Both the position numbers and the translations under genes were made by a program. Below, piece by piece: positions 1 to 64,000 of a stretch of 64,000 nucleotides of DNA; positions within the stretch are counted from its first letter, which is position 1; each line of letters opens with the position of its first letter. Below the pieces are notes generated by a model that saw only the letters and a program-made list of their open reading frames with translations, was not told the DNA's origin and did not search any database. This DNA comes from Dictyophora rubrovolvata (taxonomy: Eukaryota > Basidiomycota > Agaricomycetes > Phallales > Phallaceae): contig CP114123.1 in assembly GCA_029959195.1 (NCBI GenBank), positions 2,108,001 to 2,172,000 of the forward strand. Direction: 5' to 3'.

Positions 1-521
1 CTGTATAACCCACGTTCTCATTGTGAAATATTCAAACTTAGAAAAAATTTAACAAAATAGGATTCTTTGAATAATGCTACTTTTTTATGGTAATTATACT
101 GAACAGGTTTGAATAAATAAATATATATACTCAAGGGAGGATTAAACTACCAGCAACTAATACCCGTGTCCAAATTTAACTCTCCCATTGTTAAAGTAAA
201 AATATTAGAGTTGTGTACCAAAATATAGGATCTGTACGAGAATCGAACCGACGGCAACCAACCAACAGCACACCCACTTACTACTAGGACACAGTCTCTG
301 ATGGTTACTTATAAAACAAAAACAATTTGAGTGCATAATTAGATGATTAGAGATTCACATCGAAATGATTCAAGCCGTTTTTCTTACAATGTAGTCCCTA
401 GAAGATTTAAGTGTAAAGTACGTGTATCTATAGTTAACATTAACAGTTCAATATAGTTATTATATTCAACATTTACAGTTGGATGATGGAATACAGCACC
501 AAATGTCAAATGTATTCTACA
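1..521. other. AT-rich non-coding flank
   Basis: I see no supported gene here. A weak tRNA-like T-loop on the minus strand near 236-300 does not fold convincingly. The stretch ends where the TGTCGTGATC tip of a solo LTR begins. Confidence 0.5.
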
Positions 522-760
522 TGTCGTGATCCGAACTCATGACATCACTAGCGATACGGATTCGTTATCTTATTTCCTTATCTTATCATATTTAAGGATT
601 ATCTTATCACAATCACATCACAGATGCTACGACTGGAAGTCTTGCCAGACTTCACCGCCATTTCATGAAGTCCTAGACACCGACGTCTTCCTAGGACTTA
701 CAGTAAGCCGCGGATAGACCTTCAGTCTACATTCTAGTTCCAAACCACGCATGAGATCAT
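522..760 (+). mobile_element. Solo-LTR family A, 5' part
   Basis: The stretch starts TGTCGTGATCCGAACTCATG and matches, in inverted orientation, about 240 bp of the complete family A LTR at 15057-15920. Similarity stops exactly at ATCAT (756-760), where the next element begins with TGTAAC, so the Ty3/gypsy element was inserted into this LTR. The remaining part of the LTR is not found in the window. Confidence 0.8.
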
Positions 761-3700
761 TGTAACAGATTGTTACACGATCTCACAGAGATGACTGTCT
801 CTGTATATTTAATTTTATTCTAAGTTACAGGTGCCGGTGCGCCGTAGATAGTCCGCGACTTAGTCGCGTAGGTAGCTTAGGTAATCAACTGCATATAGGG
901 TGGTTGGTGAGAAGTGCTGACGGCACTTCTGAAAAAAACCACCAATCGTCACTTTAGTTTAATACAGACACTTGTTCTGTTAACATTAAAGCCCGGTGGG
1001 CTTATTGAGACTTAACTAAAAAGTAACGGAAAATGTTACATCTTTTTTAACACCAAGAGGCGTTAAAAAAATACGCTACTGTATTTAAGCTAAAAAGCAA
1101 TGGCTCCTACTATGAGGAGTCAGAGTAACCCCCAGGAGGGACCACTGGTCCCCCAACCCCTGATCCTGGTGGAACGGGACAAAAATCACCACCTATTGGG
1201 CGGGGTGATGACTCGACATTGGGAGGTTCCCCAGTAATTGTCGAGGCCGGCCTAACAGGCCAGCCCACAGCAAACCCCTCATCACAGACGAGAAACCTGA
1301 ACAATAAGTTCACGGCACTAGAAGACCAGTCAGACAGATCGTCTGAAAGATCCTCAGGGAGTGCAAGCTCCATGCGGAAGTCCCAACTGTTAGACAGTAT
1401 AAGGGAACTGCTGGCAGCAGGGTCTTTGTCTCCGCAGGAGACAAGTGAACTTATTAAGTGTATTGATGAGGTCAATACTACCAGTCCTAAGCCAACGGCT
1501 TCGCCGAAGCCTCGACAGGACAAAGGTAAGGAACGGGAGGCAATCCCGTCTCAACACAGCTCCCGATGGGGAAGTCAATCAGGTCGTACTGGACCTCGAG
1601 CCTACCCCACACAAAGCGCGGGCCCAAGTAGACAGCCCACAGGGCCACAAATCCCTGCTTTGCAGGCCCCTCTCATGACCCGTTGAGAGAAATAGCCACA
1701 GGTCATGCTGAGCTTGGACGGATTCGTCAGACTTGATGAGAGATCCCAGCCAACTATGGCGAGACTGGAAACTCCCTTGATGAGGGCATCACAGAATACA
1801 TAGCCACCCAACAAAGGTTGGGAGTATCCCTCAATGCCGAGTCTGAGGACTTAGTAGCCAGGGCACACGCCTTGGAAGCAGTGGCTGACATCGCCGCTGA
1901 AAAGGCAAGGCAGGCTCGATATGAGGCCCTACAAAAGAAAACGACACTCCTTGAACAAGGAGTAGCAGCCGCACTAGCTTCAGGTGACGGTGGAGTCCAG
2001 CAATTTGCAGAAATGGGACCAACCATGCAATCAGCACGAAGTCTCAGAGTTGGCATTGCCAACACCACTCGTTTAGATCGAGCTGGACTAGGTCCTGGAT
2101 CAGGATCACACTCGAGTCCCTACAGGAACTCTCCAATCAGGAATCCACCTGCAGTACGGGTAGAAGAGAGGGCTACGCCCCCTCCAGAGACTCGACAATC
2201 AGTCGAGGTGGAAGACGCGACTCGTTGAGCACGATATGGCGAGGGTTTAAGGGCCACGCCATTTGACGATAGCGGGCTCCAGCTATATGCGCAGAGTCAG
2301 CCAACGGCGAGAGCCCCTCAGTATGAGGGAGTGATAGCAATGGTGCATAGAGCACTGGAAGAATGCTGGGACATGGTCCCTGGAAATTCACTCCTCGCGA
2401 AGGCGGGAGCCAAACTAACACTTACACAGACCTATAGCGGGTCTGCGAAACAGGAAGACTTTGATGTCTTCATGGTATCCATCATGAGATGGTTATGGGT
2501 AAACCACCTGCTTGGCAGTGTGAGCTGAACTGAGCAAATAGAAGTGCTCAGAATGAGATTGGAGGGTGCCGCCCAGGAATGGCACCTCCAGACGATTGAA
2601 TGTGGAGGTCAGTCCATCAAAGATTGGACACTGGTAACTGTCCTGCAAAAGTTGCAGGACCGATTCTTGCCAAAGGCAATGAAACATGAGATTGCGTATC
2701 AGTTTGATACGGCCAGACAAGGATCTCAATCCGTTCATGAGTTCTTGAATGAACTATTGAAGCTAGCCGACCAGCTAGCTCACCACCCAGACCCATATAC
2801 TTTCAAACGAAGGTTCATAAATGGCCTCAATCAAGAGATTGCGGGCGAAGTCACTAAACGTGGCTATACAGCTGAGACATCCTCCGCAGAGGAATTATAT
2901 CACGTCGCTAATGACGTCGAGCAATCAGTAAAGTACCAATGACTACTGTCGTCGAACCGTTACCCTTCATTGAAGGCTGCGGGTAAATCCTCCACCAATT
3001 TGGTGAAGCAAGTGCACTCCAACAATATGCGCCTGCAACAGAGGACGCCGTATATTAGTATGAGGCCAATAGAGGGTAATGTGAGCAAGAGCTCAACACC
3101 ACCCACTAAACCAACAACCTCGTTGTCGACAAGACCATCTCAACCGGCCAATAGGCCTGGCAGCAGTAACGCACATGCTAGCTCATCTCAGAGCAAGTGT
3201 TTCCATTGTGGACAGATGGGCCACTACAGGACCAACTGCCCCAAGCTGAGACAGGTACGAGCCAATGTGGGTTGCATTGAAGAGGTCGCAGACGATGCTC
3301 TTAATGCTATGGACCCCTTGGAAGGCCATGGAGGAGAGGAGCCCGTTGAGGAACAATGGGATGAGGACACCCTCGCAGATGAGGGAGGAATGGATGATGA
3401 CCATCAGTATGATGGTGATGACGCATACAAATGGGACGAGGAGGGTGATGAGTACGGCACCTACATGATCCTAACGGAGGATGATGGGTACAAAGAACGT
3501 CGCATGCATTTTGCAGCGATGAAGCAAGTCTCGAGCGAGACTACAAACACGTCCCGAGATTTGGGAGTGGAACCACTCTATGACCATATGGCCAGAGTAA
3601 AGTCTCGTGCTCCAAAGCGAGACAAAGCTGCCAAAAAACCCATTGAAGGGTTCTGGCCTGTAAACGGCCAATTGGTATACTGTCTAGTAGACAGCGGATG

Positions 3701-5565
3701 TCAGGGACTGATTATGTCCCCGACCTTCTCTCGTGTAATGGGAGTAAAGACATTCAAACTTGACAAGCCTGTCACATTACAGCTAGCCATCAAAGGCAGT
3801 AAATCGTCCATACAATATGGAATGTACACCCGAATAGAATTCAGTGATGTAGTGGTGATGGAGTACTTTGACATTGTCAATATAGATTATTACGATGTAA
3901 TAATTGGCGTACCGTTCCTGAGGAGGTACGGTATATGTCTAGACTTTAGTCAGGGCACTATCACATACAACAGTGTAGTCATTGACCCTAACAAGCACAT
4001 TATTGGAGAACTGTCGACGACAACAGCTATGGCAGTGACCACAGTCACTACACTGGATACTGGTAAACTCGCGCTAACGCCCAAGAACATACCCGCTCTA
4101 ATTGAGTATTGGAAAGACAAGTACAGCGACTTGTTTGGCCCTGTGCCATTAGAACTTCCTCCATTTCGGGAGGTTAATCACCAAATCCCACTTATCGAAC
4201 CAGATAAGAAAATCCGGTATCACATGCCCCGATGCCCGGACGCATTGAAGGGTCTTCTCGCTGAGAAGATAGAATGCTATGTGAAAGCGGGATGGTGGGA
4301 ACCCACTGTGGCCCAACAGGCCATACCAATGCTCTGTCTCCATAAGTGAGCACTCACAGGACTAAGGACCATATTTGATCTGCGACTGCAGAATGATAAT
4401 ACCGAGAAGGATGTAACTCCATTCCCGGATCAAGAGACCATCTGTCAAGATGTGGCCAGACACCCGTACAGGTCAAAGATTGACTTGACAGAAGCCTATG
4501 AACAGGTATGCATCGTACCTGAGGATGTCAATAAAACGACATTTGCAATGATCTATGGCATGTTCAAGAGCCATGTAATGCAGCAAGGAGACTGCAATGC
4601 CCCGTCAACCTTCCAACGGTTGATAACACACATCCTCCGGGATTGTATAGGGCGTAGTACCCATGTGTACATCGATGATGTATTCGTATACTCCACGTCA
4701 GTGGAGGCACACCAGGAACACCTGGAGAATGTCTTTTCTCGACTAAGAAAAGAGAAACTCTACCTGAGTCATAAAAAGGTAGATCTCTATTCCAAGCGAA
4801 TGGAATGTCTAGGTCACATCATCAACAATGATGGAATCCATCCCGATGAAGAGAAGATGGATAAAATCCGCGAATGGCGGATTCCTCGAATGTACAATGA
4901 TGTACAAAAGTTCTTAGGACTTGTACAGTACATAGCAGCCTACCTCCCAGGAGTAGCTGCATACACAACCCCATTGTCGGGTTGTACACACAACAACAGG
5001 ACGTTCATATGGACGCTGCTGTTAAATAAATGCTTTGACTCCATCAAAGCGTTAACATGCAAGGCTCCAATATTGAAGCCTATAAACGTGGACAACCCAG
5101 ATCCCATCTGGTTGGTCACCAACAGCTCTAAATGCAGAGTCAGTGCATACTATGGGCAAGGGCCCACTTGGCAAACATGCAGGCCCGCAGGGTTTCTTTC
5201 AAAGAAATTTACCCCGGCGCAGCACAATTACCGCACCCATGAACACGAGCTAATTGCTGTGTTAGAAGCACTCCTCAAATGGGAGGATAAACTACTAGGG
5301 TGCAAGTTCACCCTTGTTACAGACAACGAAGCATTGTCATATTTCAAAACACAACCGCGAATGTCACCTAGACAAGCTCGGTGGTTTGAATACCTGTCTT
5401 GTTTTAATTACGACACAGTGCATGTAAAAGGCGAGACCAATACAGTCACTGATGGACTTTCTCAATACTTCGAGGAAGATAATGAGGATGAACAACACCC
5501 GCCAGAGGTGTATGTAAATGCAGACGCTCGTCTAGACCCCTCTGGGGACCAGCTACCAACAGAAC
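761..5565 (+). mobile_element. Ty3/gypsy retrotransposon, fossil, 3' part absent
   Basis: The left end is fixed by the interruption of LTR family A. The 5' LTR begins TGTAAC; its right edge is unresolved, with GTTACA ending at 829 or at 1036 as candidates. Parts in order are a Gag region (about 1100-2940), a zinc knuckle CFHCGQMGHYRTNC (about 3200), an aspartic protease motif LVDSGCQG (about 3690), reverse transcriptase with YIDDVFVYS (about 4670) and RNase H (about 5080-5450). No integrase or 3' LTR is present because the neighbouring chromovirus LTR abuts at 5566. The coding part lies in several blocks, so the copy is broken with roughly four or five breaks. Age is not measurable without its second LTR. 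Confidence 0.85.
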
Positions 5566-5971
5566 TGTCAGGGTACACTAGCATCGTCCCCTTATTTTTC
5601 TACATTTATCTTCAGTTCTGGTCTATTTTATTTATTTCCATATTTCTCGTATTCTATTCCATCTCTTGCATTTCCCTCTCCTTCCGTATTCCCATTTTTC
5701 CTCCAATGGGCGCTGAGCGCCCGTTCTCATCAGAGCCATGGCCTAGGCCCCAGCTAAAAGTCTGGGACTGGCGCATATCCGTGCCCAGTCCATGAACTGA
5801 AGGCCGTGTGTGGCCTTCGCCGTTTTTCATAGTATATAGTTAGTAGCCCTAGAGGAGGGATCCCTAAGTTTGTTCTCTTAGGATCCCCTCCCTCTAGGTG
5901 AGTTAGTATTATTCCTAGAATATATTTTGCTTAGGATCCCCTCCCTCTAGTCTGAGTGAGTAGCCCTGACA
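5566..5971 (+). repeat. Chromovirus 5' LTR (family 2)
   Basis: This 406-bp LTR has 8-bp inverted tips TGTCAGGG and CCCTGACA. A TATATA motif lies at about 5833-5838, about 30 bp before AAGTTTGTTCT (5866-5876), the likely transcript start. Three solo copies of the same LTR lie at 16338-16743, 22643-23049 and 33225-33630. Confidence 0.93.
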
Positions 5972-5973
5972 GT

Positions 5974-5984
5974 AGAACAAACTT
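5974..5984 (+). other. Candidate self-priming primer-binding site
   Basis: AGAACAAACTT, 2 nt after the 5' LTR, is the exact reverse complement of AAGTTTGTTCT at 5866-5876 inside the LTR, which sits about 30 bp after a TATA box. Tf1/sushi elements are known to prime reverse transcription from the first 11 nt of their own mRNA. No tRNA-type TGG start is seen here. The assignment is inferred from the complementarity and the chromodomain. Confidence 0.7.
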
Positions 5985-8900
5985 CTACCCTGGGACCAGT
6001 CATTTCTATCAACGTTCACCTTCGGAAAATTGTCCTCGACAATGACTCATTCCATCTCGAGTCCTTCCTCATGCTCTGTCTATAACTTGACCCTTCCCAT
6101 CCTTCTTACTGTGCACCTAGGCTATTTTTACTATCATGGAACCCGACCAGGCTACTCTGAATCTAGAGCAACACCTCGCAGCTATGGAACAAAATTTCCT
6201 TACGTGCAACACTCGACTCGAACAACTCCTATCTCATCTCGAACCGTTTCTTCAACCTCAACTCCCGTCTGACTCTCCATCAGAACCCCCAGTAAACCCT
6301 CAATCCGCCAATGTTCCCCCAATCTGAGCATCGGCTCCATCTTCCACACGAGATTCACGAAATTCTCGTAATACCTGTCCCGCAGTGCCTCAGTCCTTTG
6401 ATGGTGATAGAAACAAAGGACACATGTTCTGGAACTCTGTCCAGATCTATATGAGCGCATGTAGCAAGGATTTCACGACCGACCAAGAAATGATCATTTG
6501 GACACTATCGTATATGAACGACGGCCACGCCCACGTTTTTGCTAATAGCCTGCTACAGAAGTACCTCGCAGGTATCATTCCTTTCGCGACTTGGGGAGAA
6601 TTCCGACTCAAGTTCGAAGAGGAATTTCTGCCCTTAACCGAATGCGATGATGCCCTCAACCTCCTCCTATCCGGCAGATATGCTCAAGGAGGCCGAACTG
6701 TAGAGGATTATGTGGACTCCTTCAATGTCTTCATAGAACGTGCTGGCTTCACAGATAGCTTTGCCATCACAACGCACTTTCGACAAGGATTAGACCCGAC
6801 AATTCAGTCCAAGGTCGCTACCATGCAGAGCCGACCCACATACGAAGATTTCAAAGGCTGGGTCAAGGCTGCGCGCGTTTTTGACCAAGATAGAAGAGCA
6901 AACGAAGCCTTCAGTGCCACTCGACGTCGCCAACTTCCAACCCCGTCGACTCCTAATTCCTTAATGATGGCTCCTATGTCTCGTCCTAGACTGGCACCTT
7001 TCCTGCCTCTAAGACCCACTATCCCCCAGTACCAACCACCTCCATTCCCACCTCCTAGGCCAGTTGCTCCTGGGTTTGCTGCTGCTCCGCCTAGGCCGTC
7101 GATTCCGGTTCAACCTCCTCAACAACGTCATGACCTGATGGATGTTGATGCCACACGTCGACGGATGACCGCGGAATCCACTAGATGTTACCGTTGTGGA
7201 CAAGCTGGGCATCTCATGCGTGACTGTCCTCACACGCATGACATTCGTTTCGTGAACACAGACGAGATCGACAACCTTGTCGAACTGCTCCTTGCCCAGA
7301 AGGACGTTGCAGAAGCGCAGAGTCGTGCAGGGCCTGGACCAACAGAGGAAGAAGAGACTCCTGCACCAGTAGCAACAGAGGATTTTCAGGAAGGCGACAA
7401 GTGAAGGATACACCCTTGTTGCCGACATTCAATAGATTCGACGTTTTGTACATAGATCATGAACAAAATGATGATAGTAATTCGAATCCTATTACCCCTG
7501 CTGTATCTCCTAAAAACCCCCCTCTCCCTACACCTTCTTCTATGCCGCCACCTCCACGACTCTCGACTTCGAAGCGGAAGTCACTACCCTCTGAATATTG
7601 ACTCGCAGCCACCGCCGGTACTCAGAAACTTGAAATCTCAGTAGAGCTCCAGAGTACTGACACAGGAGATTTGATCACCAGCAAAGCCATGCTTGACACG
7701 GGTGCTAGTGGTATGTTCCTGGACCGCGAGTTCGTTGAGAGACATCGACTCCCGACTGTCAAACTCCTGAAACCTATTCCTGTATTCAATGTTGATGGTA
7801 CACCCAACCAGGCCGGTGCTATCACACATGTGGTTGATCTGGTTATGAGGTATCAGTCCCACTCTGAATGCGTACTATTTGCCGTTACCGCACTTGGAAA
7901 ATATCCCATATTACTGGGGCTACCTTGGTTCAAGGCCCACAACCCGGTGATTGACTATACTGCTGGAGAAGTAGAACTGACGCGTTGTAGTCCCCAATGT
8001 CGTTCCTGTGCGCCCAGCTGGCCTTCGGGTCGTTGCACTAAACGTTCCTTTCGACAGATCCGAACGTCTGAAGATGTGAAGCTTGACAACACCGAGGCTG
8101 AAGATCCTGACATGCCTGATCTGGCAGACATAGAAGATGAGCTCCAGCTTGAGGACAGCGATCGACTCTTTGGTATTTCGATGGTTGACACTGGACCCGA
8201 GTTCCATCGCGTTGGCACAACCGAGACCATTTCACAAAGACTTGCTCAAGCCCACGCCAAGAACTCAGATGCTCCAGCCCCCAAGGGTTTTCGCGATATC
8301 GTGCCTGAACAATTCCATGACTTTGATGACATCTTTTCCAAAGAATCCTTTGATTCGCTACCGATGTCAAAGAAATGGGATCACCCAATAGAACTCGTCT
8401 CTGGTTCAGAGCCCAAATCCAGTAAGATCTACTTGCTGTCACCGAAGGAACAGGCCGAGTTGGATGCGTTTCTAGAGGAAAACCTCAAATCAGGACAGAT
8501 CTGACTCATGAAGTTGCCAATGGCCTCACCGGTCTTCTTTATCAAAAAGAAGGATGGTTCCCTTCGTCTCATTCAGGATTACCGGGCTCTGAATGCGATG
8601 ATGATCAAGAACCGTTATCCATTGCCCCTTATCCCGGAACTCATCAATAAGTTGCAGGGTGCCCGCTGCTTCACAAAGCTCGATGTTCGATGGGGCTACA
8701 ACAATGTGCGGATAAAGGAAGGCGACGAGTGGAAGGCCGTGTTTCATACTAATAGAGGCCTTTTCGAACCTTTGGTGATGTTTTTCGGCCTTACTAACAG
8801 TCCAGCCACCTTTCAGACGATGATGAACGAAATCTTTGAGGACATGATCTCAGAAGGTGTTGTCGCCATGTATATTGACGATATCCTCATCTATACATGA

Positions 8901-10176
8901 GATTTGGAACAACATCATCGTATTACTCGATGCGTACTCGAACGGCTTCGTGAGCACCAGCTATACCTTAAGGCGGAGAAATGCGAGTTCTGCAAGACCA
9001 AGATTGAGTACCTCGGGATGGTCATATCCGAGAATACAGTCGAAATGGACCCTGTGAAGGTCTCGGGTGTTAGGGACTGGCCTGTCCCGAGAAACGTCAC
9101 TGAAGTTCAATCCTTCCTCGGTTTTGCTAACTTCTATCGTCATTTCATCAAAGACTTCTCTCGTATTGCGCTTCCAATGTTCAGTCTGACCAAAAAGGAC
9201 ACCTTGTTCGTCTGGTCCGACAATTGTCAGCAAGCCTTCGATGCACTCAAGCTCTCAATCACTTCGGCTCCCATCTTGCTCATCCCAGACCCTGCTAAAC
9301 CCTACAAAGTTGAGGCAGACAGCTCCGACTTTGCTTCTGGCGCGGTTCTCTTGCAGTTATTGGACGAGGACTGTAAATGGCACCCAGTCGCGTTCTTCTC
9401 GAAAGCCCTGAGCCCCATAGAACGCAACTACGAGATTCATGACAAGGAAATGCTGGCAATAATTCGAGCCCTGGAAGAATGGCGACACTTTCTCGAAGGC
9501 ACAAGTCACCCCATCGACATTCGCACTGACCATAAGAACTTGGAGTACTTTATGACCGCTCGCAACCTCAATTGTCGACAAGCTCGGTGGTCAGTCTATC
9601 TTGCTCGATTCAACTTCACCCTCCAGCACATCCCGGGTAAGTCAATGGGGAAGCCCGACAGCCTCTCTCGACATGCAGATCACGGATCGGGAAAGGATGA
9701 CAACCAAGGGATCACCCTTATCCGACCCGAGATGTTTGCAATCAATGCCCTGCAAACGTTCTGTATCCGAGGAGAAGAGGAAGACTTCCTATGTCAGATT
9801 CACAAGGCCAATCGAGAAGGCAAGCATGAGGATAGCGTCTCCAAAGCCGTCACTTCTCTTCGAGCTCTCAGTGGTCATTCGGTGCATACCAGTGAATGGT
9901 CTGAAGATCGGGATGTCCTCTACTACCGTGGTAAGATCTATGTTCCCAATGTTGAGGATCTATGATGAGAAATCGTTGCACGTCATCATGATACCAAAGT
10001 CAGTGGTCACCCTGGTCATTTTAAAACTCTTGAACTGGTCTCTCGAACCTTTTGGTGGCCAGGTGTGTCTCGGTACATCCAACGATACGTCGAAGCCTGC
10101 GATCTCTGCTTGCATACGAAAATAGCTCGCCACGCACCCTTTGGCAAGTTGCGCCCCACTGAGACACCACACTGTC

Positions 10177-10450
10177 TGTAAGAGTCTGGACTCTTATCCG
10201 AGTTCCCCGAGTCGGAGACTACAGACGTAGTCAGCTTGTCTTACTTTCATTTATTCTTTGTCTTTATTAATAGTTTCTTTCCATAAGTTTCCTTTTATTT
10301 CTTATTAGATAATCTTTCTTTTTCTTATAAATACTCGAGATGTAGATATTTTATTCTTTAGCTTCTAATTCTACGAAGGTTACTACACTCATTGTTGTCT
10401 GATCCTCGTTTTATCTGAAGTTCTTGTGTAAAAGTCTTCCGACTTTTACA
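10177..10450 (+). mobile_element. Small solo LTR (family F) inside the integrase region
   Basis: This 274-bp insert starts TGTAAGAGTCTGGACTCTTA and ends with a GACTTTTACA tip, flanked by perfect 5-bp duplications CTGTC (10172-10176, 10451-10455). Each tip is itself a short palindrome. The AT-rich core has no ORF. TG...CA ends with a 5-bp duplication identify a solo LTR from another family, younger than the chromovirus copy that holds it. Confidence 0.88.
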
Positions 10451-11614
10451 CTGTCCTTGGGAGTTCATATCTGTCGACTTTATCGTTGAACTCCCAGAAT
10501 CTAATGGGTATGATGTGATCCTCTCTGTGGTAGATTCGCTAACCAAACGAGTTCATTTCATTCCCATGTTCACCACTATCAACGCATCTGGTCTCGCGAG
10601 TCTATACCTGCAACATGTGTGGAAGCTGCATGGCCTCCCTGACAAGATCATTTCCGACAGGGGGCCACAGTTTGTGGCATGCTTCACGAAGGAACTCTCT
10701 CGACTCCTTGGCATTCGACTCACCACGTCCACAGCCTACCATCCCCAAACCGATGGTCAGACCGAGAGGGTTAATGCAGAAGTCGAACAGTACATCCGAC
10801 TCTTCACCTCGGAACGACAGGATGACTGGGATAGGCTGCTTCCCATGGCCGAGTTTGCATACAACAACCACATACACTCGGTGACGCAAGTGACACCTTT
10901 TGAGTTGGACATGGGCCGTCAACCGCGTATGGGCTTTGAACCTCGTATCCCCAAATTGAAAATCGAGTCTGTCAACGAGTTCAAAGACTGTATGTCATCA
11001 ACTATCGAAGAAGCCAGAGCTGCTATCATCAAGGCCAAGGACGACATGGCCAAGTACTATGATCATAAACGACTCCCAACTCCCGAATATAAGATTGGTG
11101 ACAAGGTCTACCTCAATGCCAGTGACATTCGCACTACCAGGCCTTCAGCAAAGTTGTCCCATCACTTCCTAGGGCCTTTTCCTATAGCAGCAAGAGTCGG
11201 CTCTCATTCATATCGCCTACTCCTACCCAAATTGATGTCACGGCTTCACCCAGTCTTTCATGTCGTGAAGTTACGTCCGAGAACAGAAGATACCATCCCA
11301 GGTCATCATTCTCGAATCCCTCCTCCTCCCGAGATTCGTGATGATGGAGAACATTATGTTGTGGAAGAGGTCTTGGATAGTCGAGTCCAACGGAGCAAAC
11401 TCGAATTCAAGGTTCGTTGGGAAGGTTATGGCCCGGAGCATGATCAATGGGTACCAGAGAAGGACCTTGCAGCCCCCGATCTCTTGGGTAAATTCTATCA
11501 AGAGCATCCTAATGCATCACGTGCGATAAATGGTCTGTTGTTCTGCCCACGGTCAATCCAACCTTGGGAGAGACTGCAGGCGTCAGGCCGACGCCTGGTT
11601 GAAGAGGGGGGTGG

Positions 11615-11645
11615 TGTCAGGGTACGCTAGTGTCGTCCCCTGACA
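11615..11645 (+). repeat. Chromovirus 3' LTR remnant
   Basis: Only 31 bp remain, bearing both LTR tips (TGTCAGGG start and TGACA end) directly after the purine-rich tract. It is far shorter than the 406-bp 5' LTR, and this marks the element's right end against the interrupted zinc-ribbon gene. Confidence 0.8.
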
Positions 11646-12139
11646 GACATGAGCATCTGGGCTGATTAAATCTACATAGCATTGAGAATCTGGAACATCT
11701 TCATGCGGATTGGCAGGTTGCTTCATAATGTTTTTGGTATGCTGTAATAGAGCTGATGCTGACAATGAGAAAATACCAGTTAGTTAGTTTGCAAGATATG
11801 TATTAATGCAATTATCACTAATAAAACACACCTGACGGATCGGATGGGGTTTCTGCCAGGTCCAAATCTTGCATAACATGGCGTAACTGCTGTATTACCA
11901 CACCCGCAGGTTTTCCTAAACCATTGAAGAAATCATTACTTCATAGAATATGCAATACTGGAAACGTACCATAACCCTTCTGGGTACAATAGCCACAATA
12001 GGCAGTACTCAAATGCTGTCGTGCACCAAAATCTTCCTAATAAGGAAACATTCCGATTTTTGGTTCAAAACGGTTTTAAAACTACCAAAAACTTAACCGA
12101 CACACCACAGCCTCTAGAAAACAAAACTTTACAAAAAAG

Positions 12140-12772
12140 ATGGCCGCATTTTTATTTCACTATACATCATCAATCTCCTTGCCCATTCCAGCATCCCCCT
12201 CTGAGTCATTACCCCCCTCCGATGATGAATCTATATCACCTTTCTGTTTTTTGCCTACCAGTCCAAGGACATACAATTTGGATCTGCATACAACCCCCCA
12301 TATTTATAGTTCCCAGTATGCAAGTCTCGACATTGACGAAGAAACATACCTCCCGAAGTTCCCTCCACCTCATATTATTTGTCAATGTAGAAGTTCGGAT
12401 TTGGTTCACCCCGGTCTCATGTTTGGAGAAAAGGTTTATATCGAGGAACGATTAGACTGGTTTACAATTATCAACATTTATTCTACACCCGAATCAGCCG
12501 TTAAAGACTCATATCGGATTTGGTTAGTGACACAAGAAGGGTTCGAATTTACATTCCTGGTTCTAGATGTGCCAAGTCGTTGGGTTGTCATGAAAAACAT
12601 AAAAACACAAAAACATAGCCCATATAGACCGGCCAATCTTGTTCCTGTAGATCCTCAAATGTCTCGTTTTTCACCCCATTCACCAGAACCAATATCTCTC
12701 CCCTCTTCTCCATCCAAACGATCCTTCTGAAAGATCCGACACGTTTGCTCAAACCTTCTTGGACGAAATTAG
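12140..12772 (+). pseudogene. Gene X of the two-gene repeat, copy 1
   Basis: This is a homologue of the intact X at 19401-20033, well over 90% identical by eye, starting at the same ATG (MAAFLFHYTSS). I recognise no domain. A serine/proline-rich N-terminus is followed by a conserved core with CRSSDLVHP, STPESAVKDSYRIWLVTQ and VLDVPSRW, then a basic tail. Treated as part of an LTR-like element; about one break. Confidence 0.65.
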
Positions 12773-12877
12773 GACAAAAGGCTTGATTAGGATAAGCGAT
12801 TAGATTTGTATTTCATCTCCTTCTTTCTTTCTGGACATTTCATTAGCGCTTAAAAATTTTGGTTAACTCATATCATC

Positions 12878-13456
12878 ATGTCGGACAATAACGATACTCC
12901 TACTTCCCCTATTCCCCTTTTTCAACTCCCTTTCTTCCCTTTTGAATATTGTTCTTCTCTCAGATTCGGACCCAACCCTAATTTCCTCTCACGACTTCGC
13001 GTTTACAATATTCTCATCTCTGAAATCAATGTCAATCCCTCCACAATGCTTCCGATTACTCCACTGCCACTAATGGAGATTACTATTCCTTACGACAATC
13101 TGGAGATAGGATATCCATGAGCTTTGACCCTGTATGAACGAACTAACATCAATGTCATGGACGAATCGTACGAGTTTGTCGAGTTCCTTTCAACAAATCA
13201 TCAAGAAGAATCAATCTGGAGACTGGTTTTTCATCACCAATTTCAAAGTTATACTCAATTCCTATTCATAGATGCACCTCTATCTGCTATCCCGTCCCCT
13301 CCCGACTACACCGTTGGAAATCAAATCCTCCCTTCCTATTCTGATCTCCAATCCAATCTCGTTCAAGATCTGATATTGTTAAGTGTTGCCATGGCTTTTA
13401 TTGTTATGTCACAGCCACGAAGAAGAAGATCTCGTCAACAAGAACCAGATCAGTAA
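12878..13456 (+). pseudogene. Gene Y of the two-gene repeat, copy 1
   Basis: This is a homologue of the intact Y at 20139-20705, beginning MSDNNDTPTSPIPLFQLPFF. It has the same order of conserved blocks, ending with a hydrophobic stretch and a basic RRRRSRQQ tail. It lies about 105 bp after X. About one break; unknown function. Confidence 0.65.
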
Positions 13457-14563
13457 GAAGTTTGGGATGGTAAAGTTATAGTTTTGAGTAAGAGGCAGTG
13501 CGAGAAGTGCCAGATGGTGATTTTGGTAAAGCTATGCTGGGAGTCCGGTTTCATCATTTCCTTTTGATCTCTTTTTGTTTTTCCTTTTGTTCTCTTTTGT
13601 TTCTTTTTTCTTTCAACATATTTCTCCTATTCCCCTTAACTACATATGTGATTCCCCTTTTCTGTAATTGTACTCCCTGTCATCCTCTCACGATGCTCCT
13701 TTTCTTTTGTTTCTTTGTTCTCTTTTTGTTTTCTCATGGTGAATGATGAGTGATCATTCCACTTTCCTCTATGTTTCCAAATGGTATATATACTGCATGT
13801 GAATAATTGTAACAGCAGCAATCTACCGGAACGGTTGTCTCAAGTTTTAGTTCAGTTTAAGTCAAGTTCAAGTCTAGGTTTCGTCTCTAGTCTATTTCTA
13901 CGCTCATGTCTATTTCTTTGGATTACTCTGAGTGAGGCCTCGGAGTATAAACTCAACGATTCGTATTGTCATTGAAGCCTTACTAACTTTAAACAGATTA
14001 TCATCGCTGTATTATCGACGGTGTATTGTCATATCATTTTATTACAAAACTCACATTCATCATCCACAACAAGATCTTAGGATCGTCAATTTTTTTGTTG
14101 TTGTTTGGTTTGATATCAACACCCACACTCGCTATATCATATATTCCCCCACCCTCCTCTTCACGAAATCAGCACCAGGACCCGCTCCACAGAGACTAGA
14201 CGGCCTCAAACAAAAATATCTTCGTAGTTTTTCCGATTGTGTATTTAGCTATGACATTTAGCTATTATCTTCGGATCGTTACAACGCGGGAACAGCCTTC
14301 CACATTTTACACATTGCTTTCCTTCACTTTTGCCACCAGTATTGGTGTCTTTGCACTTGCTGCAAATTTCATCGTAAAGGTGAGGAAAAGACATACTGCA
14401 GGATGGGCAGACTGTAGGAATGGAGGAAGGAGCAGGAAGAGAGGTTTGTAATGCAGACATTCAAAGTAGAAACAACATGGAATTGTTCAATGTTCACAAA
14501 TTAAAGCTTCATATTTATATGAGAGAATGTTTTCGTTTTTTTCTGAAGTCATTTGAGCGGCCT

Positions 14564-16081
14564 TGTCATGATCTGATATCGTGATCCGATCTCGAACCCC
14601 TTCAATGAACCATTATGACTTACGATTATGATCTGGCTATACATTCGACAAACGTATTGATGAATGGAACTCGAACCTGAACTCGAACGATAACACCATG
14701 ATCTAGACTTCATCTAGATCCTGATACTATGGATAGATCCTTTCACATGTCCATATAGCCATGTTTCCCTTTGTTTCCATTTGTTTCTATCTGATGCCTC
14801 ATGTTTGACATGAGTTCTGATTATGTAAGCAGAAACTCTTTCCTAGAAAGTAGTTTCTTTGTTCTCGATCTGACTCACTTCAATATATTTAAACTCATTG
14901 TAAATACCAAGTAGAGTCGTCTTGAAATCGAACTTTGGTTCAATTTAATATTATCCTTAATTCTTGACTTTACTTCATCTCATATCTAAAGTCCTTCTCA
15001 ATCTTGATTTTGACTTTGACGATCCTTGTCGAAGTCTTCGTACTTCTCAGCATCAGTGTTAAGTACCGATACTCGGGTATCGATGATGAATGTATATACG
15101 TTAGAGTTCGTATCTAATATTAATACAAACATCACGGGTTGTCATAGAGCGTGGTCTCAACCTGAGTGGGTTGTACCATGACAGTCCTCTGAATGTTAGC
15201 TCTACTTGTCTTGACAACGCTCAGGACCTTTGAGTCTTCGAAGAATGTTGTTAAGCTAAAGCTCTAGAAAGTCTAGAACGATCTGTAGGAATAGATCGTC
15301 AACAAGGAAGCAGAAAAAGAGAGGAGATTAAAGAAATAGTGGATCCAATGCCAGAACAGCATTGTTGCTACAGATGGTTTGGATTTAAAGCATTTGGAAA
15401 TGACTGAGGTGTTAATGAATAGGAAAGACTATATTGAGATATCAAACTAGGTTCAATATTAAGTCTAAAGAGAAGTCTAGCTACAATGTATAGAAAGCTT
15501 TATATACAAGTATGCTAGAGGTTTGAATCTCAGTTCGAAATAGATAATGAGCTTGAGAACATATACTTGTCATAGCAATTCGTGAGTATCATAAGTATAT
15601 GCAGAGTCAGTTTGCCATGTGGCAAACATGAGGCAACAAGAACAAAGGGAGAACACATACAAGGACCTACAACCGTCATAGATGATCTCATGTGTGGTTT
15701 GGAACTAGAATGTAGACCGAAGGTCTATCTGCGGCTTACTGTAAGTCCTAGGAAGACAACGGCATCTAGGACTTTGTGAAATGGCAATGAAGTCTGGCAA
15801 GACTTCTGGTCGTAGCGTCTGCAAAGCGATTGTGATAAGATAATGTTTAGATATGATATGATAAGGGAATAAAATAAGGAATCTGTATCGCTAGTGATGT
15901 CATGAATTTGGATCATGACAATCAGTCATGTGAGTGCTCATTCATTACTGAACCAAATCAAGGAACATTTCAGACCTATCGGAGCAGGTGCAATATATAA
16001 GTTGAAGCCAAGTTCCTCAACCCGATATTGTTCTTGAACAGAATTGTTGAACTCAATTATCGATCAATTCGGACCTTGACA
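14564..16081 (+). mobile_element. Solo LTR family B, interrupted by LTR family A
   Basis: The repeat begins TGTCATGATCTGATATCG and ends GGACCTTGACA, with a perfect 5-bp duplication GGCCT at 14559-14563 and 16082-16086. Its continuity is proven by the uninterrupted inverted copy at 17811-18394. Without the nested LTR it is about 650 bp. No coding capacity. Confidence 0.88.
15057..15920 (-). mobile_element. Solo LTR family A, complete, nested in LTR B
   Basis: On the plus strand it reads TGTTAAGTACCG ... GATCATGACA, 864 bp, flanked by perfect ATCAG duplications (15052-15056, 15921-15925). It is the complete version of the fragment at 522-760, in opposite orientation. No ORF of note. Confidence 0.88.
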
Positions 16082-16880
16082 GGCCTATGCATTGTGTAGG
16101 CCTTTGCTTATTCTGAATGCGAGCTGAGTCAGGTGCAGGAATAATAGATGAAAGTTATGGTACATTGTGTCAAACTTCATGTGTTGACCTTATCTCTGTG
16201 TTCCTCTATTTCTGATCCATGTTTCGGACCGGAATTCCCTGCCAAAATTGGGTATGTAGGTCTCCAACATAATAACCACACTGTACATGAGCCTGAAGAA
16301 CTACATACCCAGTTACTGTAAATTATGTCAAACTCGGTGTCAGGGTACACTAGCATCGTCCCTTTCTTTTCTTCCGTTTATCTTCGATTCCTGTCTATTC
16401 TATTCATTTCCACATTTCTCGTATTTTATTCCATCCCTTGTCTTCCTCTTTCCTTCCATATTCCTGTTCTTCTCTTCAACAGGCGCTGAGTACCCGTTCC
16501 CATCAGAGCCATGGCCTAGGCCCTGGCTAAAAGTCCGGGACCAGCACGTATCCGTGCCCAGTCCACGAACTGAGGGTCGTGTGCAACCTTCGCCGTTTTT
16601 CATAGTATATAGTTAGTAGCCCTAGAGGAAGGATCCCTAAGTTTGTTCTCTTAGGATCCCCTCCCTCTAGGTGAGTTAGTATCTTTCCCAAAATATATTT
16701 ACTTAGGATCCCCTCCCTCTAGTCTGAGTGAGTAGCCCTGACACTCAGTGTATTAACCTTGTATTTTTGTCCCCCATTTCTTGCCCCTGTTTCGGACTGG
16801 AATTCTCAGCCAAAGCTCAGAATTTAGTCCTCCAAGCATAATATACGACGTTGTACACGAGCCTCTGCAGGGGTCATTAG
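16082..16880 (+). repeat. Diverged direct duplication split by an LTR
   Basis: About 16170-16300 and 16745-16870 resemble each other at roughly 70% by eye (shared TTTCGGAC-GGAATTC, GTACACGAGCCT-like blocks). They suggest an old tandem repeat with a unit of about 165 bp, into which the solo LTR at 16338-16743 later inserted. No gene is seen. Confidence 0.5.
16338..16743 (+). mobile_element. Solo LTR, chromovirus family 2
   Basis: This 406-bp copy has TGTCAGGG / CCCTGACA tips and flanks CTCGG / CTCAG (4 of 5). The TATA box and the transcript-start motif AAGTTTGTTCT are conserved. Orientation is as in the full element at 5566-11645. Confidence 0.92.
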
Positions 16881-17065
16881 TGTCATGTATTTCATGATTT
16901 CCTCCCTTATCTACCCAAAAACAAGTATTTTCTTTATTCTTTTTTTAGTTCCTGCTTGCTTTAATAATCTTTTATTTGTAATGTACCTTATCTTTCAGGA
17001 ACAGTCAGATGACTTAGTTCCAGGAACCCTTTTATTTTCTTATCATCTCTCTCCACTTCCCTGTC

Positions 17066-17622
17066 TGTCACGCTCTGCATGCCACACCTTCCTAATTTGG
17101 AAGTCCGATCCCATTCCGGTTATTTCCATACTCACCCCACATCTCTGTAGCAATCCCATCCTGTACTTGTCAGTACTCTGTCCGGACGTCGTCTGGACTT
17201 CTAGTCCATCACCTTCCTTATGGGGAAACCGGCCCCTGACTCTTAGTAATAAGGAACAAAGATTTTATAATCATCACCCCTAGCTGTGTTCAACCATATG
17301 CTACCTTTCCTTATTTGTTCTTATCCCCATTCCCGTAGTTCCGTTCCCTTTTGTATTTAAACCCCCAGCTTTCAGCTGTGGAGCCCCAGTCTGAATATCA
17401 GCTTAATCAGTTATTCTCTCATCTCAGTTCTATCTTGTACTCTTAAGTCCCTGCCGCTCCGAAATTGAGGGATATATAAAGCTGGGCGAGTGGGCGCAGC
17501 TTATAAGCTGAAGCCAAGTCCCTCATCCCATAACTCCGTATTCCGTCCTCCGTTTGTCTCCCTGGCAGTCTGGACTTTCTCGTGGATATCCGGGATATAG
17601 TCCCAGACTGCCGTACATAACA
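17066..17622 (+). mobile_element. Solo LTR family D, nested in LTR C
   Basis: This 557-bp repeat begins TGTCACGCTCTGCATG and ends GTACATAACA, with perfect CTGTC duplications (17061-17065, 17623-17627). A second, inverted copy spans 18781-21681. Confidence 0.9.
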
Positions 17623-17810
17623 CTGTCTCACTATAATTTTCCCTGATCCACTATTATTCATTCACTTCCTTTTTAAGTAATTTCTTATCTTTCACATGAT
17701 GTTTCTCTTACTAATGTTTGGAGCTGTTTGTACTTGCTCAAAGGTGTATAAATAGGGGCTCATTTCTCTTGTAAATAATCTATCTTGTAACTACTGTTGT
17801 TGTCAAGGTC

Positions 17811-18394
17811 CGAATCAATCAAAGATTGGGTTTGATGATCTTGTTCAAGAACAAATCAAATTGAGGAACTTGGCTTCAACTTGTGTGTTGCACCCGCTCT
17901 GATAGGTCTGAAATGTTCCTTGATTTAGTTCAGTAACGAACAGGCACTCACAATACTGATGTCAAGAAGTACAAAGATTTCGACAAGGATTGTCAAAGTC
18001 TGAATCGGGATCGAGTAAGACTTTAGAGATAAAACGAAGTAAAGTCAAGAAATGAAGTTAATATTAAATCGAACTGAAGTTTGATTTCAAGACAACTCTA
18101 CTTGGTATTTACAACAAGTTTAAATACATCAAAGTGAGTCAGGGTTGAGAACAAAGAAACTACTTTCTAGGAAAGAGTTTCTGCTTACATAATCAGAGCT
18201 CATGGCAAACATGAGGTATCAGATAGAAATGAATGGAAACATAAAGAAACATGGCTATATGAACATGTGAAGTAATCTATCTTTAGAATCAGGATCTAGA
18301 CAAAGTCTAGGTCATGGTGTCATTGTTCGAGTTCAGGTTCGAGTTTCATTCGTCGAAGTGGTTTGAGATCGGGTCACGATATCGGATCATGACA
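17811..18394 (-). mobile_element. Solo LTR family B, nested in LTR C
   Basis: On the plus strand it reads TGTCAAGGTCCG ... GATCATGACA, 584 bp, flanked by perfect GTTGT duplications (17806-17810, 18395-18399). It is the uninterrupted, inverted counterpart of 14564-16081. Confidence 0.9.
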
Positions 18395-19400
18395 GTTGTG
18401 CACCAAAGTGCTTACCAATCAAATTGGTCTTTTTTCCTCTTATCTTTTTCTATTCTCAAGGACTTAGTAATAAGTCCCTATCTATCTCTACTAATTTGAA
18501 CTTAATTCTTCAAATCTTCCTTCAAGAGTCTCACCTTCAATAACAGGACTTTTAGTTGCTGAACAATCCCTAAACAAAACTCTATTATATTTTATTAGGA
18601 GCTGAGCCTATTCTAAATCTAAAACAAATTCCTCACAGTTAGTACAGCTCATGTACAACTTATCTGCCTCGTGTCTAGTGCTGTATGCATGTTCTCTGTT
18701 TTCATGACTCATTTTTTCTATAACTTTCTAATATTTTCTATTGCCTCATGTTCAGTTTTCCAATTTGTATTCCACAAATTTGTTACGTATGGCAGCCCAG
18801 AGCTATGTATTCCGGATACTTCCAAAGAAGTCCAGACCACGGGGTCAGATGGGAGGCGGAGTACTGAAGTACGGAGTGAGGGACTTGACTTCAACTTATA
18901 TGTTGCACCCACTTGCCCAGCTTACGATATCCCTCGATTTTGGAATACGAGGAAATATGCAAGTATGCACTATTCCGATGACAGAGTACAAGTCCACGTC
19001 GTCAAAGACAACGTGAATGACAAGTACGAGTTGACTTGAATGTTAAGTCCAAGCCAACTACACAATACGGATTAAGAGTATGAGACAGACTAGAGATGAG
19101 GGAATAACTGATTATATTCAGACTGAGGATCCACAGCTGAGGGAGCTGGGGTTTAAATATAGGAGGGAGTGGAACTACATAAATGGGGATAACAACAAAT
19201 AAGGGAAGGTGGGAACAGGCTAGTGCGAGCCAAGACAATGGTAATATAATCTAGGTACCTTGTTACTAGGTAACCGGTGTCGCGCACCAAAATCTTCCTA
19301 ATAAGGAAACGTTCCGAATTTTGGTTCAAAGCGGAGTTTCAAACTACCAAAAACTTAACCGATACACCACAGCCTCTTGAAATCAAAACCCTTACAAAAA

Positions 19401-20033
19401 ATGGCCGCATTTTCATTTCACTATACATCATCAATTTCTTTGCCCATTCCAGCATCTCCCACCGAGTCATTACCCCCCTCCGATGATGAATCTATATCAC
19501 CTTTTCGTTTTTCGCCTTCCAGTCCAAGGACATACGATTTGGATCTGCATACGACTCTTTATATCTATAGTTCCCAATATGCGAGTCTCGACATCGACGA
19601 AGAAACGTACCTCCCGAAGTTCCCTCCACCTCTTATTATTCGTCAATGCAGAAGTTCGGATTTGGTTCACCCCGGTCTCATGTTTGGAGAAAAGGTTTAT
19701 ATCGAGGAACGATTAGACTGGTTTACAATTATTAATGTTTATTCTACACCCGAATCAGCCGTTAAAGACTCATATCGGATTTGGTTAGTGACACAAGAAG
19801 GGTTCGAATTTACATTCCTGGTTCTAGATGTGCCAAGTCGTTGGGTTGTCATGAAAAACATAAAAACACAAAAACATAGCCCATATAGACCAGCCAATCT
19901 TGTTCCTGTAGATCCTCAAATGTCTCGTTTTTCACCCCATTCACCAGAACCAATATCTCTCCCCTCTTCTCCATCCAAACGATCCTTCCGAAAGATCCGA
20001 CGCGTTTGCTCAAACCTTCTTGGACGAAATTAG
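19401..20033 (+). CDS. Gene X, unknown protein of the two-gene repeat (copy 2)
   Basis: The ORF of 210 codons starts at the ATG conserved with copy 1 (an in-frame ATG lies 24 bp upstream). I recognise no known domain. The N-terminal 60 residues are rich in Ser, Pro and Asp; then comes an aromatic core with KVYIEERLDWFTI, YSTPESAVKDSYRIWL and FLVLDVPSRW; the C-terminus is basic (RKIRRVCSNLLGRN). There is no signal peptide and no clear membrane segment. Copy 3 keeps the same order with markedly different sequence but an open frame, which suggests the protein was selected. Gene Y follows after 105 bp, possibly on the same transcript. A role in the host element is unknown. Confidence 0.6.
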   Translation: MAAFSFHYTSSISLPIPASPTESLPPSDDESISPFRFSPSSPRTYDLDLHTTLYIYSSQYASLDIDEETYLPKFPPPLIIRQCRSSDLVHPGLMFGEKVYIEERLDWFTIINVYSTPESAVKDSYRIWLVTQEGFEFTFLVLDVPSRWVVMKNIKTQKHSPYRPANLVPVDPQMSRFSPHSPEPISLPSSPSKRSFRKIRRVCSNLLGRN

Positions 20034-20138
20034 GACAAAAGGCTTGATTAGGATAAGCGATTAGATTTGTATTTCATCTCCTTCTTTCTTTCTGGACATT
20101 TCATTAGCGCTTAAAAATTTTGGTTAACTCATATCATC

Positions 20139-20705
20139 ATGTCGGACAATAACGATACTCCTACTTCCCCTATTCCCCTTTTTCAACTCCCTTTCTTCCC
20201 TTTTGAATATTGTTCTTCTCTCAGATTCGGACCCAACCCTAATTTCCTCTCACGACTTCGCGTTTACAATACTCTTGTTTCTGAAATTGATGTCGACCCC
20301 TCCACAATGCTTCCGATTACTCCACAGCCACTAATGGAGATTACTATTCCTTATGACGATCTGGAGATAGGATATCCACGAGCTTTAACCCTGTACGAAC
20401 GAACCAACGTCAATGTCATGGACGAATCGTATGAGTTTGTCGAGTTCCTTTCAACAAATTGTCAAGAAGAATCAATCTGGAGACTGGTCTTTCGTCATCA
20501 ATTTCGAAGTTATACTCAATTCTTATTCATAGACGCACCCCTATCTGCCATCCCATCCCCTCCCGACTACTCTGTTGGAAATCAAACCCTCCCTTCCTAT
20601 TCCGATCTCCAATCCAATCTCGTTCAAGATCTGGTATTGTTAAGCGTTGCCATAGCCATTATTATTGCGCCACAGCCACGAAGAAGAAGATCTCGTCAAC
20701 AATAA
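20139..20705 (+). CDS. Gene Y, unknown protein of the two-gene repeat (copy 2)
   Basis: The ORF encodes 188 residues beginning MSDNNDTPTSP. I recognise no family. Blocks shared with copy 3 include a YDDL motif, LYERTNVNV, YEFVEFL and WRLVF...QFLFIDAPL. Near the C-terminus a hydrophobic run (LVLLSVAIAIIIA) is followed by PQPRRRRSRQQ, which could be a tail anchor or a basic binding tail. A TATA box about 320 bp downstream would start a different transcript, so X and Y would lie upstream of it, as U3 genes would in an LTR. Confidence 0.55.
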   Translation: MSDNNDTPTSPIPLFQLPFFPFEYCSSLRFGPNPNFLSRLRVYNTLVSEIDVDPSTMLPITPQPLMEITIPYDDLEIGYPRALTLYERTNVNVMDESYEFVEFLSTNCQEESIWRLVFRHQFRSYTQFLFIDAPLSAIPSPPDYSVGNQTLPSYSDLQSNLVQDLVLLSVAIAIIIAPQPRRRRSRQQ

Positions 20706-21829
20706 CCAGATCAGTAAGAAGTTTGGGATGGTAAGATTATAGTTTTGGGTAAGAGGTAGTGCGAGAAGTGCCAGATGGTGATTTTGGTAAAGCTATGCTG
20801 GGAATCCGGTTTCATCGTCTTCTTTTGATCTCTTTTTGTTTCTCTTTTTGTTTCAACATATTTCTCCTATTCCCCCTAACCACATATGCGATTCCCCTTT
20901 TTTCTGTAATTGTATCCTCCATCGTTTTCTCCTTTTTCTTTTGTTTCTTTGTTCTCTTTTTGTTTCCTTTTGTTATCATGGCGAATGATGAGTGATCATT
21001 CTGCTTTCCTTTATGTTTCCAAATGGTATATATACTGCATGTAAATAATTGTAACAGCAGCAATCTACCGGAACGGTTGTCTCAAGTTTTAGTTCAGTTT
21101 AAGTCAAGTTCAAGTCAAGTTTCGTCTCTAGTCTATTTCTACGCTCACGTCTATTTCTTTGGATTACTCTGAGTGAGGCCTCGGAGTATAAACTCAACGA
21201 TTCGTATTGTCGTTGAAGCCTTACTAACTTTAAAACAGATTATCATTGCTGTATTATCGATGGCGTATTGACTCACCATTTTATCGCAACTCACATTTAT
21301 CGTCCCCCTCACACACACACGATCTTAGGATCGTTTTATTTTTTTGTTGTTGTTGGTTTTATATCGACACACACACACTCACTAAATATCATATTATTCC
21401 CCCACCATCCTCCTTACGAAATCAGCACCAGGACCCGCTCCACGGAGACTAGACAGCCTCAAACAAAATATCTTCGTAGTTTTTCCGATTGTATAGATAG
21501 CTACGACATTTAGCTATTATCTTCGGATCGTTACACCGGGACAGGCTTCCCCATAAGGAAGGTTTGTGATATGGAGTGTGGATGAGAGTATGGAGTATGG
21601 AGTGTGGGAAGTGGAACAGATGATAGGGGGTGGAGTCCGGGTATATCCAGACTTGGGCTATGGGGCATACGGGGCGTGACAAAATTGCTTAAAACCCTCA
21701 CCTGCTGTAGTTGATGTATATAATTCATTCCACATCCTAATCCTTTTGCTCTTTCAATGTCTCCCTCCTCTTATCTCTTTTCTCATGCTGAATAACAATC
21801 CTGCTGGCCATAATCAACATTCTGCCATT

Positions 21830-22642
21830 TGTATGTATTTGATATCTCAGTTGAATTTTTTATTTCAATAACAAGGCATACCCCAAGTTGCTTATTCTGA
21901 GCGCTGGGCTCCTATTATTCAATGTTATCTCGATCAAGGTGTGAAAGTCAAGGACATGTCATCAAAGATTCTCGAAGAACACAATACCTCTATCAGGTAC
22001 TTCCCAATGATTTATTTAGCTTTATCAGACACTTATAATTTTTCAAGTAAATGTACTATTCAAAGGATGATGTGGAAACACCAAGTTAGAAATGCGCATC
22101 AACCACGTCTTTCCATCAAACAAATGGTTGAAGCAGTTGTCCGGATTACTACTGAAGACCCCTTGAACAAATGGGGATATCGCCAAATTCAAGAAGAGCT
22201 TAAACTGGAATCAATTCACATTCCCAGGTATGTATTTTATTCCAAAATTTTGATTCAAAGCACATATACATATAAATTTACAGGACAGTAATTGAGGCCC
22301 TTCAAAGGGCTCGAGATCCTGCAGAAGCCAAAAAAAATGACGCCAGTGTGGTCACAAAAAGATAGTTCGCAAAGTCTTGTTCAGTGCAGGTTCTAACGAA
22401 GAATGGTGTATGGATGGGCATGAAAAACTTCGTGATGCGATGGGGATCGATGTTTGGAGAATCTGTGATAAATTTTCACGCTATGAGTTGGGGTTGTGGG
22501 CTGTTCCTAATGCTTGTCTTTTCTGACGTTCCTGTGGCTTTATTCCTTCGTGTTGTAAAGGAAGTCAAAGGTCTTTGCATTTTATTTCCTCTTTAATTCC
22601 ATTTTTATTTCTCTTAGGATTACTGCTCCAGCTGCTGGAGAT
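21830..22642 (+). pseudogene. Integrase-like DDE transposase fragment
   Basis: Coding blocks joined by likely short introns give a helix-turn-helix-like N-terminal part (KWGYRQIQEELKLE), then EEWCMDGHEKLRDAMGIDVW and YELGLWAVPNACL. This pattern (W..DGH.KL...G..VW..D..S) is typical of basidiomycete integrase-core transposase-like proteins. At least one frame disruption occurs between the two parts, around 22350. A following exon (ITAPAAGD) is cut by the solo LTR at 22643, and nothing recognisable of the family follows it. Likely a plain DNA-transposon relic or a pseudogenised domesticated copy. Confidence 0.55.
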
Positions 22643-23049
22643 TGTCAGGGCTACTCACTCAGACTAGAGGGAGGGGATCCTAAGAGACTATATTGGATAA
22701 ATACTACCTAACTCACCTAGAGGGAGGGGATCCTAAGAGAACAAACTTAGGGATCCCTCCTCTAGGGCTACTAACTATATACTATGAAAAACGGCGAAGG
22801 TCGTACACGGCCTTTGGTTCATGGACTGGGCACGGGTACGTGTCGGTCCCGGATTTTTAGCCGGGGCCTAGGCCATGGCTCTGATGGGAACGGGCGCTCA
22901 GCGCCCATTGGAGGGAAAGATGGGAATACAGAAGGAAAAGGGAAAGCAAGAGATGGGATAAAATACGGGAAATATGGAAATAAATAAAACAAACCAGAAC
23001 CAAAGATAAATGGAGGAAAATAAGGGGACAACGCTAGCGTACCCTGACA
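22643..23049 (-). mobile_element. Solo LTR, chromovirus family 2
   Basis: This inverted copy of about 407 bp has TGTCAGGG / CCCTGACA tips, with flanks GAGAT / GATAT (4 of 5). It is inserted in an exon of the integrase-like gene fragment. Confidence 0.9.
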
Positions 23050-23783
23050 GATATGACAAGACCTTAGATGGTTTTCAAGCCATTTCATGAGAAACCGGGG
23101 AGTCAATTTTTTGTCCGCTATTGTGTGGGACATAGATGGTGCTGATGTGGTACTCAGCTGTGATGTGTGTCTCACAGGCCTGGGTTTTTACTGCCCAAAA
23201 TTGCAGGTTTTCACTGTGACATGCCACCATTGCGGGGCATTTTCCACCTCGAGATACTTGTGTTGTGCTTGAAAACGCCGTACAAAGAGAAACGACAGAA
23301 CGGACGCTTCGGGCTCAGTACCACCCGAGCTGGAATAATCAAGACTTGCACAGCCCGTCCATCGTATATGCACCGAGGTTGGGTTCCATATGATGATTAT
23401 AAAGGCCGTGTTGCCTTTAAACTTAGCTTTTTCTTGATGTTCACATTTTACTATATATTTTTCCCTTATTTTACATTTTAATAACTCGGTGAAACCTTTT
23501 CCTTTCTCTTAAATTCCAATCCCCAGACCATGAATTCATTTTTCCACATGGTCTTACCTCGTTTCAATCACTTTAGATAACCGGTGTTCCGTTTTTCACT
23601 CGGACACTGAGCTACTCATGTATATAAAAATCTGCGGTTTTAAGACCAACAATATCATTGAATTCCCTAGTTTTGTATCACAGCTTTTCCCTCAGTCTGA
23701 AATTGAGCAAATAAGCTTTATTTCTACTCCTCTATATTTACAATTCCTATCCTATACTATTTTCCTCGACTCACACTTACCAC
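23050..23783 (+). other. Unassigned stretch with possible exon debris
   Basis: Short open segments occur (for example 23167-23400), but I cannot assign a family or a consistent splice pattern. It lies between the integrase-like fragment and the DIRS-like remnant. Confidence 0.3.
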
Positions 23784-25150
23784 TTGGTTCCCCTTTCCTT
23801 CCTGTTCGCTCCTGTTGTGCATGTATCACTTGCTGTTGCTTGCGCATTCTCATGGTCAAGACTTGTTTTTCCCAATGCACAGCATCTACTTATTTTCTGT
23901 GACAATACCAATGCCATAGATTGTTTCTTCTCACTCAAGGCTTTCGGGTTTCCCAACGACATACTTCATCTTTGTTGTGATAGGATCATTTGGGATGATA
24001 TGGACTTGCATGTCCGATACATCCGCACTAAGGACAATTGGATCTCCGACTGTCTCTCCCGTGGTCTTCTCTCTCGACTAGAATCACAAGGTATTCACAC
24101 CACAGAATGGCAGATCCCCAATGACCTCCTTCTGCTCACCCAGCTCTATCTAAGGGAAGCAGACAATGTCACCGAGAAGCGTGGACAATCAAGCGACTCA
24201 AACAGCTAAACAGCTCTGAGCCCTTGCACTAGGCCATTGTCTAGCCCCATCAATGAAACTCACTTATTCATCTGCACTAAACTCCTACATAAATTTCTGC
24301 CAACTACATTTATTCGAGATCAACCCCACAGAGGACACTGTCAGTTTCTTTACTGTGTACATGTCCTATCACATCAGACCTCATTCAGTTGCTTCATATC
24401 TATCGGGAATCCAAACACAGCTTGAGCCATTCTATCCACACATCCATGCAGTTTGTCGTTCAGCACTTGTGACAAAGACTCTTCAGGGGTGCAAGCGACT
24501 CTGCCACTCCGAAATATGTCGTCGGCAGCCACTGTCACCTGAGGACATTGAGAAGGCCATCCAAGTCTGTGGTTCATCTCACAGTCATGATGACTTGCTT
24601 TTTGTCATGCAGCTAGTTGTTGGTTTTGCTGCATTACACCAGCTGGGAGAGTTGGTCTGGCCTGATAATGTTGCCTTGCAGTCATTTACAACCTTGCCTC
24701 CGCGACACAAGGTTGAGTGGGAAGTCAGGCACTTCTCTTATTTCCTACCTGGACACAAGGGAGATCGTACTTTCCAAGGCAACTGGATTGTAATCCAACA
24801 ACAACTGGGTGGTGGCATTGACCCTATGGCACTATTCAGACAATACATACAGTCACGCGACTCACTGTTCCCTGGAAATCCTTTCCTTTGGGTGAAATCA
24901 GATGGTTCCATCCCCTTGCGCTCCTGGTTCATGGGGTGACTTGCTTCTCTTTTCCCCTCGACCATTGGGAGGCACTCCATCAGAGCTGGTGGTGCTGTTG
25001 CTTTAGCACTGTCTGGTGTTCCTCCAGATCACATACAGGACATCAGACGGTGGACGACTGACACCTTCAGAATTTACATTCGCAAAAATCCCATTTTGCT
25101 CCACTCGCTCATCACAGGCCGAGCAGCATTCGTGTCGATGTCAAATTGAA
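23784..25150 (+). mobile_element. DIRS-like (tyrosine-recombinase) retroelement fossil
   Basis: An RNase H-like domain (HLLIFCDNTNAID, then LHVRYIRTKDNWISDCLSRG; about 23784-24190) is followed by a tyrosine recombinase with an N-terminal SAM-like domain (about 24253-24500) and a catalytic domain ending with HSIRAGGAVALALSGV, RRW and RIYIRKNP (about 24980-25130). RNase H directly before a tyrosine recombinase is the DIRS arrangement and excludes Crypton. Only this 3' part is seen; no reverse transcriptase or terminal repeats were found. Broken, with a few breaks; age unknown. Confidence 0.75.
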
Positions 25151-25593
25151 ATGCAGCATCAGATCACTTCATTTTATTTGTTATTCACTTCATCCTCACT
25201 GTTTCACCCTTTTATCCACTTCATAACCACTTTTCTTCCCTGATTACTTCCTTTCGTATTACCATTTAGCATCTGGATTTCAATTATCCATTGGAGGTTG
25301 GGCTGCCCAGGCACCCAACCTCTTTTTCCATGGTACTTAATGGGCTCAGACTGATATGCCGATTAGATAGCTATCTACGAGGAGCTCAGACTTACGAGTA
25401 CCACCGCGGATCAAGGAATCAAAAAATGGCTAATCAAAAAATGAAAAATGACGATTTTTGACCTGGCGTGTTATGGCCGCCATACCTGAGACCTCCAATG
25501 ACTAAAACTGTAACTCTGTTAGGCTACTAGGAATGCAAAGATGGACTTTCAGGGGAGGATATAAATTACATACCTAGGCCATCTCGGGAGTCC
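25151..25593. other. Non-coding spacer
   Basis: I see no gene. It contains the left flank GGGAGTCC (25586-25593) of the large inverted-repeat element. Confidence 0.4.
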
Positions 25594-25800
25594 AGTCAAT
25601 TTGTATGGTTCGGCTAAACAGACTGACAAGCCTGGTGCAGGGCAATCCACAAGTAGTTAGTAAATATGTAGACCCTTGTCACACAGTTTAGCTTCCATTT
25701 AGCCAAATATGAACTAAAATAAATATAGATTGACTGAACTAAAATAACTAGAGTTTGAGCGCTGTGGTTCAGAGTGGGTGCTGGTGATCTGCTATCTTAT
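25594..25800 (+). repeat. Left terminal inverted repeat
   Basis: It matches 35215-35462 in inverted orientation with small indels. The outermost alignable bases are AGTCAATTTGTATGGTTCGG on this side and AGTAAAGTTGTACGGTTCGG on the other. Confidence 0.75.
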
Positions 25801-25839
25801 CTACCAGCCATCTTATCTCCATGACTGGCCAGATAAACC

Positions 25840-27464
25840 TCAGGAGTCCCCGCACGATGTAGAGCCAGGCTGGCAGGACAGCTGAGGTGCATATTGGATA
25901 GTGGGTGGTAACAGATATGGGTTGGATGGATGAGGTTGAGCATCATGACAATGGGGATGGGAAGGGTAGGTGATGGGTGACAACGGGTAATCATTGGACA
26001 GGCAATCTTGGGTATTGGGTGGTACCGGGTATGGATTGGATGGGTGAGGTTGAGGGAAATAAGATGGCTGAGGTGGTAACAGGTATGGATTGGATGGGCG
26101 AGGTTGAGCACCATGACAATGGGGATGGGAAGGGTAGGTGATAGGCGCAGTTGATACATTGGGAGGATAGTTGGGAAAATATTGGGGAAATGTCGGATAA
26201 GGATTGAGAGGGGGGCGTTGACTGGTTTCATGAACAGAAGGTTGAGAACTGGGGGAAGCATAAGACGGCCGGGGTCGAGAACCTTGAGATGACGGCATAC
26301 AAAGATTAGAAGTGAATACGAGCAGGGAAATGGCCAGCCATGCACACAGGCTATTTGGAGGAGAAATAGCAGAAGGAGACGGTGCATTAGATGTAGAATT
26401 CTGAAATAAATTCCAATCAGTAATTTTGCAAAACATTAAAATTAAAGCAACAATTACCATTTCTGTACGCTCAAGTTCAGCTGGCCTATCAAGAAGCTTG
26501 TGGTTGAATAACTCCTGTGCTGGTAATATTCCTGATGGAATAATACATCCAGACCCTTGAGAAATCAGTTTATCTAATTTATCATGTTTTTTTTGCAGTG
26601 TGTTGTTGGTAGTACGAAGTTGTTTTATCGCGGTCTCAATTTTCTCTGGCGACTCCAACTCTAGTGCGTGTTTCACCCCCTGAGCGTTTGTTTGTACATT
26701 TTGTTGTAGCTTGATTATTGTTTCATTTACTTGTGTTATCTGGGAGTCTTTGAGTTCAACAATTTTTCTCTGACCTCGTTCTAGGCATTCGTTAACTATA
26801 CATATCATATTACGAGACACATACAGCTTACCTTTCTTCCCTATGGCTTTTCTGGCTCTTCGAAATGGTGTGGAGTTTTGATCGTGAACATGTACACCTT
26901 CCTGCGTGAAAATGTGACAGCTTTGAATTGCTCTGGAATCATATTGAAATCCACACATAATCCCTGCAAGCATCGTTAGTTGCATCCCATCCCAGTTAAT
27001 GTTTCTGTGCACTTGCTCATTTCCATTAGATGTTGTCGGAGCCACTTTCCAAATTTCAACCAGAATCTTCCTTAGAGGTTGATATATACCTGCCAATGTC
27101 ATGTTATTTGACTTTTCCTTATCTTCAAGCCATTCTGTAAAAGCGTGAATTTATTATTTAATAAACTTAATTAGTATGACGTACTAGCAGCTTTTTTCCC
27201 GCCCCTCCGAATGCATTTGAGTATTTTTTCATAGTCAGGCAGAGGTTCAGCAGATGCCAGACTGATCATTGCAGTTCTGACTTTGCTGGAAATTGAATTT
27301 TTTAAGCCGGTAATATTTCGAAGATTGTTACGCCTGCTTAGTGTGTATGTAACCTCGCTTAACTTCCCGAAACCCTGCCCGTTCCTTATTGGGCAACTCC
27401 CCAAAGTCACTGTTTCCAAACTTGTCTGCGTCATCCTTTTTTCATATTGGTCATCACGTTTCAT
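25840..27464 (-). pseudogene. Transposase-like gene, C-terminal part
   Basis: An exon at about 27171-27464 reads RTAMISLASAEPLPDYEK and joins, through a short intron with acceptor near 27130, to KWLEDKEKSNNMTLAGIYQP. Then come TTSNGNEQVHRNINWDG, a coiled-coil-like stretch (about 26600-26800) and, after another intron, a Pro/Tyr-rich tail. Protein motifs of this kind form the C-terminal third of a basidiomycete family whose N-terminal parts match the pieces further along the minus strand. The tail contains a repeated module (ITYPSHPHCH ... PSNPYLLPP, twice). The gene is separated from its central part by a solo LTR, and no intact upstream junction is visible. Confidence 0.55.
25915..26155 (-). 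repeat. Repeat within the Pro-rich tail
   Basis: Two near-identical stretches of about 70 bp (about 25915-25985 and 26071-26150, offset about 156 bp) encode ITYPSHPHCH and PSNPYLLPP twice, an in-frame duplication in the transposase-like tail. Confidence 0.6.
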
Positions 27465-27479
27465 TTCTATAAAAGGATT

Positions 27480-27972
27480 GATTTAACTGTATCTACTTTT
27501 TCTGTTCTGATATCAATAGAAGTTTCACCTTGTTACTTGTTACATTGAACTTCTTCGAAACACCTTCTCTTCTTCTCAATCTCTCATTTCACCACGGGCA
27601 GCGTCACAGACGCTGCTGACGTTTCATCTCAAATCTTAGAACCTCTATCTCAACATTTGGGGCGACGTACATGACATCTCCAGAACTCTCGTGCCCATCG
27701 CATGACATGGTTGTAACCCACGTTCCCCATCTCGCTCAGGATGACGTCTCTCAATGTCATAACGCATCGTCTGAACCACATGCGAGTGCATCAGACATCG
27801 CGACCATGTAGCTTGAAGTTAACAGACGCGCACAGTGAGGGCGCAACTCAAGAGCAAGTTGAAGCCCACCGTTTATCCCTCACATTAACCTCGCCAGACT
27901 TCGTACGCGTGCTCCGGCGTGTAACAAAGATAGTGTGCAAGGCAATAGCGGAAAATGCACACTAAATGCTCC
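27480..27972. other. Unexplained stretch inside the DNA transposon
   Basis: About 490 bp do not continue the transposase-like frame on either side. It is GC-richer than its surroundings (about 27650-27960), with short tips resembling TGTTAC/GTAACA but no matching flanks. It may be another insertion; I cannot classify it. Confidence 0.3.
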
Positions 27973-28572
27973 TGTGAGGGATTTGTTTTAGATTTAGAAT
28001 AGGCTTAGTTCCTAATAAAATATAAAGGAGTTTTGTTTAGGGATTGTTCAGCAACTAAAAGTCCTGTTATTGAAGGTGAGACTCTTGAAGGAAGATTTGA
28101 ACTTAAGAATTAAGTTCAAATTAGTAGAGATAGATAGGGACTTATTACTAAGTCCTTGAAAATAGAAAAAGATAAGAGGAAAAAGACCAATTTGATTGAT
28201 AAGCACTTTGGTGCACAACAGTAGTTACAAGATAGCTAGATTACAAGAGAAATGAGCCCCTATTTATACACCTTGAGCAAGTACAAATAGCTCCAAACAT
28301 TAGTAAGAGAAACATCATGTGAAAGATAAGAAATTACTTAAAAAGGAAGTGAATGAATAATAGTGGATCAGGGAAAATTATAGTGAGACAGGGAAGTGGA
28401 GAGAGATGATAAGAAAATAAAGGGGTTCCTGGAACTAAGTCATCTGACTGTTCCTGAAAGATAAGATACATTACAAATAAAGGATTATTAAAGCAAGCAG
28501 GAACTAAAAAAAGAATAAAGAAAATACTTGTTTTTGGGTAGATAAGGGAGGAAATCATGAAATACATGACAG
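27973..28572 (-). mobile_element. Solo LTR family C, complete
   Basis: On the plus strand it reads TGTGAGGGATTT ... AAATACATGACA, 600 bp, flanked by GCTCC / GCTCT (4 of 5). It is the uninterrupted reference for the composite at 16881-18637. It is inserted in the transposase-like gene region. Confidence 0.9.
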
Positions 28573-28599
28573 CTCTGTTGCTGTCAGGGAGCTTAATGG

Positions 28600-30146
28600 T
28601 TTGTTATACTTGAGAGATTTTTCGATTTGCCTTTACATATTTCCTGCAGATAAAGTCCAAGTCCTAGGAGCAAGTAAGCACAATTCTACACCGGGACAAT
28701 ACCAAGTACCTAAAGCTTGACCCTGATGACCGTCTGCAGTTATTGTTTCAAAACCGTCACTGTGGATATGGCGGATTTGTACTGCTTTCCCCATATCTTG
28801 TTCCACTATTTTAAAGAGTTCCCGGAAAAGAATTTGATGTGCCTCTGCACTTTGTGAAGTCGTGAATGCTCGTGCAATTACCACAGCTAAATGAAATGTC
28901 AGGTGCTGTCGCTGAATGCACTGAATGAAAGCAAAGGTACTTACAGCATTCAAATTCAGAAAACCAGCCTTCAATCTCAAATTCTTGCCACTTGCACAAA
29001 CATTTGAATGAGGTTTCGATGGACGGACGATTTGTTTGATGAAAGAGTTTGCTCATCGCCGGGAACATGCATATGATGATGTGTATAGTTTCATCGCCAG
29101 GAATCTTATGTTTTTTGATGTGCCAGATATATTTTGTATATACAGCCTTTTCAGGATGCTCTTCCACCAAATATTTTGCTCCTGGATTCAAATTGAATTC
29201 GTGCATGATCAGCAAATGTGCATGGTGGTGACTTACCTTCCAAACCAGTACCCTTTGGATACAACTCAAAACGAAGGGTGTCGATTAGTCGTCCGAGGTG
29301 ATCGTAATTTGCAAATGATGGGTGAAGGTCCACAAGGGTTGGATTGTGTATTCCATTCCAGTTCAAAACATATCGCAAACTTGACATGAACCCGTTATCT
29401 AAGAGAAGCCGCCATGGTGTCACGTCTGTCAACCGCCAGTCTAGATTGTATAATAACTCGTTAAAAATGACACAGATTGATGCTGGCATGTGTGTGCAAT
29501 GTGGGTTGGGATGAGAATGAGGATTGCGACATGCAATCAAGATGTATGGACAGTTGTCTAAGTTGTTGGGGTGGTAAATTTCGAAATGTGCCGGGTAATC
29601 ACTTGTTTTCACCAGCTCGCCCCTCTGAAGTTTTCCTCTGGCGTCACAGTGCCATGCAGCTGTAAAAAACAAAAATGGTATAGAATAGAGTAAGTATACA
29701 TGAGAAATGACTTACAGCATAATTCCTTTTGGTCATGGTAGGCGAAGGTCATTCCACATGGTGCGAGAGGACCATAACCCTTCGACAGTGCTGCCAACTC
29801 ATGAGTTTGAATTTGAGTTGAATCATTGTGCATTAATGCCTGTAGGTAAGACAAATCCAGTTCTCCTAGATTACGAAGAACCAGATGTCCTTGTGTCCCT
29901 GGTTGGTAATGCTTGAAGCTGCGAGCAAAAAGAAAGGTGTCAGATGAGCCTATAGGAACACAATGCATATAACAGTTGTTCTTACCGAATCCAAGGTCTA
30001 TTATGTTTTTCAAACTCCAAAATGAACTTGCTGTCACACTTTTTATTGCTGCTATTGGATGAATGCAAATTTGTCAGCAGCCAAACTAATTCTTCTTCTT
30101 CATTTCTATCTTCCTCTTCCTCTTCCTCAGAGTCTCCACCATCTGA
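28600..30146 (-). pseudogene. Transposase-like gene, central part with DDE-like motifs
   Basis: Exons separated by 40-70-bp GT-AG introns (donor at about 29985, another intron just below 29716, others near 29240 and 28930) give an acidic stretch and LVWLLTNLHSS, then LGELDLSYLQAL and GYGPLAPCGMTFAYH, then CPYILIACRNPHSHPNP, LVDLHPSFANYDHLGRLIDT, SIETSFKCLCKWQEFEIEGW, ARAFTTSQSAEAHQILF and HIHSDGFETITADGHQGQ. The order matches a basidiomycete family resembling MULE transposases. The first catalytic Asp expected in S-I-D-T-S-F is Glu here, and the second (TADGH) is present. At 30147 the gene is cut by the two-gene repeat; on the other side the frame is lost before the solo LTR at 28572. Confidence 0.6.
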
Positions 30147-30980
30147 TGTAATGATCTGAAGATAATAGCTAAATGTCGTAGCTATATATACAATCGGAAA
30201 AACTACGAAGATATTTTGTTTGAGGCCGTCTAGTCTCTGTGGAGCGGGTCCTGGTGCTGATTTCGTAAGAAGGAGGGTGGGGGAATAATATGATATTTAG
30301 CGAGTGTGTGTGCGTCGATATAAAACCAACAACAACAAAAAAAATGATGATCCTAAGATCGTGTGTGTGTGAGGGGGACAATAAATGTGAGTTGCAATAA
30401 AATGGTGAGTCAATACGCCGTTGATAATACAGCGATGATAATCTGTTTAAAGTTAGTAAGGCTTCAACAACAATACGAATCGTTGAGTTTATACTCCGAG
30501 GCCTCACTCAGAGTAATCCAAAGAAATAGACGTGAGCGTAGAAATAGACTAGAGATGAAACTTGACTTGAACTTGACTTAAACTGAACTAAACTTGAGAC
30601 AACCGTTCCGGTAGACTGCTGCTGTTACACGTATTTACATGCAGTACTTATACCATTTAGAACAAAAGAAATATTTTTGGAATTTTTAGGAGGTTTAACA
30701 ATAAGCAATTGTAAACCGTTTTCATGACACAATAAAAGAAAAAGAAAGAAGAAAAAGAGAGGAAGAGTTACATTTGGGGAGAACAACAAGCAATGAGGAA
30801 TTTTTCAGGGAGGAAATAGAAGTACAACAAACACAAACAGTCCCAATTTGGAAGAAAGTGATACTCTCCTTTTTTACCATTTTCGCACCATACTGCCACA
30901 GCAACAATTCCTCCATTTTCTTAATCTCTTATTCTTCTCCTCTTTATGAGTCATACATCCTCTTCTTCCATCAGTCGAGG

Positions 30981-31440
30981 TCATCTAGTTATCGGCAAAT
31001 AAAATGTTACTGAATTAGTTGCCTCGTAGCGAGGGGATGGAGTAAGGGGATTGGGAGGGTTAGAATAGAAACTGGGAGGGTATGGGAACACGTCTAAAGG
31101 GGCATCAAGGAATAGGACTTGTCTGGCTAAAAGCACAGATTGTTGGAAGATGAGTCGCCATGCTGGCCGTCCATCTCGATACATCTGTAGATATGCTGCA
31201 AGTTCATACAAATGTCCCTTTACTCTGATATGATATTGATCATATAAACAAAGTATTGGCGGTAACCTTAAATCATCGTAGTAGAGCGTATGTTGGATGT
31301 ACCCATCATGAAAGGGTAATAAGGTTTCTTCGTTGACATTGATTAGTCCTTTTCGGCGGAGGACATATTCTCATATGACCGTTTTGAAATTGCCATGTGG
31401 GCGATTGGATGATGCCATGGTGTAAGAGGCTGTGAGGTCG
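30981..31440 (-). pseudogene. Gene Y of the two-gene repeat, copy 3
   Basis: Homology to Y is seen in INVNEETLLPFHDG, YYDDL, LYELAAYL and WRLIF...VLFLDAPLDVFPYPP, in the same order as copy 2. Divergence is large at the protein level. About one break. It lacks the RRRRSRQQ tail. Confidence 0.5.
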
Positions 31441-31571
31441 ATCATTATGGTAGCGAAGGGATAGAGTAAGGCTGAAGAAACTTGGAACTCCGAAACAAAA
31501 AGAGACCAGATGATTAAAATAGATGTTTACCCTTATACGTTATTTTTGTTCTTTATTATGTTCCAAACTGA

Positions 31572-32225
31572 TCAAGCTCGTTCTGGGAATCCAGAACAAA
31601 CACGTCGAAGTGTGCGGATTGTTTGTTGATATCGAGGAGGGCATATTGTTAAATCAGAAGAAGTCGGAGATAGGGGAGGTGAATTATGGTTAGACGAGGA
31701 GTTTGTTGGTTCTTTGGGAAGGGGATTGGCAGGTTGATAGAATCCTAAGACCAGTTGGTGATTGCATGATGATAGGATCCATCGACTAGGAATGTCCAGA
31801 ACCATTATCATGTATTCTAACCCAACTTGTGTCGTTAACCAGACACGGTATGAATCTTGTAAGGCTGATTCTGGCGTAGAATAAACATGAGTTACTGTAA
31901 ACCATCTTAGTTCCTTCTCGATGTAGACTTCTCTTCCAAACGCCAAGAAGGGATGTACGATATCTGAACTTCGACATTTATGGATACTTCTAGGAACCTT
32001 GTGCGAGTAGACTGGGAGAAGAGTCGTGGGGTCAATTTGGAGGATAGGCATCGGGGAATAATAAGTGAATAATGTAGTCTCGATATCCAGATCATGAGTA
32101 CGAGGACTATCATGAATATAACGAAATATCGGAGGGATAACATCTTCTGGGGAAGAATCTTGGGTGTCTGGGGAAGAGGTAGGATTTCTAATCGTGAATG
32201 TGGATGAGAGACGAAGATTGAACAT
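31572..32225 (-). CDS. Gene X of the two-gene repeat, copy 3
   Basis: This is an open frame of 217 residues (start MFNLRLSSTFTIRNP). It aligns end to end with X of copy 2: RTHDLDIETT, IHKCRSSDIVHPFLAFG, EVYIEKELRWFTVTHVYSTP, DSYRVWLTTQ, VLDIPSRW and the C-terminal RRVCSGFPERA. Roughly half the residues differ, yet the frame is open. That is the best sign that X is a genuine protein. Function unknown. Confidence 0.62.
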   Translation of the reverse strand: MFNLRLSSTFTIRNPTSSPDTQDSSPEDVIPPIFRYIHDSPRTHDLDIETTLFTYYSPMPILQIDPTTLLPVYSHKVPRSIHKCRSSDIVHPFLAFGREVYIEKELRWFTVTHVYSTPESALQDSYRVWLTTQVGLEYMIMVLDIPSRWILSSCNHQLVLGFYQPANPLPKEPTNSSSNHNSPPLSPTSSDLTICPPRYQQTIRTLRRVCSGFPERA

Positions 32226-32318
32226 TTTATTGTTATTTGAATAAGGGAATTTGGGTAAGTTGATAGTCGCTTTCTAGGAAGGGAGGATTTGAATGTCCGC
32301 TTTGGATAAGCAGCCTAA

Positions 32319-33040
32319 TCACCAAATGAGGAAGGTTTTGGTGCGCGACACCAATTCATCGGTTGACAAGTGACATCTGTGTTCCATCAATGCAGCGAAG
32401 AATCCCAAAGTCTTGGTGAAGATTTCTCTATGAGTGTCAGGCATCCTTACAGTTGTGTCAGAAGTAATTCTGTTGTTGAAGGTATAACGTTTGATTGAGC
32501 GGCCTAGGGTAAAATGGTGAGTTTGCAAGATATAAACACAATAAAAAGGAACAAACAGCTTCTCTCAAGTTTAGTACATAGCACTGGCATGTAGGTAATA
32601 CTATAGTGATCCAATAAATGACACTGGACATCATTGTGCTGGCTGCGTTTGTCACCTAACAAATATTGAAAGTTGTCTTTGGGATGAACCCAACCTTTGA
32701 GATCAATGGGGAAAATATGCACTACTGCTAAACCATGGGAGGACCCAGATTTGGGAAACTCAATAATAGCATTTAAGGTGTGCTCAATAATCGCATGAAC
32801 ACTGCTTGAGATGTTTCTGGTGATGTGACCTTCCCCCTTTTCAATTTCCTCGGGTGACAAGACTTTCAAAGTTCCTGAAGAAAAATTTATTGCGGTGGGT
32901 TCTTCAGGTTCTTCAAAAGTTAAGGGAGGAGGTGAGGAATTATCTCCAATCAAGTCATTTCTACTCAAGCCAGCATCCTTTAACAGCTGCTTTGTTTGAC
33001 GCAGAGCTTCAGTTTGTCTAGCGGAATAGGTCGACATCAT
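32319..33040 (-). pseudogene. Transposase-like gene, N-terminal part
   Basis: The start is MMSTYSARQTEALRQTKQLL, followed by an acidic Pro-rich stretch (SPPPLTFEEPEEP), a hydrophobic helical region, then DLKGWVHPKDNFQYLLGDKR and CHLLDHYSITYMPVLCTKLE. A short intron probably leads to GRSIKRYTFNNRITSDTTV and AALMEHRCHLSTDELV at 32351-32500, where the two-gene repeat interrupts the gene. The layout fits the N-terminus of the same transposase-like family as the two parts further on. Confidence 0.55.
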
Positions 33041-33224
33041 GGATTTTCATTTCTCAACCGGTGACAAATTTTGAGACCAAAGTCAGACTCTATGCCCTGA
33101 TACATGCCATAACCATTTGTCGGATGTGAGTTATTTTTTTTTTCAAGTGATATATCATTGGTAGATCTATGCATGATCGGAAATTGTAGATTTCGTCAGG
33201 AAGGTCGGGAACAAGACCTCATCC

Positions 33225-33630
33225 TGTCAGGGTATGCTAGCGTCGTCCCCTTATTTTTCTACATTTATCTTCGGTTCTGGTCTATTTTATTTATTTCCAT
33301 ATTTCTCGTATTCTATCCCATCTCTTGCATTTCCCTCTCTTTCCGTATTCCCATTTTTCCTCCAACAGGCGCTGAGCGCCCGTTCTCATCAGAGCCATGG
33401 CCTAGGCCCCGGCTAAAAGTCCGGGACCGGCGCGTATCCGCGCCCAGTCCATGAACCGAAGGCCACGTGTGGCCTTCGCCGTTTTTCATAGTATATAGTT
33501 AGTAGCCCTAGAGGAGGGATCCCTAAGTTTGTTCTCTTAGGATCCCCTCCCTCTAGGTGAGTTAGTATTATTCCTAGAATATATTTTGCTTAGGATCCCC
33601 TCCCTCTAGTCTGAGAGAGTAGCCCTGACA
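33225..33630 (+). mobile_element. Solo LTR, chromovirus family 2, with perfect duplication
   Basis: This 406-bp copy has TGTCAGGG / CCCTGACA tips and identical 5-bp flanks CATCC (33220-33224, 33631-33635). It sits between the two divergent genes of the DNA transposon and is probably the youngest insertion of this family here, judged by flank identity only. Confidence 0.93.
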
Positions 33631-33946
33631 CATCCCTTGCCTCGCTTAACTGGTTTGAATTAATTTTTAGGACAGAAACAATGATCAGTGAGTGTTTTTT
33701 TAAATTTGATATCAAAAACTCCTCCGTGCAATGCGTTGAATTAGATTGACTTTACAGATACTAGATTGCAGAGTGCAGCAAAGTTTGATGCGTACTCCAG
33801 GGCCAATCTCAACCTCAAACCCTCGCATTTAAGATCAAACAAATGCTTTTCACCTTGGAGATGGTTCACAAATGAACCAAAAACATTTTGCAAATTTCCA
33901 GGTATCGGAGAAGACAGCATATATATACCCCAGGTGAGACTGGTCA

Positions 33947-35017
33947 ATGGAACGGCACTTAGCATCTAGCACTAAAATGCCTCGACGCAGATACTCTAGT
34001 CCAACTTATACCCCTTATACTTGTCGTTCCACATCTCGAAGATCTTTACATACAGAACTCGGGGATACTGACACTCTCAATCGCTGTCATGACATCAGGA
34101 GTGCAGAATTCTTGAAGATGCTTTATCAATATCCATTGATGAAACAAGTGTTGTCTCGGGACTTGATTTGCTATGACTGTGAAACTGAGCAATTCAAGAT
34201 ATTTCCTTAGTATATTTATTATTATTATTATTATTATTACTATTATTCTGATCTTCAACATTTCTTGCAGCCCAACTGATGCAACTGGCCACAAAATTGA
34301 ACCAAGCAGGTTCAACAGTTACTTTACCTATCGGCGTCTGGCCTTCGAATGTTTGTGGTTTTTTGACCACAAAACCCAATTTTATTCGAGTGTTGACAAT
34401 TGGTAAAAGAAATGTTATGTTCTGTATGGAATGTCGCTTCAATAGTATGCTTATTTTTCATTGTCTCATCTTTTGGTTTATTCAATATTCTGCAGTTTCC
34501 ATGGATGCTATATACACATCCACAAATGTATCCTATTTTTATTTAATTCCTCAACACAAGGACAATGGTATGTACTGTCAAATATTTTAAGAGTACAAAG
34601 ATGACACTCTATTCTCAACAGCTACAAAACCTATTACTTCATCCATGATAATGGACCAGATCATAACAGCGCTGCCTTATACTATACGCGGCGGCATTGA
34701 TTATGAACCAGAATGTAAGTCCAATTCCTTATCCTGCTCTATAATTTTTACACTTATGCTGATCATTATTATTAGTTAACTCTCAAAGCAGTGCTGACAA
34801 TGACCACTCCAGTCCAGAATTCAGTCGAGTGTCCTCTGAATCAATTGGCAGGCCATCCAAAGCATCCACCAGTAAATCATCTGGCACATCCACCAGCAAA
34901 GTAATGCACTGGGAGATTTGCCCCCTGTGTGATCACACCTATTGTGAGGGGTCTTACTTTGGGCATTTGCAAAATGAATGCACTTCTCCCCCTGTAGACT
35001 TCCCTTCTTCTGACTGA
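33947..35017 (+). CDS. Second gene of the DNA transposon, zinc-finger-like C-terminus
   Basis: The first exon starts MERHLASS (or, 30 bp on, MPRRRYSS) and ends at about 34209. A GT-AG intron (acceptor TTGCAG at about 34270) joins in phase to PTDATGHKIEPSRFNSYF, then RRLAFECLWFFDHKTQFYSS. Later exons give KPITSSMIMDQIITALP and a Ser-rich stretch, ending with CPLCDHTYCEGSYFGHLQNEC, a C-x2-C-x13-H-x4-C zinc-binding pattern. The exon near 34495-34570 is uncertain. I recognise no family. Its position, divergent from the transposase-like gene and inside the inverted repeats, suggests an accessory protein of the transposon. Confidence 0.5.
34207..34252 (+). repeat. (TAT)n-like microsatellite
   Basis: A run of TTA/ATT trinucleotides lies within the first intron of the plus-strand transposon gene. 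Confidence 0.7.
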
Positions 35018-35214
35018 GAATTTACAAACTTTTATTTCAACTTCTTGATCTAGTTCCTTTTTCATTTCAAAAAGGCCCATTGATTTGATTTCATATGTTT
35101 CCAGCCAGGCCATGTCTTCCTCAAGCTACTAATATTAATTGTTTTACAATGCCATTACATCTGAAATCGTCAGACACGCCGGGGACAACACTTAGTTACT
35201 TTGAGTCGTTCAAC

Positions 35215-35462
35215 TTCTATAGCACTCGATTACAAATGGCTGGCAGATAAGATAACTTCGGCACCGTGCGTTATCAGCACTCAATTACAAAATGGATGGC
35301 CCACAGTGAACCACAGTGTCTAGTTATTTTAGTTCATATTCAGCTAAACGGAAGCTAACACGGTTAACACTGCGTGACAAAGGTCTAAATATTTACTAAC
35401 TACTTGTGGATTGCCCTGCACCAGGCTCGTCAGTCCGTTTAACCGAACCGTACAACTTTACT
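35215..35462 (-). repeat. Right terminal inverted repeat
   Basis: Inverted counterpart of 25594-25800, containing TGGATTGCCCTGCACCAGGC and ending TACAACTTTACT. The adjacent AGGAACCC is the proposed target-duplication partner of GGGAGTCC. Confidence 0.75.
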
Positions 35463-36015
35463 AGGAACCCGGCCGTCTCCTCATCATCGTCCTTGTCAAT
35501 CTACCTCTTCACTCTGTGTTGTAATTCTTCGGAACGTCTGATATCGCACAGAATGCTATTGTTTTTGGTCTACCTACGGCCTACGTGACACCATAGACGG
35601 ACTGTCCCCGAAGGTTGCCCTGGACATCTTTGCCGAATAGGAACAATCGACTGTGGCAGTGGAAACCAGTCGTTAGGTAGCCATGCCCGTCACAGTCATC
35701 GGCCACTGCACCAGTCAAGTGGGTCATATGTACCTATGACCGTCTATGCAGTGTGCACTACTAATGTGATTGGAATTCTGAATCGTTGTTTTTCTTGGTT
35801 GCATAGACATGGTTGGACACTGGATACAGCGCTTGCCTTTACAATGAAGACACCGCAGTCTTGAACATCGCCACATCTTTGACCGTTTCCACACCGCATC
35901 CGGTCAGGTTCACGCCAAAATTTCAGGGTTTTTGCATATAAGAGTCTGAACAATTTGGACAGTGGGTTGGATGCATACATAATATCTTATTGACATTATC
36001 TCCGTTTAATTTCTT
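35463..36015. other. Intergenic, start of gene space
   Basis: I see no supported gene or repeat. It holds the upstream region of the small secreted protein gene. Confidence 0.4.
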
Positions 36016-37017
36016 TTGCACATGCACATGCACTATCTTGGAACTCCTTTTACACTCCTCGCAACGACTTTTGTCGCCGCTGTTTTGGCAGTTCCCACCA
36101 ATATTCACATTCGGCAAGACACCGCTCAGAACCTAGCTGACCAGTTTGCTATAACAGACCTTAATGTTGTAAGTCTCGCTTACGCCTCTATTCTGCTTCA
36201 TACACATGAATTAAATCATTTCCCCCCTTCCACTCTCCGTCCGCATAAGCAACTCGCCAACGACGATGTTAATAATTTCACTTTGAACAGTACTATATCG
36301 GAAGTGCACGTAAGTTATTCACCAAGTTAGGTTGCTATGTGCTGTCTAAAAGTTTCATCGTGTTCAGAATTTCATGAAGGACTTCTCAGTCGCCATAGAC
36401 AAGGTGAATCTGGTAAGAAACGCCCGCTATTCTCACCCAAAAAGAATGTTTTTATGTAATTGAAACGCATAGATGGTTCCGAGCGTGCAGGTAAGAGAAC
36501 TTGCGGGTTTTAATAGAGAACACAAACTGAGATCAATATCTACAAAGGCGGTTGGTACCCTCAACCAGGGTGTGAGTCAAAACATCATGACAAACGATGT
36601 TGAACCACTCTTCGGTGTCCTTCTCGAGATCGCCTTAGGTTTAGAAGACACACCATTCCCTGCCTTTCATCTCAATGTGACCGATCTCGGTGACTTGAAG
36701 ACATTGGTCCAGAATATGTCATCTGGCGTTGATGTAAGATAGTTTAGCTTGCTAATAGTAATCCTTAATGATGATGATTTACAGAAACTGGAAAAAGCCA
36801 TCAAAGTCGCGTTTATTTTTGTATGTTTTTTAATATATCTTAGGAACTTATGCTAGACACTCACATGCATGCTTCTTTCCCCCTCAAGAATACGACACAG
36901 CTGGACCTTGTTTCTTCAACTACGCAGAGTAGATTTCAAGGTACTGCTGAGGCTCTTCAAGCCATTCAAGACGACACAAACGAAATAAATAACGGTACCC
37001 TCTCCAATGCAGGATAA
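36016..37017 (+). CDS. Small secreted protein, HsbA-like candidate
   Basis: Seven exons (36016-36168, 36250-36309, 36368-36412, 36473-36490, 36548-36733, 36785-36820, 36889-37017) sum to 627 nt and encode 208 residues ending TLSNAG. A His-rich start is followed by a hydrophobic signal-peptide core (TPFTLLATTFVAAVLA). The rest is helical, with VTDLGDLKTLVQNMSSGV resembling the HsbA (hydrophobic surface binding) family, which helps fungi attach to hydrophobic surfaces. The 18-nt fourth exon and the 57-nt intron after it, which is also open in frame, make that part uncertain. Family assignment is tentative; secretion is likely. Confidence 0.55.
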
Positions 37018-37854
37018 ACTCGAGTGTTAATTTGTGTCTCGTACCTAAAGAACAATAACTAGGTACATAAGTTAATAAAAGGCCTGGTCTGAAATGGCCT
37101 GGCAAACCACACGCTTAAGTTTACCGATTCGGGGAGGAGGCCGCATGTCTTACCCCCCCGGTTAGTATAATTCGTCCAACCTAGAGGATCGGAGAAAACA
37201 GGTTGAAGGCCCCTTTGAGCCAGGAAATAGCTTATGATATCTGACACCGCTGTATAAACCCTACCTAAAATGACGAAAGGGAAAAAATGGGAAAAACAGC
37301 ATTTGTACTTTGCAAAGCCAGTTCGAACGATTTCACCTTTGTGTTGCTGGGAGCCTAGACTTCATTGAACAGTCTTGACGTCTCAACGCCACCACTGTCA
37401 AACACAGCGCATCCATTAGCACAGGTTACGATAGGCCACCACCGAGCCCCATTAAGCCGGTCAAAGGCTCGTTGATCCGCGGTCAGTTGGACTATGTGGT
37501 TCCGGCTGTTGTATCATTCCCATAATTTGTTGATTGCACCGTCTTGCTCAGGATCCGCGAATAGCAAAATCGTAAGCTGATATTAATGGAATGATAGATA
37601 CAGAAGGTTACTGCTGATTCACAGGACTTAATCTAAGGAGCTCGGTCTCATTAGTAGCCTGCAGCATTTTTCTCGTCACTCGGCCGTTTCTAATTTAGTA
37701 TAAGTACTCACAAACAAGTAAAACAGGACAAAAATTTAGCAAGTCCGCATAAAAGGAAAACTTTGTTATACCGCATACAGCTTGTAGTCACTATTACTAA
37801 ACCCCGAATTCCCAAACTACATAACCCACAAGATACATATAATTATAAAAAAAA
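37018..37854. other. Intergenic
   Basis: About 840 bp between convergent genes; I see no ORF or RNA I can support. Confidence 0.4.
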
Positions 37855-39041
37855 TCAGGCAAGGTGCATCCCACCGTCAACAGCAAGTGTTTGACCTAAA
37901 AACGTAGTAAAAGCGGAGGTAACAGCAATGAGTCTCGTTGAAAACAGCAAAGGAAGGAAAAATTTCACCTGTCGTCCAACTGGCATCTATCGAAGCGAAG
38001 TATGACACACATGCGGCAATTTCTTTAGGATCTCCCAACCTTTTCAACTTGGTCGAGTCTACAGCTACCTTATGCCACGCTTCAGGAGGCACCCCAAAAT
38101 TGTTATTGACACTACTTATGAGTCGTCCCACTTTGTATCAATGTGAGTCTGTAGTTACCTCGTGATTAGGAAGCGGTGCTAGTTTGTCACTTACGCATTG
38201 GTGTGCTCTCTATGAAACCTGGAGCACACGAATTGACTGTGATGTTATACGGACCCAAGTCAGATGCTATAACGCAATGTCAACAAGGGTATTCTTAACG
38301 AGCTCAAAATCAAGTATCAGCTACCAGTTGCCTGAGTCAGACCTCGAATTGCAAACTTCGAGGCAGCATACGCAGCGCATAAAGGAGCGCCAGTCAGACC
38401 AGCTACAGAAGTGACAGCTGTTGCAAAATGGCCGTTGTCAACAGTCGCAAACAACTGCGTAATAACTGGTCGCAAGCTTACAGATAAGTCTGTAATGAGC
38501 CTTTTCAAGGCTACTCTCCTTCTGCTGCTTGATCATCTGGTTAGCTGCTACTTTGTAGCAAAGCATCGTGCCTTTGGCGTTGGTGTCGATGAGAGTGCTC
38601 CAGTCCTCCACGGGCACTGAGAAAAATAAGTTAGGTATACAAATAGTTCGTATCATAGAAGTCTCACAGTTTATAATAGAATGTCCAATGAACTTTCCCG
38701 CATTGGCCACCATCTAGATAAAGTAGATGATTTCGGCGAGCATAAAACCAAATGTATATGAATGAACGTACAGCTTGAAGCGATCCAAAGTTCCGCACAG
38801 TCTCCTGAACAATATGTTCTACATCCTTCTCAACCGTAATATCCCCAGTCACAACAATAGATTTAGCACCGAGCTCTCTAACATCTCCAGCAAGCTTTTC
38901 AAGCTCGTTATGACGATAAGCAAGATCAGTTACAGCTAGCTGATAACCCTCCCTCGCAAATCGCTTTGCGATGGCCTGGCCGATCTCTCCTGCGGCACCA
39001 GTGACAATAGCAACACGATCATGATTAGATTCGGAGGACAT
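37855..39041 (-). CDS. Short-chain dehydrogenase/reductase
   Basis: Seven exons (39041-38772, 38713-38668, 38616-38515, 38417-38325, 38266-38195, 38130-37969, 37895-37855) sum to 786 nt, 261 residues, the usual length for a classical SDR. Motifs: cofactor loop TGAAGEIGQA near the N-terminus, NAG after the third strand, a Ser in TSVAG, the catalytic YAASK, then PYNITVNSCAPG and the typical ending GQTLAVDGG. The middle Gly of TGxxxGxG reads Glu. The protein would use NAD(P)H to oxidise or reduce a small alcohol or ketone; the closest named group is the acetoin/diacetyl-reductase-like SDRs. The third intron removes part of the usual GGxIxNxSS strand, so that junction could be mis-set. Confidence 0.85.
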
Positions 39042-39560
39042 GATGATTATTGGATTGACGGTGGATGATGATGATCAGTGGGTTTTAAGCTACAGGTCGT
39101 TCTTTGTCTGTTGTGTTATCCCTTCGTGAAAAAACTTCACCACTTTCAGCTGTCATCGATCCCATTATTGAGAACTGGTCTCGGACGGAGATGCTTCCGC
39201 GGCTTATACCAATATTTTCGGCAATCTTCATGTTTCCGCGGAGTCTAGAGTGTTTGTAAAGTGCTAAGAATTATCTCCGCGGACCTATTCGTATGCAGTG
39301 CTACAGAGTGCTACCTAGTGCTACCTAGCGCTACCGGTGGTGTTTGAAGCGTTGAACATTATTAACGAAGATTCTATCGGCATGCTACATCAATCTACTT
39401 GTAGATGCCCGGCTATACCAGCCATTATAAAATACATAGCTACTGAATTCCGATTGATACTCCCTCCACTGCGTATCCGAAGCCAGCTTGAACTTTTCTT
39501 TGAATCTCTTTTAGGTGATATAAATAGGTCCAAAAGAAAAGGAATCTTAAAAAAAGTTAT
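39042..39560. other. Intergenic, SDR promoter region
   Basis: I see no supported gene. Several GTGCTACCTAG-like short repeats occur near 39298-39335. Confidence 0.35.
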
Positions 39561-39647
39561 TCCATGACGGGGAATCGAACCCCGAGCTGCTGTGAGCCGT
39601 AAGCCGGCACTGAAAGACAGCGATGTTAGCCATTACACCATCATGGA
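39561..39647 (-). tRNA. tRNA-Glu (TTC) with a 16-nt intron
   Basis: On the minus strand TCCATGA pairs with TCATGGA as acceptor stem. The T arm is CGGGG-TTCGATT-CCCCG. The anticodon stem GCTGT/ACAGC encloses CTTTCA, a 16-nt intron (GTGCCGGCTTACGGCT) and C, giving anticodon TTC. Total length is 87 bp. No CCA is encoded, as expected for a eukaryotic nuclear gene. Confidence 0.9.
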
Positions 39648-39741
39648 TCATAATGATTTTTCACAACTTGCTATTATCAAGCACTAGTACATGCGCGACA
39701 ACATTATAATATTCAGTCGGTCTTTCCGAACACAAACAAAT

Positions 39742-41415
39742 CTAGAATGTATATCTATCTACATCAGAGTATCTGGCCGTGTAAGATAGACGGCTGACCG
39801 AGTTCATAGGCCTATCATACATGCGGCCTCCCGACACTGTCAAAAAAGACATATTGTCCATCACACTAAGAGAAACAGAAGCAATCTCAACATTCTCGAC
39901 CAATTCTTCAAATACTGGTTTAATTTCACGGATACTTCTCTCGGAATGAGAATACTCCACGCAGAGATTTGTAAGAACGCTGCCGGCTTTTTTGCGATGA
40001 GTGAGAATTCGGGCTAAAGTTTTACCTGTAGTAGATACTACTCCGACTTTCAAATCGCTCAGTAAAGGACAGGGAACTGTTGTATATTCTTCATCTGGGA
40101 GAAGTTCGGATAGGAATTGCAATAAGACGCTCGGCTCCTCGCATGCAATAACCAATTTTTCGAGATGATTGAAGAGAGAAAACAAAGAGTCAAATGTAGT
40201 TTCGTATTTTTCGAGCCATCCGGGGATATCGCGAGTGCGCGAAGGGAAGAGTATATCACAGAAATACACTTTGGAGAGACCAAAGTTTACGAACATGAAG
40301 TGCAGCCGGTGCATGCAAATTTCGTTTCCTAGCAGTTTCATTTTGATAGATATATTGTAAGGGCCGGAGGGATTCTGTGCGAAGTCCATTTGCAGATCCG
40401 CGCAATTGTTCTTGAGAGTAAGGCAAGTGCCGTTTCGGGTCCTCGACACAAATGATAATAAAGGGTCGATATCGATAGCAGATTGGCATAGGACGTCGTG
40501 ACAATCGATTTTCCAGTCTATCTCCGAGGGTAGCGTCGTATGATCCAGAACGGTCATTAAAATTTCAGGTTCTAGGTTTAAGGAGAGACTTTGTAGAGCA
40601 GAGAACTGGACGGAACGATCATTTAAATCTTGGACGTCGAAATCTAGTGGAAGTCCCCGCAAAGAGTCTAGCTCGAGGACTTCGAGATGGGATGTAGCTT
40701 CCAGCATGTCAAATAGTTGGTGAACGGAAGTTATTCCCCAAACATATTTGAGATGCAAACGCGTTATAGATTTGAAAATTGGCATTTGATGGGATATAGT
40801 CATGAATGCGATCTTCAATTCCTCAAGATTGGGAGCCATATTGACGAGAACGTTTTTGGGGATTGACCCTCGACTGGAGATCCAAGGACTTTCAAACTGT
40901 AAGTCAAAACTGAAGACCTTGAGAGCTGGAGCAGGCTTGTTGTCGAGTAAATGGAAAATATAATCCAAATCCGGAGTATACCCGGACGTTTCGCAAAAGG
41001 TTAAAGTTTGAATGTGATGGAGATGAGAAAAAGTAATCTCCAAACTACGAGGCAAAACTTTCTTTGTTCTGTCCCCGATCCTTATAATGGCATCGATAGG
41101 GTGATCAGCTGAACGGAGCAGTACTTGCTCTAAGAACCACAAGTTTCGTGATGGGACCTCGATTTTCGTCCAGAACGTGTGGTAGGAGAGAAGAGCATTA
41201 CGCCAACCACGACATACTCTGGTCAAATCAACGAAATCATAGCCGTAACTCGCGGATCGTTTGATCTTTGGATCTGGGAAAACCAAGCGTGCGATGATGA
41301 AAATTATATCGGGAGGCAATCGAGAGGCCAGGGAAGGTCTGTTAACAGCACTATCAGACATGATAAAACGAGCGATGCCTATGCAGTTATGCTTTGACGT
41401 GGGGGCTGTTGTCAA
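39742..41415 (-). CDS. F-box protein with a variable C-terminal region
   Basis: Single-exon ORF of 557 residues (an alternative start MSDSAVNRP lies 18 residues in). Residues about 30-80 contain an F-box-like motif: SRLPPDIIFIIARLVF, then VDLTRVCRGWRNALLSYHTF. The remainder has leucine-spaced segments such as LEVLELDSLRGLPL and LSLNLEPEI, as in the large Agaricomycete F-box families. F-box proteins dock substrates to SKP1-CUL1 ubiquitin ligases; the substrate here is unknown. The gene lies immediately beside the tRNA-Glu. Confidence 0.8.
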   Translation of the reverse strand: MTTAPTSKHNCIGIARFIMSDSAVNRPSLASRLPPDIIFIIARLVFPDPKIKRSASYGYDFVDLTRVCRGWRNALLSYHTFWTKIEVPSRNLWFLEQVLLRSADHPIDAIIRIGDRTKKVLPRSLEITFSHLHHIQTLTFCETSGYTPDLDYIFHLLDNKPAPALKVFSFDLQFESPWISSRGSIPKNVLVNMAPNLEELKIAFMTISHQMPIFKSITRLHLKYVWGITSVHQLFDMLEATSHLEVLELDSLRGLPLDFDVQDLNDRSVQFSALQSLSLNLEPEILMTVLDHTTLPSEIDWKIDCHDVLCQSAIDIDPLLSFVSRTRNGTCLTLKNNCADLQMDFAQNPSGPYNISIKMKLLGNEICMHRLHFMFVNFGLSKVYFCDILFPSRTRDIPGWLEKYETTFDSLFSLFNHLEKLVIACEEPSVLLQFLSELLPDEEYTTVPCPLLSDLKVGVVSTTGKTLARILTHRKKAGSVLTNLCVEYSHSERSIREIKPVFEELVENVEIASVSLSVMDNMSFLTVSGGRMYDRPMNSVSRLSYTARYSDVDRYTF

Positions 41416-41757
41416 CGCTGAGGAGCTGAGGAAGGGTGTGACTACATGTCACGTTGTGTACTAATTTTAAACATCAGTGGGGACCTATTGCCTAATCTTG
41501 CTCCGTAAGCGTCCGTCAAAGGTTGTATTTTAAAACGAATTAGCATATCCATCATTCCATTACATGAGTTCATTATATCGTAATATTATCTCGATACTGC
41601 TCTTTTCACAAATAATGGGTTTGAAAGCGAGACCTGATTTACAACTTCGAAAACTACAAGGAACAATCAGCATTCGAAATCACTCGAATATAATACGACA
41701 AGACATTGATCTCACCGAAAAACGTCACAAGCATATATTACAGTTTAAATCACGAAA

Positions 41758-43659
41758 TCATACGTATTGTTTCCCTTTCCGCTTTGCCTGCATAAATCGT
41801 GCGATCAACAGTAGTGGAATCCCGGCCAGCATGACCGTCTAAAAAAATGTTATTATTCAAACAATCTCTCGTCAAACTGATCTTGATTTACCCCATTGAA
41901 AATTATAGGTCGGAACCATGTATCATCACCACTTCCGAGAAGAGCCCCAGAAATGGGTGTACCACCCAGAAAGGCGAAAGAGATGACGAAAAATCCGATA
42001 CCCAGACGGATGCTAAATGAAGGACATAAGATAATCTTAGCTATCCAGACTTAGGACTCGAAATGAATGCTACATACCCCAAATCATGTATTCCTTTAGC
42101 AAATGATATAATAACGGGGGAGCACAAAGAAAGTACTAGAAAACAATTTTAACATTTCCCGTTCCTCTTCTCAAAAAGAAAAAAAAAACTCACCAGCTCC
42201 GGAAAAGAACCCATAAAGAATCGAAAACGCAATAACGCCACCCACATCTCCGACACCGAACATTGAAAACACGAGGAACCCGGTCGCAACACTTGCAATA
42301 ATGAAGATGTTGAGTGTTCCGAATTTATCGCCTAGAAATCCGGGGAGAATTCGGCCAGGTATTGATGCAGCGTTTTGGATTGTTAGCTAGTGTTGTATAC
42401 TTTTTAAGTAGGCGTTTTCGGGAAAGGAACAGATAACGTGCATACTTGATGAAACGTAAGTCCTGACGAAATGTTGTGCAGGGCGGCAAAAAGTTGAAGA
42501 TAGAAATCTACCAAAACACGTAAGATCGTTGAAAAACACCGGGGAAGTCATACTACGCACATGCAAAGAAGAGTCCCAAAATAACAAGGAAAGTTCTTAA
42601 CAAAAGACGCTGTCTTAGAACCCAGCGACCATCACAAGAACAAAAAGCCTACCCAGCTATCATCAAGAAGAAAGGATAATCCATTATAACCTCGTGTACA
42701 TAGGATCTAGAACCGTGATCTTGAGTTTGAGAGGAAGATTCCCCTTTCTCGGATTTAACTTGAGGCGGAGGAGTCAACCGATCCGTCATAATCAGATTGG
42801 CGACAATCAGAAGGCCGAGAGTCAAAAATGCCGAAGATCTAACACCCCACGCGAAACCAACACTAGATTCGTGAAGAAGCTTATTTAACATGATAGGATA
42901 GAAAATGCCGCCCAGCGAGGTGCCTTAATAAGTTAAAGCAGTGAGAAAGGAACCATGAACCAGGTGTTTAATGAAATACCTGACATGACGATTCCCATAC
43001 TTAATGCTCGCTTGCTTTTCCAATGATGGCCTTGCACAGCCATAGATGGCAGATAAACAAGTCCACCACCAATACCCATCCCGACACCTTGCGAGAGAAA
43101 GAGCTGATAAAATTTGTCGACATGTGCCAAGGATAGCATGAACAAACTATATCGAATAGGTAAGCAAGATAATAAATATTAACTCGTAACAGGTAGAAAA
43201 CATACGAGACCAAATAGATGACTGAACCCGCAAACAAGACATGTTTAAAGTACCCCTTGTCAACCAATTTTCCAGCGGGCAATCCTAACGCGATGAACAA
43301 GAAAAGCTGGACGGATCCGATCCAACTAATATCAGAGGACGAAGCTGTTCCATGGCGCGTATAGTAGTCTTGGAAAACACCAAAAGAAGAGACATAGCCA
43401 AACGTTCCCGCCAACGCCAAACAACTTGTAAAGTAGAGGGAAAAAATCGTTCAGTTCAGTTGGATACCCCCACGTCATAGCAATTAGACCAAGCTTACCC
43501 TCCAAGCGTCGTTAAACAAGCTTGTCTCCCTCCCTCGGATGGTTGCGTAGGAGAAGGTTGATCATCCCTGGGTGGCAATGGCGACGTCGATGGAGTGAGT
43601 TTCAGACTTTCAATATCCGATCTGCTCGTTTCTGGCGTTCGAACCTTCATATCCGTCAT
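41758..43659 (-). CDS. MFS monocarboxylate-transporter-like protein, paralogue 1
   Basis: The gene starts ATG at 43659 (MTDMKVRTPETSRSD) with a Ser/Pro-rich cytosolic N-terminus, then CLTTLGG at the first membrane segment. Multiple introns separate exons carrying FGYVSSFGVFQDYYT, SDISWIGSVQLFLFIALG, GKLVDKGYFKHVLFAGS, LFLSQGVGMGIGGGLVYL and, at the end, TVMLAGIPLLLIARFMQAKR. These are hallmarks of the fungal MCT (SLC16-like) branch of the major facilitator superfamily: 12 membrane helices, proton-linked carboxylate or metabolite transport across the plasma membrane. The substrate cannot be read from sequence. It is closely related to the gene at 59628-61459. Confidence 0.85.
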
Positions 43660-46600
43660 AATCCGTTATTGAGTCGCAACGCGAGATACTGTGGTGGTGA
43701 GAAGAGCCAGAAAGTTCTCGAGTCTGATTGAACTTGTTCAGCTAAAAGAAAAACCCGAATACCCAGAACCCAGTTGGGTTGTCAAAGTGAGCTGAGCTAG
43801 AGCGTACTTGAGCTGAAAGGTATTATACGCCTTATTTAAAGAAGAGCGGGAAAGACTTTTCGATCAAATTTGCCAAAAAGAATTACAATGCACCGCTTTT
43901 GCATTGCTGGTGACATGGACACGGTGACGCGATTGAGTCCTTCTCCTCTTTTAATATGTAAATGGAAATAGTTGCCGAGGACGCGGACGTCTGGTGACGA
44001 GCCAGACAACCACGGAAGACGGAAGACAGCATAGATTAGGATTCCAAATTCCCAGATGGGCCATACCGTTAAATGAAGTTTAATAGAACATATTAGATAG
44101 TCTCCTTAATGAATCTATGTTAATAAAATTCCAATGGGAGATATATCGTCCCGCCGAGGGCATCGACTAGTGAAATGAATGTTTATGAGGAGCGGAGGAA
44201 CATCAGCGGAATACTCCTATTGATTTATATTGTCATGTATCTTCGGACCCAATTCAAGGCAGTCCTGGCCTTGCTTATTCAAGGACATCCCATCCAAACC
44301 GAATTGAGCTGATGCTCTAACGAGCCCCGCCATTAATCGTGGCGCCGGTCATGATGTAACAAGATAAATATAGATCAAAGGCTGAATATATAAATCGTAG
44401 AGGTAAGAATGCGAACACCGTTAGCACATGAACATACTAACATATCATATACAAACCTTAAAATCCGTGAGAATAATTGAGACAAGCTTCCGCCCCGATC
44501 GATGCTCTGAATCGTTCTTCAACTCATATTTTATTCATATTCCGAGGATTCTGTAATTCTGTGACCGTCAATGCATATGGCAGCAGAATTGATCCCGTTC
44601 TCATGCATTCAAATGTCAATTTGGGCAAGGTTAACCGATGCCATGCCATTGAATATACACCACTTTTAGAAGCGTCTGTATTAGACAACTATACACTTGA
44701 ATAGAACCCATGATGCGGAGTGTGGAAAGTGCAGGTACGACCTTGGTGGACGGGGATCTGAGAGATTTATGAGTTATTATGGTCATTTGGTAAAGTTGTG
44801 GATCAAGACGTTTGGATCTCCCGAAGTACATCTTCAACCTCGCCATTTACCGGAGACTTTGCATCTGACGAGAAGAGTCCAGACAAGTCAATCCATATTC
44901 CCATTGAAAGTGAAAATATCTGGAAGTTAGGCTGAGATCTCCTCGGATCTAATGATATATCCTCAATTAACTAAAACCTACTAAATCACGTGCGCTATGA
45001 ACGACTAAACCGCAATGAGAAGAAAGAAATACCCCTGATCCGAATCAGAGCTCACGAAAGTTTTCCCCCTTCTTTGGGACCAAGTTTCTTTTCAATTCTT
45101 GTAAAATGACCTTAAGAAACCCCGCTTAGGATCAAATATACATGCTAAGCGCCGGGTTAAAATGGACCAAGGGTAAACTGTTTACTCAGCCAGACAACTG
45201 GAAAGCAGCGTCGACCCATATGGCTATAGGAAGATGATCGATGAAGGCGGTGCTTGCATTTCAACGATCTGCTGGAGACAGAAGCAAATTAGAACAAGGG
45301 TGTTCGGCGCTGCGTCGCATCCCAATCACTTCCGGTTAGTTTCCCTCAGGATAATCGAAAGTTCCTATCGACACCTCTAGACCTACGTGTTGATGGCCAA
45401 TGAGTCTCTCTCTTTTGGAAACTGCGGGTTACGCCAGATCAGTCAATAGTCAGCGCTGGTCAGCAGAGATAAGATGTCATTGGCGCAGGTATTGACATCG
45501 ACTTCTACCTCCGTCCGGATTCTGGTTGTCGAGATGATCGACACGACCTAGTGTTGGGCTTTCAATCGAGCTTGCAGTGAGCGGCTTGAGGCAGGTGATC
45601 AACAGGTTAGTACTTGCCTTGCCTGGTTCCAAGGAATGGCTGTGAATGGTGCTCTTCTAATAACAACTTCTTCTTTTGAATAAAAACACGTGGAACAGCG
45701 AGACCGATTATCGTATCCAATATGGCACTCGAGGCGCATCGATATCCCCAGAGAGAAAGGCAAAGCGACCGGGTAGAAATAGAAGACCAAAGTTGAAATG
45801 TAGAAATATATACAAGCCACAACACCTTCGTGGTGGTTGAATACTAAGTACATAGTAATGTCCTTTTTACACTGATCCTACGAGGTGCGGAGTGCAAATT
45901 TTTGTGTCCGCTCCTCGACGGAGTAAAATAGCCCTCAGCAGGACGACGACGTCTAAAACGTTTAACGGGCTTCAACGGAATTTACGTGTCTCCCTCTATC
46001 TCGATCAACCTATGGGAAATTGTAACTCCAAAGATGTGCTTTCGTCCTGGAAAGAATGAGAAGCAAGCGGAACAGTATTCCGTGGCATCAAATCTGTTGT
46101 TAGTCTGGCTTTTTGCTGCGGCGTGCGGCGACCGCCGTCGTATGATGGTTTCCGCTTCTTCGTAAGCACAAGGGTCTTCCTGGTTGCTTTCTCCATTCCT
46201 TCCCGGGTCCGTTTCGGGTGGCAGCCAGCACCTTTACATGCATTCGGCAATGTGCTCTTTAAACTTCCTTCCTGCTTCGGAGGCTGACTCGCACGTCTGG
46301 TCCTTTCTGATTGGCTGACATCAAAGAAGATACATCCATACTATGTACTTACTTAAGAACGGCTGGTACTGGACATGCCCTCGCCGAGCTGCAGTGAGTT
46401 TGATGATCGCACCTTTTAGTGATCTACCTCCATATATGATATTTGTTTTTCGTAGATCACTATCAGCAGCTCCAATGAAAGGCCATGCCCAAGAACCGTG
46501 GCGGATAAATCAAATCCGTTTTTTCAAATCTTTGATCTTGCCGTTAGGCAGCAACCCAAATGACCTATTCGATCATACGCACGAAAACAATAGGAAAAAA

Positions 46601-47070
46601 AACAAAGATGAAGTGACCAGCAGAGGTTGCACTAAATAAGCACAGCGCTCTGATTTCGGGATGCTTTTTGGCACAGGAATAAGATTATGTCCGTAGGGCA
46701 GCGCCGCGATTGCACGGTCCTGGCCAAACGCCGAGACCCTCCCTGCAGTTCGGCACGCGAGTATATACCGTAATTCGCAGACAACTATGCGGTGACCTTG
46801 TATCCAATCCCCAGATTTCACAGCACACCAATCAGCACGGCCCCGAATCACACGCTGATATTTTTGCTCGCTTAAATACACCAGCACCTGTTCTTGTACT
46901 GTAATATAAAACAGAGCTTCCTCCCTTCCTATTCAGAACTGTAGCTTGTCGACTCCGTCTCACCACACACACTTCTCATTTCGCGAACCTCTTGCATAGC
47001 AACAATACTACGATGTTCTCCGTCAACCCCATACTTCTTACAATATTATCTGCAGTGGTATTTATAATTA
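43660..47070. other. Intergenic, 3.4 kb
   Basis: Several short ORFs occur (for example 44477-44930, 45599-45853, 46005-46250), but none has a recognisable motif or a consistent exon pattern. A TATAAA-like box lies at about 46903-46910, upstream of the P450 gene, and an ATG at 47013 does not connect in phase to it. Confidence 0.35.
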
Positions 47071-49450
47071 ATGTTTTCTTCATTCAGAATACTCACCACC
47101 AACTTAAAGGCCTGTCATTGGTTCTTCAAAACATTCGAGCCTAGGAATCGGTCCTTATTCAATGCTATTATCACTTTTATTATTATTCCTCCGTCTGTTT
47201 TCGCATTCGTCTTCCGCAACTTCTACGGTCACCTATCTGCAGCAATGCTCTTATCGCATACCCTTTATATCACCACACTATTCACTTCTATCATCCTCTA
47301 CCGTCTCTCGCCTTTCCACCCTTTGGCTGAAGTGCCCGGTCCGACAATTGGGAAAATATCCAAGCTCTGGAGCTTGTATATCGCTTGCACAAATCAACAG
47401 CTCAGCTATATCCAAAAGCTACACGCCCAGTACGGTCCGGTTGTTCGCACAGGTCAGTTGCTATCCAATCATTCCGCGATTCTTGAAAAAATAAATCTCA
47501 ATTCCATCAATCATTTTCCAAGGTCCGAACCATCTTCACATTGTCGATGCATCAGCTGTGCCTACAGTACTCGGAGCAAAATATTTCGAAAAAGCAGAAC
47601 GTAAATATATTCCTAGTCAAGCAGTCCTATTCCGCGCTCATCCTGAAACTTTTTGTTAGGTTATCAAGTCGTCGTACCCATCGGTGGATTCGGGGCTATA
47701 GGTACAATGGTCAATTTCCACGACCACCAGACGAGGCGAAAACTCTGGGATCGAGCTATGAACTCAGAAGCTATGCAGGGCTACCGTGATATCTTATCAA
47801 AACGTATCAATCAATTCGTTGCTCTCCTGGAGAAACATAGCGGCCAAACTATTGATCTGTCACTGTATACTTCTCTTCTAGCGTACGTTCTGATTTCGAA
47901 ATTCATTTTCTCGTCTCTAAATTCTAAAATCTTTTTTTTGTTCAGATTTGACGTCATGGGAGACCTAGCGTGAGTATCGAACATGGTCGGGCTTAAAAAA
48001 AAAATAACCTATACTACCAGGTTTAACAGCCGATTTGAAATGATGCAAGCGACAGTGGACCGTAATAACCACATTTCCACAACACGTGGTTCTGCTTAGT
48101 ACGTGAGCCGGTCTATCAAAGAAAGCAACAGATTTTTGATTCCGAAATTTCCACCTACCATCTTTATTTTCATATCTATATTTACAGTTTCTTCGAATGC
48201 TCAGGAAAGATACCATGGGTTCGACCGCTGGTGCCTTACTTCATGAGATTCAACAGCCGCGCTCGGGCTTTCCATCAACTGGCAATTGAGTGCATCACGA
48301 AGCGCATAAGCGAAGGTTCTCAGAACAAGGATTTATTCTATCACCTGGTATGTGCAAATAAGAATTTATTTTTTTTCCTTTTTCACATACGCAAAACAAC
48401 GTACTAAAGATGAAAACTTTCTATTTAGTTTGAAGAAGAAAATGGAAAGGCATGGTCGTTCCCTATGGCTCTTGCCGAATCCCGAGGTACCATTCTGGCA
48501 GGTAAGTTCGGCTCTCAATTCCGTCTCCCTTCGTACAAATGGCCAAATCAAACTAACGTTTTACGGAAATATTTGGTAATGACAGGCTCAGATACAACAG
48601 GAACAGCCATTACGAGCACCTTATTCCACTTAATGACAAACCCGTCAATCATGGCGAAGCTCCGCCACGAAATTGACATGCACTATAATGAAATTGGAGA
48701 CATGTTCAATTCTGAGCTTTTGTCGAAGCTACCTTATTTGAATGCGGTCATGTGAGTTTTTTGCTAGCCTGAGGGTCCTATTTGGAATTTACCTGTTGGC
48801 TGACTTTTTTTTAAAGTAACGAAGGCCTACGATTGGCTCCTGCATTGCCTAGCGGCACGCAACGATACCTCCCACATGGAAAAGGACCTGTAGTTTTAGC
48901 TGATACGTATGTCCAGCGCGCGCCTTCTAAAATGAATTCTGAAATTCATATGCACTCCTTTTATAGCACTATTCCCGAAGGAACAACAGTTCAAATACCC
49001 ACATTTGTTTGTGAGTCATTGTTCATTTCCCTTAAATCTTGATAGTATATAGATTTATACTCCTTTTTCTTTTAGTACATAGAGACCCGCGATATTTCTC
49101 ACCACAACCAAATTCTTTTATCCCCGAACGCTGGCTAGACGAAAACCTACATCCCGAGCGCATGGCTTATATACCATTCAGTACCGGTTCGTAAACCGAT
49201 TTGAATATCGATAAACTCAACTGACTCTATTCCCCCCCCCTTTTTTTTTCATATAGGCCCGACAAGTTGCGTCGGCAAAAACTTCGCCATGGCAGAACTA
49301 CGAGTGCTTCTCTGCATATTAATACACACCTTCAAATTTGAATTGGCGCCAGCTTTCGATCCTAAAGGATGGGAACAAACTTGGGAAGATAGTTTTGTTC
49401 TCACCAAAGGAGAGCTACCCGTCCGTGTTTCGATACGATCATCTGTATAA
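47071..49450 (+). CDS. Cytochrome P450 monooxygenase
   Basis: About ten exons with short introns. Motifs in order: hydrophobic N-terminal anchors ([28 protein letters not shown]), a proline hinge [21 protein letters not shown]-helix [13 protein letters not shown]-helix NEGLRL (ExxR), [13 protein letters not shown], the heme-binding [11 protein letters not shown] and an ending PVRVSIRSS. The enzyme would insert oxygen into a lipophilic substrate at the ER membrane with a P450 reductase. The heme Cys and the ExxR are present, so it is probably functional. The start is uncertain: 47071 gives the longest frame, and the Met at 47245 is an alternative. Its neighbours are a quinone-oxidoreductase-like gene and transporters. 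Confidence 0.88.
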
Positions 49451-49936
49451 CCGCCTGTTGTTTTCTATCATTCATGTAACATTCCGTCCGCGCAATATTG
49501 TTTCTTCTGTTTTCCCCACTCGCTGTTTTAACAAACGTTCAATGTCTGTTTATCTGTTTACCATTGTTTTGTTTTTTTTTTTAATTGTGGACATTTTGGT
49601 CTTGGTGCTTAGAGACTGAGTTTTCGTTCATCTTTTCTTTAGCATTGTATCGCATCATCACTGTACATACTCAAAGAGAATGCATAAGTAGCACAATAAA
49701 CCGCTCTTCGATAGAGAGATTACTTAGAGTTGTTGCAAAAAGCCCTTGGATTTTTGGTTTGAGCGCCTAGGCTAAATATAGCCGTGATGTCACGACATGG
49801 TGACGCAATCGATTTCTAATACAATCACAAACGGTCAGCATGGGTACACAAGCCGAGCTACATACGATAGGAACATCTAAATACAGGTTTTTCCCAAGGT
49901 CTTTCTTCCACAGTAAACAGTACTTTGACCTCCAGA
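49451..49936. other. Intergenic, P450 3' region and next promoter
   Basis: No supported gene. It contains a T-rich tract (about 49567-49582) and short ORFs without recognisable motifs. Confidence 0.35.
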
Positions 49937-51372
49937 ATGTCAGTTATGCGAGCAATCCTTGTTAAAGGCGAAGGACGTATTGAAGATCTTTATATTGGCG
50001 AAACGGAAAAGCCGATACCGAAGGATGATGAAGTCCTCGTTAAAGTCAGCAAATCTACCTCAACAGTCCTAATTCAGATTGTGTTGAGATTGATATGAGA
50101 TTTTGGTTCTAGGTTAAAGCGTTTGGATTGAACCGAATGGATATCATGCAACGCCGAGGTGGATACAAAGTCCCCGCAGGAGCTAGCTCTATCTTGGGTG
50201 TCGAGTTTTCCGGAACCGTCGCTGAAGTTGGGAAAACGGCTACGCAGTGGAAAGAAGGAGAAGAAGTGTTAGGTATTGTTGGAGGAGTATGTGATATGAT
50301 AATCGCTTTTGAACCCATGCTCGACGATAACCATGGTGTTTATTTATTAGGGGGCATATGCGGAATACGTCGTCGCGCCCTCTACTCACGTCTGGCGAAA
50401 ACCGAGTAATCTTTCATGGGTTGATGCTGCCGCCATTCCCGAAAATTGGCTTACCGGTATGGATTTCCGTATGCAAAACACTCAAGAATATAAACCCGCC
50501 CTTTAGCTTTTCAGGCTCTAACTATCCCGGGACTCAAAGCGGGAGAGGATGTTCTCGTTCATACAGGTGGAGTCATCGCAATTAATTGCACCTTTAAACA
50601 ACTAACTCAGCTTCATACTATAGGTGCAAGCGGTGTAGGCCTCGCAGCCAACCAATTATCTCGATTCTGGAAAGCGTACGTCCAATGTGTCCGTCATTTA
50701 TGTCCAAATGCTTTATACACTAACTTTCTCTTGACAATTCGCAGGAATAAAGTCATAACCACAGCCTCAACGAGCGAAAAATTGAATTGGCTCATCAGTC
50801 TTCCAAGTGGGCCAACACACACTATCAACTACAAAACTCAGGATTTCGCCGAGGAAGTGAAGAAAATCACGAATGGAAGAGGTGTGGATGTTATTGTTGA
50901 TTTTCCTGGTCAGAGTCACTTTGTGAAGAACCTTGATTCTTTGGCTGTTGATGGACGGATGACGATGTTGGCACTCTTGAGTGGTAAAAAGAACTTTCGC
51001 GTTGAACCAGGGTTTCGAATGTTGATCAGGTTTTGTTTGTCAGGCAACGAAGTATCGAAGCTGAATCTCACTCCGATTCTATATAAACGATTACGCATTC
51101 AAGGCAGCACATTACGTTCTCGTTCTAAAGAATATCAAGCGGATCTAATACAACGGTTCACATCTACAGTTGGGGCTGATATTACAGGAGAAAAGGGTGA
51201 AGGGCCCCTTAGAACGTACATTCATGCTGTACGTACCCATTTCGTCATGAAATTTCCACGACGTTTGAACTTGTTTTTTTATCAGGTGTATACTTTTGAT
51301 CGGATTCAAGATGCTCATAGAGAGATGGAGTCAAACGCCACCGCTGGGAAACTTATCGTGACTATTCCTTGA
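49937..51372 (+). CDS. Quinone-oxidoreductase / zinc-independent alcohol dehydrogenase-like enzyme
   Basis: The start MSVMRAILVKGEGRIEDL is followed by exons with VKAFGLNRMDIMQRRGGY, ILGVEFSGTVAEVG, AAAIPENWLT, GLKAGEDVLVHTG, the Rossmann loop GASGVGLAANQLSRF, INYKTQDFAEEVKK, RGVDVIVDFPG, LRIQGSTLRSRS and a final ATAGKLIVTIP. This is the medium-chain dehydrogenase fold of the PIG3/QOR group, which uses NADPH to reduce quinones and enals and lacks zinc. An alternative splice choice exists in the exon near 50280-50400, where the frame must be kept by a short intron. It lies 0.5 kb after the P450 on the same strand. Confidence 0.82.
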
Positions 51373-52360
51373 AGATGTGTAAATATTGTGTAATTATAGT
51401 TGAACCTCGGAAGAAATAGGGGCGTGTTTCGAGTGGAAATTAATCATCAGAAGTGAATCCGCCAAGATTATGACAGTGGATTGTCTTGTCTGTAGCAATT
51501 CATAAATAATACCAATAAGAATAACACACTGGTGCCAATTACAACTTCGAGAAGATCGGCGATACAAACACAGTTACATTTTCACTGGTTATTTACACCA
51601 TATCCATATACCACAGCTCTTTTGATCCGAATGTCAAGGAGTAAAGAGAGGACGAGTAGAGAGCAATAAATATTGAGAAGGAAAAACAAGACTGGAATAG
51701 TTAGGTACACAACCGTCAAGGTAACTTAATATATGTTATTCCTGAAATCAGTTTGATGCCTAATCATGCTTCATCTCATGACACGTACATTTGGCACTAT
51801 CTGCATCCAGAATAGTATGGGCGCAAATGATTTGGACGAGTCTCGGGTGAACTTGCGCCAGCCCGGACGCAGGTGTTGCCGGTCTTTCGCTGAAGGCTTT
51901 TCTTGGCCCCTCCATTGTAAGTATACTGTCAGGATTCAAGAAATCAACCAAACCGTCGGTGCCTATGCTGCCCGAATACACAGCTGGTTGGCAGTGTATG
52001 TAATTGGGACGGGGGGAAAAGAAGAAAGATGTGGGAATTTCTCAGTGAGCGTGTACGGCGCGCGCCTCGTAGTGGTTGGTACAGCATCCGGGTAATTCGG
52101 AAGAACGTTTCAGTTAATACTAGGCTGGATCGTCTTATGAATAATGAAACAAATGGCGCCAAAAGTTTTGGAATTACAGATAGAAGAGGACGTCCGCAGC
52201 TCCGTCTTTCGGGCCGAGGACAAAAATGTGCAAACCGATATATATAATAAAACAAAGTGTTTATCCATAAAAAACATACGAAAAGCGATGCAGCGGTCCA
52301 TTCGGGACATATACATATGAGCAGTTATTAATGATGAAGTTATATATACTAGCAAAAAAG
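51373..52360. other. Intergenic
   Basis: Overlapping short ORFs on both strands (51760-52255) have no recognisable motif. I cannot support a gene. Confidence 0.3.
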
Positions 52361-52741
52361 TCAGAACCTCTGAGTAGCTTGAAGTAATTGTGAGTATGAT
52401 AGATTTACCAGTGCAGGCTCAGTTTGAGTGTTACGAATAATTACTCTCGATGACCTTCCCAGAATCCTGCAAAAGCATATGGGAAGGAGAACGAAGATAA
52501 GGCAAACCGAGATGGAGACGATCAGGAGTAGGACAGTCAATAAACCTAGAGGAACCTTTAATCTATACAACCTTTGGGGAGTTTCTTCTATGGACGTACC
52601 TTTGATAACAGATAAATCCAACACTGTCCAAGTGCAAAGAAACCTTATGAATCCGGGTAATGAAGAGTCGTCACATGAACCGGGATTTGAAGATGCGCGG
52701 AGAATTGTGGAAGTGATGACAGCCTGAGTATCCATTGCCAC
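52361..52741 (-). CDS. Hypothetical single-pass membrane protein
   Basis: ORF of 126 residues starting MAMDTQAVITSTILR. It has one strongly hydrophobic segment (about residues 65-95: LGLLTVLLLIVSISVCLIFV) followed by Cys and basic residues. There is no signal-peptide-like start and no known domain. It could be a small tail-side membrane protein or a chance ORF. It lies between convergently placed enzyme genes. Confidence 0.35.
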   Translation of the reverse strand: MAMDTQAVITSTILRASSNPGSCDDSSLPGFIRFLCTWTVLDLSVIKGTSIEETPQRLYRLKVPLGLLTVLLLIVSISVCLIFVLLPICFCRILGRSSRVIIRNTQTEPALVNLSYSQLLQATQRF

Positions 52742-53244
52742 TTTCTCGATATGATAAGAGAAGAGAGGGAAAAACTAGTTCGGCGAAGCTGTGCGGTTTG
52801 GTTTATGGAACTTTCTTTAATATTGACAGGAGCAGCGACTGCGATCGTCCACAGTCAATCCACAGTTCAAGACTGGAGTCTACGTAAGCGATTTCCTAAC
52901 TCGACTAATGGGATTAACGTGTGAATTCGTCGACAAATGAACGTCTTTTCGGAAACCAATGAGATAAAAGGGAATGGACCAATAAAAACGAGGCGGGAGC
53001 AATTTAGGAGCAACCGGGTGGCCGGAGGCCTCAAGCTGCCGATGGCCCATCTGACTTGCTCAGCAATTTACTTGTCTATGGGTCGAGGACCAGTCACAGT
53101 ATTGATTTATTTATTTATATACTTTCAGATGAGACTATATTACAACTTCATTTAATTAGAGTCTGACTTGATCATACCGTTAGGAATTCAAACGAGATTA
53201 ACACAGTGCAACCCGAGTCTAGTCCTATTTCATTTCCTACGAGT
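52742..53244. other. Intergenic
   Basis: No supported gene is seen. Confidence 0.35.
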
Positions 53245-54790
53245 TTACCAGCTTTCCATCACATATGGTCGGGCTATCTGCATCAACCTCGCTCGTGGTT
53301 GCGATGGTTGTGGCTCGGTAATGTCCTGCCCCATTGCAATCTGAGCTTTGAGCTCTTTGACTTGAGCTCTCATCAAATTTTCGATATGGATCTCTTTCTT
53401 AGCCGCCTTGTCATGAGCCATTCGCAATAAGAAAGACACAAACCTTCAGTAAATTTGACAATGTCATCTCGTGTTATCAAAAGAAAGGAGTACGTACAGT
53501 TCCTTCATAAATGCAAAGGAAAACCCTTCTGTGTCTTGGGCAATTTCTTCCATGAGTGGATCTGAGAATTCAATACCGGACAAATTAGTAGCCTTTTTCG
53601 TCCACTTTTCAACATAAACCTTTCGAAGTTCTTTGGTGGGTAAACCGAAAGTGTACTTGACATCGAAACGGGAGGGTCTGTTCAGAATTGCACTATCGAT
53701 TTTTTCGGGGTGATTAGACGTTGCAATGGTGAGAATACCGTCGTTTTGTTCCTTGAAAAATCAATGATGCTTCTTTATTAGCTCGATTCAAAACTTACAA
53801 GACCATCCAACTCGTTGAGGAAGAAAGCCCGGAATTCCTGTTGGACCATAGAGTCAAGATCCTCAAGAACGAGAATACAGGGTGCTTCTTGTCTTGCGAA
53901 CTCAAAAATGGACCTAATGCCAGCCTCAGCACCCTATATCAAGATATTGATCAGATGTGTCAATTAAAATGAAATAAACATACGCTGTTTGTCTTAAACG
54001 ATTTAACATATAAAGCTGGAATACCTGCTTCCTTGAGCAGAACCTTGATCGACTCCGTTTTTCCATTTCCAGGAGGACCTTAATACCGTATTGTAAGAGT
54101 GTAATGGTAATCTAAAAATTCCAAATACGCACCCAGTAACAATAATCCTCGTTTCCATGTAATACCGAGAGAGTGATATATCTCTTTACTAGAAAAAAAG
54201 GACTCCGTGTCTCTCTTTAATCCGTCTATAAATGTTTGATCAAGGACCAAACTATCCCAATCAGAAGCTTGGATGGCTCGATAAAGCTCGCTATCTTTGA
54301 ACCAACATCCTCCAGAAAAGCACCATATTTCCTCTCGTATATCCAAGTTCCATCTATACGCTCTCGTGATGAGATCAATACCGAGCTTATCTTTTTCTTC
54401 TTTAGTTTCTCCTAGTGCAGGAAACACCAAAACACTCAGTGTCGCCTCTGAGCCTCGTGCGGTCGGCCATCTGAACTTGAATAACTGAAAGGCCGCGCCC
54501 ATCCACGCGAAATCAATAACGCCGATGTTGAGGTCGGGATTCAGCTCAGGAGTCAGTTTTCGCTGAAATTTATGGGTTGTAAGCCTTTCTGAGACGCGAC
54601 ACTCGACACCTTGCGACGTCAGGTATTGTACGAGTGGCAGTTGGGGGTCTCTGAGGAGAATGTGTTGATGATTTGGATATTGTTCCTTAAGCTGCAAAGC
54701 TATCATGTATCCAGGGAAGGGCGTTGGAGCAGAATGTTGCAAAGGAAGAAATTCATCGAGAATTTTGCTAACTTCGTTGGAAATTGGCAT
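53245..54790 (-). CDS. AAA+ ATPase, BCS1-like family
   Basis: The first exon (54790 to about 54130) encodes the N-terminal domain ([16 protein letters not shown] ... [12 protein letters not shown]). Later exons carry Walker [15 protein letters not shown], Walker [12 protein letters not shown], sensor 1 [11 protein letters not shown] and the arginine-finger region [10 protein letters not shown]. The C-terminal exon has a charged helix and ends YVMESW. Fungi have many BCS1-like AAA proteins; true Bcs1 inserts the Rieske protein at the mitochondrial inner membrane, but this copy has no obvious membrane helix or presequence and is more likely one of the expanded soluble paralogues. All ATPase motifs are present. 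Four or five introns of about 50-70 bp. Confidence 0.85.
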
Positions 54791-55156
54791 TTTTTCCGTC
54801 CGTGCTACGATCGTATGTTGTCCAGGTATTTATATTTTGTTCAGAGCATGTGTTATCATGTCCATCGATGACTGGATAACAGCTCTGAACACGTGCTGTT
54901 GTTATAAGAAGCAGCATTGTTGAGTCACTTCGACACCCGTAGTCTGATGCGGTGTCAAAGGTAGGTCCGCCGCGACCGCGGGCGGCGGATTTTGCACAAG
55001 ATTAGGTAATTACTCTCTTTACTTTTTTTTTTGCTACAATGACTAGCATTAAAGATTACACGTTCAATAAAAAACGAAAACAAGGTAAATCTAGAGGCAA
55101 TAAATATGTTCACCGGACCAATTCATTTGAGTACAGGTCCCAACACCGGACAAGCC
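54791..55156. other. Intergenic
   Basis: Region upstream of the AAA ATPase gene and 3' of the hydrolase gene; no supported feature. Confidence 0.35.
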
Positions 55157-56578
55157 TTAGAGCTTAGCCGACGCTGTTCTCTCGACCTGGAAGGTTTCTT
55201 GAAGTATTTTGAATATTATCTCCGAAACTTCGTCCGGTTTCTCTTGAACAAGCTATAAAGCCAACCTTAGTTGGTTCAGGAACAATACAAAGAAGCATTT
55301 CACTTGCCCAATGTCCGGTGCCGGGAACCTCATGTATGGACGCCATCTTCCTCCCTTCCGAAGGATCGCAAAGTTGTTCCTGAACTTCTTTTGGCCTGAA
55401 AGAGACAGTACATAATTGGATATTTTTGAATTGATAATATGGCTTAAGTCTCACCAGAAATCCTTGCGCTGTCCCCAGATGGCATGCACAGGGATTGAAG
55501 CACAGAACCTCGAAAGCTCATCCGCACAAAACAGATTTTCATCAATACAACGAAAAGCGGCGGCTTCTTGTCCCTTATACGTCAATGTCGTAACCCCTTT
55601 CTTATCCGGGTATTCGATTGTGGGCAAGTTTCGGAGGCTGTAATCCTATGAAGAAACTCAACACGTGTCCTTCCAACTGGCCTTTTGTTGACTTAACAGG
55701 AAAAATGACGTGCCTTTACAGCCTGCAGTGTTTCTGGGTGCCAATACTTTCTGGGGTTGTGGTTTTTCATCCACTCTATAGCTTCTTCCTTGCTGGGCCA
55801 TATGTCGTCCCGAGCCATGATTCTGGGATTCAGGCTTTTAGACAATCTCCGAAGGAAGAAATCGCTTTTCCGAGGTACTATTCCTATCTCCACACTGATG
55901 AGAATATCGTACGGGATCCGTTCACTGGCTGGAGCGGCCGTTATGCTATGGAGAAAAAGCAGGCATTTTCGTCTGTTCAATGACTCGTAAGATGGAACAA
56001 GACTGTTCTCACTAAGCACCTATCCCTGCAGAATGTGATATGGCAACGATTCTTGACGAACGGAAGTTGATCAGCCCAGAAGAAAACAATGCTCGCAGGC
56101 CCTTTCCATAGTAGCTGAGTTGCCCTGATTATTCTTCAGTCTCAAAAACTCATATCACGAATAAATAATCTACTTACAAATGTCGGAATAATGATCCCTC
56201 AACGTTTGTTCATTGAGAATGGCCCCTTGACCCTGATTCGGACTATTGATCGCCCAAATGGTTTCTATATGGATCGTACTTTGCTTGCGCGCTTGCAATC
56301 TATAAAGTCGTTGAACGACTGGAATCCATGTTTCAGTGCCTATCAAAAAACATCAAAGTTGTTGTTCATACGTAGACTCGACAAGAAACAAAGCAATAGG
56401 CCCCTTTACCTGCACCAATTCCCGTAGTCAATATCAGCGTCAAATTCTCGGCGTTCCGATGTTTCGCATTTCCGTGAATTGTATACGACTCAGCCACGAC
56501 TTTTAAGGGCGGTTTCTTTGCCAGAGGTTTGTACTCGAGTACGTGCGTTTTGATAATAAGATCAGAGAAAGAGGCCAT
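55157..56578 (-). CDS. Alpha/beta hydrolase
   Basis: Exon 1 starts MASFSDLIIKTHVLEYKP and reaches LTLILTTGIGAG, an oxyanion-strand motif, then ETWIPVVQRLYRL. The nucleophile elbow reads IVAISHSAG (Ser-x-Ser-x-Gly instead of Gly-x-Ser-x-Gly). A cap region follows (about 55700-56000), then CASIPVHAIWGQRKDF with the acid strand, and a final His in VPGTGHW. The last intron appears to use a GC donor (CATTGG|GCAAGT ... TTATAG|CTT), after which LVQEKPDEVSEIIFKILQ closes the protein at 55157. The enzyme would hydrolyse an ester, lactone or similar; the substrate is unknown. Confidence 0.78.
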
Positions 56579-57028
56579 GGTGCGGTGCAAGTTTCTAGTA
56601 GTAGTGGTAAGATATCTAACATTAAAATAGTAGGGTGTTAATTTGAAAGCCTTAGGCCGGGATCATTTTCATGTTTTTGCATGTGAAGATTTGAAGGCTG
56701 GTTTCGGGGTCAATCGGCTGCTCGGAAAGGAACCGGATCGTCAAACTTTGAATAGATAAAGCCAAACCGTGTCACGACTCGGATGTCTAGCGTATAATTG
56801 GGTAAAGAGCCGTGGTTCAATGCGGATACAGTACCTTATATAGCACTCCTTTGATTTCGGCAAATTGAGCTGCCCCTCTTGGCTGGCCAATTATAAATTG
56901 ACGCGTATAAGATGGAGAGCTAATTGATGTTTGCTTTTGATCATCATCAACAGCGACTTATATTAGGCACCGTAAAGTAGGCTTGGATGCGTATGTACGT
57001 GGTCAGGGGAATGACAACACGAGTACAT
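56579..57028. other. Intergenic
   Basis: No supported gene is seen between the hydrolase start and the membrane protein 3' end. Confidence 0.35.
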
Positions 57029-58607
57029 TTAACTGAGCAAGGTATCTCTATTTGAGGAGTAGTACCTTTGTTCGTCATGCTCGAGATCAGAATAATGAAC
57101 TGGTCTTGATATTTCATCCATCCCAGAAGTGAGGAAAGACTGAACGTCTTGGAGAAATGTTAAACGAAATCGTGTAGTACTACTGGTCACTTCTGATTGC
57201 CTTGCCGTCGCAGCGCCACGGATATTCAAGATTAGACGGCTGCTCTAGAATTGTTTGTCAATGGTGAAATATGAGTATACGTTTATTCCACCTACTGTGA
57301 TTGAAAAAGTGACATAAGACCATCTTCAAATTGTATGATAATATTTCCGTTGTAGGAAGCCGTCAAGGCTCAAGACTCAAGTTACAATTTTACTCACAGA
57401 AGATTGGGTTGCCCCATAGGTACACTCAGCCACGTAGGATGAATGACAAGAATAAGGAATCCACCTAGTCTACTTGAGCAACCGTTTCTAAGAATAGTAG
57501 ATACATACATAAGTTGCAGAGGTAGCTCCATAGGCCATCTCGAATCACGATCGAGACAAGATTGCTACCTGCTACCTGGGACCTCCAATATTTCAGACGT
57601 ACTCGATTGATTATAAGCACAACCAAAAGGGCCTGAAATGCCAGCTCCGGAAGACTGAAATCATTGAGGTTTTGTTGCTGTTAACGGCCACTTATTTTGT
57701 TTTCAGATTAGATATACGTACGCAAAAGCAATTACAGGAAAAGGCACCGTAACCTCATATCCAACAGAGTAGCCTGTTTGTACTTTTATTAGAGTGGCAC
57801 CTGCGGAAAGATAAAAATAATACGATCCTTCATCATGTGAATAAGTAGAGCGATGGTTTACTTACCCAGATCTATTGCCTCCAAAGCCAAAAAAATAAAA
57901 GAAACAATTCCAGCGACCATTTCGCAAATAAATAAACCAATCAGAATACGGTAAAGTAGTTTTGACCCTTCATACAGTGCAACGGCTGAGGATGGTCAGA
58001 ATCCATTTCAAAAACGAAGCAGATAAACTTACTCCGTTTTATGAAAAGTATTTCAGTGCAAGCCAACACAACAAACCAAAGAAACTTATGCAGATTGTTA
58101 AATATATTGAGATCCTGAGGAAATGTGGGATCCCCCGATGGAGTATACTCCTTTATCCGTCGCAACCATAAAAAAATTCTTTTTTAAGAAAACATTAGTA
58201 GGTAATAAATGAAGTACATAATCGACGTACGCGCTGACAGCGAAGGGTATATAACGAGTTATTATATAGAACAAGGTAGTCAAATTCGCCTTCTGATCGT
58301 AGCTGGTATGTTATCTTAAATTTGATCCATATATTACGGAGCCTGAGAAAGGAAACTTACAACCATATGTATACTATCTACCCCCAAATTCAGATGACGA
58401 GAACATGAGATGATACATTTTCCAATCACATACTTCTTTAGGTAAGGTTAGTAGAATATCCCATAACAACAAAGCAGTCGTTGCGGCTACAAAGGTGGTC
58501 AGTTAAGGTAATGACAGTTATATAAGTGCTCGTTCACTTAAGTTATACCCGGTAATGACGGATAGGTAATTATCCAACACTACTGGGGACTCAGTCAACG
58601 AGGACAT
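57029..58607 (-). CDS. DUF6533-type polytopic membrane protein
   Basis: The start is MSSLTESPVVLDNYLSVIT. A first intron leads to ATTALLLWDILLTLPKEV, the DUF6533 signature at helix 1-2, then TTLFYIITRYIPFAVSAYVD, RILIGLFICEMVAGIVSFIF, VPFPVIAFA, LPELAFQALLVVLI and the typical C-terminus RLILNIRGAA ... RDTLLS. About seven helices are expected, and the protein ends at 57029. Exon edges near 57300-57560 are not fully resolved. DUF6533 proteins are expanded in Agaricomycetes; their function is unknown and they are presumed membrane receptors or transporters. Confidence 0.72.
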
Positions 58608-59627
58608 CGGGTGGTTAATGGAATCTGGGAGGGGGGGTACTATTACTATTATTATTATAGATGGAAAGTAACTGAGATAATTCTCAAGTTGGTATCCACT
58701 GGATTCAGCCGAAGCGATGATGCATGATGCGTGAACGTTCAATTGTCGCACTTATGAAGTTTGTCAGAGCCTCAGTGATCGGGCTAAAAATTAGGGCGTC
58801 AGGATTTTTTCGACACAGTGTGATCAGGGCTCATCGCTTGTTGATATTCGAAGAGAGCTTTCTTTTTCTATGGAGGTATAGTGACTATAGTATTTGGACG
58901 TCGACATGATGGTCCAGCACATACTAGACAGACCTGACAGATTGGGAGGAGGGGGAATGCATTTACACACCGGCTTGATAGCATTACGGCAATCCTAGGT
59001 AAGCGGAGTTTTCGACAAGTCTTCCTAGCCTAGCTTAGACAAAAGCGCAGTCACGAACGATCGACGGAGCGGCAAAGTGGCTTAGTGCAGTACGAACAAC
59101 GCTCAAGTGCCAACAAATACAATATCGCATCTTTCCCAACTGTTCCCCCAGTATCTTGGATTTCTAAGGGGGCGTTTGGCCTGACAGTTGACAGTACTTT
59201 TGATTTTAAACCTGTAGCCTTGAATCATTGATTACGCATTAATTTGGGCTCTAACTATAAAGCTTTGCTGCCCAAATCGTAAAGGTCTGTATCCTGTATC
59301 CTGTCCCAGAACAGTGATGGTTGTTTATGTTGTATATATGATACGGTGATACATCACATGTTCAGAGAAAAACAGTCACTCTTGTTTACAAACATGAGGT
59401 ATATTTTCCAGATCTCCTTTACATAAGGAGATCTATACACACAAGAACGGTGTTGAAATAATGTTACTAGCAAAGAGTCCTCAAATAATATAACATCCAG
59501 GTTTTCAGTACAATGGTATCAAGGAATGGACGGGATAATAAGTTAACAAGGAGTCAGGCTTAGAATAAAGAAGAAATGGCGGTGCATATAACAAGAGTCT
59601 CATTAAGCCAAACAGATCTTGAACTAT
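58608..59627. other. Intergenic, 1 kb
   Basis: No supported gene. An ATT/ACT trinucleotide run lies at about 58636-58660. Confidence 0.35.
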
Positions 59628-61459
59628 TTATACCCTCCATACGCCCTTTCTCTTCACTTGCAAATGTCGCGCAATTAATAAGAAGGGAATACCGGCAAGG
59701 ATAACCGTCTGAAAAACGAGGATGAATTAAAATGGGTACAAAGTCGAGTATGAGCTTGGGACAGACGTACGCCGTTGAAGATGATGGGCTTAAACCAGCG
59801 ACCTCCATTCATGAACAATGCGCCCGAAATCGGTGTGCCTGTCAAGAAGGCCCAGCAAGTTATGATATATGCGACTCCAATTCTCGCACTTTGAAAACGA
59901 TATTACAGTTTGATTGTGTGAATACGAAGGCTGTACGTACCCGATTTCGTGGACTCCAGTTGCGAATGAGACAATAACCGGTACGAAGAGCGATAAAACT
60001 GAGCGCGAATCGTATCAGCACAAGCATATACTTTTGGAGATTGAAAAATAAGAATAACAATTACCTGCTCCTGAGAAAAATCCGTAGAGGATGGAGAAAG
60101 CGATTACACCGCCTACGTCGGCAATGCCGAACATAGCAAAGACAAGAACACCAGTCCCAAAACTTGAAATGATTAAAGCATTGATCGATCCGTACTTGTC
60201 AGCTAGAATATTAGGAATTGTACGCCCGAACACGGAAGCGGCATTTTGAATGGTAAGCTATACGACAAGAGGTAGCATAAATGAATTAGTCGTTTTTAAA
60301 CAAATTAAATAGCCGACTTGCCTGATAGAAAGCCAGCTTCTGTGGAAGATTATGCAACGTAGTGAATAGCTGCAAATAGAAGTCTACAACATTCGTAATC
60401 AAGATTTATATAGACCCGTGATGTAAGGGCTTCGAAAGAACTTACATGGGAAAAAAAGTCCCCAAATGATGAAGAAAGACCTAGCTGATGCTTCAGAAAC
60501 TGATTCGCGCCTAGATAGCTTTATTTATACCCTATGACAGCCAATATGAAAGGCATATCCGAGAAGACCTTCGGCTTTTCTCGAGGTTGACTCTTGAGCA
60601 GGGTCTTTTGTTTATTCACGGAAACACGATCAGTCATTAACAGATTCGCAGCGATGAGAAAGCCGAGTGTTAGGAACGCAGATGCTCTGACGCCCCACGC
60701 GAAGCCGACGGAATCATTGAAAAGATTGTTCAACATGATTGGATAGACAATGCCGCCAACAGAAGAACCTGATGGTTTCGGTCGAATTACAACTCGATTT
60801 CTAAAAAGGGCGAGAGGCAATCACCTGTTATGACTATTCCTAGGGCCGTTGCTCGACGTTCTCTGAAGTGGTGGGCCTGAACAGCGATTGACGGGACGTA
60901 GACAAGTCCTATGCCTATTCCCATTCCTACCCCTTGGGATAGAAACAGCTGATAGTATTTGTTCACGTGGGCAAGAGAGAGCATGAACATCCTAGATAGG
61001 GAAATGTTGATGCGGCACCAATGTGCAGCGAAAATGAGCGTCGCTTACGAGAATATATACAACAGTGAACCAGCAAAGAGAACATGCTTGAAATACCCGC
61101 CGTCCACGAGTTTTCCCGCAGGGAGACCCATGGCAATGAAGAAGAATAAAGACGTTGAGCCGATCCAGCTCACATTAGATGATGTCGAAGTTCCGCTCTG
61201 TACATAAAAATCTTGGAAGACACCGAATGACGAGGCATAACCAAATGTTGCGAACAAGGCTAACCAACTTTGAAAAGAAATAAGATGAATCATTGATCAG
61301 CATTCGCAGCAGCTTCCACACTCACCCGCCCAATACTGTACACCACGCCCTTAGCCCTCCGTCGGGAATATCTTCAAGAGAGGATGCCACGGTAGGGGAT
61401 TGTGCCTCACTGGCCAGTTCACGAGTAGATTCTGGCTTTTCATTCGTCATGTCGCTCAT
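59628..61459 (-). CDS. MFS monocarboxylate-transporter-like protein, paralogue 2
   Basis: The start is MSDMTNEKPESTRELASEAQ and the first helix begins with LRAWCTVLGG. Exons carry FGYASSFGVFQDFYVQSG, NVSWIGSTSLFFFIAMG, GKLVDGGYFKHVLFAGS, LFLSQGVGMGIGIGLVYV, SVGGIVYPIMLNNLFNDS and an ending TVILAGIPFLLIARHLQVKR. It is clearly a paralogue of the gene at 41758-43659, with the same exon layout and orientation, likely by duplication. An MCT-like proton-linked carrier of the plasma membrane; substrate unknown. The intact ending and the absence of frame disruption suggest it is functional. Confidence 0.85.
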
Positions 61460-61704
61460 GTCGTTCCACTAGGGAATGGAAAAAGGTATTCAGGAAGAAA
61501 AGGTTCGGTACGGAGGAGGAAAAGAGAGGGGGTGATGCTGGCTGAAGGCGCTAATAAGCAAGGCTGCACTCCCTCAAAAGTATGGTTTCGGACCACAGGA
61601 TAAGAACAATTGTTGCTTGGTCCTAATATAATAAGATTTCAGGGTATCAAACGATTTTTTACAACAAGGATCCGATAAGCTGGATTAATACAGAATGTCT
61701 TATA

Positions 61705-62123
61705 TCACGACATCAATTCACTCATTTGATGCATCGGCGCTCGTGGAATGTGGAGCCTTTTTCTCAAAACTTCCGTAAGTTGTTCTATGCTTGCTTCGCT
61801 ATTCGAAGGGCACAGCTTTTGAGTTCGAACACTTGACTCACTGATACGACAGTAACGCAGACGTCTCGTATCATTAGGCGGACGGACAGCTTCAATAGAG
61901 TTGGACCAAATTCGCCACAATAAAAGCCGAGCCATGGAGCGATTTTCCACCCTGTGATGGGACAACCAGTGAGAATCCAGAATATTAACCCCTTTTGGTC
62001 AAGACTCTTCGTAAACACCGCTTGAGTCTCCACGAAACTGAAATCAAAACCTTTCTTGCTGGGCACAAATTTCTGAACTTTGGGAGAGTTGTTTTCATTT
62101 TTGGCTTGATATTCAGAGACCAT
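61705..62123 (-). CDS. Hypothetical small protein (uncertain)
   Basis: ORF of 112 residues from 62123 (MVSEYQAKNENNSPKVQKF) to 61785; a second overlapping frame continues to 61705 and could be joined by an intron. No domain is recognised. It lies upstream of the transporter gene on the same strand. Confidence 0.22.
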
Positions 62124-63019
62124 GATGCGGTGCCATGCACCAATTTTTGATCAGAATTCGAACACCCAGTATCCTTCTGACGAGTATATCAAGTGGCAAT
62201 TTGGCACAAACTGTAAACATGCGAAACAAGTGACGCCTCGTGACAAACATTGTCACATGAACACTCGCCGCTTTCACGTTGCCTTCTCCGCAGTCTGCCG
62301 ACTGGTTTTCAATTGATCTTCCAGAAAACCACGATTCAACAGATATGTATAACCATCTTTTCGCAATATGAGTCCTATCCTTGCTCGTACTGCTGATTCA
62401 CGTGCAAAGGGCAATCTATAATCAAATTCGAAATCGTTTCAATATCAAAATTCGATCCTCATCATTGCCCTCCCGGATAATTTTCTGGTCATTTAATATT
62501 TAACCTCCGCTGCGACTCTTCAAGTTGTTACGACAACGAAACTGGCCATGAGGATATCTGGGAAAATCAGTCTTTTTGCCCAATAGATGCTTACCTCCTT
62601 CCGACGCCTGCCATCGCGGAGTCTCGCGTAAACCGGACGGCTTCGCCATGCAGCCTATAGGAATTTAAACCACGTAATGATCTAACGCCCTAACTTGACA
62701 TAGCCAAACAGTCCAATCCAGTCTTCCTCATCCGTTTCCGATGGTCTTCCGGCAGAAGCTTTGAACCGTTGCGCGACAAAAATAGGTTATAGCTGGCTTT
62801 TTCGCGCACTTTGACTGGGAAAATAAGAACCTCCTGTGTTTTTGTTTTTGAATGATCTATACTTGTTCACTCCCACTCAATCTCAGCCCAGCATTGAGCG
62901 CAGAACGTGTTAGTCTCGAAAGCTAGTCATAACAAGCCAAGGTGAGCAGAGCAGCTCCAAGGCGTCGGAAGCGGTACACGTAACTCACTAGACTCTTTCC
63001 AAAGTTTACTTCCTCGGCT
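62124..63019. other. Intergenic
   Basis: About 900 bp with no supported gene; upstream region of the DUF6533 gene. Confidence 0.35.
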
Positions 63020-64000
63020 ATGACTAGCTTCAATGAGTCTCAGATACTTGTTGCAGAGCTCGAGGCTGCCATCCCGGGTATTCTTGCCACCAAATACCTG
63101 AGCGGTATGTACAATAAAGCCCGTTTTTGTGGTCTATCTCAACTTTACGTTACATTCTACATAGTTGCCGGGCTCGTCATTCTACTCTATGATCATCTCC
63201 TTCTCCTACAGGAAGAAGTGCGTCCTGATTTTCGGCACCCAGCGTCCTTTTTCGACCCTCACCCTGTTTGCTAGATCGATCACATCTGGGTGGCTCGAAC
63301 AAACTGGTTACGAAGTCTGTTTTTCATAAATCGCTACACCATCCCAGTATTCATCGTTATATCAAACTATGGTTCGTCCGCAAAAGGCAGTTCACCCTTG
63401 ATATCATTGACTCGTGATTAGAATTGAGCGGACTATCTTCCGGACTCACTACAGAAGTAGGTATCAAGCTTATGTTTCAATTTCAATCAGTCTCACATTC
63501 TAATTAGTTGTAAATTCGAACCTTCCTTGTTGGCATCATTACTCGATTTCTAATCAAATGTATTAGTTGCCGAATATGGATAGGGATGGTGCAGTTCTTA
63601 TTTCCGGTCACTTCTGCTATCACAAATGGTAATTCAAAAATATTTAATAATTTGAGGATAAGCCACTAATCTGGAACTAGTGTTTGTTATCATACGTGTA
63701 TTCGCATTATGGGACTACAATCGACTGGTGTTGTGCCTCCTCTTGACCACTTTCGTCAGTATATATGTTACAGTAATAGGGGTTGGTATCCTTGGTATGT
63801 CCGATCTTGTGAAAAAGCGGTTTTCACATGTTCTAACGTGCGTTAGGTGCTCTACGTCTGGCTCGTACGTATTGAACCTTATCAACCATTGGCTGAAATC
63901 ATTGGCTAATTGAATTCAAAACTTAGCACATCTGACCTACCAACCGATTCTGAACACCTGTATCGCAGACGCTAGACCAATACTGAACATTGTAACATTC
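63020..64000 (+). CDS. DUF6533-type membrane protein, runs off the window
   Basis: Exon 1 is MTSFNESQILVAELEAAIPG. After an intron come VAGLVILLYDHLLLLQEE and, after a short intron ending CTAG at about 63274, IDHIWVARTNWLRSLFFINR and YTIPVFIVISNYG, the classic DUF6533 pattern. Then follow CRIWIGMVQFLFPVTSAI and IIRVFALWDYNRLVLCLLL. The C-terminal part lies beyond 64000. It is the second member of this family in the window (the other at 57029-58607) and is on the opposite strand. Confidence 0.75.

Follow-up and report, generated by a model that had tools for sequence, protein, structure and literature searches.

We identified, in the window (the whole 64,000-nucleotide stretch of DNA analysed here), a unit with TG..CA ends that carries two genes ahead of a TATA box and an ORF-free tail, and that belongs to a young LTR-like family with three diverged classes in the genome. 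By its anatomy and by the mosaic structure of its copies the unit works like an LTR. The preliminary description had read it as a giant solo LTR with genes in U3; the LTR-like character and the U3 position of the genes held (ends, target duplication, TATA box with tail, mosaic), but our search yielded neither a pair of copies nor a primer-binding site, and for that reason membership in a retroelement is inferred and not claimed. We lean, narrowly, towards the reading that the units are solo LTRs left by a retroelement, the body of which has gone or is missing here, with ORF1 and ORF2 as its accessory proteins.

The features of the units within the window are listed in Table 1. The TG..CA repeat is real, but it ends one base later than the 21534 given for it in the preliminary description, because the A of the supposed perfect duplication of about 5 bp, ACCGG, belongs to the terminal ..TTACA; the actual duplication is 4 bp, CCGG, and a length of 4 bp fits other copies too. 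The two ORFs, the TATA stretch and the ORF-free tail that had been reported to follow one another were all present, and the unit indeed has no terminal repeats of its own except for short imperfect inverted tips (TGT..ACA, with agreement at 9 of the first 14 bases, counted by eye). A candidate splice acceptor ahead of ORF1 (CTTAAC..CAG) was dropped, being absent from class B.

Table 1. Positions in the window of the three LTR-like units and of their parts
Feature	Position	Strand	Basis or remark
Class A unit, TG..CA, 2258 bp	19278..21535	+	tips and copies genome-wide
Left target-site duplication, CCGG	19274..19277	+	sequence reading
Right target-site duplication, CCGG	21536..21539	+	sequence reading
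Conserved 5′ tip, TGTCGCGCACCAAAATCTTCC	19278..19298	+	common to classes A and B; first 18 nt also in class C copies read
ORF1, 210 aa	19401..20033	+	no Pfam or PDB sequence match
ORF2, 188 aa	20139..20705	+	no Pfam match; possible distant ORF1 paralogue
TATA box, TATATATA, proposed U3 end	21027..21034	+	TATA..TACTGCATGTAAATA block present in classes A, B and C
ORF-free tail, proposed R-U5	21050..21535	+	without A/B difference (85% threshold) past element position 1743
Two predicted hairpins in tail	21165-21188, 21194-21216	+	folding and pair counts, weak support
Second class A unit	12017..14283	+	91% identical to 19278-21535; duplication ATGC/ACGC (one transition)
Class B unit, 2204 bp	30147..32350	-	flanks TTGG/TCAG; no duplication unless two core transitions are allowed
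Class B ORF1, 217 aa	31572..32225	-	43% identical to class A ORF1 (protein)
Class B ORF2 remnant, open stretch without start	30984..31370	-	32% identical to class A ORF2

Three copies with conserved tips TGTCG/TTACA had been described in the window, and three related copies are there, although the third is of a different class and has slightly different tip letters. In the second class A unit, ORF1 is shortened to 196 aa and ORF2 is broken by a stop. The class B unit resembles class A DNA mainly over its last ~519 bp (95%) and over a ~210-bp stretch of ORF1 (72%). Several other features were noted nearby. Just upstream of the second class A unit lies a decayed chromodomain gypsy (5566-11630) with a 406-bp LTR at 5566, a gag-like ORF, a reverse transcriptase (RT) and an integrase with chromodomain, and another gypsy-like piece, with a match to RT, occupies about 2553-5560. 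An ORF at 24253-24939 resembles a tyrosine recombinase by eye and has no Pfam match, and on the minus strand at 25797-27102 two overlapping ORFs, the longer with only sub-threshold Pfam matches, accompany a repeat with 74-nt copies at 25904 and 26072.

The genome searched, which includes the window, comprised 28.2 Mb in 11 contigs. Judged by its gypsy, copia and gene content, it may be that of a fungus, probably a basidiomycete. The 21-nt 3′ tip had 97 matches at up to 2 mismatches, versus 0 for its reversed control pattern, and the 5′ tip had 132 at up to 3 mismatches, versus 1; the abundance of both tips is far above chance. Among 100 of the 132 5′ tips listed, 92 precede an ORF1 of class A or B and the other 8 do not. 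On contig C1 (875538-900266), outside the window, eight mirror-symmetric 5′ tips with four coordinate sums all equal to 1775804 seem to mark a palindrome of ~24.7 kb or an assembly artefact. Equal numbers and kinds of stops in the inverted copy pairs C10:1383589/1399009 and C7:1555161/1565041, also outside the window, suggest other inverted duplications.

A DNA search with the window unit gave 42 matches among the best 40 of 217 candidates, and 36 of the 42 were full-length and 95-100% identical to the window copy, and are therefore young. Protein searches with class A, B and C ORF1 queries gave at least 212 matches, corresponding to at least 194 loci (A 83, B 50, C 61). A locus here joins ORF1 pieces within 3 kb, some loci are fragments, and a stricter list gave 176; the searches scored the best 150 of 182-212 candidates, so that ORF1 and ORF2 counts are lower bounds. 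In one alignment, ORF1 of class B showed 47% and that of class C 32% identity to class A. ORF2 is present in all three classes, mostly with 29-36% identity between them, and in the copies read it follows ORF1. Complete reading of two class C units gave lengths of 2351 and 2353 bp; both end in TTACA and begin with the 18-nt 5′ tip, which in one of them carries a C to T change. Copies read from all three classes share the 5′ tip, the TATA box and the ORF-free tail; from the TATA box to the end, class A measures ~0.5 kb and class C ~0.4 kb. Both frames are open in many copies, and many others have stops, often TGA. A further ~590-bp repeat with TG..CA ends and a possible 4-bp duplication was seen at L009 (4121-4686 and 7349-7940), one copy being nested in a class B unit.

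We examined the insertion sites in 38 copies with both tips recognised, a set that leaves out one-tip copies and four copies with internal insertions (C2:2357180, C6:2094037, C9:445241 and C11:400407, of which the first, second and fourth have flanks that match by eye allowing core transitions, and C9:445241 does not). All 38 had a CG, TG or CA core on both sides; in the window these three together account for 17% of dinucleotides, CG alone for 3.8%. The 4-bp duplication was perfect in 16 of the 38, matched with C/T and G/A core changes allowed in 30, and did not match in 8. Most mismatches are C to T or G to A changes within the CpG core, a pattern suggestive of CpG methylation and decay in the genome. 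One class C copy interrupts a gypsy gag gene, a sister of which shows the target once and uninterrupted, as an empty site. Judged by eye from their flanks, two class A copies (C6:902226 and C6:2291379) were inserted into class C ORF1 at one and the same 4-bp site, in opposite orientations. Flanks differ between most of the copies read, each with a matching duplication of its own, and many independent insertions must therefore have taken place. Both outer flank letters differ in 3 of the 38 (C2:2372608, C5:1080968 and L006), and C11:800445 has only its right flank in common with a class C hot spot; four of the 38 thus appear to carry flanks from two different insertions, and exchange between copies therefore seems common here.

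A CpG core as strict as this is, as far as is known, unusual for retroelement integrases. The unit might instead be a Ginger1-like cut-and-paste DNA transposon with gypsy-type integrase preference that has kept only short tips and is mobilised in trans, with ORF1 and ORF2 as passengers or helpers. As described in PMC2836005, Ginger1 has the duplications CCGG (75%) and CCGT/ACGG (24%), TGTNR ends, inverted repeats of 40-270 bp and a transposase, and was reported there from four animal species. The unit resembles it in having CG-centred 4-bp duplications and ends that fit (TGTCG and TGTAA for TGTNR), and its duplications are mostly NCGN with the Ginger1 words included: among the matching duplications with CG on a side (n = 24), 10 are CCGG, ACGG or CCGT and the rest other NCGN words. 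In contrast to Ginger1, however, it has short imperfect tips in place of long terminal inverted repeats, and nothing in the units read was recognisable as a transposase gene. No clear stand-alone integrase or transposase was found among 69 rve matches in the genome. Nine of these had no same-strand RT within 5 kb (with 93 of the 99 RT matches used); two of the nine score exactly as copia/gypsy matches elsewhere, two are just over 5 kb from an RT, and five lie in frames of 103-224 aa. A transposon origin would also leave the TATA-tail block and the mosaic boundary unexplained, and we consider it improbable.

That boundary was located by comparing element positions 1359-2258 in 22 class A/A2 and 9 class B copies, two of the latter (C2:2361087 and C2:2366852) looking like mutual duplicates. 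There were 64 near-fixed A/B differences (at least 85% in both groups), all within positions 1402-1743, and 0 over the 515 bp from 1744 to 2258, within which the TATA stretch occupies 1750-1757. The genes are confined to the U3-like part of the unit, and the boundary falls just before the TATA box. Upstream of the box, class B bins were 38-64% identical to class A; downstream of it, three class B copies with an A-type tail were 92-99% identical to class A, and two A2 copies 72-96%. One tail type, r1, occurs with A fronts and with three B fronts, and the other, r2, with A2 fronts and two B fronts; front and tail have therefore reassorted at or near the start site.

Read from sequence, the TATA region and the boundary fit a U3-R-U5 order with a predicted promoter and start, and the boundary would fall close to where R-mediated strand transfer is expected. 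The shuffling of front and tail would favour this order, as LTR elements can shuffle at R. Gene conversion confined to the alike tail may be an alternative to strand transfer, and tails mixed internally, seen in 5 of the 10 rows printed, would also fit it. More broadly, the family might be an old dead repeat inflated by gene conversion and inverted duplication, the mosaic tail being due to conversion alone; the breakpoints inside the tail, the large palindrome on contig C1 and the other inverted duplicates speak for this, but the distinct flanks and own matching duplications of most copies read have already weakened it, and we regard it as very unlikely. The tail stretch with the two hairpins had fold z-scores of -2.0 in class A and -1.3 in class C. 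In rows that are related to one another, its covariation score was reached by 1 of 500 shuffles and its count of double-change pairs by 150 of 500. Decayed copies break the hairpin pairs, and the hairpins are a weakly supported prediction.

The preliminary description had proposed a search for direct pairs of the repeat enclosing gag-pol, and had named many copies without such a pair as an outcome that would speak against it; this was the outcome, as no such pair was found among the at least 194 ORF1 loci. The RT set held 99 matches (75 RVT_1 and 24 RVT_2). It was compared with ORF1 in stages: 164 ORF1 matches with 72 of the 75 RVT_1, then 183 matches (176 loci) with all 99, and finally 212 matches (194 loci) after addition of 29 short pieces (25 class C and 4 others). 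Only 3 of the 99 RT matches were flanked on both sides by a same-strand ORF1 within 15 kb, and all three were rejected as pairs: in two the flanking ORF1 copies are of unlike classes, and the third is a copia (C9:641806) inside a single class B copy whose ORF1 it splits into residues 1-152 and 149-217. Nor was there an excess of direct pairs among the at least 194 loci, with 73 same-strand versus 80 opposite-strand ORF1 neighbours within 15 kb, and 20 versus 31 within one class. For eight class A same-strand pairs listed at the 164-match stage, ORF1 identity to the query differs by 6 to 19 points between the members. A class C pair 8.4 kb apart (C8:904342/912706) was also discarded as an element, its first member having its own flanks (TCGC/TCAC) and the outer flanks being ACGG versus TCAC.

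No shared flank that could serve as a primer-binding site or purine tract was seen by eye in the copies read. The 3′ flanks of 18 further copies, also compared by eye, had nothing in common except between L041 and L042, and likeness among the flanks of other copies read was limited to insertion into the same kind of repeat. As a control we used a gypsy LTR family (TGTCAGGG..CCTGACA), in which 10 of 28 copies had 5-bp duplications, and GTAGAA followed 4 and GGGTGG preceded 3 of the 28, as expected of internal regions. One full element of this family was found at C5:438053-447105, with LTRs 91% identical and an outer duplication GGACT; the method therefore detects full elements when they are present. 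Two observations here count against solo LTRs: the copies are young yet no pair was found among the at least 194 loci, and gypsy in the same genome keeps two LTRs that are only 91% identical.

Another idea is that the LTR-like unit stands alone with its genes, moving without a gag-pol body by using the RT and integrase of other elements in trans. Young copies that are lone, an architecture common to the read copies of three diverged classes, the lack of a pair in at least 194 loci and selection on ORF1 all agree with it. So does the ORF1 leader, which is only ~123 bp long in the class A unit and in which no promoter was recognised by eye; a circular or tandem form would put the TATA promoter and the tail ahead of ORF1 and ORF2. 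Against it, no direct tandem or unit-unit junction was seen by eye among the 100 of 132 5′ tips listed, and no efficient route is known for copying a single LTR as a unit. We hold it to be rather doubtful; if true, a gene-bearing LTR-like unit would have turned into a mobile element of its own, lacking a body, encoding two conserved proteins and inserting at CpG in the integrase manner, with a promoter and leader oriented towards its genes solely in the circular or tandem form.

A Pfam search of ORF1 and ORF2 gave at most a sub-threshold match, and a PDB sequence search for the two gave none or E near 0.9. From a weak pairwise match, ORF2 is possibly a distant paralogue of ORF1. We compared the window copy with other copies, leaving out gapped codons and stop codons. 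Purifying selection acts on ORF1: against two subclass A2 copies pS was 0.29-0.31 and pN 0.08 (pN/pS ~0.27), and within class A pN was below pS in 19 of 19 comparisons. For ORF2, purifying selection was seen between subclasses (pS 0.17-0.22, pN 0.06-0.07, pN/pS 0.26-0.38 against the two A2 copies) and not within class A, where pN equalled or exceeded pS in 9 of 19 comparisons, so that there is no clear recent selection on it. The lack of clear class A selection on ORF2 counts against solo LTRs as well, together with the strict CpG core, the failure to find a primer-binding site or purine tract, and the internally mixed tails.

LTRs rarely contain genes, and a literature search for such genes, limited in reach, returned no case like the two-gene unit. 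Mouse mammary tumour virus has a protein gene, sag, inside its LTR U3; it resembles the unit in this respect and differs in having one gene and a known provirus, whereas the unit has two genes and no provirus was found. LTR elements of bdelloids reportedly acquired additional ORFs (PMC5408684), a possible likeness. A parallel in copy structure is crapaud of Podospora, which has, as in the unit, a variable front half (U3), a conserved rest and many lone copies (PMC10787394). In that account one crapaud burst consists solely of solo or fragment copies, the LTRs are 339-443 bp long, and 150 full copies were recorded in seven genomes (PMC10787394). The unit described here differs in being 2.2 kb long with two genes and in having no full copy found, whereas crapaud LTRs are short and full copies are known.

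If the units are solo LTRs, the unit would consist of a U3 with two genes, followed by the TATA box, R and U5. Copies would have been inserted at CpG by an integrase-type reaction with a 4-bp staggered cut; the ends, the duplications and one empty site are observed, and the enzyme is presumed. From the TATA region on, the tail would have been swapped between classes, most simply by R strand transfer during reverse transcription, as the mosaic suggests. The lone copies would be the product of recombination between paired 2.2-kb LTRs, with the gag-pol body lost or absent from the assembly; given such long LTRs and the signs that copies exchange sequence, the body may have disappeared completely. 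ORF1 and probably ORF2 would be accessory proteins, kept by selection on source copies; their genes would come last in the transcript of a full element, located in the U3 of its 3′ LTR.

The CpG-centred target is of interest in a genome with signs of CpG decay. A young, gene-bearing, LTR-like family for which no pair was found is hard to place in current retroelement schemes: either fungal retroelements use U3 genes in a way that has been overlooked, or LTRs are able to become independent.
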